From Paracoccus denitrificans (GTDB taxonomy: Bacteria > Pseudomonadota > Alphaproteobacteria > Rhodobacterales > Rhodobacteraceae), in the NCBI RefSeq assembly GCF_900100045.1, contig NZ_FNEA01000011.1, positions 62,001-126,000 on the forward strand: 64,000 bases of DNA, read 5' to 3'. Positions 1 through 64,000 of this stretch are shown here, in pieces. A program made the position numbers and the translations under genes. Below the pieces are notes generated by a model, which was not told the DNA's origin, ran no database searches, and saw only the letters and a list, made by a program, of their open reading frames with translations. The first letter of the stretch is position 1. Every line of letters starts with the position of its first letter.

Positions 1-24
1 GACTTTCTTCGGCGCGTCGGACAT
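1..24 (-). CDS. start of a leftward gene, cut by window edge
   Basis: The reverse strand has an ATG at 24-22 followed by an open frame reading M-S-D-A-P-K-K-V up to the window edge. A G-rich stretch about ten bases upstream of the ATG could serve as ribosome binding site. Only eight residues are visible, so no function can be given. It is divergent from the membrane-protein gene that starts at 74. Confidence 0.35.
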
Positions 25-73
25 GCGATATGGCCCCCGTTTTTGAGTTGATGTTGCAATAGGATGTTTTCCG

Positions 74-916
74 ATGACCGACAAGAGCGGGGCGCAACCC
101 GGCCGCATGCAGAGCTTTTCCGGCAAACCAAGGGGCTTTCGACGCAGGGTCCGGTGCAGGGCTGCCCTTTGCAGGCGCGGGCTGCGGCGGTCCCGCGACG
201 CTTTCATGGATCAGACGGGCGCGCTTTTGCGGCGCGTCTTTCGCGACTGCTGGTGGCTCAGCGCGATCGTCGCCATGACCGTTTTCCTGCCGCCGCTGCT
301 GATGAAGCCGCTGCCCGCCTGGCATGATCCCGTCGCCCTTGCCATATTGACGCTGGCCTTCGGCATTGCCGTCCTGGGCTGGACCATCGCGATCATGGGC
401 AGCTTGCAGCGCTGGCCCGGTCTCAGGCTTGGCCTGACCCTCGCCATTCCCCTGAGCATGGTCATGCTTGCCCGCATGAACGCGCGCAGCATCCTGGCAC
501 ACAGCTTTGGCGTTTCGCCCGACGCCTTTCCGATGACCCTGGACGTGCTGACCGCCGTCGAGAGCCTGTGGCTGACCTTCGCGGGGGTCGGGTTGCTTCT
601 GTTGCTGCTGCTATTCGGGCTGCTGATCTTGCAGATGCTGGCCGGTGCCGGCGGCGCAGCCCTGCGGTCGGCGGCACTTGTCCTGCCGCTCAGCGTGATG
701 GCCGCGATGCCGCTGGCATCATTCCTGGCGATCATGCCCGATCTGCCCAGACTCGCCCGCGCGCTGGATGGGCAGGCGACTTACCTGTGCGATTTCCCGA
801 CCATGCTGTCCAAGCCCGTCGCCGTCACCTTCCTTTCCGATACGCAGGTGCTTGCCTGGATGCCCGATACCGCACAACCCATCGTCCTGCCCTGCGAGAT
901 GCGTCCCGGGCATTAG
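74..916 (+). CDS. hypothetical integral membrane protein
   Basis: This 280-residue frame has an arginine-rich N-terminus followed by several hydrophobic stretches, roughly residues 60-80, 88-110, 118-135, 165-190 and 197-220. It is therefore probably an inner-membrane protein with about five membrane segments. The C-terminal 50 residues are polar and contain two cysteines, so they may be periplasmic. The family is not recognised. The start is uncertain: ATG at 74 has an AGGA-like site just upstream, but ATG at 206 would remove the unusual basic leader and leave 236 residues. It lies 78 bases upstream of ilvA on the same strand. Confidence 0.6.
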   Translation: MTDKSGAQPGRMQSFSGKPRGFRRRVRCRAALCRRGLRRSRDAFMDQTGALLRRVFRDCWWLSAIVAMTVFLPPLLMKPLPAWHDPVALAILTLAFGIAVLGWTIAIMGSLQRWPGLRLGLTLAIPLSMVMLARMNARSILAHSFGVSPDAFPMTLDVLTAVESLWLTFAGVGLLLLLLLFGLLILQMLAGAGGAALRSAALVLPLSVMAAMPLASFLAIMPDLPRLARALDGQATYLCDFPTMLSKPVAVTFLSDTQVLAWMPDTAQPIVLPCEMRPGH

Positions 917-994
917 CCGGTCAAGGCGTCCCCGGCCCCGGACGGCAAGCCGTTCCCACTTGCCAATCGCCGCTTTTCGCGCCATTCGCCGGTT

Positions 995-2233
995 ATGGAA
1001 AACTTTGCCGCCTCTGTCCGCCAGGCAGGGGTCGCGCTGCGCGACCTCTTCGAGCCGACGCCCCTGCAGAAGAACGACCACCTCTCGGCGAAATACGGAG
1101 CCGAGATCTGGCTGAAACGCGAAGACCTGACACCGGTGCGCAGCTACAAGCTGCGCGGCGCCTTCAACGCCATGCGCAAGATCGGTGCCGGCTCGCAGGG
1201 CCATTTCGTCTGCGCCAGCGCCGGCAACCATGCCCAGGGCATGGCCTATGCCTGCCGCCATTTCGGCACCCGAGGCACCATCTTCATGCCCGTCACCACG
1301 CCGAAGCAAAAGATCGACAAGACCCGTATCTTCGGCAACGGCGTCATCGAGATCGTGCTGACCGGCGATTATTTCGACCAGACCCTGGCCGCGGCGCAGG
1401 ATTTCGCCCGGGCCCAGGGCGCGACCTTCCTGTCGCCCTTCGACGATGCGGACATCATCGAGGGGCAGGCCACGGTCGGGCTGGAACTGCTCGACCAGAT
1501 TGGCGCCGCGCCGGATCTCGTCGTCCTGCCGGTCGGCGGCGGCGGGCTCGCGGCCGGGGTCACACGCCTGCTTGCCGAACTGGCGCCCGGCACCCGCGCC
1601 GAGTTCGCCGAGCCGGAAGGCGGTGGCAGCCTGCGCGAAGCGCTGCTGGCCGGTGCCCCCGTGACGCTGCCCGTAGTGGACAATTTCGTCGACGGCGCCG
1701 CCGTGGCGCGGATCGGCGACCTGCCCTTTCGCACACTGGCCGGCTTTGACGCCGACCGGGTCCATACCGCGCCCGAGGATCGCATCTGCGCCACCATGCT
1801 GGAGATGCTGAACATCGAAGGCATCGTGCTGGAGCCCGCCGGGGCGCTGGCGGTGGACGTATTGCGCGACATTCCCGACCTGGCCGGCAAGCGCGTGGTC
1901 TGCATCTGCTCGGGCGGGAATTTCGACTTCGAGCGCCTGCCCGAAGTCAAGGAGCGCGCCCAGCGCTTCTCGGGGCTGAAGCGCTATTTCATCCTGCGCA
2001 TGCCGCAGCGGCCGGGCGCCCTGCGCGACTTTCTGCAACTGCTCGGCCCCCAGGACGACATCGCGCGTTTCGAATACCTGAAGAAGTCGGCGCGCAACTT
2101 CGGCTCGGTCCTGATCGGCATCGAGACCACCGCTCCCGAGAATCTGGACCGGCTGCGCGAAAGGCTGGAAACGGCCGGAATCGGCTATCGCGACATCACC
2201 CACGACCCGGCGCTGGCGGAATTCCTGATCTGA
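995..2233 (+). CDS. ilvA: threonine dehydratase (threonine ammonia-lyase)
   Basis: This PLP enzyme deaminates L-threonine to 2-oxobutanoate, the first step of isoleucine synthesis. The 412-residue protein has the PLP lysine K52 in the S-Y-K-L-R-G-A motif, the S-A-G-N-H-A-Q-G phosphate/substrate loop near residue 75, and a glycine-rich G-G-G-G-L-A-A-G loop near residue 185. The last 80 residues form one ACT-like regulatory domain, beginning around the R-P-G-A-L-R motif. That is shorter than the E. coli form, which has two such domains, and resembles the single-domain form common in alphaproteobacteria. Feedback control by isoleucine through this domain is expected from the family but not shown here. 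The next gene is convergent, seven bases away. Confidence 0.93.
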   Translation: MENFAASVRQAGVALRDLFEPTPLQKNDHLSAKYGAEIWLKREDLTPVRSYKLRGAFNAMRKIGAGSQGHFVCASAGNHAQGMAYACRHFGTRGTIFMPVTTPKQKIDKTRIFGNGVIEIVLTGDYFDQTLAAAQDFARAQGATFLSPFDDADIIEGQATVGLELLDQIGAAPDLVVLPVGGGGLAAGVTRLLAELAPGTRAEFAEPEGGGSLREALLAGAPVTLPVVDNFVDGAAVARIGDLPFRTLAGFDADRVHTAPEDRICATMLEMLNIEGIVLEPAGALAVDVLRDIPDLAGKRVVCICSGGNFDFERLPEVKERAQRFSGLKRYFILRMPQRPGALRDFLQLLGPQDDIARFEYLKKSARNFGSVLIGIETTAPENLDRLRERLETAGIGYRDITHDPALAEFLI

Positions 2234-2240
2234 TCCGCGG

Positions 2241-2591
2241 TCAGGCACGGCGCCCGCCCCGGCCGGGATGCAGCGCCGCATCCAGCCGGCCCATCAGCGC
2301 CCGCTTCGAGGCGGCATAGCTGGCCAGCAGGGATTCGATATCGACCTCGGCCGGCCTGCCACCGGCTGCCTTGCGTTCGCAGGCATCGCAGAGATCGCCG
2401 AAATCGGCAAAGCCCAGGTTCGAGGCGCAACCCTTCAGGAAATGCAGGTCGGTTTCCAGCCGCAGCGCATCGCGGCGCGACAGACGCATGATGACGCCTT
2501 CGACCTCGTCCAGAAACAGTTCCAGGATCAGCTGGAACTCGTCATCGCCGACCTCCCCGCGCAGTTCGTTGATGCGGCTCCAATCCAGCAT
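2241..2591 (-). CDS. Hpt-domain phosphotransfer protein
   Basis: The 116-residue protein is little more than a histidine-phosphotransfer domain, with the signature H-F-L-K-G-C-A-S-N-L-G-F around residue 50; its histidine would be the phosphorylated residue. Such proteins relay phosphate between a sensor kinase and response regulators. It is divergent from the response-regulator/phosphatase gene at 2711, with about 120 bases between them, so the two plausibly belong to one signalling pathway. ATG at 2591 is chosen over an in-frame TTG at 2597. No kinase gene is visible nearby. Confidence 0.82.
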   Translation of the reverse strand: MLDWSRINELRGEVGDDEFQLILELFLDEVEGVIMRLSRRDALRLETDLHFLKGCASNLGFADFGDLCDACERKAAGGRPAEVDIESLLASYAASKRALMGRLDAALHPGRGGRRA

Positions 2592-2710
2592 GGACAACCC
2601 TTTGAAGAATCACACCCCGCTCATAGCAGGGATTTCGTCTATAACGTGTTAATCGCAAAGATTGTCCGGATTAACGGAACCTTCATGGGCCGTGGTTTAG
2701 ATCCCTGCGC

Positions 2711-3982
2711 ATGATGATCATCGATGCACAGGCCCTAAGCTCCGTACCGCATGGCTGGCGGCTGGTCCTGCTTGTCGACGACAGCCGGGCGCAAAGGCGG
2801 ACGCTGGCGGTGCAACTGATCCGTGCCGGCTATCATGTGGTCGAGGCGGCAAGCGGCGACGAGGCGATGCGCATCTGCCTGGAACGGCGGCCGGACATCG
2901 TGATCTCGGACTGGATGATGCCGGGGCAAAGCGGGCTGGAATTCTGCCGCCGCTTCCGCGAGATGCAGTCGGATCGCTATGGCTATTTCATCCTGCTGAC
3001 CTCGCGCAACGACAAGAAGGACATTGCCGAAGGGTTGCGGGCCGGCGCCGACGAATTCCTGACCAAGCCGGTCTCGGGGGCCGAACTGCTGGCGCGGCTT
3101 TCGGCCAGCGAGCGCATCCTGCGCATGGAGGAAAGCCTGCGCAGCGCCAACGCCCGGCTCAACTCCACGCTGACCCGGCTGCGCGAGACCCAGGCGGCGA
3201 TCGACCGCGACCTGCGCGAAGCGCAGCGGCTGCAACAGGGGCTGGTGCGGGAACGCCATGGCCGCTACGGCGATTTCGACCTGTCCCTCCTGATGCGCCC
3301 GGCCGGCCATATCGGCGGCGACCTGGTCGGATTCTTCCCGATCAACGCCCGCCGCGTCGGGTTGTTCGCGCTGGACGTGGCCGGGCATGGCGTCGCCTCG
3401 GCCCTGCTTTGCGCACGGCTCGCGGCGCTGCTTTCCGGGGCAGCGGACCAGAACATCGCGCTGCGGATCACCGAGCTGGGTCTTTGCGACGCCCGCCCCC
3501 CGGCCGAGATCCTGCACCACCTGAACACGCTGATGATCGAGGAATTGCGCACCGAATCCTATTTCACCATGGTCTATGCCGACCTGGATTTCCTGACCGG
3601 AGCGCTGCGGCTGGTGCAGGCGGGCCACCCCCACCCCGTGCTGCAACGCGCCGACGGCCGCATCGAGAGCATCGGACGCGGCGGCCTGCCCGTGGGCGTC
3701 TTTTCCCATGCCGCCTACGAAGAGGTGCAGCTGGTGCTCGATCCCGGCGACCGGCTGTTCATCAGTTCGGACGGGCTGTCCGAAAGCGAGAATGCCCGCG
3801 GCGAGCCGCTGGGCGAGGACGGGCTGCATGCCATCCTGCGCACCAATGCCACGCTGCGGGGCGACTCGCTGCTGGAATCGATCTGCTGGTCCGCGGCACA
3901 TTACGCCGGTGGCCAGCGCAACGACGACATCTCGGCCGTGCTGATCGAGCGGCGGCAGGAAGCCGGCCAGACATGGGGTTGA
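2711..3982 (+). CDS. response regulator with PP2C-type phosphatase output (RsbU/SpoIIE-like)
   Basis: The 423-residue protein begins with a receiver domain (residues about 17-135): acidic pair D23/D24, phospho-acceptor D67 in I-S-D-W-M-M-P, and lysine K119 in F-L-T-K-P. A helical linker (about 135-185), probably a signalling coiled coil, leads to a PPM/SpoIIE phosphatase domain (about 190-415) with G-G-D-L near 205, L-D-V-A-G-H-G-V-A-S, and N-D-D near the end as metal ligands. Relatives dephosphorylate anti-sigma-factor antagonists or similar targets. The divergent Hpt gene at 2241-2591 is the likely upstream phosphodonor. The substrate is unknown. Confidence 0.88.
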   Translation: MMIIDAQALSSVPHGWRLVLLVDDSRAQRRTLAVQLIRAGYHVVEAASGDEAMRICLERRPDIVISDWMMPGQSGLEFCRRFREMQSDRYGYFILLTSRNDKKDIAEGLRAGADEFLTKPVSGAELLARLSASERILRMEESLRSANARLNSTLTRLRETQAAIDRDLREAQRLQQGLVRERHGRYGDFDLSLLMRPAGHIGGDLVGFFPINARRVGLFALDVAGHGVASALLCARLAALLSGAADQNIALRITELGLCDARPPAEILHHLNTLMIEELRTESYFTMVYADLDFLTGALRLVQAGHPHPVLQRADGRIESIGRGGLPVGVFSHAAYEEVQLVLDPGDRLFISSDGLSESENARGEPLGEDGLHAILRTNATLRGDSLLESICWSAAHYAGGQRNDDISAVLIERRQEAGQTWG

Positions 3983-3990
3983 CGCCCGGC

Positions 3991-4431
3991 TCAGAGCCTG
4001 CGCAACGCCGCCCGCACGAAGGCGCGCGAGCCCGGGTCGGGCAGCAACCGCGCAACCTGCGGCAAGGGCACCCAATGCGCCTCATGCCCCGGCTCGGCCG
4101 GGGCGCCCCGCCGTGTCACCGGCCGAGCCAACCAGACGGTGCAGAGCTTTTCGGCCCAGAACCCGTAATCCGGCAGGTAGCAAAAGCGCCGATAGCTGCC
4201 GAAGCGACGCGGATTGCCGATGCTCCAGCCGGTCTCCTCGCGCACCTCGCGATGCAGGGCGGCCAGCGGCGATTCGCCGGGATCGATGCCGCCGCCAGGC
4301 AGCTGGAACTCGGGCTCGGGCGCCTGCTGGAAGGTCAGCAACGCCGCGCCGTCGCGGATCAGCAGCGCATAGGCCCCCGGACGCAAGCGATAGGCGCGAC
4401 GCCCGGGCGGCAAGCCGAAACGCGGGATCAT
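3991..4431 (-). CDS. NUDIX hydrolase
   Basis: The 146-residue protein has a full NUDIX box, from the glycine-rich G-G-G-I-D-P-G-E turn through R-E-V-R-E-E-T-G-W (about residues 45-68). Its metal-binding glutamates cleave nucleoside diphosphates linked to another moiety. The substrate cannot be read from the sequence. ATG at 4431 is chosen because the frame upstream of it is arginine/proline-rich and does not look like a NUDIX N-terminus. It is convergent with the phosphatase gene, eight bases away, and followed upstream by the tRNA-Leu transcription unit. Confidence 0.85.
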   Translation of the reverse strand: MIPRFGLPPGRRAYRLRPGAYALLIRDGAALLTFQQAPEPEFQLPGGGIDPGESPLAALHREVREETGWSIGNPRRFGSYRRFCYLPDYGFWAEKLCTVWLARPVTRRGAPAEPGHEAHWVPLPQVARLLPDPGSRAFVRAALRRL

Positions 4432-4598
4432 GCAGTTCCCTTTCCTTCCTCGCGGACGCCCCGGCCGGCAGGCCCGCCCCCGAACCGGAAAGCCATGGCC
4501 GCACCCGGTGCCACCGCATGGCTTCTTCGTTCCCCAAATACTCATGCGGCCGGGCAACACGCAACCAGCCCGGCCTGTCCAGCGCGGTCATCGCAACG

Positions 4599-4636
4599 CA
4601 AAAGCCGCGCAAACCCAAGGGTTTGCGCGGCTTTTG
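4599..4636 (-). terminator. strong hairpin terminator after tRNA-Leu
   Basis: An 18-base perfect inverted repeat (4599-4616 and 4619-4636) is separated by two bases and carries four T or A residues at the ends of its arms. It starts four bases after the CCA end of tRNA-Leu, so it most likely ends that transcript. Because it is perfectly symmetric it could work in both directions. Confidence 0.8.
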
Positions 4637-4640
4637 TTTA

Positions 4641-4726
4641 TGGTGCCCAGGAGAGGACTCGAACCTCCACGCCTTGCGGCACACGGACCTGAACCGTGCG
4701 CGTCTACCAATTCCGCCACCTGGGCA
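4641..4726 (-). tRNA. tRNA-Leu (anticodon CAG)
   Basis: The reverse strand folds as a class II tRNA. It has acceptor stem T-G-C-C-C-A-G pairing with C-T-G-G-G-C-A, a D-arm with G-G-T-A-G-A, anticodon loop T-T-C-A-G-G-T giving CAG, a long variable arm, a T-loop G-T-T-C-G-A-G, and an encoded CCA at 4643-4641. The length of 86 bases is typical for tRNA-Leu. Confidence 0.95.
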
Positions 4727-5033
4727 GGTCGCGTGAGCCGGGTGATTAAGCCCAGCCGCGGGGGGTGTCAACGGGGGATCGACAAAAATCTTCGCCGGGC
4801 TTCAAATCTTTTCCTGCCCCCGCTTCGACCGCCATTTCCGCCGCCGTTGCCGCCCTTGTCCCGGGCCGCGTTTCCCGGCCTGGCAGGACCGGAAAGGCTG
4901 CACGAACCGGACCGAATGCAAGCGTGACAGGCAATGCCCTGTCCTTTCGGTCAGCTTGCTGGGGGAAAGCGCGCGGGACTAGTAATCCTTACAGAAGTTA
5001 TTAGTCACCAGTGCTCTGACAAGCGGATTTTTC
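4727..5033. other. intergenic region, no gene recognised
   Basis: About 300 bases separate tRNA-Leu from the GMC oxidoreductase gene. Short frames cross it, but none has a plausible protein or start. The last 60 bases before 5034 are more AT-rich, with a TAAT/ATTA-flanked segment near 4980-5003, and probably hold the promoter of the rightward oxidoreductase gene; the leftward promoter of tRNA-Leu should lie near 4730-4780. Confidence 0.5.
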
Positions 5034-6632
5034 ATGGACGATCTCAAGACCCGCGAATGGGATGCCATCGTGATCGGCACGGGGATCGGCGGAGGAACTG
5101 CGGGCCGGCGGCTGGCCGAGGCAGGGCTTTCCGTCCTTTATGTCGAAAAGGGCCCGGACCTGGGCGATGCGCCGCTGTCCGCGCTGGACCTCGATACCCG
5201 CGACCCCGAGGAACGCATGTCCCATGGTGCCTGGCCGCGCCTGCTCGAGGCGCAGCTCGACGGCGCCTGGTGCGAATTCGACGGCATGATCGGCGCGGGC
5301 GTCGGCGGCACCTCGGCCTTTTACGCCGCGACGCTCGAGCGCCCCGAGCGGCACGACCTGGACACGTCCGACGAACTCCCGCATCCCACCGGCGGCTGGC
5401 CCGTCGGCTATGACGAGATGCGGCCCTGGTTCGAACTGGCCGAGGACTATTTCCACATCAATGGCGAGGTCGACCCCCTGGCCCCGGCCGGCGCGAAACT
5501 GCTGCCGCCGGTCCAGCCGCTGCCCGCCTCGGATGCGGCGCTGATGACGGCGCTGCGGCGTTCGGGCATGAATCCCTATCGTACGCATATGGCGGCGCGC
5601 TTCCTGCCCGGTTGCGAAAACTGCTTTGGCCGGCGTTGTCCGAGGCGCTGCAAGATGGACGGCCGCTCGGCTGGCGTGCTGCCGGCGCTGGACACCGGCC
5701 GCGCCGCGCTGGTCGACCGCTGCACCGTCACCCGGATCGAGGCCGACGGCCAGCGCATCCTGGGCCTGGCCTGCCGCCGCGAAGGACAGGAGTTCACCCT
5801 GCGCGCCCGGACCTATGTGCTGGCGGCGGGCGGGCTGGGCTCGCCCTCTCTGCTGCTCCGCTCGGCCAGCGAGACCTGGCCCGAGGGCTTGGGCAACCGC
5901 AACGGCCTGATCGGCCGCAACCTGATGTTCCATCTCAGCGAGATCATCGCCATCTGGGCCGGACAGGGTCGGCACGAGAACGGCGCCTCGCGCTCGATCA
6001 GCATGCGCGACCTGTATTTCATGGACGGTCAGCGCTTCGGCACGGTGCAGTCCATGGGCCTGACCGCCGGCTATGGCGAAATCCTGCATGCGCTGAACGG
6101 CCGCTTCGACCAATCGGCACTGCGCCGCATCCGGCCGCTGCGGCACGGGCTGCGCTTTCCCGCCATGATTGCGGCGCGGATGCTGGGTCATGCCAAGCTG
6201 TTCGTCGGCGTGCTGGAGGACCTGCCCTATGCGCATAACCGCGTGCTGCCCGACCCGGACGATCCCGACCGGATGCGCTGCCGCTATGATATCTCGGACG
6301 AATTGCGCCGTCGCCGGGCCGCCTTTCGCAAGGCATTGCGCGCGGCGTTCCGGCCGCATCGGGCGATGTTCATGGGCGCAGCGCCGCAGCTGAACTTCGC
6401 CCATCCCTGCGGCACGCTGCGCTTTGGCACCGATCCGGCGACCAGCGTGCTGGACCGCGATTGCCGGATGCATGGGATCGACAACCTCTTCGTGGCCGAT
6501 TCCTCGTTCATGCCGACCTCGAACGGGGTCAACCCCAGCCTGACCATCGCCGCCAATGCGCTGCGGGTGGCGGACGCGATCGTCGCAGGCCGGCAGCCAC
6601 GGCTTGCCGCTGGCCGAAGCCTTGGGTATTGA
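5034..6632 (+). CDS. GMC-family FAD-dependent oxidoreductase
   Basis: The 532-residue protein starts with a Rossmann FAD-binding motif (G-T-G-I-G-G-G-T-A-G-R near residue 16) and ends with a GMC C-terminal domain. The latter includes the H-P-C-G-T region near 455 and the block D-S-S-F-M-P-T-S-N-G-V-N-P-S-L-T-I, whose asparagine is part of the active site. Family members oxidise alcohols, sugars or polyols with FAD. A cysteine cluster C-E-N-C-F-G-R-R-C-P-R-R-C near residue 195 resembles those in bacterial membrane-linked GMC enzymes. No signal peptide is visible. The substrate is unknown. The NAD-binding gene follows after 30 bases and is likely co-transcribed. Confidence 0.85.
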   Translation: MDDLKTREWDAIVIGTGIGGGTAGRRLAEAGLSVLYVEKGPDLGDAPLSALDLDTRDPEERMSHGAWPRLLEAQLDGAWCEFDGMIGAGVGGTSAFYAATLERPERHDLDTSDELPHPTGGWPVGYDEMRPWFELAEDYFHINGEVDPLAPAGAKLLPPVQPLPASDAALMTALRRSGMNPYRTHMAARFLPGCENCFGRRCPRRCKMDGRSAGVLPALDTGRAALVDRCTVTRIEADGQRILGLACRREGQEFTLRARTYVLAAGGLGSPSLLLRSASETWPEGLGNRNGLIGRNLMFHLSEIIAIWAGQGRHENGASRSISMRDLYFMDGQRFGTVQSMGLTAGYGEILHALNGRFDQSALRRIRPLRHGLRFPAMIAARMLGHAKLFVGVLEDLPYAHNRVLPDPDDPDRMRCRYDISDELRRRRAAFRKALRAAFRPHRAMFMGAAPQLNFAHPCGTLRFGTDPATSVLDRDCRMHGIDNLFVADSSFMPTSNGVNPSLTIAANALRVADAIVAGRQPRLAAGRSLGY

Positions 6633-7654
<1,022 letters not shown>

Positions 7655-7655
<1 letters not shown>

Positions 7656-8458
7656 TGGACCACAACACCATCGTTGCCGCCGCCCTTGGTCTGCTGGAGG
7701 GGCTGACCGAGTTCATTCCCGTGTCCTCGACCGGCCATGTGCTGCTGGCCGGGCATTTCCTGGGCTTCGATTCGCCCGGACGCGCCTTCGAGGTGCTGAT
7801 CCAGCTTGGCGCCATCATGGCCATCCTGGGCGTTTATGCCGGGCGGCTGTGGCGGATCTTTTCCAGCGCGCCGCAGGACCCGCGCGCGCGGCGCTTCATC
7901 CTGGCGGTGCTGCTTGCCTTCCTGCCCGCGGTGGTGATCGGCGTGCTGGCGCATCGGATCATCAAGGAAGTCCTGTTCGAGACCCCTACCCTGATCGCCG
8001 TCATGCTGATCGTGGGTGGTGTGGTGCTGCTGTTCGTTGATCGGATGGCGAACCGACCGCGCCATTTCTCGGCCGAGGATTTCCCGCTGCCCATGGCGCT
8101 GAAGATCGGCTTCATCCAGTGCCTGGCGATGATTCCCGGCGTCTCGCGTTCCGGCGCGACCATCGTCGGTGCCCTGCTGCTGGGCGCGGACAAGCGTTCT
8201 GCCGCCGAATTCAGCTTTTTCCTGTCCATGCCGACGATGTTGGGCGCTTTCGTCTATGACCTCTACAAGAACCGCGACATCCTGGACGCGGCGGCGACCG
8301 GCAATATCGTCATCGGCTTCGTCTGTGCATTCCTGGCCGCCGTCGTCGTGGTGCGCGGGCTGCTGAACTATGTCTCGACCTATGGCTACGGCCTGTTCGC
8401 CTGGTGGCGAATCGCGGTCGGGGTGGCGGTTCTGCTGGCTTTGCAGGCAGGTTGGTAA
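7655..8458 (+). CDS. uppP: undecaprenyl-diphosphatase (BacA/UppP)
   Basis: This 267-residue multi-pass membrane enzyme removes a phosphate from undecaprenyl diphosphate, recycling the lipid carrier for peptidoglycan. Diagnostic motifs are [17 protein letters not shown] near residue 9 and the second motif [10 protein letters not shown] near residue 160, which carry the catalytic Glu, Ser and Arg residues. Length and hydrophobic pattern match the family. It overlaps the preceding NAD-binding gene by one base. Confidence 0.95.
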
Positions 8459-8459
8459 T

Positions 8460-8538
8460 CTATGCTGACCTATTTTTCGCATATGCAGCATGGAATTTTC
8501 ACCATCAGACAGGAAAATCGTTAATTAGGTCAACATAG
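8460..8538. promoter_or_regulatory. nested inverted repeats upstream of gltD
   Basis: Between uppP and gltD lies an AT-rich stretch with several overlapping dyads. A 13-base arm at 8460-8472 pairs with 8526-8538 with one mismatch, TGCTG at 8464-8468 pairs with CAGCA nearby, and GGAATTTTC/GGAAAATC segments face each other inside. It could be the uppP terminator, an operator region for the nitrogen-regulated glutamate synthase operon, or both. There is no standard GC stem plus T-run. Confidence 0.4.
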
Positions 8539-8608
8539 CTGACTTTTCTTTGATGACGGCCTGACTTATCAGGCTGGGACCACCCTCGTCATCGAAGGAC
8601 GCGCAGCC

Positions 8609-10102
8609 ATGGCCACGCAGAAGATGCTCAAATTCGTCACCATCGGGCGCGAGATGCCCGAGAAACGTGACGCGGCATCCCGCTCGGAAGATTTCCACGA
8701 GATCTATCGCGAGTTCGCCGAGGCCAAGGCCAAGGAACAGGCCAGCCGGTGCAGCCAATGCGGCGTGCCCTATTGCCAGAGCCATTGCCCGCTGCACAAC
8801 AACATCCCCGACTGGCTGCGCCTGACCGCCGAGGGCCGCACGCAGGAAGCCTATCTGCGCAGCCAGGAGACCAACACCTTCCCCGAGATCTGCGGCCGCA
8901 TCTGCCCGCAGGACCGGCTGTGCGAGGGCAATTGCGTCATCGAGCAATCCGGCCACGGTACCGTCACCATCGGCGCCATCGAGAAATACATCACCGACAC
9001 CGCCTGGGAAGAGGGCTGGATCACCCCGGTCGCCCCGACGCAGGAACGCCCCGAATCCATCGGCATCATCGGCGCCGGGCCGGGCGGGCTTGCCGCCGCC
9101 GACCGGCTGCGCCGCATGGGCTTCCAGGTCACGGTCTATGACCGTCACGACCGCGCCGGCGGGCTGCTGATCTATGGCATCCCCGGCTTCAAGCTGGAAA
9201 AGCAGGTGGTCGAGCGCCGCACGCAGCAGCTTGTCGAGGGCGGCGTGGATTTCGTGCTGAACGTGAGCGTCGGCGAAGACATCAGCTTCGACGCCATCCG
9301 CGGCAAGCATGATGCGGTGCTGATCGCGACCGGCGTCTACAAGACCCGCGACCTGGACATCGACAATGCCGCCGCCAAGGGCGTGGTGCGGGCGCTGGAC
9401 TACCTGACCGCCTCGAACCGGGTCGATCTGGGCGACGAGATCCCCGATTACGAGGATGGCGAACTGAATGCCAGGGGCAAGCGCGTCGTGGTCATCGGCG
9501 GCGGCGACACCGCCATGGACTGCGTGCGCACCGCCATCCGCCAGGGCGCGCAATCGGTGAAATGCCTTTACCGCCGCGACCGGGCCAACATGCCGGGCAG
9601 CCAGCGCGAGGTGCAGAATGCCGAGGAAGAAGGCGTCGAATTCGTCTGGCTTTCCGCACCCGGCGCCTTTACCGGCCATGTCACCGGCGAGGCCATGGTC
9701 GCGCAGGAACGCGACGTGGACGATACCGGCGAGATCCCGACCATCAGCGCGGTGCGCGTGCAGAAGATGCGGCTGGGCGCGCCGGATGTCTCGGGCCGTC
9801 AGTCGCCCGAACTGATCGAGGGCGCCGATTACGACGAGCCGGCGGAACTGGTCATCAAGGCGCTGGGTTTCGAACCCGAAGAACTGCCGCGCCTTTGGGG
9901 CGTGGACGGGCTGGAGGTGACGCGCTGGGGCACGATCAAGGCCGATTACCAGACGCACCAGACCAGCCTGCCCGGCGTCTATGCCGTGGGCGACATCGTG
10001 CGCGGCGCCAGCCTGGTGGTCTGGGCGATCCGCGACGGCCGCGAGGCTGCCGACAGCATCGCCGGCTACCTGTCCGGTGCCGCCCGGGTCGCCGCCGAGT
10101 AA
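8609..10102 (+). CDS. gltD: glutamate synthase (NADPH) small subunit
   Basis: The 497-residue protein is the beta subunit of NADPH-dependent glutamate synthase; it passes electrons from NADPH through FAD and 4Fe-4S clusters to the large subunit. The N-terminal cysteine set is C-S-Q-C-G-V-P-Y-C-Q-S-H-C-P near residue 47, with further cysteines at C-G-R-I-C-P-Q-D-R-L-C-E-G-N-C near 95. An FAD motif (I-G-A-G-P-G-G-L-A-A-A-D near 152) and an NADPH motif (I-G-G-G-D-T-A-M-D near 297) follow. It heads a compact unit with a secreted-protein gene and gltB. Confidence 0.96.
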   Translation: MATQKMLKFVTIGREMPEKRDAASRSEDFHEIYREFAEAKAKEQASRCSQCGVPYCQSHCPLHNNIPDWLRLTAEGRTQEAYLRSQETNTFPEICGRICPQDRLCEGNCVIEQSGHGTVTIGAIEKYITDTAWEEGWITPVAPTQERPESIGIIGAGPGGLAAADRLRRMGFQVTVYDRHDRAGGLLIYGIPGFKLEKQVVERRTQQLVEGGVDFVLNVSVGEDISFDAIRGKHDAVLIATGVYKTRDLDIDNAAAKGVVRALDYLTASNRVDLGDEIPDYEDGELNARGKRVVVIGGGDTAMDCVRTAIRQGAQSVKCLYRRDRANMPGSQREVQNAEEEGVEFVWLSAPGAFTGHVTGEAMVAQERDVDDTGEIPTISAVRVQKMRLGAPDVSGRQSPELIEGADYDEPAELVIKALGFEPEELPRLWGVDGLEVTRWGTIKADYQTHQTSLPGVYAVGDIVRGASLVVWAIRDGREAADSIAGYLSGAARVAAE

Positions 10103-10114
10103 GGGGAAAAGGCC

Positions 10115-10875
10115 ATGGCATCTCGACCAAGCATCAACCCCATGGGGCGCGGCATGGCGCTGGCGGCAGGAACGGCAGCTATGCTGACCCTTCCCGTGCT
10201 GCCTGCCCAGGCGGCGAATTTCACCCCGCCCGCCGGCTGCAAGCTGGAGGTGACGGTGCAGAACCGCGGTTGCAGCGTCTCGCAGCATTACCGTTGCAGC
10301 GCCGATACGGCGGGCGACCAATGGGTGACCTATTTCACCCCCGAGGGTCCGACCTTCCAGTCGCGCATCGACCGCGAGACGCGCTGGATGGAAAGCACCG
10401 ACCTGCGCACCGGCCTGACCGACGTGCTGGAGGATCAGGCGCAGGACCACGCCTCGTTCAGCACGCTGCTGGATAGCGGGCAGGACGATTTCGATTTCTG
10501 GACCCGCTCGAACAGCGGCGAGCGGCTGCATCATGTCGGCCATGACGAACTGACCGGCGAGACGGTGCAGGTCGACGGCGTGACGCTGGAGGTCACGCGC
10601 TTCGAGCTGACCACCTATAGCGAATCCGGCCAGGTGCTGATCCAGCGCCGGGGCCAGCAATTCATCAGCCGCGCGCAAGGGCGGTTCTATGGCGGCGTCG
10701 AGACCTCCGAGGACTGGACCGGCGCCGTGCAGCAGACGAACGACAGCCCGGTGACGTTCTCGTTCCCGGGGCATCCCGGCTTTGGCTCGACCACGCCGGA
10801 ATATGATTGCGACCTGCAGATGGTGGGCGGCCAAGGCGCCGGCGCCCTGTGGCAGCTTGTGAAGGAGGCACGGAC

Positions 10876-10879
<4 letters not shown>
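10115..10879 (+). CDS. secreted hypothetical protein between gltD and gltB
   Basis: The 254-residue protein has a cleavable signal peptide (positively charged start, hydrophobic core about residues 15-30, A-Q-A cleavage near 34) and is probably periplasmic. The mature part has four cysteines in C-K-L-E-V, G-C-S-V and Y-R-C near the N-terminus and C-D-L near the end, suggesting disulfides. No enzyme family is recognised. It starts 12 bases after gltD and its TGA overlaps the GTG of gltB, so it is part of the gltDB operon. The same arrangement is my recollection for related Rhodobacteraceae. Its role in glutamate synthesis is unknown. Confidence 0.75.
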
Positions 10880-15426
<4,547 letters not shown>

Positions 15427-15433
15427 CAGGAAG

Positions 15434-15453
15434 CGGGGGCCGAAAGGCCCCCG
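15434..15453 (+). terminator. rho-independent terminator of the gltDB operon
   Basis: An eight-pair GC stem (CGGGGGCC / GGCCCCCG) with a GAAA tetraloop is followed by TTTC, beginning eight bases after the gltB stop. This is a classical intrinsic terminator and marks the end of the left core block. Confidence 0.88.
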
Positions 15454-16013
15454 TTTCGGTTTCCGCTGACAGGTCAGTGCCTCAAGCCCCCCGAGCGCGC
15501 CGCATTCCCGCGGTCATGCGTCCTGCATGCCCCAGACGGCTCGGGCTCTTTCATCCGGCTGCGCCCGCAACCCGCGGGTCATCTGCGCGAGACAGCACGG
15601 GATGAAGCATCGCCCGCCATGCCTCCGCTCGACCATTACGAAGATGGGTATCGACCACGGCCATGCCGCCACGCTGCGGCATCATGAATCCAAGCTGCGG
15701 GAAATCCATGTAAGCCCCGGCCGCGCAGGAAGCATAGTAGCAAAAAAGGGGGGGACTATCGTGGCAATCTGGAAGTGCTATGAAATTTCAGAGAGTCTTG
15801 CTCTGTTCTCCATCCGAATCTTGAACGAATCCAGTGGCTTTGGCTAGCGCGTTCTTCGTTGACTGCCTTTTATTTCACTTCACACGCGGGTTGCCGTGTT
15901 GGGACTGGCAAAACTCGGGAGGTTCATGACGGCTTCGGTTTCGGTTTGTGATCTTACCGGGCCTTGAGGTGATCTGTCGCGCCGTAGTGTATGAAGCTTT
16001 CTCCCGATAACGC
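15454..16013. other. 560-base region without a recognisable gene; probable left edge of accessory DNA
   Basis: No frame here has a convincing protein. Composition changes from core-like GC-rich DNA to more AT-rich sequence after about 15,720. A run of A followed by a run of G occurs at 15742-15755. I looked for a copy of the tRNA-Pro 3' end that could mark an attachment site and found none. The left boundary of the accessory region most likely lies in this stretch. Confidence 0.45.
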
Positions 16014-16397
16014 TTATTGCTCATGCCGTTGCATGTTCCCGTCCGATAAATCTACCCAGAAATCAAGGTGGATGCCGCGATGGGGAAATTCGGCGCCTTT
16101 TTCAGTATGGTCGATAACCCCCGCATCTGCGAGCGTGATTACGTCCTGATGCACGGCTGGCGCATCGCGCCCGACCCGGCGCGCAAGCTCGTCAATGGAC
16201 ATGACCCCTTGCCCGGCAAGCGCCATGACAACCCTGAGACGAGAAGGTGTGAGAACCCGATGCAGATCCTCGTAGCTGCGAAAATACAGCGCGGGGATCG
16301 CCTCGCGGGTGTTGACTATAACGGCCAGTTCGCCTGCTTCGGTGAAGCCTGTCCGAAGATTGGCCCCCGTGTCCAGATGGATGTTCAGAGTGCTCAT
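16014..16397 (-). CDS. small HTH transcriptional regulator (HVO_A0114-like)
   Basis: The 127-residue protein has a predicted winged-helix segment in its second half (L-T-P-S-R-L-R-V-V-M-A-L through V-G-R-D-A-P-A-V-H-Q-D-V and L-A-D-A-G-V-I-D-H). Proteins with this F-R-S-Y-E-D-L start are often encoded beside toxin genes and are annotated as HVO_A0114-family DNA-binding proteins. ATG at 16397 is used because the frame upstream is low-complexity and lies in the spacer to the antitoxin gene. It lies about 110 bases downstream of the HigBA-like pair on the same strand. No partner toxin of its own is visible. Confidence 0.7.
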   Translation of the reverse strand: MSTLNIHLDTGANLRTGFTEAGELAVIVNTREAIPALYFRSYEDLHRVLTPSRLRVVMALAGQGVMSIDELARRVGRDAPAVHQDVITLADAGVIDHTEKGAEFPHRGIHLDFWVDLSDGNMQRHEQ

Positions 16398-16506
16398 TGT
16401 GTTCCTGCCAGCATTATCGGATGCCCCTGGAAATGCTGGTCGACATACATCCAACCATGCGGGGGGGTGATTTCCAGTCGGCTTCCATCTACTCGACGCA
16501 CTCAGG

Positions 16507-16785
16507 TCAACCCGCCAAGGCACGTTGCACCGCACCGGGCTCTTTCTCGATCACCCGCAGCAGCGTGGCAGCAGGACCAGAGACGCGACGCTGACCCTGT
16601 TCCCATTTTCGATACCCCGAAAGGCTCATTCCCATCAACGGGGCCATTTGCGCCTGCGTCAGCTTCGCCCGCATCCTGACCTCTCGCGGATCGACCGGCT
16701 CGTGCAGAATTGCGGTGCCTTCTCCCTTGGCATGGGCCAGTGCCTCGCCCATGGCCTGGATCAGATCTTCGCCAAACGTGCTCAT
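16507..16785 (-). CDS. HigA-type antitoxin (XRE-like HTH)
   Basis: The 92-residue protein has a C-terminal helix-turn-helix: L-T-Q-A-Q-M-A-P-L-M-G-M-S-L-S-G-Y-R-K-W-E-Q-G. This is the arrangement of antitoxins that sit downstream of RelE/HigB toxins. ATG at 16785 is chosen over ATG 16800 because it overlaps the toxin stop as ATGA and is preceded by GGAAAGGAA. By family it should neutralise the toxin and repress the shared promoter. Confidence 0.82.
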   Translation of the reverse strand: MSTFGEDLIQAMGEALAHAKGEGTAILHEPVDPREVRMRAKLTQAQMAPLMGMSLSGYRKWEQGQRRVSGPAATLLRVIEKEPGAVQRALAG

Positions 16786-17120
16786 TTCCTTTCCTTCCAT
16801 GCAGCCTTCAGCGCCGTGGCCAGCGCGGCCACAGTGCGCTTTTCATCCGGGGTCATGTCGCTTCTCGCGTTCTTGGCATAGGCCAGCAGCGCGTAAAGCG
16901 GCATGGATTCATCCAGGTAGTAGTAGATCACCCGAGCACCGCCCCGTTTGCCTCGACCTGAGGCTGCGAACCGGAGCTTGCGCACCCCACCCGTGCCAGG
17001 GATCTCATCACCGGCCATGGGGTTCTCGGCCAGAAAATCGATCAGTTCCCGCTTCTCGTCTTCGTCGAACAGCTTTTCGGTCTGTCGGGTAAAGATAGGG
17101 GTTTCCACTACTGTCTGCAT
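16782..17120 (-). CDS. RelE/HigB-like toxin
   Basis: The 112-residue basic protein begins with E-T-P-I-F-T-R-Q-T-E-K-L and contains the typical R-K-L-R-F-A core and R-V-I-Y-Y-Y-L strand, then Y-A-L-L-A-Y-A-K-N and a charged helix at the C-terminus. It matches the RelE/HigB superfamily, which cuts mRNA on the ribosome. The toxin gene precedes the antitoxin gene, which is the HigBA order. ATG at 17120 is preferred over GTG 17126. Confidence 0.82.
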   Translation of the reverse strand: MQTVVETPIFTRQTEKLFDEDEKRELIDFLAENPMAGDEIPGTGGVRKLRFAASGRGKRGGARVIYYYLDESMPLYALLAYAKNARSDMTPDEKRTVAALATALKAAWKERK

Positions 17121-17128
17121 GCCCACAT

Positions 17129-17145
17129 GTAGCCCATCGGGTTAC
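17129..17145 (-). promoter_or_regulatory. operator-like dyad upstream of the HigBA-like pair
   Basis: GTAGCCC and GGGTTAC (one mismatch) surround a three-base centre and end nine bases upstream of the toxin start. The position fits an autoregulatory site for the toxin-antitoxin complex. This assignment rests on symmetry and location only. Confidence 0.45.
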
Positions 17146-17704
17146 TTTTTGCAAGAAGTGGGTGATAAGAAGTATCAGACACCATCAATGCCGGCTTCCT
17201 CCGGAGGCGGGAAGACGAGAGCCTTCATCGGTTCTCATACTCCGCCCGCTTTCGGGCCTTGAGCGTTGCGCAATCCTGCGTATCATTGGCGGACGGTAAA
17301 ATCCGCCTCGTCAGGCGGCGCCTTGGTATGGTCAGGTCAATCTTCGGCCGTCAGCCGGCGGACTGCCGCCAGTACCTCTTCGATCGCCCGTTCCGCAGCC
17401 GCGAGCTTCACGGCCGCCATGAGCTCCTCACGCCCCGCCATTGCGAGAAACGAGGTCTCACCCAGATTGTCGCGCTATAGCTGACGCGCTAAACCGTGTT
17501 CTTGCTGATGCTAGATGCACGACGATTTCTTCTACGGAAACCCGGCGGTCGGACATGATGCGGCCCTTGGGAGGTCAGCCTTCTCCATGGTTCTCGCGAT
17601 CTCGTCCGATCCAGTCGGAGCGAACGAGCTTGAGGCGGGTTCGCCGCCACCCCCACCACCGCGCTTGATATGGGTCCGGGTCCCCATCGGTTGTCGCGTT
17701 GCGG
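17146..17704. other. gene-poor stretch with decayed frames
   Basis: No intact gene is recognised in these 560 bases. On the reverse strand a helix-rich 45-codon frame ends at about 17340 (E-E-L-M-A-A-V-K-L-A-A-A-E-R-A-I-E-E-V-L). Another short frame begins M-S-D-R-R-V-S-V-E-E-I near 17556. Both are cut by stops and look like scraps of older genes. Confidence 0.4.
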
Positions 17705-17910
17705 TCAGGCGGCGGCCTCTGGCGGCAGCGTGGGCGCCATGTCCGCGATCGCCTGGAACTTGGCCAGGAACTCAGGACGATGCTGCATGAGATAACGAAC
17801 CACCCGTGCGTTTCCGAGCAACTTTGCCAGGTAAAGGTGCTCACGATCTGTTTTCTGGGCTATCCGGCGTTTCGGGTTGATGGGGTCTGGAAGTGCTCCT
17901 TCCCTGAGCG
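17705..17910 (-). pseudogene. C-terminal remnant of a RepB-type plasmid partition (ParB-like) protein
   Basis: The reverse strand encodes about 68 residues ending with D-R-E-H-L-Y-L-A-K-L-L-G-N-A-R-V-V-R-Y-L, then a Q-H-R-P-E-F-L-A-K-F-Q-A-I-A-D-M tail and a TGA at 17707-17705. This is how I recall the C-terminus of RepB family partition proteins (PF07506), which are found on alphaproteobacterial plasmids and integrative elements. An in-frame stop cuts it off upstream at about 17911, so only the tail remains. It points to plasmid- or ICE-like ancestry of this part of the accessory DNA. Confidence 0.6.
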
Positions 17911-17947
17911 GTGTTCAGGTTGATGGATCGAATCCCCGCTTCATCGG

Positions 17948-18349
17948 CTACCTGATCCAGTTTTCAACCCGCAGGCCGCGAACGCGGGAAAACTCGCCCG
18001 TGTTGTCAGTCACGAGGATTGCGCCTGCGGCGTAGGCATGAGCTGCGATCAACAGATCGTTTGGACCAATGGGCTTGCCAGCGGCCTCAAGCTCGGCACG
18101 AATGCCGCCATACTCCGCGTCAGCAGGCACATCGAGCGCCAGAACCTGCACATTTTCCAGTATCGCCTCGACATGCGCCAGGAGTTTCGCAGACCCTTTC
18201 CTGGCGCACCCATATCGCAGCTCTGCGGCTGTGATGATGCTCACGCAGATCGCATCCGGGCCGACCTCGGCAATGCGCTTTGCCGCGCTGCCGTCAGGAT
18301 GTCGCAGCAGATCGGAGACGATATTGGTGTCGAGCATGTAAAGGGTCAA
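17948..18349 (-). CDS. vapC: VapC-type PIN-domain ribonuclease toxin
   Basis: The 133-residue PIN domain begins M-L-D-T-N-I-V-S-D-L-L with the first acidic residue, then T-A-A-E-L-R-Y-G (second), N-D-L-L-I-A-A-H-A (third) and T-D-N-T-G-E-F (fourth). All four metal-binding positions are kept, so it should be active. VapC toxins cut tRNA or rRNA. Its ATG overlaps the vapB stop by four bases. Confidence 0.93.
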   Translation of the reverse strand: MTLYMLDTNIVSDLLRHPDGSAAKRIAEVGPDAICVSIITAAELRYGCARKGSAKLLAHVEAILENVQVLALDVPADAEYGGIRAELEAAGKPIGPNDLLIAAHAYAAGAILVTDNTGEFSRVRGLRVENWIR

Positions 18350-18609
18350 AGGTCGATTTCCTTGGCCGGGAGAAGCGTCTCGTCCACATCAGGAAACTGA
18401 TCCTCTGGCCCAAGCGGGTCTAGTCCGGCCAGCACTTCAAGCAGGTTCTTGCGGCGCAGCGGCTCGATGATAAGCCGGTTCCCGTCACGATAGATGTTCA
18501 CCCGATCCCCCGGCATCTCGAAGTCAGCCGGGATGCGGACGGCCTGGCTCTTGTTGTTGCGGAAGAGCTTGGCTTCACGAGGCCCTGAAGATGGCTGCGG
18601 ATGCGGCAT
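18346..18609 (-). CDS. vapB: VapB-type AbrB-fold antitoxin
   Basis: The 87-residue protein has an N-terminal swapped-hairpin AbrB domain (A-K-L-F-R-N-N-K-S-Q-A-V-R-I-P, then V-N-I-Y-R-D-G-N-R-L-I-I-E-P) and an acidic tail that would occupy the toxin active site. It lies directly upstream of vapC with an ATGA overlap. The AT-rich segment at 18610-18660, which contains TGTATATG/CATATACA-like symmetry, is a likely promoter/operator. Confidence 0.92.
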   Translation of the reverse strand: MPHPQPSSGPREAKLFRNNKSQAVRIPADFEMPGDRVNIYRDGNRLIIEPLRRKNLLEVLAGLDPLGPEDQFPDVDETLLPAKEIDL

Positions 18610-18828
18610 GATCGCCCCTCCTGTTCATGTGTATATGCAGAAACATATACATCATGCTACGGAGATTTTCAACCTGCGCCGTCGTCAGCCCCGTCCCTAC
18701 AACCCATTTTGTGGAGAGCGGGCCGGGGCTCGCTCATCTCATCAACCCAAAACGCCGGAGCTGAAATGCAACCAAAACCGATGCGGGCAAGGTTGGACTC
18801 GGCTGACGCGCTAGACCGAGCCCTTTCG

Positions 18829-18980
18829 CACTGCCCTGCTAGCCGCGTGTCGGAGCGGTATGTCCGCGTGCTGGGGCAGAACCGTTCCACGCAGCGTCGC
18901 CTTTCTCGCGACCGGGATGACGAGCGGCAATTGACCGACGACATCGTTGCACTGGCCCGCCGCTATGGCAGCTACACCTT
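18829..18980 (+). pseudogene. fragment of an IS3-family transposase (orfB N-terminal part)
   Basis: About 50 codons read V-S-E-R-Y-V-R-V-L-G-Q-N-R-S-T-Q-R-R, then a D-D-E-R-Q-L-T-D-D-I-V-A-L-A-R-R-Y-G-S-Y motif. These match the conserved region ahead of the integrase core in IS3-family orfB proteins. The match stops at about 18980, where the sequence switches to a reverse-strand hsdR fragment. No ends or start codon remain. Confidence 0.7.
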
Positions 18981-19135
18981 CAATAGGATTTCGGACAGCG
19001 GCGCCTTCTCCTTGTCCTGCACCTCAGCCGAGCCGGCTTCGGTCATCGGCCTCAGCTTATCGGCTCCGGCGCCCAAGGTCAGGTCGGCCCTGTCCTTCGC
19101 GGTCAGCTTGTGGTGCGTCAGTTCCCAACTTGCTG
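18981..19135 (-). pseudogene. fragment of a type I restriction enzyme R subunit (hsdR)
   Basis: The reverse strand reads E-L-T-H-H-K-L-T-A-K-D-R-A-D-L-T-L-G, then S-A-E-V-Q-D-K-E-K-A-P-L-S-E-I-L. The same protein segment occurs at 48,310-48,450 on the forward strand with roughly 80% nucleotide identity by eye. It resembles the region close to the C-terminus of HsdR proteins. It is bounded by the IS3 fragment on one side and the IS5 fragment on the other. Confidence 0.62.
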
Positions 19136-19140
19136 AGGTC

Positions 19141-19266
19141 AACGCCTTCGGCGAGCGCATCGCATCACGGGACCCGGACCGCCAAGCAGCCAAAGTCCAG
19201 ATCCGCGTTGCGCCCATGAACCGCCTCAATGCACTCGGCATCGCAGAGATCGAACGCGTGGCCTGA
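19141..19266 (+). pseudogene. C-terminal fragment of an IS5-family transposase
   Basis: Forty-one codons ending in TGA read G-E-R-I-A-S-R-D-P-D-R-Q-A-A-K-V-Q-I-R-V and N-A-L-G-I-A-E-I-E-R-V-A, the usual end of an IS5-family transposase. It belongs to a different subgroup from the copy at 57,030. Nothing upstream of it is preserved. Confidence 0.68.
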
Positions 19267-19460
19267 ACCAAGCGGGGAAAGGGCACGTCCCACCACTGCC
19301 TGACTTCTGCAACAATGCCTAAACCATCTTCAAACGGCGCAAGAGATCAAAACCTTTGAGAAGCGCCGATTGCTGCATCATCAAACCGCAGCATGGACTG
19401 AAAGCCGAACGAGCCAAGCCTTCCGTTCCAGATCATCCAGCGACGGACAGTAGTGACATC

Positions 19461-20699
19461 TCAGCCTGCTGAAGCAAAACTCCGGACAGCGGCAGGTTTA
19501 TCATAACGCGGCAGCACCCGGAACACCGCCGCAGCCATCGTCAACAACACGACGTTCAGGAACAGCCCCAGTTGATAGTTGCCCAGCGAATCGAATATCC
19601 GCGCCATGATCAGCGGACTGATCCCGACGGCTCCGATGAACGCCGCATATTGCCAGCCATAGACCTTGCTGTAGTCGGACCTGCGGAAATATCGGGACAC
19701 CAGGTAGCCCATCAGATCCGCCTCGACGCCCAGTGAAAAGCCGATAGCGATCGTGGCGGGGATGGCCACGCTGGCGCCGACCATGGCCAGCGCAAGACAG
19801 CCCAGGGCCGCCGACAGCGACACCCCGACCAGGATGTAGGCCGCGAAGATGCGGTCGGCCAACCAGCCGCCGATCAGGCGCCCCGCCATCCCCGAGATGC
19901 CCAGGAAGCCGACGATCCCTGCCGCCGTGACCGGCTCGAGCCCCGCGTCGATCAGCATCGGCGACAGGTGCACGATCAGGCTGCCGATGCCGAGCGAAAA
20001 CAACGCCAGCCCGGTGATCAGCAGGCGGAAGATGTTCCGGCGTTCGGCCTCGGTGAAGGCGCCGTTGTCGTCCTCGGGGGCGGCCTGCGCAGCCTGGACG
20101 CCATCGCCCTGCCCGCGCAGAAGCAGCAGGAAGGGCAGGACGATCGCCATCATGACCGCCAGCGCGATGTAGCCCGCGCGCCAGTTGGTGTCGTCGATCG
20201 AGGTCGCCACGATGGCCGGCGCGACCGTCGCCACAACGCTGGGGCCCATCAGGGTGATGCCCATGGCCAGCCCCTTCATCCGCGAGAAATGGCCCGCGAT
20301 CACCTTGGTATAGGCCACCGGCGCCGCCGCCGCGCCCAGCAGCGCGATCAGGACATGGACGGCATAGAAGCCCGCAAGGCTGTTCACGAAACGGGCAAGG
20401 ACCAGATACAGCACCACCGCCGAGATGATCGAGACCGCCGCGCAACGCACCGGGCCGAAGCGGTCGATCGCCCGGCCCACGATGGGTGAGGCCACCCCGA
20501 TCGACAGCGTGAACAGCAGCACCGCGAAGGAGAGCTGCGAGCGGCTCCAGCCGTATTCGGCGATGAGCGCGGGGAAGAAGACGCCGGCCGTATAGATCGG
20601 CAGCGAGGAAACCCCCAACCCGCAGCCGACCATGGCGGCGACGAGATATTTCCAGCCGGTTTTCAATTCGTCCATGGACGAGGTGGTCACAGTCTGCAT
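19461..20699 (-). CDS. MFS transporter (monocarboxylate/OFA-like)
   Basis: The 412-residue protein has about twelve hydrophobic segments and an MFS motif between segments 2 and 3 (G-R-A-I-D-R-F-G-P-V-R). A polar central loop (about residues 195-220) separates two six-helix halves. ATG at 20699 has AGGAG nine bases upstream. It is the last gene of the leftward unit that includes an SDR and an alpha/beta hydrolase, so it most likely imports the compound they act on. Substrate unknown. Confidence 0.85.
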   Translation of the reverse strand: MQTVTTSSMDELKTGWKYLVAAMVGCGLGVSSLPIYTAGVFFPALIAEYGWSRSQLSFAVLLFTLSIGVASPIVGRAIDRFGPVRCAAVSIISAVVLYLVLARFVNSLAGFYAVHVLIALLGAAAAPVAYTKVIAGHFSRMKGLAMGITLMGPSVVATVAPAIVATSIDDTNWRAGYIALAVMMAIVLPFLLLLRGQGDGVQAAQAAPEDDNGAFTEAERRNIFRLLITGLALFSLGIGSLIVHLSPMLIDAGLEPVTAAGIVGFLGISGMAGRLIGGWLADRIFAAYILVGVSLSAALGCLALAMVGASVAIPATIAIGFSLGVEADLMGYLVSRYFRRSDYSKVYGWQYAAFIGAVGISPLIMARIFDSLGNYQLGLFLNVVLLTMAAAVFRVLPRYDKPAAVRSFASAG

Positions 20700-20834
20700 G
20701 AGAAATACTCCTGCAAGAGATGATGTGATCCGCGCAGGCGAGGCTTGCATCCCCAGGCCGTGCGCCGGGATGGATCGGCCGCCCGGCGGCCTGGATGTGG
20801 GTGTCGCAGGATCAAGGCCCGACCCCGCGAACGA

Positions 20835-21608
20835 TCAGCCGATCGCGGCGGACAGGCCCTCATCGGCCAGAAGGATGCTGCCATACATCGGCCGCGCCTC
20901 GTCGGAGACCAGGAACAGCGCGGTCGAGGCGATCTCGTCGGGCTTCGAGAAGGTCTGGTTGCTGGGCGTCATGGCCTTCATCGCCGCCAGCACCGCCGAC
21001 TGCGCCGGATCGTTGCGCATCGCGTCATTCATCGGCGTCTCGGTATTGCCGGGCGCGATGGCGTTGACGTTGATGTTGAAGGGCGCAAGCTCGGCCCCCA
21101 GGACCCTGGTTAGCATCGCCGTCGCCGCCTTGCTGGCGCAATAGAGCGCAAAGCCCTTGATCGCGGTCAGCCCGGCCACCGACGAGAAGTTGAGGATCTT
21201 GCCGCCGCCCGCCGCCTTCATGTGCGGGACAACAGCCTGAATGGCGTTCCAGCTTCCCTTCAGGTTGATGTCGATCATGCCGTTCAGCACCTCCGGCGGA
21301 GTGTCACCCACGGGTGAGGGAAGAAAGACGCCCGCTGCGTTGACCCAGATGTCGATCCGGCCGTCCGCCTTGACGACGTTATCGGCCAGCGCCCGCATCA
21401 TCCATTCGCTTTGCACATCCGCAACATGCGGCGCCGCCTGTCCGTCCGCCGCGACGATCCGGTCGGCGACGACCCGGGCCTTGTCGATGCTGCTGCTGGC
21501 GACCACATGGACCCGCGCGCCCTCGGCGGCCAACCGCATGGCGACGGTCGCGCCGATCCCCGAACTGCCGCCGGTGACGACAGCGATCTTGTCCTTGAAC
21601 CGGTTCAT
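20835..21608 (-). CDS. short-chain dehydrogenase/reductase
   Basis: The 257-residue classical SDR carries the cofactor motif T-G-G-S-S-G-I-G near residue 12, N-A-A-G-V near 89, catalytic Ser in N-F-S-S-V-A-G near 139, and Y-C-A-S-K near 155. The basic residues that select NADP are not obvious, so NAD is more likely. The start overlaps the stop of the alpha/beta hydrolase gene by four bases (ATGA), so the two are translationally coupled. Its substrate is probably a hydroxy- or oxo-intermediate released by that hydrolase. Confidence 0.9.
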   Translation of the reverse strand: MNRFKDKIAVVTGGSSGIGATVAMRLAAEGARVHVVASSSIDKARVVADRIVAADGQAAPHVADVQSEWMMRALADNVVKADGRIDIWVNAAGVFLPSPVGDTPPEVLNGMIDINLKGSWNAIQAVVPHMKAAGGGKILNFSSVAGLTAIKGFALYCASKAATAMLTRVLGAELAPFNINVNAIAPGNTETPMNDAMRNDPAQSAVLAAMKAMTPSNQTFSKPDEIASTALFLVSDEARPMYGSILLADEGLSAAIG

Positions 21609-22771
21609 GCCACGCGCCCCCCCAGAATGCGGGCGGCCCAGTCATAGACATAGTGGCCCTGCATCTCCATCACATCGACGCCGCAATGCTCTGTCGAGCC
21701 CTCGGCCACCGAAAACACCCGTAGCTTCGCATCGGCGCTGTTCACCGCCCCGGCTACGGTCTTTTCGGCATGGGCCAGCGCAACCTGACGGTCGTTCTCG
21801 CCATGCACCACCAGCAGCGGGCATTTCACCTGCCCGATTACCGGCTCCAGGGTGCGGGCCTTCAACACCGCGATGGCCTCGTCGATGGTCGGCTTTCCGG
21901 TCACATGCATGGCGTGGATGCCGCTTTCCGGCAGCCCGTCGGACAGCCCGGAGCCCGAGGTGCCGCGCAGCAGCGCCTCCCACCCGGCATCAAGTTCGAA
22001 GAAGGCGCCAAGGCTCGCCACGCATTTGAAGCGATGGTCCTGGGACGCCGCGCGCGGAGCGCAGTAGCCGCCCATCGACAGGCCAACGATGCCGATACGG
22101 TCAGCATCGATTGCCGGATGCGCGGCAAGGAAGTCGTAGAATTTCCCTGCTGACACCTCGGTTTCCGGGCGTTTCGGGATATTGTGGAAGCGCACGGCCT
22201 CGCCTGTTCCCTCCTGATCCACGAACAGCGTGGCGATGCCGCGCCGGGCCGACATGCCGGCATAGATCAGGTAATGCATCTCCTTGATCGAATCGAAGCC
22301 GTTGTAGAAGACCAGCGCCGGTTGCCTTGCATCGGTATCGGCCAGACGCAGCCAGCCCGACAGCACACCGTCTTCGAACGGGATCTCGACGCGCTCCCAC
22401 CGGTCGCCCGAAAGCTCCAGGCCCTTGCGGAAGGCGGCGATCCCCAGGTTGTAGACATGCATCCGGCGCGGATCGGACCATGAGGCGATCCGCTCGGCGA
22501 ACAGGTAGTAATTCGCCGCCCGCATGTATTTGGCCGAGGCGGTGAAACCGTTGCCCGCTGCTTCATCGGCTTTTGCAAGATCGTTCAGCTTGTGGCCCAG
22601 GCGGGTCCAGTTCTGATACCAGGCCTCGTTTGCGGCCGCGGTATGGCCGGCTTCGACCAGTGGCACCAGCGGCGCCAGCGCCTCGTCCAGTTCCGAGATC
22701 TGCGCACCCATCGCGATGGAGCACGAGACGGCAAGACTCCACGAATAGTTGTTGGGAAAATACTGGTACAT
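21605..22771 (-). CDS. alpha/beta hydrolase (C-C or ester hydrolase, FrsA/DHPON-hydrolase-like)
   Basis: The 388-residue protein has an N-terminal helical region (about 1-120) and a C-terminal alpha/beta hydrolase fold. Catalytic residues are the nucleophile Ser in G-L-S-M-G-G near residue 243, Asp in G-E-N-D-R-Q near 328, and His in S-T-E-H-C-G near 361. The helical N-domain plus hydrolase layout resembles 2,6-dihydroxypseudooxynicotine hydrolase and FrsA-like proteins, which split C-C or ester bonds. An operator-like palindrome lies 107 bases upstream. It is the first gene of the hydrolase-SDR-MFS unit. Confidence 0.8.
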   Translation of the reverse strand: MYQYFPNNYSWSLAVSCSIAMGAQISELDEALAPLVPLVEAGHTAAANEAWYQNWTRLGHKLNDLAKADEAAGNGFTASAKYMRAANYYLFAERIASWSDPRRMHVYNLGIAAFRKGLELSGDRWERVEIPFEDGVLSGWLRLADTDARQPALVFYNGFDSIKEMHYLIYAGMSARRGIATLFVDQEGTGEAVRFHNIPKRPETEVSAGKFYDFLAAHPAIDADRIGIVGLSMGGYCAPRAASQDHRFKCVASLGAFFELDAGWEALLRGTSGSGLSDGLPESGIHAMHVTGKPTIDEAIAVLKARTLEPVIGQVKCPLLVVHGENDRQVALAHAEKTVAGAVNSADAKLRVFSVAEGSTEHCGVDVMEMQGHYVYDWAARILGGRVA

Positions 22772-22877
22772 GGCTCACCCTGTTGATTGGCTTGTCCTGC
22801 TTGAAGGGTCGCCGCTAAAGGCGTCCGACACCTGCGTGCAGGCCTCCTGCATCATTGCGTATCAGCAACAATACTCC

Positions 22878-22893
22878 ATTGCGAATGCGCAAT
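22878..22893 (-). promoter_or_regulatory. operator-like palindrome, copy 1 (hydrolase promoter)
   Basis: ATTGCG-AATG-CGCAAT is a perfect six-base inverted repeat in the 185-base gap upstream of the hydrolase gene. The same motif with one arm change stands in front of the XRE-cupin regulator gene at 23,590. Two copies flanking the regulator gene make it a good candidate for that regulator's binding site. Confidence 0.6.
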
Positions 22894-22956
22894 CAAAAAG
22901 AAAATTTCCGGCGGAGATCCCCGCAGATTCGCGCGAATTTTCAAGATGAAACTCTT

Positions 22957-23571
22957 TTATTTCTGAAACTTGACCTGAAGGACGTCTTCTTCCGACGAGG
23001 ATGCGATCAACAGCTTCGCCTGCGAATCACCTGCCGAGACATAGGCGTGCGGAATGCTGCTGGTGAACATGATGCTGTCGCCGGGGGCCAGGGTGACCAG
23101 CGGATGTCCCTCAAGATGGACCTGCAGCTTGCCGCTCAGCAGATAGACGAATTCCTGCCCGGAATGCGCAGTCAGCCCGCCATATTCCTCGACCGAGCGG
23201 GCGAACAGGGTGATCAGGATAGCGCGGAAATTGAAGCACTCCATATCGGGGTGCAGATGCTTGTAGAACAGGTTCGGCAGCTCGATCAGCGCCGGATCGC
23301 TGGCGCGCGAGACGCTGATTTCCTGCTTTTCCTGCTGGTCGGGGCGGCCAGAGAAGACGTCGTTGGGATGCATGTCGAAGGTGCGGACGATCTTCAGCAG
23401 CAGATCCAGCGTCGGCGACATCTTGCGGTTCTCGATCCGCGACAGGGTGCTGGGCGGCACGCCCACCTCTTCCGCAGCCCGATTGAGCGACCAGCCCTTG
23501 CGTTCCCGCAACGCCCGTAGCCGCTCTGGCAGGCCGGATTGAATCCGGGTCCCTTCGATTTTCCTGGCCAT
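22957..23571 (-). CDS. XRE-family regulator with C-terminal cupin domain
   Basis: The 204-residue protein has an N-terminal helix-turn-helix (L-R-E-R-K-G-W-S-L-N-R-A-A-E-E-V-G-V-P-P near residue 20, then L-S-R-I-E-N) and a C-terminal cupin beta-barrel (about 120-200: H-S-G-Q-E-F-V-Y-L-L-S-G-K, then G-D-S-I-M-F and P-H-A-Y). Such proteins sense a small ligand through the cupin and control catabolic genes. ATG at 23571 is chosen for fit to the family start. It lies between the thioesterase gene and the hydrolase operon, with the palindromic motif at both promoters. Confidence 0.87.
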   Translation of the reverse strand: MARKIEGTRIQSGLPERLRALRERKGWSLNRAAEEVGVPPSTLSRIENRKMSPTLDLLLKIVRTFDMHPNDVFSGRPDQQEKQEISVSRASDPALIELPNLFYKHLHPDMECFNFRAILITLFARSVEEYGGLTAHSGQEFVYLLSGKLQVHLEGHPLVTLAPGDSIMFTSSIPHAYVSAGDSQAKLLIASSSEEDVLQVKFQK

Positions 23572-23589
23572 GCTGTGCCCTTCGCCTTC

Positions 23590-23605
23590 ATTGCGGATGC
23601 GCAAA
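23590..23605 (-). promoter_or_regulatory. operator-like palindrome, copy 2 (regulator promoter)
   Basis: ATTGCG-GATG-CGCAAA lies 19 bases upstream of the regulator start and matches the copy at 22,878-22,893 at 14 of 16 positions. The location suggests autoregulation by the XRE-cupin protein. Confidence 0.6.
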
Positions 23606-23624
23606 AGAGTAGTTGCATGACCGA

Positions 23625-24077
23625 TCAGGGGCAAGATGGCTTGGACGCGGCCCGGGGCAGCAGGTCCAGCGCCTGTGCGCGAGCGGCGATCCCGGGTTCG
23701 ACATCGATGGCGCGGCGGGCGTCGAGGTCGAAGCGGACGGTGGTCGAGATCACGCGGGCGCAGACCGTGCCACAGCCTTGCCGCCGGATCTCGGTCTGGT
23801 GGCGGATCGACTTGCGCCCGATTGCCAGAAGACTGCTGCGCAGCACCACGAGATTGCCCGCCCGGAGTTCGGCCAGATAGTCGATCTCGTGGCGGACATC
23901 GGCCCAGCCCAGCCGTTCGGGTTGGGGCAGGGGCGCCAGTTCCGCCATGAAATGCAGGAAGGCATCGTCAAGGAACGCCATGTAGTGCTGCGTCGCCAGA
24001 TGCCCCATGACATCGCAATACCACGGATACACCACCCGCCTGCCGGTCTCGATCTGGCGCGGCTTACTGTCATCCAT
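23625..24077 (-). CDS. acyl-CoA thioesterase (4HBT hot-dog fold)
   Basis: The 150-residue protein has the hot-dog thioesterase start: V-Y-P-W-Y-C-D-V-M-G-H-L-A-T-Q-H-Y, where Asp of the D-x-M-G-H motif is the usual catalytic residue, followed by F-L-D-D-A-F. Relatives cleave CoA esters such as 4-hydroxybenzoyl-CoA or betainyl-CoA. It sits downstream of the beta-keto acid cleavage, hydantoinase and SDR genes. A CoA ester released by the cleavage enzyme is its most likely substrate. That link is inferred from gene order. Confidence 0.8.
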   Translation of the reverse strand: MDDSKPRQIETGRRVVYPWYCDVMGHLATQHYMAFLDDAFLHFMAELAPLPQPERLGWADVRHEIDYLAELRAGNLVVLRSSLLAIGRKSIRHQTEIRRQGCGTVCARVISTTVRFDLDARRAIDVEPGIAARAQALDLLPRAASKPSCP

Positions 24078-24456
24078 CAGGCTCCGCTCCTTGCTTCAAC
24101 GATCTCACCCCGACCTTTCGGTCTGGTGACTGTACCCGTATGGATGCCCCGCAAGGCCGCGCGTGGGCGGCGTGCCACCTGGCCCGGCCGGCCAATCTCC
24201 GGCTCGCCGCCGCTGGACTGCAACGGAGAGATACCCGCAACGAACACCTTGCCGGCCGCGACATCGGCCTGCGACCGGCCGAAGGTATGCGGACATCGGC
24301 CAGGGTAACGCCTTCGCAGCGCAGCAGCTTGATCATCGTGGCGCGGCATTGCGCCATCAGGCTGCCCTCTGCCGGGATCCGGTCCGGCATCAGTCATCCG
24401 GTTCGGATCCAACGCCACATCGACCGCCATCCGATTCGCCTTGCCTTCTGATCCGG
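24078..24456 (-). other. decayed region between SDR and thioesterase genes
   Basis: This 380-base gap in a tightly packed operon has no intact frame. Two coding-like pieces lie in different reverse-strand frames: one reads A-Q-C-R-A-T-M-I-K-L-L-R-C-E-G-V-T-L-A-D-V, the other A-A-G-K-V-F-V-A-G-I-S-P-L. Both weakly recall RidA-family proteins, so a broken RidA-like gene is possible. I cannot confirm it. Confidence 0.3.
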
Positions 24457-25221
24457 TCAGTTTTCCCATTCGATGTTGCCATCGACGGAAACCAGTTGCC
24501 CGGTGACGAAACGCGCGCTCTCCGAGGCAAGGAACACCGCCATGCGGGCGATATCCTCCGGCTGCACCTTGGTCCGCATCGAGATGTAATCCAGAAACCT
24601 CTGCTCCAGCGCCTCCATCGTGGTGTCCTCGGCCTTCGCCTTCTGGCCAAGAATGCTGCGCATCCTTGCGCTGTCCACGAAGCCGGGGCGGATCGCATTG
24701 ACGCGGATGCCCAGCGGGCCAAGCTCTTTCGCTGCCGCCCGCGTCAGCCCCTCCAGCGCCCATTTCGAGGCAACATAGTCCGCCCGACCCGCCGGAAGCG
24801 TGAAGACCGAGCCGGTCGAGATATTGATGATCGCTCCGGTTCCGCGCGCGGTCATGTCGGGCAGGACGGCACGCAGCATGAAAAAGACACCATGGACATT
24901 CACATCGAAGGAGCGGATCCAGTCCGCCGCAGATATGTCAGCAATTGGTGCGCAGGCGCCCGCAATGCCAGCATTGTTGACCAGCACATCGACACGACCA
25001 TGCAAGCGGACGACTTCCGCCACGCTGGCAATGGCCTGATCCTCGCGGGCGATATCGGCCTGCAGGGTCTGGATGTCCGGGTGTTCCGCCTTGACCTGCG
25101 CGAAGGCCTCGGCGTTCAGATCGCAAATGGCGACCCGCGCGCCTGCTTCCAGGAAGCTGCGGGCAATGGCCAGGCCGATGCCCGATGCGCCCGCCGTCAC
25201 GATGACACTTTGCCCGCTCAT
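24457..25221 (-). CDS. short-chain dehydrogenase/reductase
   Basis: The 254-residue classical SDR has T-A-G-A-S-G-I-G near residue 10, acidic D in I-C-D-L-N-A after strand 2 (NAD preference), N-N-A-G near 85, Ser in N-I-S-T-G-S near 137, and Y-V-A-S-K near 150. Its ATG overlaps the hyuB stop (ATGA), so it is in the BKACE-hyuAB operon. A 3-hydroxy to 3-oxo acid oxidation feeding the cleavage enzyme would fit the pathway, but the substrate is not known. Confidence 0.9.
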   Translation of the reverse strand: MSGQSVIVTAGASGIGLAIARSFLEAGARVAICDLNAEAFAQVKAEHPDIQTLQADIAREDQAIASVAEVVRLHGRVDVLVNNAGIAGACAPIADISAADWIRSFDVNVHGVFFMLRAVLPDMTARGTGAIINISTGSVFTLPAGRADYVASKWALEGLTRAAAKELGPLGIRVNAIRPGFVDSARMRSILGQKAKAEDTTMEALEQRFLDYISMRTKVQPEDIARMAVFLASESARFVTGQLVSVDGNIEWEN

Positions 25222-26984
25222 GCCATCATCTCCGCGCGTCGCGTTTCGGTCGCAGCCAGATCGACCTGGCCCTGCCCGTCCAGCACCACGCCATAGACCG
25301 TCCGGGCCCGATCCGTGCTGACATAGCCTTCGCGCACGTCGCGGGCGACGGCTGCCGCGTCGCGGTCGGCAGGCGGGCCATAACCGCCGCCGCCGGTCGA
25401 GATGGCGATAATCATCTCACCCTCGCGCAGTTCGACCTGTGCAACGGGGGGCAGCGGCTCGACCGTACCGTCCTTGCGGCGGATGAACTGGTCGCTGCCG
25501 CCCCCGGGGCCGCCGCCGCGCACCCCTTGCGGAGGATTGACCTGGCCGTCCGAGCCATAGGCGATGGTGATTCCCCCCTGCACCGGGCCGAAGACTACCT
25601 CGGTCGAGGGCGCGCCGGTGAACCGGCCGGCGCCTTCGGTATCGGTGACGAAGCGGCGGCTTTCGACCAGAAGCGGCTGGTAGATCTCGTCGAGCTCGAC
25701 CCCGTCCAGCCCGCACATGCCGCCATTGCCGACATCGATCATCGTCCACCAGGCATCGGAAATCGGACTCGCCGCCCCCGCCGAGAAGGCAAGGAAGATC
25801 TGGTTCACAAAGGCATTGCCACTGCGCGCATCGACACCCGAAACGACGCCAGCCGAGGGCGCGATGACCGCGCCCACCTCGGCCATGCCGAAGCCGTCGC
25901 CGAATTCGGCCATGGCAAGCTGCACCGCATTTCCGACCCGGTCCGAAATGTTCGTGGTCGCCGCCGAGCAGCTATAGGGATGCTCGGTGATCCCCGCGAT
26001 GCAGTTGCGGCGCAGGATCACCTCGATTCGCCGGAACGCGCCCGCATTCTTCGGCACGCGATGATCCAGACTGTTGAACACCCCGATCATCGCCGCCGTG
26101 CGGGAACAGGCTTCCGACAGATTCAGACCCGAGGGCTGGCAGTCGATATTCTCGCTCAGGTCGACGGTGATACGGCCCTCGTCCGGGCGGGCATGGACAT
26201 GGGCAGTGACGGTGACGCCCTCGGGGGGCAGGCCCGGAAACGGATCATGCGTGGACCGGCCCATGACGCGACCGGCAGGCAATTCGCGGATCGCGGCATC
26301 CATCATGTTCTCGCTATAGTCAAACCATTGCGCGGCGAACTGATCCAGCCGATCCCAGCCGATCTCTTCGCCAAGCGCCAGCAGTTCCCGCTCACCGATC
26401 CTGACGGCGCCGATGGTCGCCAGATAGTCGCCACGCCATTGCTCGGGCACACGGATGCGCAATTCGCACATGCGGATAATGTCGGCGATGTCCCGATAGT
26501 CGCGCTGCACCTGCACGGCCGGAAACAGCAGCGCCCCTTCATTATAGATGTCGCGCGCCGTCGCCATGTAGGTCGTCGGCTCGCTGTTGCCGATATCGGC
26601 CTGATGCGCCTTGGCGAAGATGGTGAAGCGGTGGCGGCCATCGGCATCGATCACCGGCACAAGGATGCTGAGATCCGCCGCATGCGAGCAGCCGTGATAG
26701 GGCGAGTTGTGGAAGAAGGCGTCGCCGCGCCGCAGGTTCGGGTGAAACTCGGCCATGGTGCGCGCCATGATGTCCGGGCCGGACAGCACATGGATCGGCA
26801 GGCTTTCCGCCGCCGCCAGCAGATGGCAATCGGCGGTGATGATGCAGCAGGAGAAGTCCTTGGCGCGGTTCAGGACGCCCGACCGGCCCGTGCGCAGCAG
26901 GGTATTGGCCATCTTGCGGACGATCCCTTCGACCCGGTTGTTCAGGATCGCCAGTTCCGCGCCGTTCAAAGCGGTGGTGGTCAT
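25218..26984 (-). CDS. hyuB: hydantoinase B/oxoprolinase family protein
   Basis: The 588-residue protein is the B subunit of ATP-dependent hydantoinase/oxoprolinase or acetophenone-carboxylase-like enzymes. Typical features are the N-terminal R-M/A-N-T-L-L-R-T-G-R-S region, F-S-C-C-I-I-T-A-D, and the conserved G-D-A-F-F-H-N and H-A-A-D-L stretches near residue 95. The C-terminus has G-G-x-P-G-G and S-T-G-G-G-G-Y-G-P-P. ATG at 26984 has AGGGA upstream and is preferred to GTG 26999. It works with HyuA, encoded directly upstream. The cyclic amide or related substrate is unknown. Confidence 0.9.
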   Translation of the reverse strand: MTTTALNGAELAILNNRVEGIVRKMANTLLRTGRSGVLNRAKDFSCCIITADCHLLAAAESLPIHVLSGPDIMARTMAEFHPNLRRGDAFFHNSPYHGCSHAADLSILVPVIDADGRHRFTIFAKAHQADIGNSEPTTYMATARDIYNEGALLFPAVQVQRDYRDIADIIRMCELRIRVPEQWRGDYLATIGAVRIGERELLALGEEIGWDRLDQFAAQWFDYSENMMDAAIRELPAGRVMGRSTHDPFPGLPPEGVTVTAHVHARPDEGRITVDLSENIDCQPSGLNLSEACSRTAAMIGVFNSLDHRVPKNAGAFRRIEVILRRNCIAGITEHPYSCSAATTNISDRVGNAVQLAMAEFGDGFGMAEVGAVIAPSAGVVSGVDARSGNAFVNQIFLAFSAGAASPISDAWWTMIDVGNGGMCGLDGVELDEIYQPLLVESRRFVTDTEGAGRFTGAPSTEVVFGPVQGGITIAYGSDGQVNPPQGVRGGGPGGGSDQFIRRKDGTVEPLPPVAQVELREGEMIIAISTGGGGYGPPADRDAAAVARDVREGYVSTDRARTVYGVVLDGQGQVDLAATETRRAEMMA

Positions 26985-26995
26985 GGTGGTCCCTT

Positions 26996-29059
26996 TCACG
27001 GATGAATGACGATGCTGCCGGTTCCCGAGCGGTGAAAGCGCGCATCGGGATCAACGACGATGGTGGTGAAGGCGGATTCGATGATCGCCGGGCCTTGGCC
27101 GGGCCGTCCCGGCGCAATCGCCTCGAGCCGCAGGACCGGCGTCTGCAGCCGCCCATAGCCGTGGAAATAGATCTCGCGCGGCCGGTGATCACCGGAAAGG
27201 GCGCCCGGCGAATGCAGGCGGAACTCGACATCCCGGCGGATATCGGCGCGCAAGGTGGCGCGGATGCCGATGATCTCGACCGCAGAGCCGGGATCGCGCA
27301 CCGCGAAGATCTGTTCGTGCATATCGTCGAAGCCGGCGCGGAAGATTTCGCTGCCGTCAGGCCCAAGGATCTTCTGAGGGTCGAACTTCACATCGATATC
27401 CCAGACCTGCCCCTCGTATCGCGCCTCGGCGACGAAGCTGATCCGGGGCGCGCCGCTGGCTGCAGGGCTTCGGCTGGCGAAGTCTTCGCATTTCGCACGG
27501 AGCCTTTCGATTGCGGCGGCAAGTGCCTCGCGATCGAAACGGTCCGACGAGACGAAGATGCTGGTCGCATATTCGCTGATCAGCGGTGACATCATCGCAC
27601 CCGCTGCGGACAGCGCCGCGCCGGTTTCCGGGATCACCAGCGACTTGCAGCCCAAGCGGCGCGCAATGAAGGTCGAGTTCAGGCCCGCCGCACCGCCGCC
27701 GCCGATCAGCACCGCATTGGCCGGGTCGATCCCCTGAGCGACGGTAATATCGGCGATGGCCTGCACCATGCCCTCGGTCGCCAACGCGATGATCTGCCAA
27801 CTCGCCTCATCGACCGACATGCCCAGCGGCTCGGCCACCTGCTTCCGGATCGCCTCGATGGCGGCGGGACGGTCCAGCTTAATACGCCCGCCAAGGAAGA
27901 AGTCCGGGTCGATATGGCCAAGCGCGACCGAGGCATCGGTTACAGTGGGCTTCGTACCGCCCTGCCGGTAGCAGACCGGCCCGGGCTTCGCGCCCGCGCT
28001 TTGCGGCCCGACGCGCAGCAGGCCGCCCTGATCGACATGAGCGATGGAACCACCGCCCGCGCCGACGCTTTTCACCTCGACCGAAGGGTAGCCGACCAGA
28101 TGACCCAGCAGCGGCCGACCGATCCACAATTCCCGCGTGATCGGCACCACGCCCTTCCTCACCAGACTGATGTCATAGGTGGTCCCGCCGGTATCAGCGA
28201 CGATCACGTCATCCGCCTGCGCCTCGGCCCGCGCATAATAATGCCCCGAGATCGGCGCCATCGACGGCCCGCTGTTGATCACCTTGATCGGCGAGCGCGC
28301 AACCTCGGCCGCATCGACCATGCCACCGCTGCTGGTCAGCAACATGATGTCGCCGGTGAAACCCTCGCCCCGGATCCGGTCGGTCAGCCCGCTGAGGTAA
28401 TGCCCCATCAGCGGTTTCAGCGAGGCGTCGATAGCCGCCGAGGACGCCCGGCGAAACTCGCGCAGCGTCGGGTTGACGTCATGGGCCAGCGTATAGGGGA
28501 CGCCCGGCAGGTGTTCGGCGATCAATTCGCCTACGCGCAGCTCATGCGCCGGATTGATCGTTGCCCAGAGCAGGCAGACTGCCACCGCCTCGACCTGCTG
28601 TTCCTTCAGCGACTGCAGCACCCCGATCACCGCCGCTTCGTCCAGATCGCGATGGATCGCGCCGGTCGACAGGATCCGCTCGGGGATCTCATAGGTCAGA
28701 TCGCGCGGGATATAGGGACGCGGAAACGGGATGGACTGGTTGAAGGGCTCGACCCGCCCGCCCTCGCGGAACACCAGGATGTCGCGATGGCCTTTGGTGA
28801 CCAGCAGCGCGGTGCGGGCGACATTGCCGGTGATGATCGCGTTGATCGCATGGGTGGTGCCGTGGATGAATGTATCGGCGCGCGCCATCAGTTCCTGCAG
28901 CGACAGGCCCCGATCTTCGGCGGCCAGTTCCAGCGCGCGCAGCACGCCCAACACCGGATCGTCGGGCACGGTAGGCGACTTGTACATGGTGATCCGGCCG
29001 TCGTCCTCCTCGACGACCAGATCGGTAAAGGTGCCGCCGGTATCGCTTGCCAATCGCAT
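26996..29059 (-). CDS. hyuA: hydantoinase/oxoprolinase family protein, subunit A
   Basis: The 687-residue protein starts M-R-L-A-S-D-T-G-G-T-F-T-D and carries the family's ASKHA-type ATP-binding motif A-D-T-G-G-T-T-Y-D-I near residue 280 and a glycine-rich G-G-G-G-A-A-G near 460. Family members use ATP to open lactam or hydantoin rings, or to activate ketones for carboxylation. It follows the cleavage enzyme gene by 16 bases and precedes hyuB with an overlap. Confidence 0.92.
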   Translation of the reverse strand: MRLASDTGGTFTDLVVEEDDGRITMYKSPTVPDDPVLGVLRALELAAEDRGLSLQELMARADTFIHGTTHAINAIITGNVARTALLVTKGHRDILVFREGGRVEPFNQSIPFPRPYIPRDLTYEIPERILSTGAIHRDLDEAAVIGVLQSLKEQQVEAVAVCLLWATINPAHELRVGELIAEHLPGVPYTLAHDVNPTLREFRRASSAAIDASLKPLMGHYLSGLTDRIRGEGFTGDIMLLTSSGGMVDAAEVARSPIKVINSGPSMAPISGHYYARAEAQADDVIVADTGGTTYDISLVRKGVVPITRELWIGRPLLGHLVGYPSVEVKSVGAGGGSIAHVDQGGLLRVGPQSAGAKPGPVCYRQGGTKPTVTDASVALGHIDPDFFLGGRIKLDRPAAIEAIRKQVAEPLGMSVDEASWQIIALATEGMVQAIADITVAQGIDPANAVLIGGGGAAGLNSTFIARRLGCKSLVIPETGAALSAAGAMMSPLISEYATSIFVSSDRFDREALAAAIERLRAKCEDFASRSPAASGAPRISFVAEARYEGQVWDIDVKFDPQKILGPDGSEIFRAGFDDMHEQIFAVRDPGSAVEIIGIRATLRADIRRDVEFRLHSPGALSGDHRPREIYFHGYGRLQTPVLRLEAIAPGRPGQGPAIIESAFTTIVVDPDARFHRSGTGSIVIHP

Positions 29060-29075
29060 TGCTTGCCCTCCTCCC

Positions 29076-30005
29076 TTAGAAATCGACGCGGTCGCCGCCC
29101 TTCAGCGACAGCCGCGCGCGTGCCTCGTCGGGCGAAGCGACCTCCAGTCCCAGCTCCTCGACGATCCGGCGGATCTTCTGCACCTGCTGCGCGTTCGACG
29201 TAGCCAGTTCGCCCCGGCCGATGTAAACGCTGTCCTCCAACCCGACCCGGACCGAGCCCCCCAAGATCGCCGCGACGGTCAGGAAATGCATCTGCCTGCG
29301 CCCGACGGCAAAGGCGGAAAACTCCATGTCGCTGCCGAACAGGCGTTGCGCGACACCATGGAAATGAATCAAGTTCTCGATCGTCGCGCCCATGCCGCCC
29401 ATCACGCCGAAGATGCCCTGGATCAGGAAGGGGGGCTTGATCAGCCCCTTGGCGGCGAAATAGCGCACCGCCTCCAGATGACTGAGATCGAAGCACTCGA
29501 ATTCAAACCGCGTGCCATGCGCCTGGCCGACCTCGACCATGATGGTTTCCAGCATGGCATAGGTATTGGCGTAGATCAGGTCGCGCGTGCTTTCCAGATA
29601 GGGCTTTTCCCAATCGTGCTTCCAGCTGTCGTATTTTCCCGCCAGTTCGAAGGCGCAGAAGTTCATCGTGCCCATGTTGAGGCTGCAAACCTCGGGCTTG
29701 GCGCGATGTGCGGGACGCAGCCGCTCTTCCAGCGTCATGCCAAGGCCGCCGCCGGTGGTGATGTTCAGCACCGCGCCGGTGGCCTGCTTGATCCGCGGCA
29801 GGAATTGCAGGAACAGGTCGGGGTCCTGTTTCGGGCGGCCGCTTTCGGGATCGCGCGCATGCAGATGGATGATCGCCGCCCCTGCCTTGGCCGCGCCGAT
29901 GGCGGCTTCCGCGATCTCGTCCGGAGTGATCGGCAGATAGGGCGACATGGTCGGCGTGTGCAGCCCCCCGGTGACGGCGCAGGTGATAATGACCTTCTTC
30001 GGCAT
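29076..30005 (-). CDS. beta-keto acid cleavage enzyme (BKACE, formerly DUF849)
   Basis: The 309-residue TIM-barrel protein matches the BKACE family, whose members combine a beta-keto acid with acetyl-CoA to give acetoacetate and a new CoA ester. Visible motifs are the zinc-site I-H-L-H-A-R-D-P near residue 45, N-I-T-T-G-G-G near 80, and V-G-L-E-D near 260. ATG at 30003-30005 begins M-P-K-K-V-I-I-T-C; the upstream extension of the frame is not family-like. It is the first gene of the operon, and 130 bases upstream lies a motif shared with the GntR/ABC promoter. Confidence 0.92.
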   Translation of the reverse strand: MPKKVIITCAVTGGLHTPTMSPYLPITPDEIAEAAIGAAKAGAAIIHLHARDPESGRPKQDPDLFLQFLPRIKQATGAVLNITTGGGLGMTLEERLRPAHRAKPEVCSLNMGTMNFCAFELAGKYDSWKHDWEKPYLESTRDLIYANTYAMLETIMVEVGQAHGTRFEFECFDLSHLEAVRYFAAKGLIKPPFLIQGIFGVMGGMGATIENLIHFHGVAQRLFGSDMEFSAFAVGRRQMHFLTVAAILGGSVRVGLEDSVYIGRGELATSNAQQVQKIRRIVEELGLEVASPDEARARLSLKGGDRVDF

Positions 30006-30134
30006 GAAAGAACCCCGTTGGATGGACGCGGATCGCACTTGACCGCATCTCGGATTTCGAGGGCGAGCAGGGTCAGGCCCCGCCGTCCTTCTATTCTGAG
30101 ATGTCAGTATCACTACAGACGGCCGGTCTGTCAA

Positions 30135-30145
30135 TCTGATATGCC
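30135..30145 (-). promoter_or_regulatory. TCTGATATGCC motif, BKACE operon promoter
   Basis: The same 11-base word occurs at 31,101-31,111 upstream of the GntR gene, and a shortened form (TCTGATATT) at 35,416-35,424 upstream of the ABC operon. A related CTGAGATG word is at 30,098. Shared sequence at three promoters of one gene cluster suggests a common regulator, probably the GntR protein. Confidence 0.45.
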
Positions 30146-30216
30146 AAAATAAAAAGACGGATCTTTCATCAAGTAATATCAATTATTTGAGACAATACCC
30201 ACTTGCCAGAGATGCA

Positions 30217-30242
30217 AAAGCCGCGAATCGTCAACCGCGGCT
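30217..30242 (-). terminator. terminator of the GntR gene
   Basis: A seven-pair stem AGCCGCG/CGCGGCT (30219-30225 and 30236-30242), followed on the reverse strand by TTTT, lies just after the GntR stop. It separates the regulator/ABC unit from the BKACE operon promoter. Confidence 0.75.
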
Positions 30243-30249
30243 CGGGTCT

Positions 30250-31038
30250 TCAGAGATCGACGTTTTCGAGGATATAGGGCTGCCGATTGCCTGTTGTCTC
30301 AGACGCCTGCAGGCGCAGGATCTTGCGGGCGGCAGCAATCAGGTCATCGCGCAGGGCAGCTTCGGCGGCATCGGCATCCCGCTCGCGCAGCGCATCGATC
30401 ATGTCCTCGTGATAGCGCGGGAAATCCCCGTCCATGCCGCCCGCGTCAATGTAGAGATGCAGGGTTGGGCCGATCCGCAGCCACATCGTCTCGATGGTCT
30501 GCAGCAGGATCGGCGAGCCGCAAAGCGCGTAGATGGCAAAATGAAACTGGTGATTGCGTTCCAGGATCAATGGGCCGTTGTCCCCCGCGGCGCGCAGCGC
30601 GGTTGCATAATGATCGTTCAGCCGCGAGATCCTGTCCAGATCGTCCGGCCCGACCGCCAAGGCAGCCCGGCGGACCGCCAACCCCTCCAGCGCAAGACGC
30701 ATGTCCAGCACCTGCCGCATCTCTTCGCTGCCCAATTCACGGGCATAGAATGCGCTCTTGTTGCGGGCCTCCAGCACGCCATCGGCTTCCAGCAGTTTGA
30801 GCGCCTCGCGAACCGGGGTCGCGCTGACCCCCATGACCTGCGACAATGATCGCACGGTCAAAGGCATTCCCGGCTCGATGCTGCCCGCCATCAATCCTGC
30901 CTGCAAGGCATCATAGACCTTTTGCGCCAGCGTCTCCTCATCACCGCTTGCCAGAACCGGCAGGCTCGGCGCCGCCACCTGCTTGCGCCCGCCGCCCGGA
31001 CGGCGCTTGCGTGGTGTGGGTGAAAGATTCTGCTGCAT
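30250..31038 (-). CDS. GntR-family regulator with FCD domain
   Basis: The 262-residue protein has an N-terminal winged helix (about residues 37-105; I-E-P-G-M-P-L-T-V-R, then V-S-A-T-P-V-R-E-A-L-K-L-L-E-A-D-G) and an all-helical FCD ligand-binding domain (M-R-L-A-L-E-G, N-H-Q-F-H-F-A-I, Y-H-E-D-M). The histidines in the latter two motifs are the usual metal/ligand residues. FCD regulators sense organic acids. It is encoded between the ABC importer and the BKACE operon and probably controls both. Confidence 0.9.
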   Translation of the reverse strand: MQQNLSPTPRKRRPGGGRKQVAAPSLPVLASGDEETLAQKVYDALQAGLMAGSIEPGMPLTVRSLSQVMGVSATPVREALKLLEADGVLEARNKSAFYARELGSEEMRQVLDMRLALEGLAVRRAALAVGPDDLDRISRLNDHYATALRAAGDNGPLILERNHQFHFAIYALCGSPILLQTIETMWLRIGPTLHLYIDAGGMDGDFPRYHEDMIDALRERDADAAEAALRDDLIAAARKILRLQASETTGNRQPYILENVDL

Positions 31039-31094
31039 CGCGGCTGATATCCATGAGGTGGCTGCTTTCTAGTCCGTCGCCCGAGCGCTGCCAA

Positions 31095-31111
31095 GGCATT
31101 TCTGATATGCC
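31095..31111 (-). promoter_or_regulatory. GGCAT-N7-ATGCC palindrome upstream of the GntR gene
   Basis: GGCAT at 31095-31099 and ATGCC at 31107-31111 flank TTCTGAT, giving a 17-base dyad 56 bases upstream of the regulator start. It contains the TCTGATATGCC word also found at 30,135. The spacing is typical of a GntR/FadR-type operator. Confidence 0.5.
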
Positions 31112-31137
31112 TGAATAATGCGGGAAGGCCGCTTGCG

Positions 31138-31923
31138 TCATGTCCTGGTTCGGCTTCGATAAACAATCAGAAGCATAAGGATCGTCGCCATCAGGATCAC
31201 CAGTGCGGCGGCAGCGGCAACAGCAGGTGTGATACTTTCCCCGATTCCCGCATAGATCTGGCGCGGAACGGTCCTTTGTCCCGGCGACGCGAGAAACAAC
31301 GCCAGAACGACCTCATCGAAAGATGTCGAGAAAGCAAGCAGCGCCCCCGTGATCAATCCCGGCGCGATAACGGGCATCATGACGCCCAGGAACACCCGCA
31401 ACGGCGAACCTCCCAAGCTTGCTGCGGCACGGCCGAGATTAGGATTATAGGATTGCAGGGCTGCACCAACCGACAGGATAACGAAGGGCAACGCCAGCAG
31501 AGTGTGGCCAATGATTATCCCGCTGTAAGTATTCACGAGACCGACCCTGCTGAAGGCTGCGAACAGCGCGACCGCAGTGATGACGATCGGCACCATCGAG
31601 GGTGCCAGAAGCGTGGCGTAGATTACACCCTTGAGCGGTGATCGTAGCTTCCACAGTCCCAACGCCGCCATTGTGCCAAACACCGTCGCCAACAGAGCGG
31701 TCGCAGTTGCGATAAGCATCGAATTGACGAAAGATCTGCGCCATTCCGCGCTGGCCATCACTTCAGCATACCATTTCAGCGACCAGCCGGAAGGCGGAAA
31801 GACGAAATAGGTGTCTGCGGTGAAGGACAAAACCAGAATGATTGCCAGAGGAGCGAGCAGGAAACCGATCAGAAGGATGCACAGAGCCGCCAGAACAATC
31901 GAAGAAAGACCAGAAACTCTCAT
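31138..31923 (-). CDS. ABC transporter permease (PotC-like)
   Basis: The 261-residue membrane protein has about six hydrophobic segments and a binding-protein-dependent permease signature (A-A-A-S-L-G-G-S-P-L-R-V-F in the EAA loop near residue 165). It resembles PotC, the second permease of spermidine/putrescine-type importers. Its start overlaps the preceding permease stop by four bases (ATGA). The ABC genes here are less GC-rich than the hydantoinase genes, hinting at a separate origin. Confidence 0.88.
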   Translation of the reverse strand: MRVSGLSSIVLAALCILLIGFLLAPLAIILVLSFTADTYFVFPPSGWSLKWYAEVMASAEWRRSFVNSMLIATATALLATVFGTMAALGLWKLRSPLKGVIYATLLAPSMVPIVITAVALFAAFSRVGLVNTYSGIIIGHTLLALPFVILSVGAALQSYNPNLGRAAASLGGSPLRVFLGVMMPVIAPGLITGALLAFSTSFDEVVLALFLASPGQRTVPRQIYAGIGESITPAVAAAAALVILMATILMLLIVYRSRTRT

Positions 31924-33170
31924 CCCTGACGCTCCGGGTTAAAGTGCTGCGTCAGCCAGCGTAGTGTGCCTACAAGCGCGACCGCCAAGACCAATAGCCA
32001 TATCCCCATTGCCGATGCCATGCCCCAGTTGACACTTCGGTTGGTGAAGAATGAGACGAAATAGCTGACCATCTGGTCCTTGGATCCCCCCAGAAACTCG
32101 GGTGTGATATAGAAGCCAAGCGTGAGTACACCGACGATCAGGACGCCGGCACCGATTCCAGGAAGGGTCGCGGGCAGATAAACATTCAGAAAGGCGCGCA
32201 GCGGTGTTGCGCCAAGCGACAAAGCAGCTTTCATATGAGATGGTGGGATACGTTGCATAGAATTTCTGATCGGCAGGACCATGAACGGTAACAGGATATG
32301 TATCATCCCTAAATAGACGGCACCTCGTGTATAGAGCAAAGAAAGCGGCCGCTCTGCTATTCCGGTGCCAATCAGCAGCTGGTTCAATACTCCGTGTTTC
32401 TGTAAGATGATGACCCACGCGAGAGTCCTGACCAAGAGCGAAGTCAAAAAAGGTAGCATTATAGCGCAGAGGACTAACCCTCTCCATCTGCTCGGCGCAT
32501 GGGCGAGTGCATAGGCCAGCGGATAGGCGAGCAGAAGAGTGGCCGCGGTGACGACAAAGCTCATCCAAAGGGTTCGGACAAGCACATCAGCATAGATGCG
32601 CTTGTCAACGGACGCGCGAGTCAACCCCTTATCGATCGACCGCTCTAACCCTAATGTCGTCAGAAGATAGCGGTCGGTCAGATATCCATCATTGGACTTC
32701 ACGGCGATCCAAACATCCGGCTCCCGCCATTGTTGGTCCACGGCTCCTAGCCATTCCATCGCCGAGACGGTCTGAGGCGGTTGCGTAAGGGCGCGTCCCG
32801 TCCGCATTATCACGTTCCGAAAGCTTGGGAGCAGATCGTTCAATTCTCGCGCAACCGCTGCCATTCCACCGCGCTGCTCGGCCTGTGTTGCAAGATCACT
32901 CATCATTGCGGCGGCAAGTGTCTCCGTTGGTTCCGTTCGATGATCCCACATCTGAACGGCCTCGATGGTCGCGGGCAGTTTTCTGGACAACGCCGAATTA
33001 TCGACCGCACGCCAGAGAAAACCTCCCAGCGGCATCAGAAATGCCAGCGCGACCAGCACCATCGACGGCAAGAGCAGCAGCCACGCCGCGCGGTTCGACC
33101 GATCACCAAACAGCTTTGTACGTTGCCACCATGTTGCCGAGTGCGCGTACTTGGCTGCTGCTTCGATCAT
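31920..33170 (-). CDS. ABC transporter permease (PotB-like)
   Basis: The 416-residue permease has one N-terminal membrane segment (about residues 30-52), a periplasmic-type stretch of about 130 residues, then five further segments. The EAA loop reads A-A-L-S-L-G-A-T-P-L-R-A-F near residue 305. The insert after the first segment is larger than in E. coli PotB (about 285 residues) but occurs in many alphaproteobacterial relatives. ATG at 33170 overlaps the binding-protein stop as ATGA; GTG at 33182 is an alternative. Confidence 0.88.
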   Translation of the reverse strand: MIEAAAKYAHSATWWQRTKLFGDRSNRAAWLLLLPSMVLVALAFLMPLGGFLWRAVDNSALSRKLPATIEAVQMWDHRTEPTETLAAAMMSDLATQAEQRGGMAAVARELNDLLPSFRNVIMRTGRALTQPPQTVSAMEWLGAVDQQWREPDVWIAVKSNDGYLTDRYLLTTLGLERSIDKGLTRASVDKRIYADVLVRTLWMSFVVTAATLLLAYPLAYALAHAPSRWRGLVLCAIMLPFLTSLLVRTLAWVIILQKHGVLNQLLIGTGIAERPLSLLYTRGAVYLGMIHILLPFMVLPIRNSMQRIPPSHMKAALSLGATPLRAFLNVYLPATLPGIGAGVLIVGVLTLGFYITPEFLGGSKDQMVSYFVSFFTNRSVNWGMASAMGIWLLVLAVALVGTLRWLTQHFNPERQG

Positions 33171-34219
33171 TCGCCGATCCACCGATTGAACCGTTCCGTC
33201 AATTGGTCAAGATGATTACTCCAGAACTGGGCATCATAACTGATCTGGTATTCGGCATGATCGCCTGCACCTGGTAGGTAGGTCTTTCGGTCTTCCGGAA
33301 GTAACTTATAGGATTCCCGGTTGGACGACCCGTAATCGATATACTCCATGAAAGCCGCCTGCCGGTCCGGCCTGGTCACAAACTCAAGGAATTTCCGTAC
33401 TTCTTCGATCCTTGAAGATCCGGCCAAAACGACCCAAAAATTGTGACCGACGATATAACCCGCATTCCATGACATGCGCAGATCAACCCTCTGTTCGCGA
33501 TTGGCATCGGCCACCCTTGCATTGAATCCGACGCCGATGTCGTATTCACCTGAGATAAAGCCCTGAATTTGCTGAGTTCCAGAACTATACCAGACGATCT
33601 CGTCCTTGATCCGGTCAAGCATGGCGAATGCTCGGTCTTGTCCTTCTGGCGTCGCAAGCACTTCATAAATTTCTTCGCGGGGTACACCATCGGCAAGCAA
33701 CGCAAACTCAAGCGTGTATGTCGGCGACTTTCGCAACCCACGTTTGCCAGGAAAAGCGTTCAGGTTGAAGAAGTCAGTCCAAGTTTTCGGACCCTCTTCA
33801 AACTTTGTACCGTTATAAGTCAAAACGCTTGCCGCGCTTAGCGAAGCAATGCCGCAATCAGTGACTGTTCCAGGCAGCATGTCGTCTATCGGAAGGGTAT
33901 CTATAACTAGAAATTCGTATAGACCTTCATCGCAACCGACTATAGCCTCGGCGTCCTCCACCTCGGCGATATCCCACTGGATCGATCCGGTTTCCACCTG
34001 AACGCGTAGCTTGGCTATCTCGCCGTTGAAAACATCGTCGACGACTGCAATTCCACTCTCGGTCGTAAATGGCTCCCAATAGGCCGCACGATTGGCGTCG
34101 GTAACATTCCCACCCCAGGACGCGATTGTTATCTGGTCCGCAAGAGATTGGTACGGTCCACAGATCGTAGCAGTGATCGAAGCGAGGACCATGGCTGCGT
34201 AGAACTCGTGCTTTTCCAT
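33167..34219 (-). CDS. ABC transporter substrate-binding protein (PotD-like)
   Basis: The 350-residue protein has an N-terminal signal peptide (about residues 1-27) and a PotD/PotF-like mature domain starting I-T-I-A-S-W-G-G-N-V-T. Related proteins bind polyamines or other small cations and amino acid derivatives in the periplasm. Start ATG 34219 is preferred to TTG 34231. It is encoded between the ATPase and the two permeases and defines the import specificity, which cannot be read from the sequence. Confidence 0.87.
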   Translation of the reverse strand: MEKHEFYAAMVLASITATICGPYQSLADQITIASWGGNVTDANRAAYWEPFTTESGIAVVDDVFNGEIAKLRVQVETGSIQWDIAEVEDAEAIVGCDEGLYEFLVIDTLPIDDMLPGTVTDCGIASLSAASVLTYNGTKFEEGPKTWTDFFNLNAFPGKRGLRKSPTYTLEFALLADGVPREEIYEVLATPEGQDRAFAMLDRIKDEIVWYSSGTQQIQGFISGEYDIGVGFNARVADANREQRVDLRMSWNAGYIVGHNFWVVLAGSSRIEEVRKFLEFVTRPDRQAAFMEYIDYGSSNRESYKLLPEDRKTYLPGAGDHAEYQISYDAQFWSNHLDQLTERFNRWIGE

Positions 34220-34243
34220 TGCTGTTCCCAATGCATACTAACT

Positions 34244-35329
34244 TCAGGTCTCTGGAAGCACCCAGCAATCGGTCGGGGACCAGCCAACCTCGAACCAATC
34301 ACCTTCGGTCGGGATCTCGACAAATTCCGAGATAGGTCGACGCACATTGATGCGATGATCACCAATGTGGATCTGGACGCGGATCTGATCACCCAGAAAG
34401 GCAAGTTCGGAGACCTGACCACTGAAGCGATTGTCGCAATTCGCGGCTACAGGGCTGACGACGATCCTCTCCTGTCGAATAGCGACTGCCATATTGGCGC
34501 CTTCCGGTGTAAGCGTTTGTTTGGTTGCGAGTAATGTCCCCATGTCCGCAACTGTCACCCTCACCTGACCAGCGCCGTGATCTACAAGCTGTGCTGGTAG
34601 AATGTTGCTATCTCCAATAAACTGTGCCACGAAAGCTGTGGCAGGCTGATCGTATATCTTGCGAGTTTCATCGATCTGTTGGACGCGTCCGTTATTGAAA
34701 ATGGCGATACGATCAGACATCGAAAGCGCTTCGTTCTGGTCGTGCGTGACAGCTACGAAAGTTACGCCGGTTGCTGCGTGAAGCCGCTTGATCTCTGCCT
34801 GCATCCGAATGCGCAACTGATTGTCAAGCGCGCCGAGAGGTTCGTCCAGAAGAACAAGATCAGGATCAAATACCAAAGCCCGTGCCAAAGCCACACGCTG
34901 GCGTTGCCCTCCTGACAATTGATGGGGATAGCGTGACGAAAGATTTGACATATCAACCATGTCCAGGGCTTTTTCTACCTTTCGTGCAACATCAGCACCC
35001 CGGAGACCGCGCATCCTCAACGGATAGCCGATATTATCTCCAATTTTCATATGCGGAAAAAGCGCATAGTCTTGAAACACGATCCCGATGTTACGTTTGT
35101 GTGGCGCGATCGAATGAAGTGATCGGCCGCGCCGCAAGATATCTCCCGTGGTTGGCTGCTCAAACCCGGCGAGCATCATGAGCGTGGTGCTTTTTCCTGA
35201 CCCGGACGGGCCCAAGAGCGTCAAAAACTCGCCTTCCCTGACGTCAAGGCAAAGATCCTCAACCACCCATCGATCATGGTCATAGCTCTTGCTGACGGAG
35301 TTGAAAGAAATGAACGGCTGTCGGCTCAT
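34244..35329 (-). CDS. ABC transporter ATP-binding protein (PotA-like)
   Basis: The 361-residue ATPase shows Walker A (G-P-S-G-S-G-K-S-T near residue 40), Q-loop, signature L-S-G-G-Q-R-Q-R-V-A near 138, Walker B (V-L-L-D-E-P-L-G-A-L near 160), H-loop (V-T-H-D near 195) and a C-terminal TOBE domain (about 275-355). This is the PotA layout. It is the first gene of the importer operon (ATPase, binding protein, two permeases). ATG 35329 is used; TTG 35344 is possible. Confidence 0.92.
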   Translation of the reverse strand: MSRQPFISFNSVSKSYDHDRWVVEDLCLDVREGEFLTLLGPSGSGKSTTLMMLAGFEQPTTGDILRRGRSLHSIAPHKRNIGIVFQDYALFPHMKIGDNIGYPLRMRGLRGADVARKVEKALDMVDMSNLSSRYPHQLSGGQRQRVALARALVFDPDLVLLDEPLGALDNQLRIRMQAEIKRLHAATGVTFVAVTHDQNEALSMSDRIAIFNNGRVQQIDETRKIYDQPATAFVAQFIGDSNILPAQLVDHGAGQVRVTVADMGTLLATKQTLTPEGANMAVAIRQERIVVSPVAANCDNRFSGQVSELAFLGDQIRVQIHIGDHRINVRRPISEFVEIPTEGDWFEVGWSPTDCWVLPET

Positions 35330-35520
35330 GGGAAAAGCTGGCAATCAGACGGAGAATAGGAACCGAATTGCGATTTCATGGACTCTCTCCCCAGAGCACA
35401 CGAACTTTCACCTGTTCTGATATTTCACTATTACAAATCCAGACTCGAATCAATACTGAAATTTCAGAATCTTTTCTTCCTTCTATGAGCGTGCATGGCG
35501 ATGCGTTCGTCAGGTCTCGG
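35330..35520 (-). promoter_or_regulatory. AT-rich promoter region of the ABC operon
   Basis: This 190-base leader is AT-rich. It contains a perfect 12-base palindrome CTGAAATTTCAG at 35456-35467 and a TCTGATATT word at 35416-35424 that resembles the motif at the two other promoters of the cluster. Promoter elements of the ATPase gene should lie here. Confidence 0.45.
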
Positions 35521-35703
35521 GGCTCCGCTGCACAAATCGACGGATTTGATTTATCTTGTGAATTCAGTTTGATAAATGGGTGACATGAGCAGACAGATAC
35601 CCCGACCTACGAGCCCAACAACTGAGCAACCTGCAATGAAGCGTTCAAGGGCCGCGGCTCGCTGACGATCTGGTTCGATCCTGCCATGACGCGGAGGCCG
35701 CGC
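35521..35703 (+). mobile_element. 5' remnant of an IS5-family element
   Basis: The terminal repeat GGCTCCGCTGCACAAA at 35521-35536 matches the end of the IS5 element at 56,976 in 13 of 16 positions. About 50 bases later follows the start of the same transposase (M-S-R, then frameshifted, then R-G-S-L-T-I-W-F-D-P-A-M-T). The match ends near 35,700. Small deletions have broken the frame, so this is a dead fragment. Confidence 0.65.
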
Positions 35704-35848
35704 CCACCGTCAAGCGTGATGTACCCCTTTGGGTTGTCCTGCCCCGACCGGCACTTTTGCTTGCACGATTCCTGACTTTGGTGCTAGCGGTCCGTTATCA
35801 GGCACAGCGGCTCGGGACACGGAGCTGCGCCGGCGGTTGCGGGATTCG

Positions 35849-36014
35849 GCCAACGAGTGCCGGTGGTTCGACTGGTTCAACAACCGCCGGCTGCTCGAGC
35901 CCATCGGCAACATCCCGCCGGTCGAAGCCGAGGAACGCTACTACGCCATGCTGGAAGAACTACCCACGGCGGCGTGACTCAAACCAAATCGCCTCCGGAA
36001 AACCCGGGGCGTGT
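35849..36014 (+). pseudogene. 3' remnant of an IS3-family transposase
   Basis: The forward strand reads W-F-D-W-F-N-N-R-R-L-L-E-P-I-G-N-I-P-P and E-A-E-E-R-Y-Y-A-M-L-E, ending in TGA at 35977. This is the conserved end of IS3-family orfB, and the following bases (to about 36,011) resemble the normal 3' end of such elements. The IS110 element begins exactly there, so it probably inserted in or beside this IS3 end. Confidence 0.68.
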
Positions 36015-37378
36015 GTGGATGCCCCCGGTTTGGCAAGCTAAATCTTTGATCTTTCGGCGGGGTCTTCGATCGGACGTGTGTCAGGCCTCTCAGCGTGGCC
36101 TTGGATGACACCACGGGCCGGTATGCTGTTCGGAAGGCTGGGTTCACATCGGTTCATAGAGCTGCATGCGCTCGAGCCCCGGGACTGAATTTCCCCGCCT
36201 TGAACTTCGAAGTCCGTGTCGCCTACTCCTCGTCGATCGCTCACCCCGGCCTTGCGGCCATGCCGTGCCGTCACCCTTTCCGGGCTTGGGTCACGCCATT
36301 CTGTAATCCTGTTCTTTTGTCGTCAGCGCCCAAATCATCCGGGCCATCTTGTTCGCCAGCGCGACTGCCGCGACCATCTTCGGCTTGCGCATCACGAGCG
36401 CGGCCAGCCAACGGTTCGCGCTGCCCCCCTTGCGGACGACCCAGCGGATCACACTCATGGCGCCGACGATCAGCAGGCGGCGGATATCGGTCTGCCCCAT
36501 CTTGCTGACAGAGCCCAATCTGGTTTTGCCGCCCGTTGATCTCTGGCGCGGCACCAGGCCGAGCCAGGCGGCAAAATTGCGCCCGCTGTCGAACGTGTCG
36601 AGATCCGGTGCGAATGCCGCGACGGCGCCGGCAGTAACTGGTCCGATCCTGGGGATGGTGCACAACCGACGGAGCTGCGTATCTGTCCTCGATGCGGCCT
36701 CGAGTTCCTCCGCCAGTCGTCCGATCACCTCTGTCAGCCTCGCGATCTGCTCGACGTAGATCGCGCCCATCTCCCGGACAGGGCCTGGCACATCGCTGGC
36801 TGGATCTGCCAGCGCGTTCTCTAGGACCTTCAGGCTCGCAGGCCCCTTCGGCGCCACCAGTCCGAACTCGGCCAGATGCCCGCGGAGGGCGTTGATGAGT
36901 TGCGTGCGTTGCCGGACCAGGCATTGATGGGTCCGAAACGCCACTGCGCGACCCTGTGTGTCGGCACTCTTGACCGCCACGAACCGCATGGTCGGGCGGA
37001 GGGCTGCCTCCGCGATGGCCTCAGCATCCGCCCGGTCATTCTTTTGGCGCTTTACGAACGGCTTCACATACACAGCAGGGACCAGACGCACTTCGTGACC
37101 GTGGGATTGCGCCATGCGGCCCCAGTGATGCGACGTGGCGCAGGCCTCCATGGCCACTACGCAGGCTGGTTGCTCCGCCAATAGCGCTGCCAATCTGGTC
37201 CGTGACATCACGCGGTTGTATAGAACCGCCCCATCCGCTGCGACCGCACAGACCTGAAAGCTGCCCTTCGCCAGGTCAATCGCCAGCATGCTGATCTTCG
37301 TCGTCACAATTGCGCCTTCCGCTCGGTTCCAATCAAACCATCATGGCACACAAGATGCCGTCGGGTGGGGGCATCCAC
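36015..37378 (-). mobile_element. IS110-family insertion sequence (IS1111-type ends)
   Basis: Subterminal inverted repeats of 12 bases are visible: GTGGATGCCCCC at 36015-36026 and GGGGGCATCCAC at 37367-37378, enclosing one transposase gene. Such repeats mark the IS1111 subgroup. The element has a long non-coding part on the 3' side of the gene (36027-36290) and a short 5' part (37308-37366). In this family the long non-coding end can encode a bridge RNA guiding target choice. Exact outer ends cannot be fixed from one copy. Confidence 0.75.
36291..37307 (-). CDS. IS110-family transposase
   Basis: The 338-residue protein has an N-terminal RuvC-like DEDD domain (M-L-A-I-D-L-A-K-G-S-F-Q near residue 8, M-E-A-C near 54, K-N-D-R-A-D-A-E-A-I near 90) and a C-terminal transposase domain with the serine region (I-P-R-I-G-P-V-T-A near 220, then F-A-A-W-L-G-L-V-P-R). 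The frame is intact and all recognised motifs are present, so it may be active. It sits inside the inverted repeats at 36,015 and 37,378. Confidence 0.92.
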   Translation of the reverse strand: MTTKISMLAIDLAKGSFQVCAVAADGAVLYNRVMSRTRLAALLAEQPACVVAMEACATSHHWGRMAQSHGHEVRLVPAVYVKPFVKRQKNDRADAEAIAEAALRPTMRFVAVKSADTQGRAVAFRTHQCLVRQRTQLINALRGHLAEFGLVAPKGPASLKVLENALADPASDVPGPVREMGAIYVEQIARLTEVIGRLAEELEAASRTDTQLRRLCTIPRIGPVTAGAVAAFAPDLDTFDSGRNFAAWLGLVPRQRSTGGKTRLGSVSKMGQTDIRRLLIVGAMSVIRWVVRKGGSANRWLAALVMRKPKMVAAVALANKMARMIWALTTKEQDYRMA

Positions 37379-38288
37379 CGCATCAGTTCACCGTGAAGCG
37401 TGTCGAGGCGGATGCGCCAGCGCAGCGAGCCTGCAGCGGTCTCGAAGCATCGCGACAGCACGACCGATACCGTGAATTCGCCGTTGACGGTCAGAATCTC
37501 GGTCCGGGGATCCTGAACGGCGCTGCCACCGGCGTTCTCGATCCCAGCGATGACACCCGCCACGATCTGCGGATGTGCCTCGCGGAGCTTGCGGTTGATC
37601 TTGATGTATCGGTAGTCCCGGTCGGGCTGATAGCCGACCATCTCATAGGCGCGCAGCAGGCTGCCGAACCGGGATCGGAACGCGCTCGATGACGGCGTGT
37701 CCTCGTGCTCGTCGATGACCAACCCGGAAAGGAAGCCCTTGCTCGCAAGCAGTGCCCGAAGTGCGTCCAGCAGGTCCTGGTCGGAAAGATGACGGCTGCG
37801 CGCATCGACGATTTCCCGGGCGCGCAGGAACAGTGCCTCATCGACGATGGCCGGATAGGCGCCCTCGGCGCGGATCCACATCTCGCGCGGGTTCACCACC
37901 CGGCGCTGCTTCAGCTTGAAGGAAATCTTGTTGAAGACGTTGTTGCCGATGTATTTCTCGTTGGTCAGCACCTGATGGACCGTCGCCCGCGTCCATGGCC
38001 GGTCGAGATCGGTGCGCAGTCCGTCGGCGTTCAGGGCATCCGCGATCTCGCGCTCGGATCGGCCGTCCTCGACGAACATGCGATACATGCGCCGGACGAC
38101 GTCCTGTTCGTCCTCGGGGCCGGGAACGAGAATGACCCTGTCGGTCTGAAGGCTCTTCTGCTCGCCGCGGGACAGTTCGCCCTTGGGGTTTCCGTGTTCG
38201 TCGATCAGCACCCGGCGCAACCCGTATCCGGGCGCGCCGCCCTGGCGAAAACCGAGTTCGACCAGGCGACACTGGCCCGCGAAGACCT

Positions 38289-38306
<18 letters not shown>
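37379..38306 (-). pseudogene. large serine recombinase, both ends lost
   Basis: About 310 codons match the middle of a large serine recombinase: S-R-E-L-S-V-K-V-F-A-G-Q and G-G-A-P-G-Y-G-L-R-R, then the recombinase domain (R-M-Y-R-M-F, R-S-E-R-E-I-A-D-A-L-N). The N-terminal resolvase domain with the catalytic serine is missing because an IS21 end sits at 38,307. The C-terminus stops shortly before the IS110 repeat. The protein cannot be active. It is probably the broken integrase of an older element. Confidence 0.8.
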
Positions 38307-40432
<2,126 letters not shown>

Positions 40433-40456
40433 TCACAGACCCCGGGAAATCGGGCA

Positions 40457-40517
40457 GATCGGCGGGAGCGCGCCTCCGGTCGGGCTACGCCCTCCCTCCG
40501 CCGCGCTCCCGCCGATC
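40457..40517. repeat. 16-base perfect hairpin upstream of istA
   Basis: Arms 40457-40472 and 40502-40517 are exact reverse complements with a 29-base spacer that itself has GC-rich symmetry. Located between the IS21 end and istA, it could act as an attenuator that protects the transposase gene from outside transcription. Confidence 0.7.
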
Positions 40518-40545
40518 CGTCTCATCCTGTTTGTCGCGCGGCACG

Positions 40546-42027
40546 TCAGCCGAGCCCAACCTTGCTGGCATCGGTTTTAGCCTGCTCAACCAGTGCCGCC
40601 ATGCAAGAATGACTGACAGTAACCCCGGTCAGTCCCCGCTTCCGCCGGTCACGATACAGCGCACCCCCAACGGCCCGAGCCGCGATCAGCAGCCGCGAAA
40701 CCTTGACCCTGTTCGCACGAGCGACGGTCTGGATGGGGGTGCGAATTGCCTGTCCACCTGATGGCGACTTGCCTGCGCTGCACCAGTCATCGAGAAAGGA
40801 TTCGAGCGTCGCTGCCGAAAACCCGACCATCCTGTCGTTGAAGCGGTAATCGGGGACCAGCAGCCCGTCGCCGATCAGCCCCCGCACCACATCGACGCTG
40901 ACGCCAAGATGGCGCGCGGCATCCTGGGCGTTGAGCAGGTCCTTCAGCTTTGGTGCAAGATCGGCGATCAGGTCGGGATCGACCTCGGAACTGGCCCCGA
41001 TCCCGACCCTGAGGCCGTATTGGGCCTTCAGCACCTGCACGGTGATCTTCAGCCCGATTCCGTGACGGTTGCAGAGCGAACGCAGGGTCTTGGGCTCGAC
41101 CCCGCGTGTGCGGATGCCGAAAACCTTCTCCTGACCCGTGAAACGGAAGGTTTCCCCAACATATGCTGCCAGCACCGCACAGATGGGCCTGTAAGCGGGC
41201 TGATCCTTTCGGAAATAGAACTCGTTGAACGCACGGCCAAAGGCGTTGTGGTAATCGTTGCCCCGCCGGCCATGACCGATATGCGTGCGCAGGAAATCCT
41301 TGATCGCCGCCGGTCCTTCGATCAGCACCTCGGCCCCGAGATCCCCATGCTCGCGACGCTCATCGGCAGATATGCCTTTCCAGTCGCCTTGGGGACCGCG
41401 CATGGCCATGGCACCGAAGACCTCGGCGGTATGGATGGCGACATCGAGCTGAACATCGTCGATCCAGCGCCTGGAGTGCACACCGTCCAACCTCTCAGTG
41501 ATATAGTGCTCCAGCGCGGTCGGTCGACCTGGTTGCCAGGGCGCCGCCCGAGCTGCGACCAGCTTTGGAATCAAAGGCGACAGGTCCTGCTGCATCCGTG
41601 CCGCCTTGCGGGGCAGGACCGTCATGAGACGGAGACCGTGCTCGGCACAGACATGGTTCGCGTCGATCAGCCAATCCGTCCGGCCCAGGCAGGCAGATCG
41701 AAGATCGCCATCGGCCAATCCCCCCAGACAGGCCGGGCAGAACCGATAACGATCCGGGGCGCACTGAACCTTGTTGCTTGGATCGGCGCCGAGTTGCAGA
41801 CGCCGCGGATTGCTGGCGTCCAGGGCGCCACGAACAAGCGCCTGCGGATCACAGCCCGTATATCTGGCAAGGTTCTCGACGCTGTGCCTGTCGCCCATCA
41901 GCAGGGCTCGAAGGTCCAGATCGAAGAGGTGGACCAATGCCGCCAGGGATGACAGCCCGGACAGCCGGGCAATGCGGTATCCGTAGGAGGCGATGGTCTC
42001 ACGGGCATGCGGGGCGGGAAAGATCAT
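40546..42027 (-). CDS. tniQ: TniQ/TnsD-family target-selection protein
   Basis: The 493-residue protein starts with the TniQ domain (I-F-P-A-P-H-A-R-E-T-I-A-S-Y-G-Y-R, L-S-G-L) and a zinc-binding set (C-P-A-C-L near residue 96, with C-A-E-H and others after it). The C-terminal half has repeated HTH-like segments (V-S-V-D-V-V-R-G-L-I-G-D; V-K-V-S-R-L-L-I-A-A) likely to read DNA. ATG 42027 has GGGGGAGG upstream. TniQ links target recognition to the TnsC ATPase in Tn7-like and Tn5053-like elements. The stop lies next to the IS21 end; whether the C-terminus was trimmed is unclear. Confidence 0.88.
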   Translation of the reverse strand: MIFPAPHARETIASYGYRIARLSGLSSLAALVHLFDLDLRALLMGDRHSVENLARYTGCDPQALVRGALDASNPRRLQLGADPSNKVQCAPDRYRFCPACLGGLADGDLRSACLGRTDWLIDANHVCAEHGLRLMTVLPRKAARMQQDLSPLIPKLVAARAAPWQPGRPTALEHYITERLDGVHSRRWIDDVQLDVAIHTAEVFGAMAMRGPQGDWKGISADERREHGDLGAEVLIEGPAAIKDFLRTHIGHGRRGNDYHNAFGRAFNEFYFRKDQPAYRPICAVLAAYVGETFRFTGQEKVFGIRTRGVEPKTLRSLCNRHGIGLKITVQVLKAQYGLRVGIGASSEVDPDLIADLAPKLKDLLNAQDAARHLGVSVDVVRGLIGDGLLVPDYRFNDRMVGFSAATLESFLDDWCSAGKSPSGGQAIRTPIQTVARANRVKVSRLLIAARAVGGALYRDRRKRGLTGVTVSHSCMAALVEQAKTDASKVGLG

Positions 42028-42028
42028 C

Positions 42029-43027
42029 TTACCGCCTCCCCCTTGGTTTTCGCGACCGCCCCTTCGAACCCGTCGGAGGATCGGGCTCAAGCGGTGATCG
42101 CCCTGTATTCAGGCTCCGGAAATCCGGCACGAGGAATGGGTTCCGCCCCGCGACATCCCCGGTGCGTTCGGTATAGAACCGTGCGAAATCCCTGATGCCC
42201 AACGCCAGATGTCCGTCCGCCAGGGCGCGGGTGATCGCGCCGATGATCAGTTCGACCACGATTCCGAACTGTTCGCGCCCGGCATGGAGAAGCCGGGGCA
42301 CGAACTCCACATCCGCCAGATCCGGCGCCAGCGGCAGATCCGCAAGCCCGGCGTAGCGGGCGACCAGTTCTGCAACATCGTCGCAGGCATCGAACTCGGT
42401 CACCGGAAGAAAGCGGGTGATGAAGAAGCGGCGGGACAGTTGTGGATCCTGGGTCAGCAGATCATGCAGTTCCGGTGTCCCGCTGACGACCAGGTTGGTC
42501 GGCCAGTCCGGGATCTGCATGAGGCTCTTCAGGGCATTGATCACGCCCGCCTTCTCGACCTCCGAGCCTCGGCCACCCAATTCCTGGCCTTCATCGAGGT
42601 GGATCAGCCAGCATTTCCGCAGGTGCAGGTGAAAATTGACCAGCTCCCACATGCGCGACGCCGTGGTGTTGCTCTGGATCTGGAAAGCCAGGGCATGCAG
42701 GATCGCGCGTGCGAGGTCTTTCTGGGTGGCAGGCGTCGGCACCCGAATGGAGATCCAGCGGAACTCGCCAGATTCGGCGTCCGCAGCATCAATCCGGCGC
42801 AGGATCCGCTGGATGGCAGTGGTCTTGCCGCTGCCGGATTCCCCGATGACCGCGATCCCGCGTCCCTCGGCAGACTGTCCAAGATCCAGTTCGGCCTGGC
42901 GTTTGTCCATGATCTCGCGGAAAAGCCGCCGCACGGTTTCGTAGCCCGGATGGGCCACGAAATGCTTGCGCAGGGACACGGCGATCCGCGCGACCTGATC
43001 GGGCGCCGTGTGATGCTCATTCGTCAT
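42029..43027 (-). CDS. tnsC: TnsC/TniB-family AAA+ ATPase
   Basis: The 332-residue ATPase has Walker A G-E-S-G-S-G-K-T-T at residues 62-70, Walker B with L-I-H-L-D-E-G-Q near residue 140 and sensor 1 V-S-G-T-P near 180. TnsC forms filaments on target DNA and activates TnsB. ATG 43027 lies inside the tnsB stop region (11-base overlap) and is chosen over a 59-residue low-complexity extension. It ends one base before tniQ starts. Confidence 0.9.
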   Translation of the reverse strand: MTNEHHTAPDQVARIAVSLRKHFVAHPGYETVRRLFREIMDKRQAELDLGQSAEGRGIAVIGESGSGKTTAIQRILRRIDAADAESGEFRWISIRVPTPATQKDLARAILHALAFQIQSNTTASRMWELVNFHLHLRKCWLIHLDEGQELGGRGSEVEKAGVINALKSLMQIPDWPTNLVVSGTPELHDLLTQDPQLSRRFFITRFLPVTEFDACDDVAELVARYAGLADLPLAPDLADVEFVPRLLHAGREQFGIVVELIIGAITRALADGHLALGIRDFARFYTERTGDVAGRNPFLVPDFRSLNTGRSPLEPDPPTGSKGRSRKPRGRR

Positions 43028-45149
43028 CTTCGAACCTCCAGCCCTTGCGCGATGGCGGGGTGTCATCCGCAGGAGGGTCCTCCGGTGCGGGTGGCACCTC
43101 AGCATCATCTGCCTCGCTGCCCCCGACCTCAAACCCGCCCTGCAGCCAATCCGAGCCGGCCTGGGCCTGACCGACCGACGCAGCGGGCAGCAGGTGCAGG
43201 CCAAGACCGAGTGTCTGTTCCGCCCTGTCGATCTCCTCGGCGGTGAACGTCATCCGCCCAAGCTGCGCGGCGTTGGCCGCCTCGATGGAAAGCAAATCGA
43301 GCCGGCGCAGCCCGTCATGGAAGATTTCGGCGGAGATTGCCGCGCGTTCGCGGTTGTGATCCATGACGGTCCTGGCGAAGGCCGACCACTGGTAGAAGGA
43401 AACGCCCGAAAGCGCCCCGGACAGGTCATGGGCGGGATACCAGATTCCGCCGACCTCGACCGCGACCCAGCCAAGGTCAAGTGGATCGAACCGCAGCCGG
43501 GCCTTGTGCTGATGGCTGTGCTTGCGGGCATCGCGCAGCTGTTCGCAGGCGAAGTCCGCGCCGAACACCCGCACGCCGCGACCGGAAATGCTGCGTTCCA
43601 GCTCAATGCCGAAGATCGCCCGGCGATCCATCGCATCGACCGGGGCCGGAAGGCCATATTTGGCCACCAGCCGGTCCCAGCAATCGGCAGGGGTCTCACC
43701 CTGAAGCCCGGCGTGAGGGCGCTGGTGATAGACGTCCACGATATAGGTCACGAGCGCCGCCAGCAGGTCCTGATCGGTAAGAGAGGCTTCGGCTTCGGCA
43801 TCATAATCGCCCCGCTGCTCGGGGTTCGAGAATGTCCGCCCCCGGAATCGACTGACGAAATGCGTTGCAAAGGTCCCGAACAGGCGTTCGATGCGAGACC
43901 GGAGCTTGGCCACACCGCCGGGTGGATTGACCAGACGGGCAAGCAACCCGGCGCAGGTGATCTTGAAATCATCGCTGACGAAGGCTGAGCCCATGTCGGC
44001 TGCGACGGTCTCGGGCCGCCCACCCTGGTGCCAACCGTGACGACAGCTAAGGCCGACCGCGATAGCCGTCTTGTCAATCGTGACCGTTTCCATCGTGCGG
44101 ATGGCCGCTTCGGCACTGGTCGATCTGGACAGGGTGAGACCGACGACGCAACGCGTGGCACAGTCGATGGCGACGCAGATGACAAGGCGGATCACCTCGA
44201 GGGCCGCGATCTGCTGCGTCGTCAGCCGGTCGAGAAGACCGGCATTGGAAACCCATGCCATGAGGTCGACATCCCATTCGTCGATCTCGACCCGTTCCAT
44301 GGGCCGCAGGACCTGCACGCCATATTCGATGATCGCGAATTTCTTGTTGGCGGCATCGACACCCCACCGTTGCAGGTAGGTCTCGTAGGGGTCCATCCGC
44401 TTGATCGCGCGATAGACGGTGGAGCGGGATGGCGGCCGGAGTTCGGGCAACCCCCGCTCAGCACGGTCGCGGTTGAAATCCGCGTAGAAGTTGGTCGCGC
44501 GCTCGTGGATCTGATCGATGGTCTGGCGCAGCGGCGAGGCGTATTCCGCGATCAGCGCATCAAATGCCGCAAGCTCGCCGGGCAGCATCTGGCCTCTGCC
44601 TCCGCATCGATGCGTCTGAGGCACCAGAGCCATGATGCTGAAGCCGCTTCTTTCGTAGGCGCGTGTCCAGGTCAGCAACGTCTTGGCGCAAGGCGGCGTT
44701 CGAGAGGTTTCCATACGCCCCGCGCGCTTGAACCGTTTGCGAAAGCGCTTGCGCATATGACTTTCTACGGCAGCGATAACTGCTGGCAGAATGATGTTGA
44801 CCGAGGCCTCGTTTCGCCTGGCCAGCCCGGCCTTGATGCAGCGCAGCAACTCCTCGACGAACAATAGTCGCCACAGCGCGGTCTCTTGCTTGCCCTCGGG
44901 AAGATCTCGAAAATATTCGGGGAGTCCGTCAAGGTTGCGCTCCGCGGCTGTGCGTGCCGCCCCCTGCGGAATGTAGCGAAACCGCGGGCTGCGAAGCAGT
45001 TCCTCCAGCTCGCCATGGCTGATGCTGCGTGCAGGGTGCGGTGGCGCTGTTCCGATCAGCACGATTCCTTCGGGCTCATGCGATGCAAGCCGATATTCCA
45101 CGCCATCAAGGATGACGAGATCGAGGAGATTGATGTTGAAGTGTTTCAC
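43017..45149 (-). CDS. tnsB: TnsB/Mu-type DDE transposase
   Basis: The 710-residue transposase has N-terminal HTH segments, the catalytic triad D290 (V-E-I-D-E-W-D), D385 (V-A-A-D-M-G-S-A-F) and E421 (R-S-R-I-E-R-L-F-G) with 35 residues between the last two, and a beta-barrel Mu C-terminal domain. An acidic/proline-rich tail (last 50 residues) is probably the TnsC contact. All catalytic residues are kept. It follows tnsA by nine bases. Confidence 0.93.
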   Translation of the reverse strand: MKHFNINLLDLVILDGVEYRLASHEPEGIVLIGTAPPHPARSISHGELEELLRSPRFRYIPQGAARTAAERNLDGLPEYFRDLPEGKQETALWRLLFVEELLRCIKAGLARRNEASVNIILPAVIAAVESHMRKRFRKRFKRAGRMETSRTPPCAKTLLTWTRAYERSGFSIMALVPQTHRCGGRGQMLPGELAAFDALIAEYASPLRQTIDQIHERATNFYADFNRDRAERGLPELRPPSRSTVYRAIKRMDPYETYLQRWGVDAANKKFAIIEYGVQVLRPMERVEIDEWDVDLMAWVSNAGLLDRLTTQQIAALEVIRLVICVAIDCATRCVVGLTLSRSTSAEAAIRTMETVTIDKTAIAVGLSCRHGWHQGGRPETVAADMGSAFVSDDFKITCAGLLARLVNPPGGVAKLRSRIERLFGTFATHFVSRFRGRTFSNPEQRGDYDAEAEASLTDQDLLAALVTYIVDVYHQRPHAGLQGETPADCWDRLVAKYGLPAPVDAMDRRAIFGIELERSISGRGVRVFGADFACEQLRDARKHSHQHKARLRFDPLDLGWVAVEVGGIWYPAHDLSGALSGVSFYQWSAFARTVMDHNRERAAISAEIFHDGLRRLDLLSIEAANAAQLGRMTFTAEEIDRAEQTLGLGLHLLPAASVGQAQAGSDWLQGGFEVGGSEADDAEVPPAPEDPPADDTPPSRKGWRFEDDE

Positions 45150-45158
45150 GGCGTCCTC

Positions 45159-45686
45159 TCAGGCCAGGATCATATGGGTAAAGGCTGGAATCATCGGCGC
45201 GCCGAGTTCCCTGGCGCGCTCGATCAGGCGCGTCGTCGGGGCGTGCGGCACGACCTCTGGCCGGGGAATATCCGCATCGGTGAACAGCAAGATCCGTGTC
45301 GCGAAGGATCTGGGCAGTTGCGAGGCAATGAGCCTCAACGTGTCCTCGAAGCGGTATTTGCGGACGCGGGCCAGCGGCCGTACGGCGACGGCAAGCGCAC
45401 TACCGTCGGCCAGGTGGGCGCGAAAGTCGAAGTGATGGACGGCGGGCCTGCCCCGTGCGTCGCGGTACTGTATGACGGGCGGCTGCGCCTGAACTTCGCG
45501 AATCTCGGGGTCCGCAATCAGCTGGTCCCAGCAATGGGCTTCCAGCCCGGATTCGAGCCGACTGATGACGGGCTGGGGCAGGAATGATCGCACATCGACG
45601 ACCTGCACGCGGGCGCTCGCTTTCGAGCGCGCCGGAATGGTCCGGCTGGCGGGTGCCAGCACGGGAAAGCGGAAGAAGGGGTTCAT
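45159..45686 (-). CDS. tnsA: TnsA-like endonuclease, catalytic motif degenerate
   Basis: The 175-residue protein sits where TnsA is expected, upstream of tnsB, and has the TnsA pattern: E-S-G-L-E-A near residue 45, I-Q-Y-R-D-A-R-G-R strands, and H-H-F-D-F with D87. In active TnsA the next strand carries E/Q-x-K; here it reads A-V-A-V-R-P (residues 99-104), with Arg in place of the catalytic Lys and no Glu/Gln. If the alignment is right, the 5'-strand cut is lost and transposition would be replicative. Confidence 0.7.
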   Translation of the reverse strand: MNPFFRFPVLAPASRTIPARSKASARVQVVDVRSFLPQPVISRLESGLEAHCWDQLIADPEIREVQAQPPVIQYRDARGRPAVHHFDFRAHLADGSALAVAVRPLARVRKYRFEDTLRLIASQLPRSFATRILLFTDADIPRPEVVPHAPTTRLIERARELGAPMIPAFTHMILA

Positions 45687-45837
45687 GTCACATCCCTGGC
45701 AATAGTTTGACAGATGACCGCCCGCGAGAACGGGCGATCATGGCGGATGCAGGCACAGCGCAGCCATCGACCGAAGCGGATGGCGCCGGTCATTGACTTT
45801 GCGTGCGAGGTTTGGGATGCTTGGTTCACCGGGTGCG

Positions 45838-45856
45838 TTAGATTCGGTAAACCTAA
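45838..45856 (-). promoter_or_regulatory. operator-like dyad between the Ner-like gene and tnsA
   Basis: TTAGATT and AACCTAA (one mismatch) face each other around a five-base centre, about 150 bases upstream of the tnsA start and 42 bases after the Ner-like gene. A site for the Ner-like repressor controlling the transposase operon would fit. Confidence 0.4.
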
Positions 45857-45897
45857 GCAGGGCTCTGAAAGTTGGCGCTTTCGGAGCCTTTCGCTTT

Positions 45898-46128
45898 TTA
45901 GCTCTTCATGGTGCCCTCCTGTTCGTAGCGATCAGGCCAGATATTTTCGGGGGTGGTATCAAGCTTTTCGGCTATCGCACGCTGGATTCTCTGAGACCGT
46001 CTAAGCCCTTGCGACACAAGGCTTACCGAGGCAGGAGTTTTACCCAGTTCGCGAGCGATGTCGCTGAAGCTGGTTCCGGCCAGCCGCAAGCGTGCCCGGA
46101 TCATCTCGTGGCAAAATTCATCGTCCAT
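45898..46128 (-). CDS. Ner-like winged-helix regulator
   Basis: The 76-residue protein resembles phage Mu Ner/Nlp repressors: H-E-M-I-R-A-R-L-R-L-A-G, F-S-D-I-A-R-E-L-G-K-T-P-A-S-V-S and a terminal P-E-N-I-W-P-D-R-Y. In Mu, Ner represses the transposition genes. It is encoded 210 bases upstream of tnsA on the same strand, so it probably regulates the tns operon. An AT-rich promoter-like region lies upstream (46,190-46,270). Confidence 0.8.
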   Translation of the reverse strand: MDDEFCHEMIRARLRLAGTSFSDIARELGKTPASVSLVSQGLRRSQRIQRAIAEKLDTTPENIWPDRYEQEGTMKS

Positions 46129-46294
46129 CCCTGCACCTATACCGTGTCAGTGAGTGACCAGCACATCTAGCCCAACCGGATTATGGCAGAGAACGAATCA
46201 TTTTCCTAGCTAAAAAACTTGCTAGCGCATTGATTTCCTGATCTAATTTTTTACAGATTGTTTTTTGTTAGAACGGGGAAGCCCAGTCGCACGC

Positions 46295-46495
46295 TTAGCT
46301 TGACGGCTTGCGCTCTGTATTAAGTGCGGTTGTCAGGACATCGACGATCAACTGCTCAACTTCGTTCAGCCGCATCTGGCGTTCGTAAGCTAGGCGCTCG
46401 ACGAGCGTGGCAATGGCCGGGTCGCGCGGCCCGTACAGTGCCCAGTCCCGGATCAGGGCCGCATCAGGATGTGGGTGTGCAGATGTGATGGCCAT
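46295..46495 (-). CDS. small hypothetical protein
   Basis: The 66-residue protein is mainly helical (L-I-R-D-W-A-L-Y, L-V-E-R-L-A-Y-E-R-Q-M, V-E-Q-L-I-V-D-V-L). It has the look of a small DNA- or partner-binding protein but is not recognised. It lies upstream of the Ner-like gene on the same strand, separated by an AT-rich region. Confidence 0.5.
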   Translation of the reverse strand: MAITSAHPHPDAALIRDWALYGPRDPAIATLVERLAYERQMRLNEVEQLIVDVLTTALNTERKPSS

Positions 46496-46685
46496 AGCCC
46501 TTTAATACCCGATGTGGGCGCGTGGGTCGAGAACAAGCGCTTCTGCGTTGCCATTGCCTTCGAGGTAACAAAGCGCGAAGACAGCAACCAAATGGCGCCA
46601 AATCATGCAGCCGAGCCAAAGCTAGCACCTTCATCGCTGCCGCCGTTTCCCTCACAACCTCGCAGCAGCCACGATTCCGGCGACC

Positions 46686-46940
46686 TCAGTGCTGGCCCCT
46701 TTCGCTGAACTCAGCCTCGACCGCACCGATAAGCTCCACCATGGAAAGCCCCAGACCTTGGCACAGGCCATGAATGGTCGCCAAGCTGGGTTGATGTCGG
46801 CGGCTTTCCAGAAGTGAGACATATCGCATGCTGACCCCGGCCCTATGCGCAAGCTCCTCCTGGGACAGGCCAGCCGCAGTCCGCTGCTTACGCAGGATTT
46901 TTGCAAAGGCTTCCAGAAGGGCGTCGTCTGCGTCGGGCAT
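46686..46940 (-). CDS. XRE-family transcriptional regulator
   Basis: The 84-residue protein is a classical HTH_XRE domain: L-R-K-Q-R-T-A-A-G-L-S-Q-E-E-L-A-H-R-A-G-V, then Y-V-S-L-L-E-S-R-R-H-Q-P-S-L-A-T-I, with a short C-terminal tail. It is divergent from the secreted-protein gene at 46,994 and only 53 bases away, so it may control both promoters. Confidence 0.85.
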   Translation of the reverse strand: MPDADDALLEAFAKILRKQRTAAGLSQEELAHRAGVSMRYVSLLESRRHQPSLATIHGLCQGLGLSMVELIGAVEAEFSERGQH

Positions 46941-46993
46941 GCCGGATGCAGACGTCCAGACAGGACTTGATTCTATGAAGTATTCTATGAATT

Positions 46994-47857
46994 ATGAAGA
47001 AAACAGTGAATTTATGGAGAAGCCCTTTGCTGCCGCCCCATCGCATCCCTGCCATCGCGCTGCTCACGTTCCTTGCCGCCGCCGCTGCCGGCGCACAGTC
47101 CCTCCCGCAACAGCCCGGATATGACGCATTCCAGCATGCTGTCGTCGTTGAACCGCGCCCATATGAATTTGAGATCCTTGGCGTGAAACCCGGCATGCCG
47201 ATCGATGAGGCCGTGCGTCTGATCGAGGAACATCTTGGCAAGGAACTGTCGCCACTGGATGGCACGCTGCAGATCAGCAGTCCGGATGGGCGCACATTCC
47301 GTACGGAACTGCGCTTAGGCTATGAAACACCGGGTATCACCTTCTTCCTGCACAATCAGGATGATCAGCCCTTTGACAGCCTGAAACTTGACGTCTCGAC
47401 GCCGGCATCAGGTTCCGTGGTCACTGTCGTGCGCAGAGAGGTCAGGCTGAGCGCCAGCGATGGTCCTGACGGTGCCAGCCTGCTCGCCCAGCTGGAGGAC
47501 CTGTATGGCGAGCCCTCCGAGACCAAGGTATCCCCAGGTACGAACTCCTGGCTCTGGGCAACAGATATGGATTACAGCGACATCGCCTTTGTCGGTGGCG
47601 GTCCGGAACCACGCTATGCCTGTGTTCGCGGCCTGCCGGACAATGGGCGATACAGCTACGAGGCGCCGTTTCTGACTGGGGGACCAAACAATTGTGGCGC
47701 GACATTCGGTGTCAGTCATCGCACAAGCGCTACCACGGTCACGCTCAATTTCCGGCTGACGGATTATAAGCTGGTCGATCAGGATCGGGCAGCCGCAAAC
47801 TCTCAGGTGGACGAGAAACTGACTGCGACAGCGGCACCTTCGGATATGAAGCTGTGA
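46994..47857 (+). CDS. secreted hypothetical protein
   Basis: The 287-residue protein starts M-K-K-T-V and has a hydrophobic segment near residues 17-34 ending A-G-A-Q, typical of a signal peptide. The mature part contains an F-E-I-L-G-V-K-P-G-M-P-I-D-E-A motif, which recalls small periplasmic domains with a G-x-x-x-G-M-s-x-x-e-a turn, and two late cysteines. The function is unknown. It may be co-transcribed with the next small gene. Confidence 0.65.
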   Translation: MKKTVNLWRSPLLPPHRIPAIALLTFLAAAAAGAQSLPQQPGYDAFQHAVVVEPRPYEFEILGVKPGMPIDEAVRLIEEHLGKELSPLDGTLQISSPDGRTFRTELRLGYETPGITFFLHNQDDQPFDSLKLDVSTPASGSVVTVVRREVRLSASDGPDGASLLAQLEDLYGEPSETKVSPGTNSWLWATDMDYSDIAFVGGGPEPRYACVRGLPDNGRYSYEAPFLTGGPNNCGATFGVSHRTSATTVTLNFRLTDYKLVDQDRAAANSQVDEKLTATAAPSDMKL

Positions 47858-47871
47858 GGAGGACGATCCGG

Positions 47872-48111
47872 ATGGACGGAGGCGATGTTTTCACCGAACC
47901 TAGCGACGAGCAACTAGCGGCCCACGATGCGGAAAACCTTCAAAGCATGCTAACCTATCTTCGCGACAATCCCACTGACGATGCCGAATGTGTTCTAGAG
48001 GTCAAGGTCTCGATGTCAGCATTAGCGAAGATGCAGCTGCGCAGTATACAGGAGAAGATTTCGCTACAGGCCGTACTGAGAGAATCGCTCCGTCGGGATG
48101 GCTTGAGTTGA
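47872..48111 (+). CDS. small hypothetical protein
   Basis: The 79-residue acidic protein has no recognised domain. ATG at 47872 is chosen because GAGGAGG at 47857-47863 is nine bases upstream; an alternative GTG at 47854 overlaps the previous stop but lacks its own site. The C-terminal half (S-A-L-A-K-M-Q-L-R-S-I-Q-E-K-I-S-L-Q-A-V-L-R-E) looks like a ribbon-helix-helix or helical dimer region. Confidence 0.5.
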   Translation: MDGGDVFTEPSDEQLAAHDAENLQSMLTYLRDNPTDDAECVLEVKVSMSALAKMQLRSIQEKISLQAVLRESLRRDGLS

Positions 48112-48229
48112 TAGAGCCTACTTCGGGCTCTTACTCCCACAGTGGTGGTACGCCTGTAATAATCTGTCCGAATACGTTCTCACGATGCCAGCGCAGGTTC
48201 TCGGGATGAGGATGATTATGTGGGTCGGC

Positions 48230-48757
48230 GGGTTTCAACAGTTTACCGCCCGGCCTTATGAGGCGGTTGATTTCGGCCGCGAGCGAGAGGGTGTGGACCT
48301 GAGCAAGGTGGAGTTGACGCACCACAAGCTGACAGCGAAGGACAAGGCGGACCTGACTTTGGGCAGCGCGGCTGAAAAGCTGAAGCCCATGAGCGAATCC
48401 GGCTCGGCGGAAGTGCAAGACAAGGAAAAGGCTCTGCTGTCCGAGATCCTTGCCAGGATGAACGATCTGTTCATCGGCGTGACGGACAACGACCAGCTTT
48501 CTTATGCCATGGCGATCAAGGGCAAGCTGGTGGAGAACGAAACGCTTTCCCAGCAGGCTGGCAGCAACCAGAAGGAGCAGTTCGACAACTCGCCGTTGCT
48601 GAAAGCGGCAATCATGGATGCTGTCATCGACGCCCTGGACGCACATTCGGCCATGAGCCGACAGGCACTAGAATCTCCGACGATTCAGGCCGGGCTGAAA
48701 GCGGCACTGATGGGGCCAGGGCGGCTGTATGAAGCCCTGCGGGAACGGGCCGCGTGA
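48230..48757 (+). pseudogene. C-terminal remnant of type I restriction enzyme R subunit (hsdR)
   Basis: About 175 codons starting near Q-Q-F-T-A-R-P-Y-E-A-V-D-F match the end of HsdR proteins: V-E-L-T-H-H-K-L-T-A-K-D-K-A-D, D-K-E-K-A-L-L-S-E-I-L-A-R-M-N-D-L-F, and an R-L-Y-E-A-L-R-E end. The helicase and nuclease domains are absent. A second piece of a related gene lies at 18,981-19,135. The short frame from 48,185 to 48,230 is not part of HsdR. Confidence 0.65.
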
Positions 48758-49099
48758 CATGGTTAGAGGAGAAGATCGGCCCATTCCTGACGTTTGCTCT
48801 CGGCGATTGGTGCAGGGAATCTGCTGCAAAAGCGGCCATTCGACACTAGGCGCAGCATCTCGCTCCGCCGAATGTCCGAGAACTGGTAGTTTACTCGCTT
48901 GGTGGGAGGCAAACGATGCATCAGCGCTGGAATGATGGGCGGGCATCCTTGCTGAAGCTAGGGTGCATCGCTTAGCTACTCGGAAACGAACGAGTGACCT
49001 TGGGCAGGCGGACCCCTCGATCATGCGGTTGCCAAATCACTTCGTTTCGCGGCATAGTGCTGAACAAAAATAGAACTCGAAGGCGACAGGCATGAGGTC
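48758..49099. other. no gene recognised
   Basis: Neither strand has a plausible coding frame in these 340 bases between the hsdR remnant and the SocA-like gene. The promoter of the rightward pair at 49,100 should lie in the last 80 bases. Confidence 0.5.
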
Positions 49100-49651
49100 A
49101 TGAGTGGGCCATACGATCCGAGGGCAATCGCGAACCTCATGCTGGACGAGGCGGATCGGCGCGGCTGGAAAATCACGAACCTTGCCCTCCAGAAGCTGCT
49201 CTACTTCGCTCACGGCATACACCTAACCAAGACGAAGCGCCCGCTCGTGTCGGGCTACTTCGAGGCGTGGCAGTACGGCCCCGTGCATCCAGCCGTCTAT
49301 CGGGCGTTCAAGCCGTCAGGCTCCGCACCCATCATCAACCGGGCGGCCGCGAAAGACCCGCTCACAGGCAAGACGCGTGATCTGCCAAAGCCGACGGACC
49401 TTGAAGTCATCGACCTCGTGTCCGACGTGATGAGATCATACGGGCACCTCCCGCCTGGACGGCTGGTCGATCTGTCCCACGCGAAGGACTCGCCGTGGTC
49501 GGTGGTCGTGGACAAAGCACGAACAGATGTTGCTTTTGGGATGCGGATACCGGATGATGTGATCATCGCCCGATTCCGCCACCATAAGGTGTCGGTCGGC
49601 ACAAGTCCTCGTGCAGGAGAACCGCCTAGTGACGACGCGCCTTTTGCCTGA
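49100..49651 (+). CDS. SocA/Panacea-domain (DUF4065) protein, probable antitoxin
   Basis: The 183-residue protein has the Panacea/DUF4065 start: A-N-L-M-L-D-E-A-D, I-T-N-L-A-L-Q-K-L-L-Y-F-A-H-G, and F-E-A-W-Q-Y-G-P-V-H-P-A-V-Y. SocA of Caulobacter and many Panacea proteins act as antitoxins or adaptors for varied toxins. A GAGG site lies just upstream. The next gene overlaps its 3' end by about 23 bases, the usual layout of a toxin-antitoxin pair, and is convergent with the RT operon. Confidence 0.85.
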   Translation: MSGPYDPRAIANLMLDEADRRGWKITNLALQKLLYFAHGIHLTKTKRPLVSGYFEAWQYGPVHPAVYRAFKPSGSAPIINRAAAKDPLTGKTRDLPKPTDLEVIDLVSDVMRSYGHLPPGRLVDLSHAKDSPWSVVVDKARTDVAFGMRIPDDVIIARFRHHKVSVGTSPRAGEPPSDDAPFA

Positions 49652-50345
49652 CATTGACCTTGCGCGCATCGCGCCCCAACGCGATGACATGAAACGCAAG
49701 AGCTTGGAGCAGATGAAGGGCGGTTTCTCGACCTTCTCCTACAAGCCGGTGCGCGCTTGCTTCTCTGACATCTTCAACATCCAGCCCGACTTGGACCTAG
49801 GGTCAGCCGATCCGACGCCTTGGACTGTGATTGAGTCCGAGTTGCGGAAGCGCAGCAAGTCGGACGAGGAATTCAACTACAACCGGCGCGTTGCCCTTGG
49901 CCTGCACGACTTTGCGACTTCTGGTCGGGTCTTCGGGCGACGGCAGGAGTTCTTCCCGCTGTCGATGGGCATGGGGCAGAAAGTCACATTCTGGCTGCCG
50001 ATGATTCTCGCCATCGATGAGCAGGCAAGCGCCCTGTTTATCGAACCGCGCCGCACCAGAGGCTTAACCGCCGAAGGCCGCAGGTTCGCGTTATCGATGA
50101 TGCATGAGCGCATCCGGGCCGCTGACGAGGACTTTGCCGACGTTCGATTGACCATCGTGCAGTTTAGCGACCCGTCTGATGATCGGCGCGCGGTCAGGCT
50201 CCACACGGACGAGGGCGTTGAACTCTACTCCCGCGAGGATTTGGAGCAGATGGTGGCTTCGACCTATGAGATGTGGCGCGATGTGCTGGAAGAGCGCGAG
50301 AATAAGGCGCGGGGAAAGGCGACTGGTACTGGCCCGCTGATCTGA
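49629..50345 (+). CDS. unrecognised protein paired with the SocA-like gene, candidate toxin
   Basis: The 238-residue protein from GTG 49629 (AGGAGA at 49615-49620 provides the binding site; GTG 49611 is an alternative) has no domain I recognise. It has a central basic segment (R-K-R-S-K-S-D-E-E-F, R-R-V-A-L-G-L-H-D-F) and a mixed alpha/beta second half including I-L-A-I-D-E-Q-A-S-A-L-F and D-V-R-L-T-I-V-Q-F-S-D. Overlap with a Panacea antitoxin gene suggests it is the partner toxin. This rests on position only. Confidence 0.55.
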   Translation: MTTRLLPDIDLARIAPQRDDMKRKSLEQMKGGFSTFSYKPVRACFSDIFNIQPDLDLGSADPTPWTVIESELRKRSKSDEEFNYNRRVALGLHDFATSGRVFGRRQEFFPLSMGMGQKVTFWLPMILAIDEQASALFIEPRRTRGLTAEGRRFALSMMHERIRAADEDFADVRLTIVQFSDPSDDRRAVRLHTDEGVELYSREDLEQMVASTYEMWRDVLEERENKARGKATGTGPLI

Positions 50346-50435
50346 GGCATCATTTCAGTGCCAACCCGATCAGTCGGCTAGCGCCTTAGGCCTCGCGAGA
50401 ATAGATTGAGCGTATTCTAGGCGACTTCGCATGAG

Positions 50436-51347
50436 TTATCGAGCAAACCGCTCGCTCGCAGTTATTCTTGACACAGTTGGATGTCCACCGGTCGCTCCGT
50501 AGACCGCGTGATCGAGCCAGTCCTTTTCTCCGTCGAGTACATCAGCATCAATTTCGCGCCACCAATAACGGTGCGTCGGATCCCATCGATATCCCCGGCT
50601 CTTGAGTAGATCTTTGGCATTGAAGGGAGCCCCAATGGCCGCAATGCGAAAGTTCGGACGATCGCAGCGTTCGAGAAGATGGGACATTATCGTGCGGCCG
50701 TCTCCCGCCACGCTGCCTAGAAGCGTTGCCAGGGCGTGAACATCCTGTTCGGCGCGATGTCCCTTAAAATACCACCCAGCTTGGAACAGCAGATGTCCAA
50801 GCGCGCGTCCGTCGAAGCCAAGAGTGAGCCAATCTAGTTGAGTGAGGCTGCATCCCCACGCTTGATGCTGAAGCGCTGGGAAGCGAACGTCGACGAACGG
50901 TCGATCAAAGGCCGCGTTGTGTGCAATAATGACGTCAGCTTCTCCGAGCTGCGCTACTATACTCTCGTCGTCAAAGGCACATCCCGCGAGGTCTGCGTCT
51001 GTAAGCCCAGTAAGCAGGGTCAGTCGTGGAGGCATCGACCGGCCCGGATCTTCGCGCCAAGAGCGGGGATGCTCCATCTCGATGATCCGGCCCCGCGCAT
51101 CGACGCTCAGCCGTTCGATCGCAATTTCCACAAGCCGATCCGTGGTAGGGTCCAGCCCTGTCGTTTCCGTATCGATAATAGCGACAATCCGCATTTCGGT
51201 GGATCGAGGGGCGAGTTCATCCACTTGTCCGGCAAAACTTAGTTCGCGCAAGACCCGATACCCAGGAATCTGCGATAGCCGGTGAGCGAGATACTCTCCC
51301 AAATCCGTGGAACTGGCGCGAGAATTGAAGAGATGGGGAAACTTCAT
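50436..51347 (-). CDS. DEDDh 3'-5' exonuclease (DnaQ-like) with C-terminal extension
   Basis: The 303-residue protein contains an exonuclease domain with all DEDDh residues: D59 and E61 (I-I-D-T-E-T-T-G), D148 (A-H-N-A-A-F-D), H197 and D202 (H-R-A-E-Q-D). The first 50 residues are an extra N-terminal region. The C-terminal 80 residues contain F-N-A-K-D-L-L-K-S-R-G-Y-R-W-D, a motif I associate with some DnaQ-like proteins. It is the last of four coupled genes; TGATG joins it to the nitrilase gene. It may trim DNA made by the reverse transcriptase. Confidence 0.9.
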   Translation of the reverse strand: MKFPHLFNSRASSTDLGEYLAHRLSQIPGYRVLRELSFAGQVDELAPRSTEMRIVAIIDTETTGLDPTTDRLVEIAIERLSVDARGRIIEMEHPRSWREDPGRSMPPRLTLLTGLTDADLAGCAFDDESIVAQLGEADVIIAHNAAFDRPFVDVRFPALQHQAWGCSLTQLDWLTLGFDGRALGHLLFQAGWYFKGHRAEQDVHALATLLGSVAGDGRTIMSHLLERCDRPNFRIAAIGAPFNAKDLLKSRGYRWDPTHRYWWREIDADVLDGEKDWLDHAVYGATGGHPTVSRITASERFAR

Positions 51348-52255
51348 CAGACGAGCCTCGCCAGCTTCTCGAGCAGCGCCACCGAGAACTGGTAGCCGGG
51401 CGGCAGGCTTTTGAACTCCTTGATGCCATCCTTGAGCGGGTCACCTCCCTTCTGATGCAGTCCCAGCCTTTCGACGGGTAACTCGATAATCTGGGCGGTG
51501 GCAAGCCCAGGTCCAGCATGCTGATAGATCGTTCGGCGCTCGGATAGACGGTAAGGAGATACGGCGAGTGAACCACCGAAATGCCCGCAATTGCAAATGA
51601 TCACATTACAGAACACCATGCGTGCGACCGCTTCAGCGACGTGGCGAAAAGACGTCGCATCTTTATTGAGCGCTAAGATGAAGAGGTGCTGCACCTTTCC
51701 ACGATACATCGCGATCCGCTCGAGATCGAGGAAGTCGTAGCAGACCATCACGCCGAACGCGCCAATTTCGTCCCCATCGAACAGCCACACTGACGGATCG
51801 CGCTTAAATTCACACGAGATACTTTTGAGCTTCTTGTCTTCCTCCGGTGCCGCATAGGTTTTGCCGATGCGCCGTGTTGTCGCCTTGGCCCCCATCTTCC
51901 GATTGCGCCACCTCTTAGGAACAATGAGCAGTGCCTCATTGTGAACCTCGCCAGGCTTACCTCCGACGCGATAATCGAGCCCGGCAATCACAATCGACTG
52001 CATCTTCCCGGCCATTCTACGTAGGGTCGCCTCATAGCCGGTGGGCACCGAGAGTTCTGGCAGCACTATGATGTCCGGTGGCGGTTGCTCTTGGTGGAAA
52101 GCCGCGAAGAATCCCCGGATCTCCGTGATAGCTCTTTCCTCCTCGCACGGCGACATCTTAGGGACGGCCGCCCAAGCAGCAGCGGGATCGAGGGAGGTCT
52201 GAATGATGCCAACCTTGAGAAAGGGGGTGAGCGTTGGGCTAGGTGGAGTTGTCAT
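51347..52255 (-). CDS. nitrilase/carbon-nitrogen hydrolase superfamily protein
   Basis: The 302-residue protein has the Glu-Lys-Cys triad: E67 (I-V-L-P-E-L-S), K132 (R-I-G-K-T-Y-A-A-P-E-E) and C172 (F-G-V-M-V-C-Y-D-F). It should therefore be an active C-N hydrolase. Nitrilase domains are known partners of defence reverse transcriptases (DRT type 1), where I recall them fused to the RT. Here the domain is a separate gene overlapping the RT stop by ATGA. The substrate is unknown; a nucleotide or NAD-like amide would be a guess. Confidence 0.88.
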   Translation of the reverse strand: MTTPPSPTLTPFLKVGIIQTSLDPAAAWAAVPKMSPCEEERAITEIRGFFAAFHQEQPPPDIIVLPELSVPTGYEATLRRMAGKMQSIVIAGLDYRVGGKPGEVHNEALLIVPKRWRNRKMGAKATTRRIGKTYAAPEEDKKLKSISCEFKRDPSVWLFDGDEIGAFGVMVCYDFLDLERIAMYRGKVQHLFILALNKDATSFRHVAEAVARMVFCNVIICNCGHFGGSLAVSPYRLSERRTIYQHAGPGLATAQIIELPVERLGLHQKGGDPLKDGIKEFKSLPPGYQFSVALLEKLARLV

Positions 52256-55200
52256 AGTCCGAGCTCTTCCTCGCTTGGCATGCCATCGATAAACGCGCCC
52301 ATCTGTCGGAGTCGAACCGGAATAAGTTGTCGGGGTTTATGCTCTAGGACGGTCATCTGGCTCTTCTGCAATACGTCCTGTGCCTGCTTGATTTGCGCCA
52401 GCAGGGCGTCAGGGCTGTCGATAAGCTGATCGAACTCGGTGTCATCGGCTGACTGCCCCTTCGCATTACCGAACAACATGGGAAACTGTGTCAGCATCGA
52501 GGTCTCTCGACTTCGTGGGAGCAGACATGCCCGAAGGATAGAGATGGTGAAGGACGAGATCGTAAGCCGCTCGATATCGTGGGCTACGATTTCGATCAGG
52601 CTCCGCTCCTGGCCGCGGATGTTCCAGGCTGCCGGCAGGACGAAGCTCTGACGCAATATGCCCCAGAGAATCTGACCGAGCGCACGGAGGCGGCGTGGCC
52701 AAGCGCGGTCGTCGACCGATACCAGCACCTCATGATAGCGATAGTCCCTCATTCCGGGGGAATGGGCAACCCTGCTACGGCGTGTCAGGCTTTGCCAAGC
52801 CTCCCATGTGATCTTATCGCCCGCGTCGGTCGCCTCTGGCAGCGCCCTCCAATCGGCAGGTAGCCATTCGAATGGAATGCCTACGTCCTCAGGATGAAGC
52901 CTATCTAGATAATCTATGTCGGGCCCTTCGGGCTCGAAGATCGGCTCAAGGATCTGCCGAACGATCTCTAGCGCAGTCCATTCTGATCGGCGTGGATCAC
53001 TGGAGTCCATCACCGCTGTCTTCTCGGTCCATTCCACAAGTGACAGCGTCGCTCGAGAGTTACCTACCCGCGCACGAACGTCGGCTATGACCGGGGCGAT
53101 GTTCGGTAGCCCCGCAAAGCGATCAGGCTGCGTTCGTGCTGCGTCGAGCAGCCAGCCCTCGTCGTCACTCTTAAGAAGGAACGGATCCTCGGCCAAGCGC
53201 TTCCAGGCGGCAGGGGGCAAGAGCCGGGGATAGCGTCTCAGACCGTTCCAGTCCTCGGGGCGGCTAGGTTCATAACTCTTGGCGGCCGTCGCCCAGTAGA
53301 CGGGCGGCTGCATGGGATGTGCGCCGGTGGTCGTGAACAGCCAGTGGAACCATACCCCCAGCGGCACTCCAGTCATTTCGAACAGCACGACGAAGCCAGG
53401 TGCTGCCGCCTTTTCGGGCCCTATCGCTCGGACCAGCATCTCATTCGAGAGCGTGGCGTCCGTCATCGCTATCTCAGTCGCCCCAAGCATTAGTGCGGCC
53501 TCGAATGCCCGACGCGCATTCCACTGGAACTGTTGCAATCGGACAGCTTCGCTTGCGCGGGGGACGAAAGCCTCGAGATCCGCGCGCACCAGATTCTCAA
53601 GAAAGGCTCGCGCCGCACCACGTTCGCGGTGGAGTAGGTCAGGCTGAGAGAGGGCAACGCTGGCAGTTAGGACATGTCGAGCGAGGACGTGTAACGCCAT
53701 CGCTCCCAGATACGACTGCAGGAACTTGTGATCATCGTCGGTGTGGTCGTCCATCCAGCGACGCATGCGGTCAAAACCATTGTGTCCGGTCACCCGGCAG
53801 TAATCCAGCAAACGCGTGAAAAGCCTGACCTTGTCAGGATGGGTGGCAAAAGCCTCAAAGAGCAGCCCGAAATGACGCTTTACGAGTGCAGCCCAGTTTT
53901 CCTGCTCAGTTTTTTCGAGTTCAGCGATGCGGTCAAGAAATGGCTTGACCATAGCGGGTTCCAGATCTGCGGGTGCCTTGCCACGGGTGAGCGCCTTGAG
54001 CCGGCGATGTTCGAGCAGAAGCTCCTCGTTTGGACGAAACAAGGCGGGCGTGAGGTTGGCTATCCGCGCAGCGGCGAAGGCCATGCGAGTATCGCCGCGA
54101 ATTTCGTTGTCAGGGATATTGGCGAGCAATAGCCATTCGAGTTGCTCAAGCCGCTGACTACGGCCAGCATCGGTCAGTAAGTCAAAATCGGTCGCTGCCA
54201 ACATCGAAACCTGCGCTAAGGTCCGCGTCATAAGCTGGGTGGGCTTGCGACCATCAACAGACGCGGCAGCGATCGCGACGGATCGAAGCTCCGATAGTTT
54301 CTTAGGCTCGACTGTCTCGTCGGGGTGAAGCAGCCATTTTAATTCCGCCGGACTGTATTTCTCGCGCTCGATCTCTACACCGATGCCGTGTCGTGCGAGC
54401 AGATGGGCGTATTCGGTCATCCACTCTAGGAGCCGGTCGAAATCGTATGCGAGGAACTCATGGTCGTCGACGAAGCGAAAATGAGCAATGTTGCGGTGTT
54501 GCAGCAGCAGCTTCTCGACCTCACGATCGATTGGGAGCATGGCGACGTTCGCGAGGAAGCCACCGACGAACAAGCCTGTCGGGATGCCATCGAACGATCC
54601 GACGGGCGCAATAGGATCGACTTTGGCCTTGAGAGCTTGGTCGAGGCCTCCGTCGTCGACCTCAAACCGAAGCATTGCAGAGAGAAGTGCTGAGAGGCGG
54701 GGTTCGTCAGAAAACCCTTCTACCAGAGTATCGAAGCCTCGTTGGATCGCCGAAACCTGCACCGACGGGTAGAATTTACTCAGGTCCAGCGATGCAGCAT
54801 AGAGCGTATTGTCGCCTGACGCTGGACGATTCCAGAACGTTGGGTGGAAGTAGGCAAGTTCGTCGCCCTGCTCGAGGGCCAAGCGTTCGCCGGCATCAAG
54901 ATCGTCCTCCTCAATGCTTTTCCCGACCATCTTGCGAGCGGTGAGTGAGATGTGGCGCCGGAAGAGCGGCCAACTATGTTTGAAATGTCGGTAAAGATAA
55001 CCTGCTGAGTGTCGATAGGGCCCAATATTTAGCTTGGAGTTTTGCCCTTCAGCGGTTTCCTCCTCATACCATGCAGCACGATACAGCCGATTTCCGTAGC
55101 TCCACGCCGGCATCCTCTGATCCAATTCCGGCCCCAGAACATTGACGAGAGCGATCCAAGCGACTTGATCGCGAACGGAAATCTCAAAGTATTGTCTTAG

Positions 55201-55440
55201 CCGTGGCTTTCCCTCCTTGTCCGGCTTTTTCGGTTGGGGAACCAACCTGATTGGTCTGTTTCTCCAGTTCCCTGTCTCGAAGTCGTGCCGAATAGCGGTC
55301 AGTTCGGCTTCGAGATTCAGCTCGAAGGCCGCAATCTCAGCCTGATCAAAAAGTCCGTCTGCCATACGATAGCAGCGTCGCGCCTTGCGCCATGCCCAGA
55401 GCAAGTTTTCTGGCATGAGGAGAAGATTGAACCAGGTCAT
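52252..55440 (-). CDS. unknown-group/defence-type reverse transcriptase
   Basis: The 1062-residue protein has an RT core in its first 400 residues. Motif A is A-S-L-D-L-S-K-F-Y-P-S-V with D219, motif B-like is G-I-P-T-G-L-F-V-G-G-F near 285-295, and motif C is F-V-D-D with D325/D326. The N-terminal part includes W-S-Y-G-N-R-L-Y-R, seen in unknown-group RTs. Residues about 400-1060 are mostly helical, of unknown role, as in the UG/Abi class. No group II intron maturase domain or retron partner is present. It is the second gene of the four-gene unit (ATGA overlaps on both sides). Confidence 0.9.
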   Translation of the reverse strand: MTWFNLLLMPENLLWAWRKARRCYRMADGLFDQAEIAAFELNLEAELTAIRHDFETGNWRNRPIRLVPQPKKPDKEGKPRLRQYFEISVRDQVAWIALVNVLGPELDQRMPAWSYGNRLYRAAWYEEETAEGQNSKLNIGPYRHSAGYLYRHFKHSWPLFRRHISLTARKMVGKSIEEDDLDAGERLALEQGDELAYFHPTFWNRPASGDNTLYAASLDLSKFYPSVQVSAIQRGFDTLVEGFSDEPRLSALLSAMLRFEVDDGGLDQALKAKVDPIAPVGSFDGIPTGLFVGGFLANVAMLPIDREVEKLLLQHRNIAHFRFVDDHEFLAYDFDRLLEWMTEYAHLLARHGIGVEIEREKYSPAELKWLLHPDETVEPKKLSELRSVAIAAASVDGRKPTQLMTRTLAQVSMLAATDFDLLTDAGRSQRLEQLEWLLLANIPDNEIRGDTRMAFAAARIANLTPALFRPNEELLLEHRRLKALTRGKAPADLEPAMVKPFLDRIAELEKTEQENWAALVKRHFGLLFEAFATHPDKVRLFTRLLDYCRVTGHNGFDRMRRWMDDHTDDDHKFLQSYLGAMALHVLARHVLTASVALSQPDLLHRERGAARAFLENLVRADLEAFVPRASEAVRLQQFQWNARRAFEAALMLGATEIAMTDATLSNEMLVRAIGPEKAAAPGFVVLFEMTGVPLGVWFHWLFTTTGAHPMQPPVYWATAAKSYEPSRPEDWNGLRRYPRLLPPAAWKRLAEDPFLLKSDDEGWLLDAARTQPDRFAGLPNIAPVIADVRARVGNSRATLSLVEWTEKTAVMDSSDPRRSEWTALEIVRQILEPIFEPEGPDIDYLDRLHPEDVGIPFEWLPADWRALPEATDAGDKITWEAWQSLTRRSRVAHSPGMRDYRYHEVLVSVDDRAWPRRLRALGQILWGILRQSFVLPAAWNIRGQERSLIEIVAHDIERLTISSFTISILRACLLPRSRETSMLTQFPMLFGNAKGQSADDTEFDQLIDSPDALLAQIKQAQDVLQKSQMTVLEHKPRQLIPVRLRQMGAFIDGMPSEEELGL

Positions 55441-56474
55441 GCTATGCCTCGCCGCGATCGGAGATAATCGTTCAGATCATTGACCTCTGGTGGCAACTGC
55501 TTGGTAACTACCGTAATACCGCGCGCAGCAAGCCGGTCGCTAAGCCTCTTGGCCAGACTACGCCCCGACCGATCAGCATCGGCGAATATCGCGACGTTAC
55601 GGCCTATGAGGCGGTCGATTATATCAGTTCCAAGGTTGCGCATCGCGCCAAGAAGCCCAATCGGAAGCATGCCAAGTTCATGCGCCGAGAGCACGTCAGT
55701 GATCCCTTCACAGATAGTGATGGTCGACCCTGGCTTGGCGAGCGCATCAAGATTGTAGGGAGGCGGCAGGAGCTTCGCCGGGCAGAACCAACGATATTCC
55801 TTGCCGTCGTCCGCGCGACGAGCCTGGAGGTAGGTGACTGTGCCGTCCTGCAAGAAGGGAAAGAGTAGATAGTTCGACGGCAAGCAAAGTAGTGGCCCAT
55901 AGCGCCCCTGCATGACAAGGCCCGCTTCCTCGAGACGCGGCATTCCGAAAGCCGATAGCGCGCGTCGAAACAAGCTGGTGCGATCACCAATCTGACCAAC
56001 TCGGAAGTGTGCAATGGTCTCGGCGCTGAAAGCTCGTCGTTGGAGATAAGCTCTGCCGCTCGCGGAAAGCGGCGACTGATCGAGAATCCAACCGTAGACT
56101 TCGGGGGCCATGCCGTGAGACGAAGACTGCACCGGAACCGGCAAAGTTTGCTGGATGGTCGATGGTCGGCGTCTTGATCGGGGCTGGGCGCTGATGCTGT
56201 TGAGATAGTTATCATCCAGCCAGCGGCAGGCCGCCAAGAAGTCGAGATTGTCCATCGCCATGACGAGGTCGATTACACTTCCGGAACGCTGACAGCCGAA
56301 GCAGGAGAAGCCATTACTGATCGAACGCAGCGAGAAGGAAGGCCGTTGATCCGGGTGTCCAGGTAGTCGGCAACGTCCGGTTCCCCTCGGCGAGAGTGCG
56401 AAGCCGAGATCCGCTGCGACCGTGGCAATCGGGATCGCCTTGATCCGTTCGAGATCATACCTCTTTCGTGACAA
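55437..56474 (-). CDS. DnaG-like primase (CHC2 zinc finger plus TOPRIM)
   Basis: The 345-residue protein has a CHC2 zinc-binding domain (C35, H40, C58, C61), a middle region (about 120-245) like the DnaG RNA-polymerase subdomain, and a TOPRIM domain with E256 (I-C-E-G) and D299/D301 (F-A-D-A-D-R-S-G). It is shorter than chromosomal DnaG because the helicase-binding C-terminus is absent, a form common in mobile elements. The start is TTG 56474: an in-frame TGA lies nine bases upstream and AGGGG precedes it. It opens the operon and overlaps the RT gene by ATGA. Confidence 0.92.
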   Translation of the reverse strand: MSRKRYDLERIKAIPIATVAADLGFALSPRGTGRCRLPGHPDQRPSFSLRSISNGFSCFGCQRSGSVIDLVMAMDNLDFLAACRWLDDNYLNSISAQPRSRRRPSTIQQTLPVPVQSSSHGMAPEVYGWILDQSPLSASGRAYLQRRAFSAETIAHFRVGQIGDRTSLFRRALSAFGMPRLEEAGLVMQGRYGPLLCLPSNYLLFPFLQDGTVTYLQARRADDGKEYRWFCPAKLLPPPYNLDALAKPGSTITICEGITDVLSAHELGMLPIGLLGAMRNLGTDIIDRLIGRNVAIFADADRSGRSLAKRLSDRLAARGITVVTKQLPPEVNDLNDYLRSRRGIA

Positions 56475-56559
56475 TCTCAGTCACCCCTGACGCTGAACGT
56501 CGAGCGGATTGACCACCCTACTAACGCTGTTGATGCTATTCGCCCTACCGATAGTTGTC

Positions 56560-56640
56560 GCCATGCTCCCCCCTGCACAATACAATCAACTGACTGGTCA
56601 CCTTGCAAGCCAGTCGCCACATTGGCTCCTTAATTTTTAC
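56560..56640 (-). promoter_or_regulatory. putative promoter and operator of the primase-RT operon
   Basis: On the reverse strand, TTGCAA is followed after 17 bases by TTGTAT, resembling -35 and -10 elements. An inverted repeat GACTGG (56592-56597) / CCAGTC (56610-56615) brackets the -35 element, so a repressor could block the promoter. The leader between promoter and start is about 100 bases and may hold structured RNA. Confidence 0.45.
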
Positions 56641-56975
56641 CGACAGCAGAAACCATGTCCGGTCTCCATCTCAGGAAGCCGATAAGCAGTCAGACTGCCA
56701 GGGGCTCTCTAAACCGGCCATTCGCGCACAATGCAGCGAACGGCCGCTTACCGCCCTTTTTGTCTCCGTCACTGGCAGTAACAGCGAAGGCGAGAACCGC
56801 TGCGATAGTTGAGGTCTCCGCGCTTCTCGCCTTCGCTGGCTCTGAGACCGGCACTTCTGGAGCTACTGGCGCCGAATGTCATGCAACCGGGTGCCGAAGT
56901 TGTACGCAACCGAGTGCCGAACCGAGTGAGAACCAGCACAGGCCACAATCAAACATCCAATGCAGCGTTCCTGAC
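56641..56975. other. gene-free stretch with hairpin and short tandem repeat
   Basis: No gene is recognised. A perfect 15-base inverted repeat (56782-56796 with 56824-56838) spans 57 bases. Two 16-base direct repeats differing at one base start at 56883 and 56906 (GCAACCGGGTGCCGAA and GCAACCGAGTGCCGAA), with a partial third copy after them. These look like the ends or binding sites of a lost mobile element. Confidence 0.5.
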
Positions 56976-57608
56976 GACTCTGTTGCACAAATCGGCTGAT
57001 GGTCGAGGTTCCCCCATCCCCGGACAGACTTATCCTACGGCCTCTGTGACGGGTATGCCGAGCGCGGTGTAGTCGTTCAGGACGGCTATGCGGATCTGGA
57101 TCTCGGCAACCTGGCGATCAAAGTCTCGCGCCATGAGGCGCTGACCCAGCAGCTTTACACAATGCATCTTGCTCTCGACGCGGCTTCGGCGGTGATAGCC
57201 GCTCCAGTTTCGCCAGAGCGCCCGCCCAAGATATTTTGACGCCCGCAAGGCTTCGTTTCGTGCGCGCACTCCGGGCGTGTTCGGCTTCCATGGTTTTGCG
57301 TTCTTGCGGGGTGGGATGACGGCGGCAGCGCCTCGAAGCGCCATGCCGAACAAGGCCTTCATTGAAAGGCAGGTCTGGATGGCGGCGTCGCTGTAGGTTT
57401 GCTGACGGCCACGCCGACCTGTCGGCACGGCATCCCAGGTCGTGTCGGTGTCAAACCAGATCGTCAGCGAGCCGCGGCGCTTGAGCGCTTCATTGTAGGC
57501 CGGCCAGTTCCTGGTCTTGTAGGTCGGAGGTGTGGGTCTGCTCATGACGCCCAGCTACCATGCTGGATTCACGAAATGAATTCCCGCAGGGGTTTGCGCA
57601 ACAGAGCC
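56976..57608 (-). mobile_element. internally deleted IS5-family element (MITE-like)
   Basis: Imperfect terminal repeats GACTCTGTTGCACAAA and, inverted, GGCTCTGTTGCGCAAA enclose 633 bases, less than the usual 800-1000. The transposase gene inside has lost its middle part. It could be moved in trans by a full-length relative. A related 5' fragment lies at 35,521. Confidence 0.75.
57030..57545 (-). pseudogene. IS5-family transposase, in-frame deletion of the catalytic centre
   Basis: The 171-codon frame joins the normal N-terminus (Y-N-E-A-L-K-R-R-G-S-L-T-I-W-F-D) to the C-terminal part (V-I-P-P-R-K-N-A-K-P-W, then R-S-R-V-E-S-K-M-H-C). The junction is at about residue 72 (M-A-L-R-G-A-A-A). The first two catalytic Asp regions are missing and only the final Glu region remains, so it cannot be active, although it keeps an open frame. 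Confidence 0.85.
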
Positions 57609-57772
57609 CATCAGCGGCATAATATTCATCAATCGCAATGGTTTGCGCTGGTGCGATGCGCCGAAGGAATACGGACCAGCCAAGACCCTCTACAACCGTT
57701 GGAAGTGCTGGAGCGACAACTGAGTCTTCACCCGGATCATGGTCGGCCTGGCCGCTGAGCGTGCCGTCCTGT
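57609..57772 (+). pseudogene. fragment of a second IS5-type (IS427-like) transposase
   Basis: The forward strand reads I-I-F-I-N-R-N-G-L-R-W-C-D-A-P-K-E-Y-G-P and K-T-L-Y-N-R-W-K-C-W-S-D-N, then an in-frame TGA, then V-F-T-R-I-M-V-G-L-A-A-E. This is the N-terminal region of an IS427-group orfA. Both ends are missing. The IS5-type element at 56,976 lies immediately beside it and may have inserted into it. Confidence 0.7.
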
Positions 57773-57774
57773 GC

Positions 57775-58851
57775 CTAGTCTTCCCAATCCTCATCAAGGT
57801 TCATTCCACCAATGTCACCGGCCCCATAGAACGCTTGCCGGTGAAGGTGGATGTTAACCCGCGCCGCCACGTTCTTCTGCGGGGTATCGATGCCGATTTC
57901 TTCGTTGATTGTGGTCTGATAGATCATCTCTTCGCCCCAGATGTTAAGATTCCCATCCCAGATGTCGCTATTCTCAATCAGCTCTTCGGCGGCGGCTTTA
58001 AAGTCCCACTCTTCATCCTTATTCCGGACGATATACCAAGCGCCGTCCGTGGGGTAATCGATGCGGTCCAGCGGGCGGCTTGCGAAGCCACTCTCTTCAC
58101 GCGGTCGGGTACTCCCCCAGTCACCATAGATGACTCGCGTACGGTTAGACCTGCGCGAGATTTGGTCGATTAGCTGACGGTTGCTGAATGGAACCGGCGT
58201 GATGCCGCTAAATGCAGAGAACATCTTCGGAATGGAAGTACATGAAAGCACCACAGGCACAGCCGCATCAATCTCTTGCAGGCTTTCGGCAATCACGCCC
58301 TCGAACCACACCGAAAGAGTCAATGGGTCCCGAGTCCAGCCTCCCTCTAGGATGATCGCGAAGTCAGCAGCACCCCCAGCCGCGAAGGCCGCAACGATTT
58401 CTTGGATGTTGCTGGGGAACCGATCCCGCACGATCCTCATGCAGTACGGACGCCCCAGCTCCTGAATGGCTTCGATTTGCCTTCTTAGGTCAGCTTCACT
58501 CTGTCCCCTAGACTGGATACAGGGCCACGCATTCTCATGCCGCCCCACAAACTCGACCCAGTTAGCGAAGGCGTTATCCGACTCCATCAACCGCGCCAAT
58601 TCCTGCTGCGGTCCGCTCTCAAGGTTCGTAAACTGATAGTCCCGGTCTATGTCTAGGAAGTAGTTGCGATTGGGGAATGCCCGCTCAACGCGGTCAATAG
58701 CCCGGTCTAAGGTGAGGGAATTGGCCCAAGGGGCGAGAAGGATGCAGGGCGTCATCCTATCCTTTGTCGCCCCCGGCAAGAACTCAAGCCCGTTCATTTC
58801 GCTGGCGCGGATAGCCAAAGTTGGAACGTAGCTCTTATTCTCTAGGACCAT
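57775..58851 (-). CDS. beta-family protein (PF14350-like)
   Basis: The 358-residue protein resembles the beta protein family named after a phage protein: Y-V-P-T-L-A-I-R-A-S-E at the start, I-L-E-G-G-W in the middle, and a C-terminal region with Y-G-D-W-G-S-T and W-Y-I-V-R. The biochemical function of the family is not established. It is the last gene of a three-gene leftward unit, 11 bases after the ImmA/IrrE gene. Confidence 0.75.
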   Translation of the reverse strand: MVLENKSYVPTLAIRASEMNGLEFLPGATKDRMTPCILLAPWANSLTLDRAIDRVERAFPNRNYFLDIDRDYQFTNLESGPQQELARLMESDNAFANWVEFVGRHENAWPCIQSRGQSEADLRRQIEAIQELGRPYCMRIVRDRFPSNIQEIVAAFAAGGAADFAIILEGGWTRDPLTLSVWFEGVIAESLQEIDAAVPVVLSCTSIPKMFSAFSGITPVPFSNRQLIDQISRRSNRTRVIYGDWGSTRPREESGFASRPLDRIDYPTDGAWYIVRNKDEEWDFKAAAEELIENSDIWDGNLNIWGEEMIYQTTINEEIGIDTPQKNVAARVNIHLHRQAFYGAGDIGGMNLDEDWED

Positions 58852-58862
58852 GGTTCACTCAC

Positions 58863-59375
58863 TCATGCTTCTGCGAAGGTCGACAACCGGATTTCCATGG
58901 CAGCTTTGGACACTTGGAACCGCGCCGCAAGGCTTTCTATCGTGGCCTCTGTGACTACGCCGCCAAATTCGTCACGAAGCACCTGTTCGACAAGCGCCAT
59001 CGGCATAACAATGTCCGCCGCCAGACGATTGGCTTCATACTCAATGCGCTCCGGCTCCCCGGAGCGATACAGGACGTTATCCTTGATCCCGTCCGGCGAG
59101 CTGTCAATGACCGCCTTGTGCAGGAAGAAATGGGACAGCTCATGTGCGATGGTGAACCTCTGGCGCTCACGCGCCTCATGCCGGTTCACGCGAATGGTGT
59201 AGTTCCCATCTTCCTTCATGATTTGACCGGAAACACCAGTGCTCATGCTGGACACCTTGATAGAAACGCCCAGCTCCTTTGCGAGTTGCCCGAGCTTTAC
59301 AGGGTATTCTGCAAGATACCGTTCAAGGATTTTCTTGGCAGGCCCTTCAATTCGATTGTACTCACGTGAAGTCAT
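58863..59375 (-). CDS. ImmA/IrrE-family zinc metallopeptidase
   Basis: The 170-residue protein has the zinc motif H-E-L-S-H (H78, E79, H82) and the third ligand E114 in E-Y-E-A-N-R-L-A-A-D-I-V-M-P. ImmA/IrrE peptidases cleave repressors or antitoxin-like proteins in phages, ICEs and defence loci. A C-terminal HTH-like segment (I-E-S-L-A-A-R-F-Q-V-S-K-A-A-M-E-I-R) follows. It lies between a membrane protein gene and the beta-family gene, with 11-base gaps on both sides. Confidence 0.9.
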   Translation of the reverse strand: MTSREYNRIEGPAKKILERYLAEYPVKLGQLAKELGVSIKVSSMSTGVSGQIMKEDGNYTIRVNRHEARERQRFTIAHELSHFFLHKAVIDSSPDGIKDNVLYRSGEPERIEYEANRLAADIVMPMALVEQVLRDEFGGVVTEATIESLAARFQVSKAAMEIRLSTFAEA

Positions 59376-59386
59376 GGTTCTCCCTC

Positions 59387-59788
59387 CTAGCGGTTGCCTG
59401 TGTCGTCTGGATCAAAGTCTTCATCCAGTTCACCACGCGGCCCTTGCCCGAATGCGATTTCGTCAATGCGTGCCTTGATCGCGTCGTCCGACAGCTTCTC
59501 GTTGACCAGTTCGTTTACCCGCTCACTGGCGATCTTCCGGGCTTCAGCCTTGATCCCGCCAAAGGTGAAGAAGGTAACAACCCCGATCCCGATTGCGACC
59601 GCTGCCAACACAGCGGTAACCGCCGTCATCATCGCAGACATAAAGCCAAGATATGTGGGCATCGCGATTGCGGGTTCTTGCATAGTGCCGGGCAGCCCAT
59701 CGACTGCGTCAACGACACCAAGCGACAAGAGCAGATAGCAGAGAACCGCACCACCTAAGAGGCAGGCCACATAACCTACTGCCTTCAT
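59387..59788 (-). CDS. small membrane protein with charged tail
   Basis: The 133-residue protein has two hydrophobic segments (about residues 5-27 and 47-76) and a charged helical C-terminus (K-A-E-A-R-K-I-A-S-E-R-V-N-E-L-V). The family is not recognised. It is the first gene of the membrane protein, ImmA/IrrE, beta-protein unit, so it may anchor or be released by the peptidase system. AT-rich sequence upstream (59,830-59,900) is a likely promoter. Confidence 0.65.
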   Translation of the reverse strand: MKAVGYVACLLGGAVLCYLLLSLGVVDAVDGLPGTMQEPAIAMPTYLGFMSAMMTAVTAVLAAVAIGIGVVTFFTFGGIKAEARKIASERVNELVNEKLSDDAIKARIDEIAFGQGPRGELDEDFDPDDTGNR

Positions 59789-60276
59789 AGCTCCGCTTTG
59801 ACCTGTTCAGGCATTCTGTGCTCCACCTCATATTGTTCTTTTTTTGTTCCTGTCAAGAGGAACTTTCTGCATTGTGACAGTTCGAAGCTGATTTTGCTAG
59901 GGTTTGGATGAACTGCTCACTGCTCACCGCGTACGTTAAACGCAGCAACTTCGACCGGAAGCTCTCATGTTGCACTCCCAGCATCGCATCATTGCTTATG
60001 GCACCCGCGCGCTCATTGCACTGCTAGGAGTGGTTGCCATGTCTTAGGCTGCTCGGTCACTCGCTGCGATGCGCACGAGTGGCTGCTTCAGAGCGCGGCA
60101 CTCAATGATGTGAGAGGTAGCAATGGGCCGTGACCGACAATCGCCTCTGGGGTTACACGGCAAAGTTGCACGCAGGCGGTCCGGCCCGGCGAACTCAGCC
60201 GCGAAGCTCTCGACCTCACCAGAGGGCCGCCTATTGAAACAAAAGGAAGACTCTCTGAAACGCCACAGTGCCAACA
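59789..60276. other. 490-base region without a gene, next to tRNA-Pro
   Basis: No convincing frame is seen. The first 100 bases are AT-rich and probably hold the promoter of the membrane-protein operon. The stretch ends at the 3' end of tRNA-Pro and is the likely right edge of the accessory DNA. I did not find a second copy of the tRNA end within the window. Confidence 0.45.
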
Positions 60277-60353
60277 TGGTCGGAGCGAGAGGATTCGAAC
60301 CTCCGACCCCCTGCTCCCGAAGCAGGTGCGCTACCAGGCTGCGCTACGCTCCG
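60277..60353 (-). tRNA. tRNA-Pro (anticodon CGG)
   Basis: The reverse strand shows acceptor stem C-G-G-A-G-C-G pairing with C-G-C-T-C-C-G, D-loop C-C-T-G-G-T-A-G-C, anticodon loop T-T-C-G-G-G-A giving CGG, T-loop G-T-T-C-G-A-A, and encoded CCA (60279-60277). The length of 77 bases is normal. Its 3' end faces the accessory region, as is common for integration sites. Confidence 0.95.
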
Positions 60354-60429
60354 ACCGTGAGGGGGCAGGTAGCCCCTGGGGCGGCGGAATGCAAGGGGGA
60401 ATCTTGCAGTTCCGGCGCAGAAAACCGCG

Positions 60430-61383
60430 TCATCGCCGCTCGCGCAGCAGGCGCTGCAACAGGCTCCAGCGCGGGGCGGTCACCGCCTCGCCGCCAAAGC
60501 GCGCCCGCGTCGCCGGGCGCAGGCGCGAGGCGCCCAACCGCTCGCGCATCAGGATGTAGAGGCCCGAAGCCATGATCAGCCCCGCGCCCAGCACCGTCGG
60601 CCCGTCCGGGCGCTCGCCGAACAGGAACCAGCCATAGCCAACCGCCCAAAGCATCTGCGAATACTGCATCGGCGCGACATTGGCCGCCTCGCCCGCCTGA
60701 TAGGCCAGGATCAGCAGGAAGCCCGCCGCAAGGCCCAGGGCCGCAATCACGCCGGTCAGCGCCAGGTCGCCCAGCTCCATCGGGCGATAGGCGAAACCCA
60801 GCGAGGCGCCGGTCAGCAGGAAGTTTCCGATCATCGGCCACAGCAGCAGGATCACCGTCCGCTCGGACCGGCCCAGGCGCCGCACGGCGATGGCCGAAAG
60901 CGCGGTCGCCGTCGCCCCCATCAGCGCCGCCAGATGCCCCAGCCCCAGGGGCGTCACGCCGGGGCGCAGCACGATCAGCACGCCGCCAAGCCCGGCGCAG
61001 ACCGCCAGCCAGCGGTGCAGCCCGACCTTTTCACCCAGCAGCGGCACCGACAGCACGGTCACGATCAGCGGCGCGGCGAAGAGGATGGAATAGACCTGCG
61101 CCAAGGGCAGCACGGAAAAGGCGTAAAAGCCGCCGACCCCCGAGGCGACGATGCAAAGCGAACGCAGCCCGACCCAGAACGGGTTGCGCGGCAGCAAGGT
61201 GCCATGCGTCGGGTCGCGCAAAAGCAGCACCGCCAGCGGCGGAAAGGACAGAAGCGCCGAGAAGAACAGGATCTGCAACGCCGGATAGGTCGCGCCCAAA
61301 AGCTTGATGATCACGTCATGGGTCGAATAGAGCCCCATGGACAGAAGGGCGAGCAGCGCGCCCTTGACATTGCCCGCCGTCAT
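60430..61383 (-). CDS. EamA/DMT-superfamily transporter
   Basis: The 317-residue membrane protein has about ten hydrophobic segments in two EamA repeats (first beginning G-A-L-L-A-L-L-S-M-G-L-Y-S, second near residue 150 with L-A-A-L-M-G-A-T-A-T-A-L). Family members export or import metabolites. The substrate is unknown. The C-terminal 30 residues are basic and cytoplasmic. It is the first gene of the right core block after tRNA-Pro. Confidence 0.88.
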   Translation of the reverse strand: MTAGNVKGALLALLSMGLYSTHDVIIKLLGATYPALQILFFSALLSFPPLAVLLLRDPTHGTLLPRNPFWVGLRSLCIVASGVGGFYAFSVLPLAQVYSILFAAPLIVTVLSVPLLGEKVGLHRWLAVCAGLGGVLIVLRPGVTPLGLGHLAALMGATATALSAIAVRRLGRSERTVILLLWPMIGNFLLTGASLGFAYRPMELGDLALTGVIAALGLAAGFLLILAYQAGEAANVAPMQYSQMLWAVGYGWFLFGERPDGPTVLGAGLIMASGLYILMRERLGASRLRPATRARFGGEAVTAPRWSLLQRLLRERR

Positions 61384-61409
61384 GCCCCTCCCCGACGGTT
61401 TGCAGGTTG

Positions 61410-61437
61410 GGCCGCGCCCGGCGATGCGGGCGCGGCC
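61410..61437 (-). terminator. GC hairpin after leuB
   Basis: An 11-pair perfect stem (61410-61420 with 61427-61437) and a six-base loop start seven bases after the leuB stop. There is no T-run after it on the reverse strand, so it may be a weak terminator or a transcript-stabilising hairpin. Confidence 0.6.
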
Positions 61438-61443
61438 GGGATC

Positions 61444-62565
61444 TTACAGCGCCGAAAGCGCCGCGACGATGTGGTCGCCCATCTCGGCGGTCGAGACCGG
61501 CTTGCCGCCCTCGGCGCCCATCAGGTCGCCGGTGCGCACGCCGTCGGCCAGCACCCTCTCGACGGCCTTTTCCAGCAGATCGGCCTCGGCACCCAGGCCG
61601 AAGGAATAGCGCAGGCACATGGCGAAGCTGAGGATGCAGGCGATCGGGTTGGCCTTGCCCTGCCCGGCGATGTCGGGGGCCGAGCCATGCACCGGCTCGT
61701 AAAGCGCCTTGGGCCGGCCGTTCGCCATCGGCGCGCCAAGGCTGGCCGAGGGCAGCATGCCCAGGCTGCCGGTCAGCATCGCCGCCGCATCCGACAGGAT
61801 GTCGCCGAACAGGTTGTCGGTCACGATCACGTCGAATTGGCGCGGGTTGCGCACCAACTGCATGGCGCCGTTGTCGGCATACATGTGCGACAGCTCGACA
61901 TCGGGATATTCGTTGTCATGCACCCATTGCACCTCTTCGCGCCAGAGGATGCCGGATTCCATCACATTGGCCTTTTCCATCGAGCAGACGCGGTTGCTGC
62001 GCTTGCGGGCCAGCTCGAAGGCCGAGCGCGCGACGCGGCGGATCTCTCCGCTGGTATAGCGCTGGGTGTTCACGCCGACGCGGCCGCCCTCGTTGTCGGG
62101 GTTGTTGTCGTCGGCATGGATGCCGCGCGGCTCGCCGAAATAGACGCCCGAGGTCAACTCGCGCACGATCAGGATGTCGAGGCCCGCGACCACCTCGCGC
62201 TTGAGCGAGCTGAAATCGGCCAGCGCGTCGAAGCATTGCGCGGGGCGCAGGTTGGCGAACAGGTCCATTTCCTTGCGCAGGCGCAGCAGCCCGCGCTCGG
62301 GCTTCACCGAAAAGTCGAGATTGTCGTATTTCGGCCCGCCGACGGCGCCCAGCAGCACCGCATCGACCGCCTGCGCCTTGGCCATGGTCTCGTCCGCCAG
62401 AGGCTTGCCGTATTTGTCGTAGGCCGCGCCGCCGACCAGATCCTCGCTGACGTCGAAGGACAGGCCGCGGCTCTTTTCGAACCAGCCGATGACCTTGCGC
62501 ACCTCGGCCATGACCTCGGGGCCGATGCCGTCGCCGGGCAGGATCAGCAGGGAATAGGTCGTCAT
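61444..62565 (-). CDS. leuB: 3-isopropylmalate dehydrogenase
   Basis: This 373-residue NAD-dependent enzyme carries out the third step of leucine synthesis, oxidative decarboxylation of 3-isopropylmalate. Diagnostic features: [10 protein letters not shown] near residue 8, G-A-V-G-G-P-K near 74, [12 protein letters not shown] near 100, the [12 protein letters not shown] motif near 135, and the metal/NAD region [10 protein letters not shown] near 245, then [12 protein letters not shown] 62565 has AGAGG nine bases upstream. Confidence 0.97.
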
Positions 62566-62719
62566 CGCAGGCATCCTCTATGCTTCTGGCTGTTGGCAAT
62601 CGCGTATCCTTGCGCCTCTGCTGCGTCAAGTTCACGGCGAATTGGGTTGCGCCGGCGGGGCGGATCGGGCGGGATGGGCGCGCGAAACCGAAGGCCCAGA
62701 ACAAGCAAGGGAGCAATCC

Positions 62720-63121
62720 ATGAAGGCACTCGCGGCTCTGGCCGGCGCGTTGGTCCTGGGAACAGGCGCGGCGCTGGCGGACGGAGGCATCACCGTAAAG
62801 CTTCCCGATGTCTCGAACCTGTCCGATACCGAGGCGAAATCGCTGATCGCGGAACTGGCGAACGTGAACGTCATCACCTCGAATTGCCCTGATTACGAGA
62901 TCACGGACGGGGAATGGACGCTGATCACCGGCACCGGCGATCTTCTGGCGGCGAAACTGGGACTGGACGCCTCGGCCTATGACCGCAGCTATTACGGGCC
63001 GGCCTTCAAGCTTCTGGACGATCCGGGTGCCTGCGACCGCGTCGGGCCGACGGCCAAGCCGCTGATCCAGCGGCTGGTCGGCATGGGCGGCGGCACCACG
63101 CCGCTGACGCAATCGCAGTAA
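62720..63121 (+). CDS. small secreted hypothetical protein
   Basis: The 133-residue protein has a signal peptide (M-K-A-L-A-A-L-A-G-A-L-V-L-G-T-G-A-A-L-A, cleavage near residue 20). The mature part has two cysteines (N-C-P-D-Y and G-A-C-D-R) that may form a disulfide. A G-x-G-D-L-L-A segment and a repeated L-I pattern are visible, but the family is not recognised. AAGGGAG lies seven bases before the ATG. Confidence 0.75.
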   Translation: MKALAALAGALVLGTGAALADGGITVKLPDVSNLSDTEAKSLIAELANVNVITSNCPDYEITDGEWTLITGTGDLLAAKLGLDASAYDRSYYGPAFKLLDDPGACDRVGPTAKPLIQRLVGMGGGTTPLTQSQ

Positions 63122-63226
63122 GGCACCGGGTTGCCGCGCAGTCGCGGGAAAGCCTCGCATCGCTCACGCAATCGCAATCGTGCGTCGCATCTTGCCCGCG
63201 CCCGCGCCGCGGCCTAGCCTGCGGCC

Positions 63227-64000
63227 ATGACCGCCGATCCGACCTACAGGGGATTCGCGCTGGACGCCGAAACGGCGCTGGCGCTTTTGCAATGGCAGGC
63301 CGAGCTGGGCGCGGACGAGCCCTGTCTCGACGCGCCGCTCGACCGCTATGCCATGCCCGACCGTGCCGAGCCCTCCCCTGCCCCGGCGACCGCCGCCCCG
63401 CAGGCCGCAAACCCGCGCAGCCCGGTTCGGGATGAGGCCGAGGACCTGGTCGCCCGCGCCGAGGCCATGGCAACCGCCGCAACCACGCTGGCCGAACTGG
63501 CCGCCGCCCAGGAAGCCTTCGACGGTATCGAGCTGAAGAAGGGCGCGCGCAATTTCTGTTTCTGCGACGGCAATCCGGCGGCGCGGATCATGATCATCGG
63601 CGAGGCCCCGGGCGAGGAAGAGGACCGGCAGGGCCGCCCCTTCGTCGGCCGGGCGGGCCAGCTTCTGGACCAGATGTTCGGCGCCATCGGCCTGTCGCGC
63701 GAGGCGGTGGATGCGGAACGCGCGCTCTATATCACCAACGTGCTGACCTGGCGCCCCCCCGGCAACCGCCGCCCCGAGCCGGCCGAGATCGCGATGATGC
63801 TGCCTTTCCTGACCCGGCATGTCGAACTGGCGCAGCCGCAACTGCTGGTGCTGATGGGCAACACGCCCTGCATCGCGGCGCTGAACCAGCAAGGCATCCT
63901 GAAACTGCGCGGCAAGTGGACCACGGCCTTCGGCCTGCCGGCGCTGCCCATGGCGCATCCGGCCTATCTGCTGCGCACGCCGCTGGCCAAGCGCGAAGCC
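63227..64000 (+). CDS. uracil-DNA glycosylase (family 4-like), 3' end outside the window
   Basis: The visible 258 residues have an alanine/proline-rich N-terminal part and a UDG domain with I-I-G-E-A-P-G-E-E-E-D-R-Q-G (active site region), P-F-V-G-R-A-G-Q-L-L, T-N-V-L-T-W-R-P-P-G-N-R and, near the edge, P-M-A-H-P-A-Y-L-L-R. These match family 4 uracil-DNA glycosylases that remove uracil from DNA. The open frame runs off the window at 64,000. Cysteine ligands for the expected Fe-S cluster are not all visible in the N-terminal region. Confidence 0.9.
   Translation, partial: MTADPTYRGFALDAETALALLQWQAELGADEPCLDAPLDRYAMPDRAEPSPAPATAAPQAANPRSPVRDEAEDLVARAEAMATAATTLAELAAAQEAFDGIELKKGARNFCFCDGNPAARIMIIGEAPGEEEDRQGRPFVGRAGQLLDQMFGAIGLSREAVDAERALYITNVLTWRPPGNRRPEPAEIAMMLPFLTRHVELAQPQLLVLMGNTPCIAALNQQGILKLRGKWTTAFGLPALPMAHPAYLLRTPLAKREA

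What the first reader, a model, noticed from the sequence alone, without database searches (positions are those of the whole stretch)
50436..56474. Four-gene primase / reverse transcriptase / nitrilase / exonuclease operon: candidate new defence system
Four genes run leftward with no gap: a DnaG-like CHC2/TOPRIM primase, a 1062-residue RT with D219 and F-V-D-D catalytic motifs, a nitrilase with intact Glu-Lys-Cys, and a DEDDh exonuclease with all five residues. Overlaps ATGA, ATGA and TGATG imply coupled translation and fixed stoichiometry. Unknown-group RTs with a nitrilase domain are known anti-phage systems (DRT type 1). I do not recall a DRT with its own primase and a proofreading-type exonuclease. 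Together they could make an RNA primer, copy it to DNA and trim it, with the nitrilase as effector or nucleotide-modifying enzyme. The location among integrases, Tn7-like genes and toxin-antitoxin pairs fits a defence island.
Basis: partly seen in the sequence, partly recalled or inferred. Interest (0 to 1): 0.93.

Follow-up and report, generated by a model that had tools for sequence, protein, structure and literature searches.

The report
Primase–RT–nitrilase defence operon with exonuclease
Four tightly packed bacterial genes look like an anti-phage device in which a primase and a DNA-writing reverse transcriptase control a nitrilase that is probably the killing part, plus a DNA-trimming enzyme that relatives swap for other kinds; the core genes were already catalogued, but how they work is untested.

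Summary
The four ORFs are real and intact. The RT is UG6 (PADLOC RT_UG6, E 9e-277); primase and nitrilase match PADLOC's RTasDnaG-like and RTasNitrilase, so the core parts were catalogued before. My searches listed no experimental study of UG6. All 35 related loci with three whole core genes keep the order PRI-RT-NIT on one strand. RT and nitrilase are split homologues of one-gene DRT1 (best PDB sequence match of both: 9YFD); the nitrilase keeps DRT1's catalytic Cys and its C-terminal K-x-x-P motif. Two observations go beyond the catalogue. (1) The fourth gene is an optional, exchangeable exonuclease: 18 of 43 related loci have a 3'-5' exonuclease of one of three families (DnaQ-, SbcB/ExoI- or PolB-exo2-like), on either side of the core. 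I read it as a built-in version of the host-exonuclease brake reported for DRT9, DRT3 and DRT4. (2) Ten related RTs have lost the active site; the two with known surroundings also lack the primase, and the one readable nitrilase there is intact. This ties the primase to DNA synthesis and points to the nitrilase as output. Defence is supported by homology; 'new four-gene system' is only partly right.

The parts
55437..56474 (-). PRI: short DnaG-like primase (CHC2-type zinc ribbon and TOPRIM), RTasDnaG-like
   Evidence: PADLOC RTasDnaG-like E 1.2e-80; four Zn ligands and five TOPRIM acids in 42 of 42 rows; fused to the RT in L030 and P0110
52252..55440 (-). RT: UG6 reverse transcriptase; RT fold over about residues 1-405, then a long mostly helical region
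   Evidence: PADLOC RT_UG6 E 9.1e-277; closest solved sequence DRT1 9YFD, profile E 4.7e-10; model pLDDT 85, pTM 0.88; fold match over 2-405
51347..52255 (-). NIT: stand-alone nitrilase-superfamily protein, probable effector; E67, K132, E139, C172; C-terminal K282-x-x-P285-P286-G287
   Evidence: PADLOC RTasNitrilase E 3.5e-104; DRT1 9YFD E 7.9e-12 with C172 on C1116; C-terminal motif aligned with DRT1 K1219-A1223
50436..51347 (-). EXO: DnaQ-like DEDDh 3'-5' exonuclease (PRK09182 family), optional accessory
   Evidence: NF006615 279.4 bits against a cut-off of 207, E 2.4e-83; DEDDh in 13 of 13 operon-linked copies, window included
54073..54207 (-). RT residues S412 to A456: stretch behind the palm with S412, E446, R452, F455 and A456, which change in the RTs that lost the active site
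   Evidence: comparison of up to 235 rows with ten active-site-less rows

Best explanation
This is a split-gene relative of DRT1: a UG6 defence-associated RT whose nitrilase effector, primase partner and exonuclease are separate genes. Proposed working: (1) inferred from DRT1/DRT5: the RT makes short protein-linked, largely untemplated single-stranded DNA; S412 (or T405/T407) is the best candidate for the priming hydroxyl. (2) Inferred from DRT1: this DNA gathers RT and nitrilase into an assembly in which the nitrilase is poised while its C-terminal K-x-x-P-P-G lid keeps it shut. (3) Inferred from fusions and co-loss: the primase works on or with the RT's DNA, most likely laying a primer or second strand on it. 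(4) Inferred from DRT9, DRT4 and DRT3: the exonuclease trims the 3' end of the RT's DNA and keeps the device silent, a built-in version of the host-ExoI brake. (5) Inferred: when phage proteins protect or remodel that DNA, the nitrilase opens and stops the cell. Shown here: gene set, order, conserved active sites, homology, exchange of the exonuclease, and the co-loss at two loci. No activity was measured.
For: DRT1 homology: RT profile 4.7e-10 and nitrilase 7.9e-12 to 9YFD, each the best of 177,635 PDB sequences; profile-profile probability 99.6% and 99.5% with four DRT1 proteins. Lid: DRT1 K1219 and A1223, reported essential (PMC13275509), fall on K282 and P286; K282 and P285 in 42 of 42 rows, P286 in 40. 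Core: 35 of 35 loci with three whole genes in one order and strand; primase in 40 of 43 loci; PRI-RT fused in L030 and P0110. Co-loss: 10 of 225 RT relatives with a letter there lack D219; they are 56-100% identical to L032, the next relative 40%. The two with context (L032, L040) have no primase in the held DNA, and their genomes show one DnaG-like hit each, in 605-609 aa frames. L032's nitrilase residues are intact. Of six conserved hydroxyl residues only S412 is replaced in most of the ten (9 of 10). Exonuclease: 18 of 43 loci, with DnaQ-bearing L022 inside an otherwise SbcB-bearing branch. Precedents: DRT9 lethal without ExoI, DRT3 without RecBCD (PMC13174585); DRT4 product protected from host exonucleases by phage ORF55 (PMC13314766).
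Against: Nothing was measured. DRT1's priming Ser402 has no conserved hydroxyl at its aligned place in UG6. S412 turns into Thr, which still bears a hydroxyl, and T405/T407 are kept in 8 of 10. Two of the ten active-site-less RTs keep both Asp of the FxDD motif. The co-loss rests on two loci; L040 is a metagenome bin cut inside the RT. 25 of 43 loci showed none of the three exonucleases, and the five such loci of the exonuclease-rich branch also lack ExoI elsewhere, so a brake is not always visible. In a DGR, ExoI acted without its nuclease activity (PMC12875486).
Confidence: 0.55

Rival explanations
1. Primase-primed reading: UG6 gave up the protein primer of DRT1. The DnaG-like primase makes a short RNA on single-stranded DNA, the RT extends it, the exonuclease proofreads or trims, and the nitrilase is the effector.
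For: No conserved hydroxyl at the DRT1 Ser402 place; primase residues in 42 of 42; PRI-RT fusions and co-loss. A PrimPol-RT hybrid with proofreading exonuclease is known to me only as a title in the reference list of PMC13174585.
Against: DRT1 and DRT5, the tested relatives, are protein-primed (PMC13275509); S412 and T407 are near-invariant hydroxyls in RTs with an active site.
Confidence: 0.2
2. The primase is a sensor rather than a synthesiser: it binds single-stranded DNA at phage forks and unlocks the nitrilase assembly, as the T4 helicase Dda is needed for DRT1.
For: Dda is required for DRT1 against T4 (PMC13275509); a UvrD-type helicase gene overlaps the primase gene in L003/L008.
Against: TOPRIM acids kept in 42 of 42 argue for catalysis; at L032 and L040 it is missing together with RT activity.
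Confidence: 0.15
3. The exonuclease is a passenger of defence islands with no role in this system.
For: It is optional. Of 19 family members looked at outside UG6 loci, one is beside a DRT9 RT (L062) and two overlap SIR2-HerA (L084, L085); 18 had no RT by the two RT queries used in the stretch held.
Against: Gaps of -7 to +8 bases (as the script counts) to the core in ten of the twelve DnaQ loci; three exonuclease families in the same slot; only 4 RNase_T genes in the window's 5.19 Mb genome.
Confidence: 0.2
4. Not defence: a DNA repair or replication operon.
For: Primase, polymerase and exonuclease are replication-type functions.
Against: Found in 2 of 295 genomes of the host's family, its own included; 18.5 kb at 99.94% identity shared by records of two genera; neighbours include type III restriction (L007) and MzaC (L015); the nitrilase is homologous to the DRT1 effector.
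Confidence: 0.05

Closest known systems
UG6 RT with RTasNitrilase and RTasDnaG-like (PADLOC-DB; Mestre et al. 2022 is not held and known here only from the reference list of PMC13275509)
   Same: RT, nitrilase and primase each match the family models
   Different: No RT-associated model matched the DnaQ-like exonuclease; RTasSbcB was the only RT-associated exonuclease model that came up in my scans
DRT1 (PDB 9YFD; PMC13275509)
   Same: Homologous RT domain and following R-x-D-T-x-x-F-A-A motif (to about residue 480); homologous nitrilase with catalytic Cys and C-terminal lid motif
   Different: One fused gene; priming Ser402 not conserved in UG6; homology of the second half of the RT protein is not shown (global alignment only)
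DRT9 with host ExoI, DRT3 with host RecBCD (PMC13174585), DRT4 with phage ORF55 (PMC13314766); passages seen
   Same: RT-made DNA held down by an exonuclease (inferred for UG6)
   Different: There the exonuclease is the host's; here it is in the operon. No ncRNA was found here
DRT7/UG10, RT fused to a primase-polymerase (passages of PMC13213688 and PMC8934634)
   Same: RT plus primase in one device
   Different: UG6's primase is of DnaG/TOPRIM type and mostly a separate gene; a nitrilase is present
SIR2-HerA
   Same: In L084 and L085 the same exonuclease family overlaps the HerA gene
   Different: No RT or nitrilase found there

Membership tests
UG6 (PADLOC RT_UG6) | Match to the RT_UG6 model over most of its length | tested here: met
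   E 9.1e-277, positions 2-915 of 925
UG6 (PADLOC RT_UG6) | Associated nitrilase and DnaG-like primase | tested here: met
   RTasNitrilase 3.5e-104, RTasDnaG-like 1.2e-80
DRT1 | RT and nitrilase fused in one protein | tested here: not met
   Separate genes in the window; RT and NIT on separate ORFs wherever both were found
DRT1 | Priming serine S402 | tested here: not met
   No conserved hydroxyl at the aligned place; nearest conserved are T405, T407, S412
DRT1 | C-terminal lid motif with K1219 and A1223 | tested here: met
   K282 and P285 in 42 of 42, P286 in 40 of 42; A1223 is Pro here, so the motif is kept rather than each residue
[quoted passage not shown]
   Needs purified protein
Class 3 DRT mechanism | DNA-dependent filament with shut nitrilase | not testable with these tools
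   Only single chains were predicted
Class 2 DRT / retron | Conserved ncRNA beside the RT | tested here: inconclusive
   No Rfam match at 49000-58000; blastn similarity to L002 ends 8 bases inside and to L007 11 bases before the primase start; forced alignment of 300 bases upstream gave 58% and 47%; unknown RNAs not excluded
PRK09182 / NF006615 exonuclease | Score over the curated cut-off | tested here: met
   279.4 bits against 207
DRT7/UG10 | Primase-polymerase fused to the RT | tested here: not met
   Separate gene; CHC2 and TOPRIM domains, DnaG model TIGR01391 E 1.4e-24, below its cut-off
Anti-phage defence system | Reduces phage plating | not testable with these tools
   No experiment here; my paper searches listed none for UG6

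The most novel reading that the evidence does not exclude
UG6 is a self-contained DNA-writing immune device that carries its own brake: the RT, with its primase, writes a DNA that arms a nitrilase, and an operon-borne 3'-5' exonuclease erases it until infection. Alphaproteobacterial hosts, mostly without ExoI, have recruited different exonuclease families for this more than once, and a side group has discarded DNA writing and primase and kept the dead RT as a scaffold for the nitrilase.
Probability: 0.35. Interest if true: 0.82.

Novelty: new variant of a known kind. Interest (0 to 1): 0.62.

Why it matters
Recent DRT work shows, system by system, that host nucleases hold RT-made DNA in check. 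Some UG6 operons appear to carry that check themselves, in exchangeable forms, so the rule becomes testable in one cassette. The group of RTs without an active site, primase-less where its surroundings are known, is a natural mutant that separates the probable effector from DNA synthesis and narrows the candidates for the priming residue to S412, T405 and T407. Pairing an immune RT with a DnaG-type primase also gives a second case, beside DRT7, in which to ask why such an RT needs a primase.
Full report
What is there. The window holds four minus-strand genes without gaps: PRI 55437-56474, RT 52252-55440, NIT 51347-52255, EXO 50436-51347, joined by ATGA, ATGA and TGATG. PRI's TTG start is the tool's. 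Each gene has dN/dS of 0.03-0.16 against L002 and L007.

Identity. The RT matches PADLOC's RT_UG6 at E 9.1e-277; the next model, Drt1a, is at 4.3e-19. NIT matches RTasNitrilase (3.5e-104) and PRI RTasDnaG-like (1.2e-80), all filed under DRT. EXO is over the cut-off of NF006615/PRK09182 and has only generic PADLOC hits. PMC8934634 (passages seen) gives one UG6 RT with a nitrilase neighbour and lists dnaG among occasional neighbours of RTs in general; the terms SbcB, DnaQ and exonuc do not occur in its main text. Mestre et al. 2022 is not held. Searches for UG6 listed that paper alone or none; a search for RT, nitrilase, primase and related words listed 15 of 18 papers, of which I opened passages or sections of three.

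Recurrence. A scan of one genome per species gave 44 loci; L045 is a 28-residue match and is dropped, leaving 43. By their record titles they include Alpha-, Beta- and Gammaproteobacteria, Campylobacterota, Bacteroidota, Elusimicrobiota, Verrucomicrobiota, Chlorobiota, delta/Desulfobacterota groups and one Firmicute (Acetivibrio). PRI is found in 40 of 43; it is missing in L032 and L040, and L033 has a 27-residue remnant. NIT is found in 40 of 43; the other three (L036, L040, L043) run into a contig end or the end of the DNA held. All 35 loci with three whole genes have PRI-RT-NIT in order on one strand, 34 as separate genes and L030 as a PRI-RT fusion. P0110 is another fusion; whether the two arose apart was not tested. 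In L026, L027 and L034 the RT reads in two pieces. In the host's own family 2 of 295 genomes have it, the window's included. L003 (labelled Sphingobium) and L008 (labelled Sphingomonas) share 18.5 kb at 99.94%, so it moves.

Relation to DRT1. Among 177,635 PDB sequences the best match of the RT profile (4.7e-10) and of the nitrilase (7.9e-12) is DRT1, 9YFD. Profile comparison with four DRT1 proteins fetched gives probability 99.6% for the RT (global mode, so the second half of the protein is not evidence) and 99.5% for the nitrilase. PMC13275509 (introduction, results and discussion read) shows that DRT1 and DRT5 make DNA without template on the protein, that DRT1 uses Ser402 and forms filaments in which the C-terminus shuts the nitrilase, and that K1219A and A1223F remove defence. 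The printed 9YFD sequence has K1219 and A1223 in K-T-Q-P-A-G; the window's nitrilase has K282-S-L-P285-P286-G287, with K282 and P285 in 42 of 42 rows and P286 and G287 in 40. Cys1116 falls on C172. Ser402 (in G-T-S-S) falls where UG6 has no conserved hydroxyl.

Active sites. PRI: four zinc ligands and five TOPRIM acids, 42 of 42 rows. NIT: E67, K132, E139, C172, 42 of 42. RT: D219, D325, D326, 39 of 40. EXO: D, E, D, H, D in 13 of 13 operon-linked copies (rows include the window, and for PRI, NIT and RT the duplicate L047).

RTs without an active site. The one exception is L032. L040, 59% identical to it over 791 columns, has lost motif-A Asp and the first Asp of FxDD. A protein search with L032 (120 hits) brought further relatives. 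Of all 227 RT relatives held, 225 have a letter at D219: 215 Asp, ten not (P0121-P0129, P0133; P0121 and P0129 are the L032 and L040 proteins). These ten are 56-100% identical to L032, the next relative 40%; no tree was made of them. Eight of the ten also lost D325; P0127 and P0128 keep both Asp. Of 60 columns conserved at 97.5% or more in the other rows (up to 235), 15 are kept in at most three of the ten: R82, Q83, R161, D219, F223, P225, G294, V324, D325, K361 and, behind the palm, S412, E446, R452, F455, A456. Six conserved hydroxyls were examined: Y115 and Y344 stay in 10 of 10, S962 in 8 of 8, T405 and T407 in 8 of 10, S412 in 1 of 10, turning to Thr in nine. L032 and L040 show no primase by tblastn in the held DNA (9-10 kb upstream of the RT). 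Their genomes have one DnaG-like hit each, E 1e-34 and 9e-43 in 605-609 aa frames, taken as the replicative DnaG, while UG6-type primases in three genomes searched alongside score 7.6e-82 or better. L032's nitrilase residues are intact; L040 is cut before it. My reading: primase and RT synthesis were lost together and the effector kept. It rests on two loci.

The exonuclease slot. DnaQ-like EXO lies after NIT in L002-L008 and L022 and before PRI in L011, L015, L021 and L026: 12 of 43, besides the window. SbcB/ExoI-like genes (PADLOC RTasSbcB) lie beside the core in L012, L013, L018 and L033, and two genes away on the other strand in L019. L020 has a PolB-exo2-like exonuclease. That is 18 of 43. 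DnaQ- and SbcB-like genes were sought in all ORFs of the loci, PolB-exo2 only among 20 scanned neighbours. The DnaQ and SbcB kinds share the RNase_T domain, so they are different families of one superfamily, not unrelated. L025 has a PDDEXK/Cas4-like gene and L023 a DUF2779 gene, not counted. In the RT tree (without L027, L034, L040, L043) all 18 fall in one 25-row branch; without the window and the duplicate L047 that is 18 of 23. DnaQ-bearing L022 sits inside a branch whose other exonuclease genes are SbcB-like. The window's genome has 4 RNase_T genes in 5.19 Mb.

Meaning of the slot. PMC13174585 (a preprint; passages seen) reports lethality of DRT9 without ExoI and of DRT3 without RecBCD. 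[quoted passage not shown] In PMC13275509 native and ExoI-treated DRT1 DNA is about 17-30 nt. An operon-borne exonuclease fits the same role. Neither the window's genome nor G007, where the same family lies beside a DRT9 RT with a SLATT gene, has an ExoI C-terminal domain. Against this: five hosts of the same branch without the exonuclease lack ExoI too, and in a DGR ExoI acted without its nuclease (PMC12875486, passages). Outside UG6 I looked at 19 members of the family: L062 is beside DRT9, L084 and L085 overlap the HerA gene of SIR2-HerA; no other RT was found in the stretches held with a UG6 profile and a DRT9 query, and the other surroundings were not annotated.

Structure. The RT model (pLDDT 85) has an RT fold over about 1-405 and a long helical part; the nitrilase model (pLDDT 90.5) is a standard nitrilase fold.

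Verdict. Real, conserved, and a catalogued but, as far as my searches show, untested kind. Mended on checking: the exonuclease kinds are no longer called unrelated, and the odds of the sensor rival were lowered from 0.2 to 0.15 so that the odds sum better; the other odds stand.

Noticed in passing
window 36291-45149: Leftward tni-type module: TniB 42029-43204, TniQ 40546-42090, Mu-transposase-C-like 38864-40381 (below its Pfam cut-off), serine recombinase 37333-38319, IS110 36291-37307.
   Followed up: partly
window 49100-50345: SocA/SocB toxin-antitoxin pair on the plus strand, converging on EXO.
   Followed up: no
window 57030-57545: Short DDE-transposase ORF upstream of the primase.
   Followed up: no
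window 57775-59375: Beta_protein (PF14350) gene next to an ImmA/IrrE-type peptidase gene that matches PADLOC capP.
   Followed up: no
L084:2639-6949, L085:6035-10273: PRK09182-type exonuclease gene overlapping the end of HerA in two SIR2-HerA operons, a possible third gene there.
   Followed up: partly
L062:1123-6818: DRT9 RT and SLATT genes with a converging exonuclease gene of the EXO family and, beyond it, a 715-aa protein with a weak RTasDnaG-like match; the genome has no ExoI C-terminal domain.
   Followed up: partly
L003:5482-8856, L008:5482-8856: 1124-aa UvrD-type helicase gene overlapping the primase gene; the L003 copy matches PADLOC RTasHel at 2.4e-39.
   Followed up: no
L037:8243-8983: 246-aa RTasTM-type gene overlapping the primase gene.
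   Followed up: no
L012:14377-14961, L019:12063-12671, L022:15193-15810: About 200-aa protein family near UG6 loci; the L012 copy has no Pfam or PADLOC match.
   Followed up: no
G1007:C31:79319-80332: DnaG-like match inside a 2531-aa open frame, perhaps a UG29-type giant RT.
   Followed up: no
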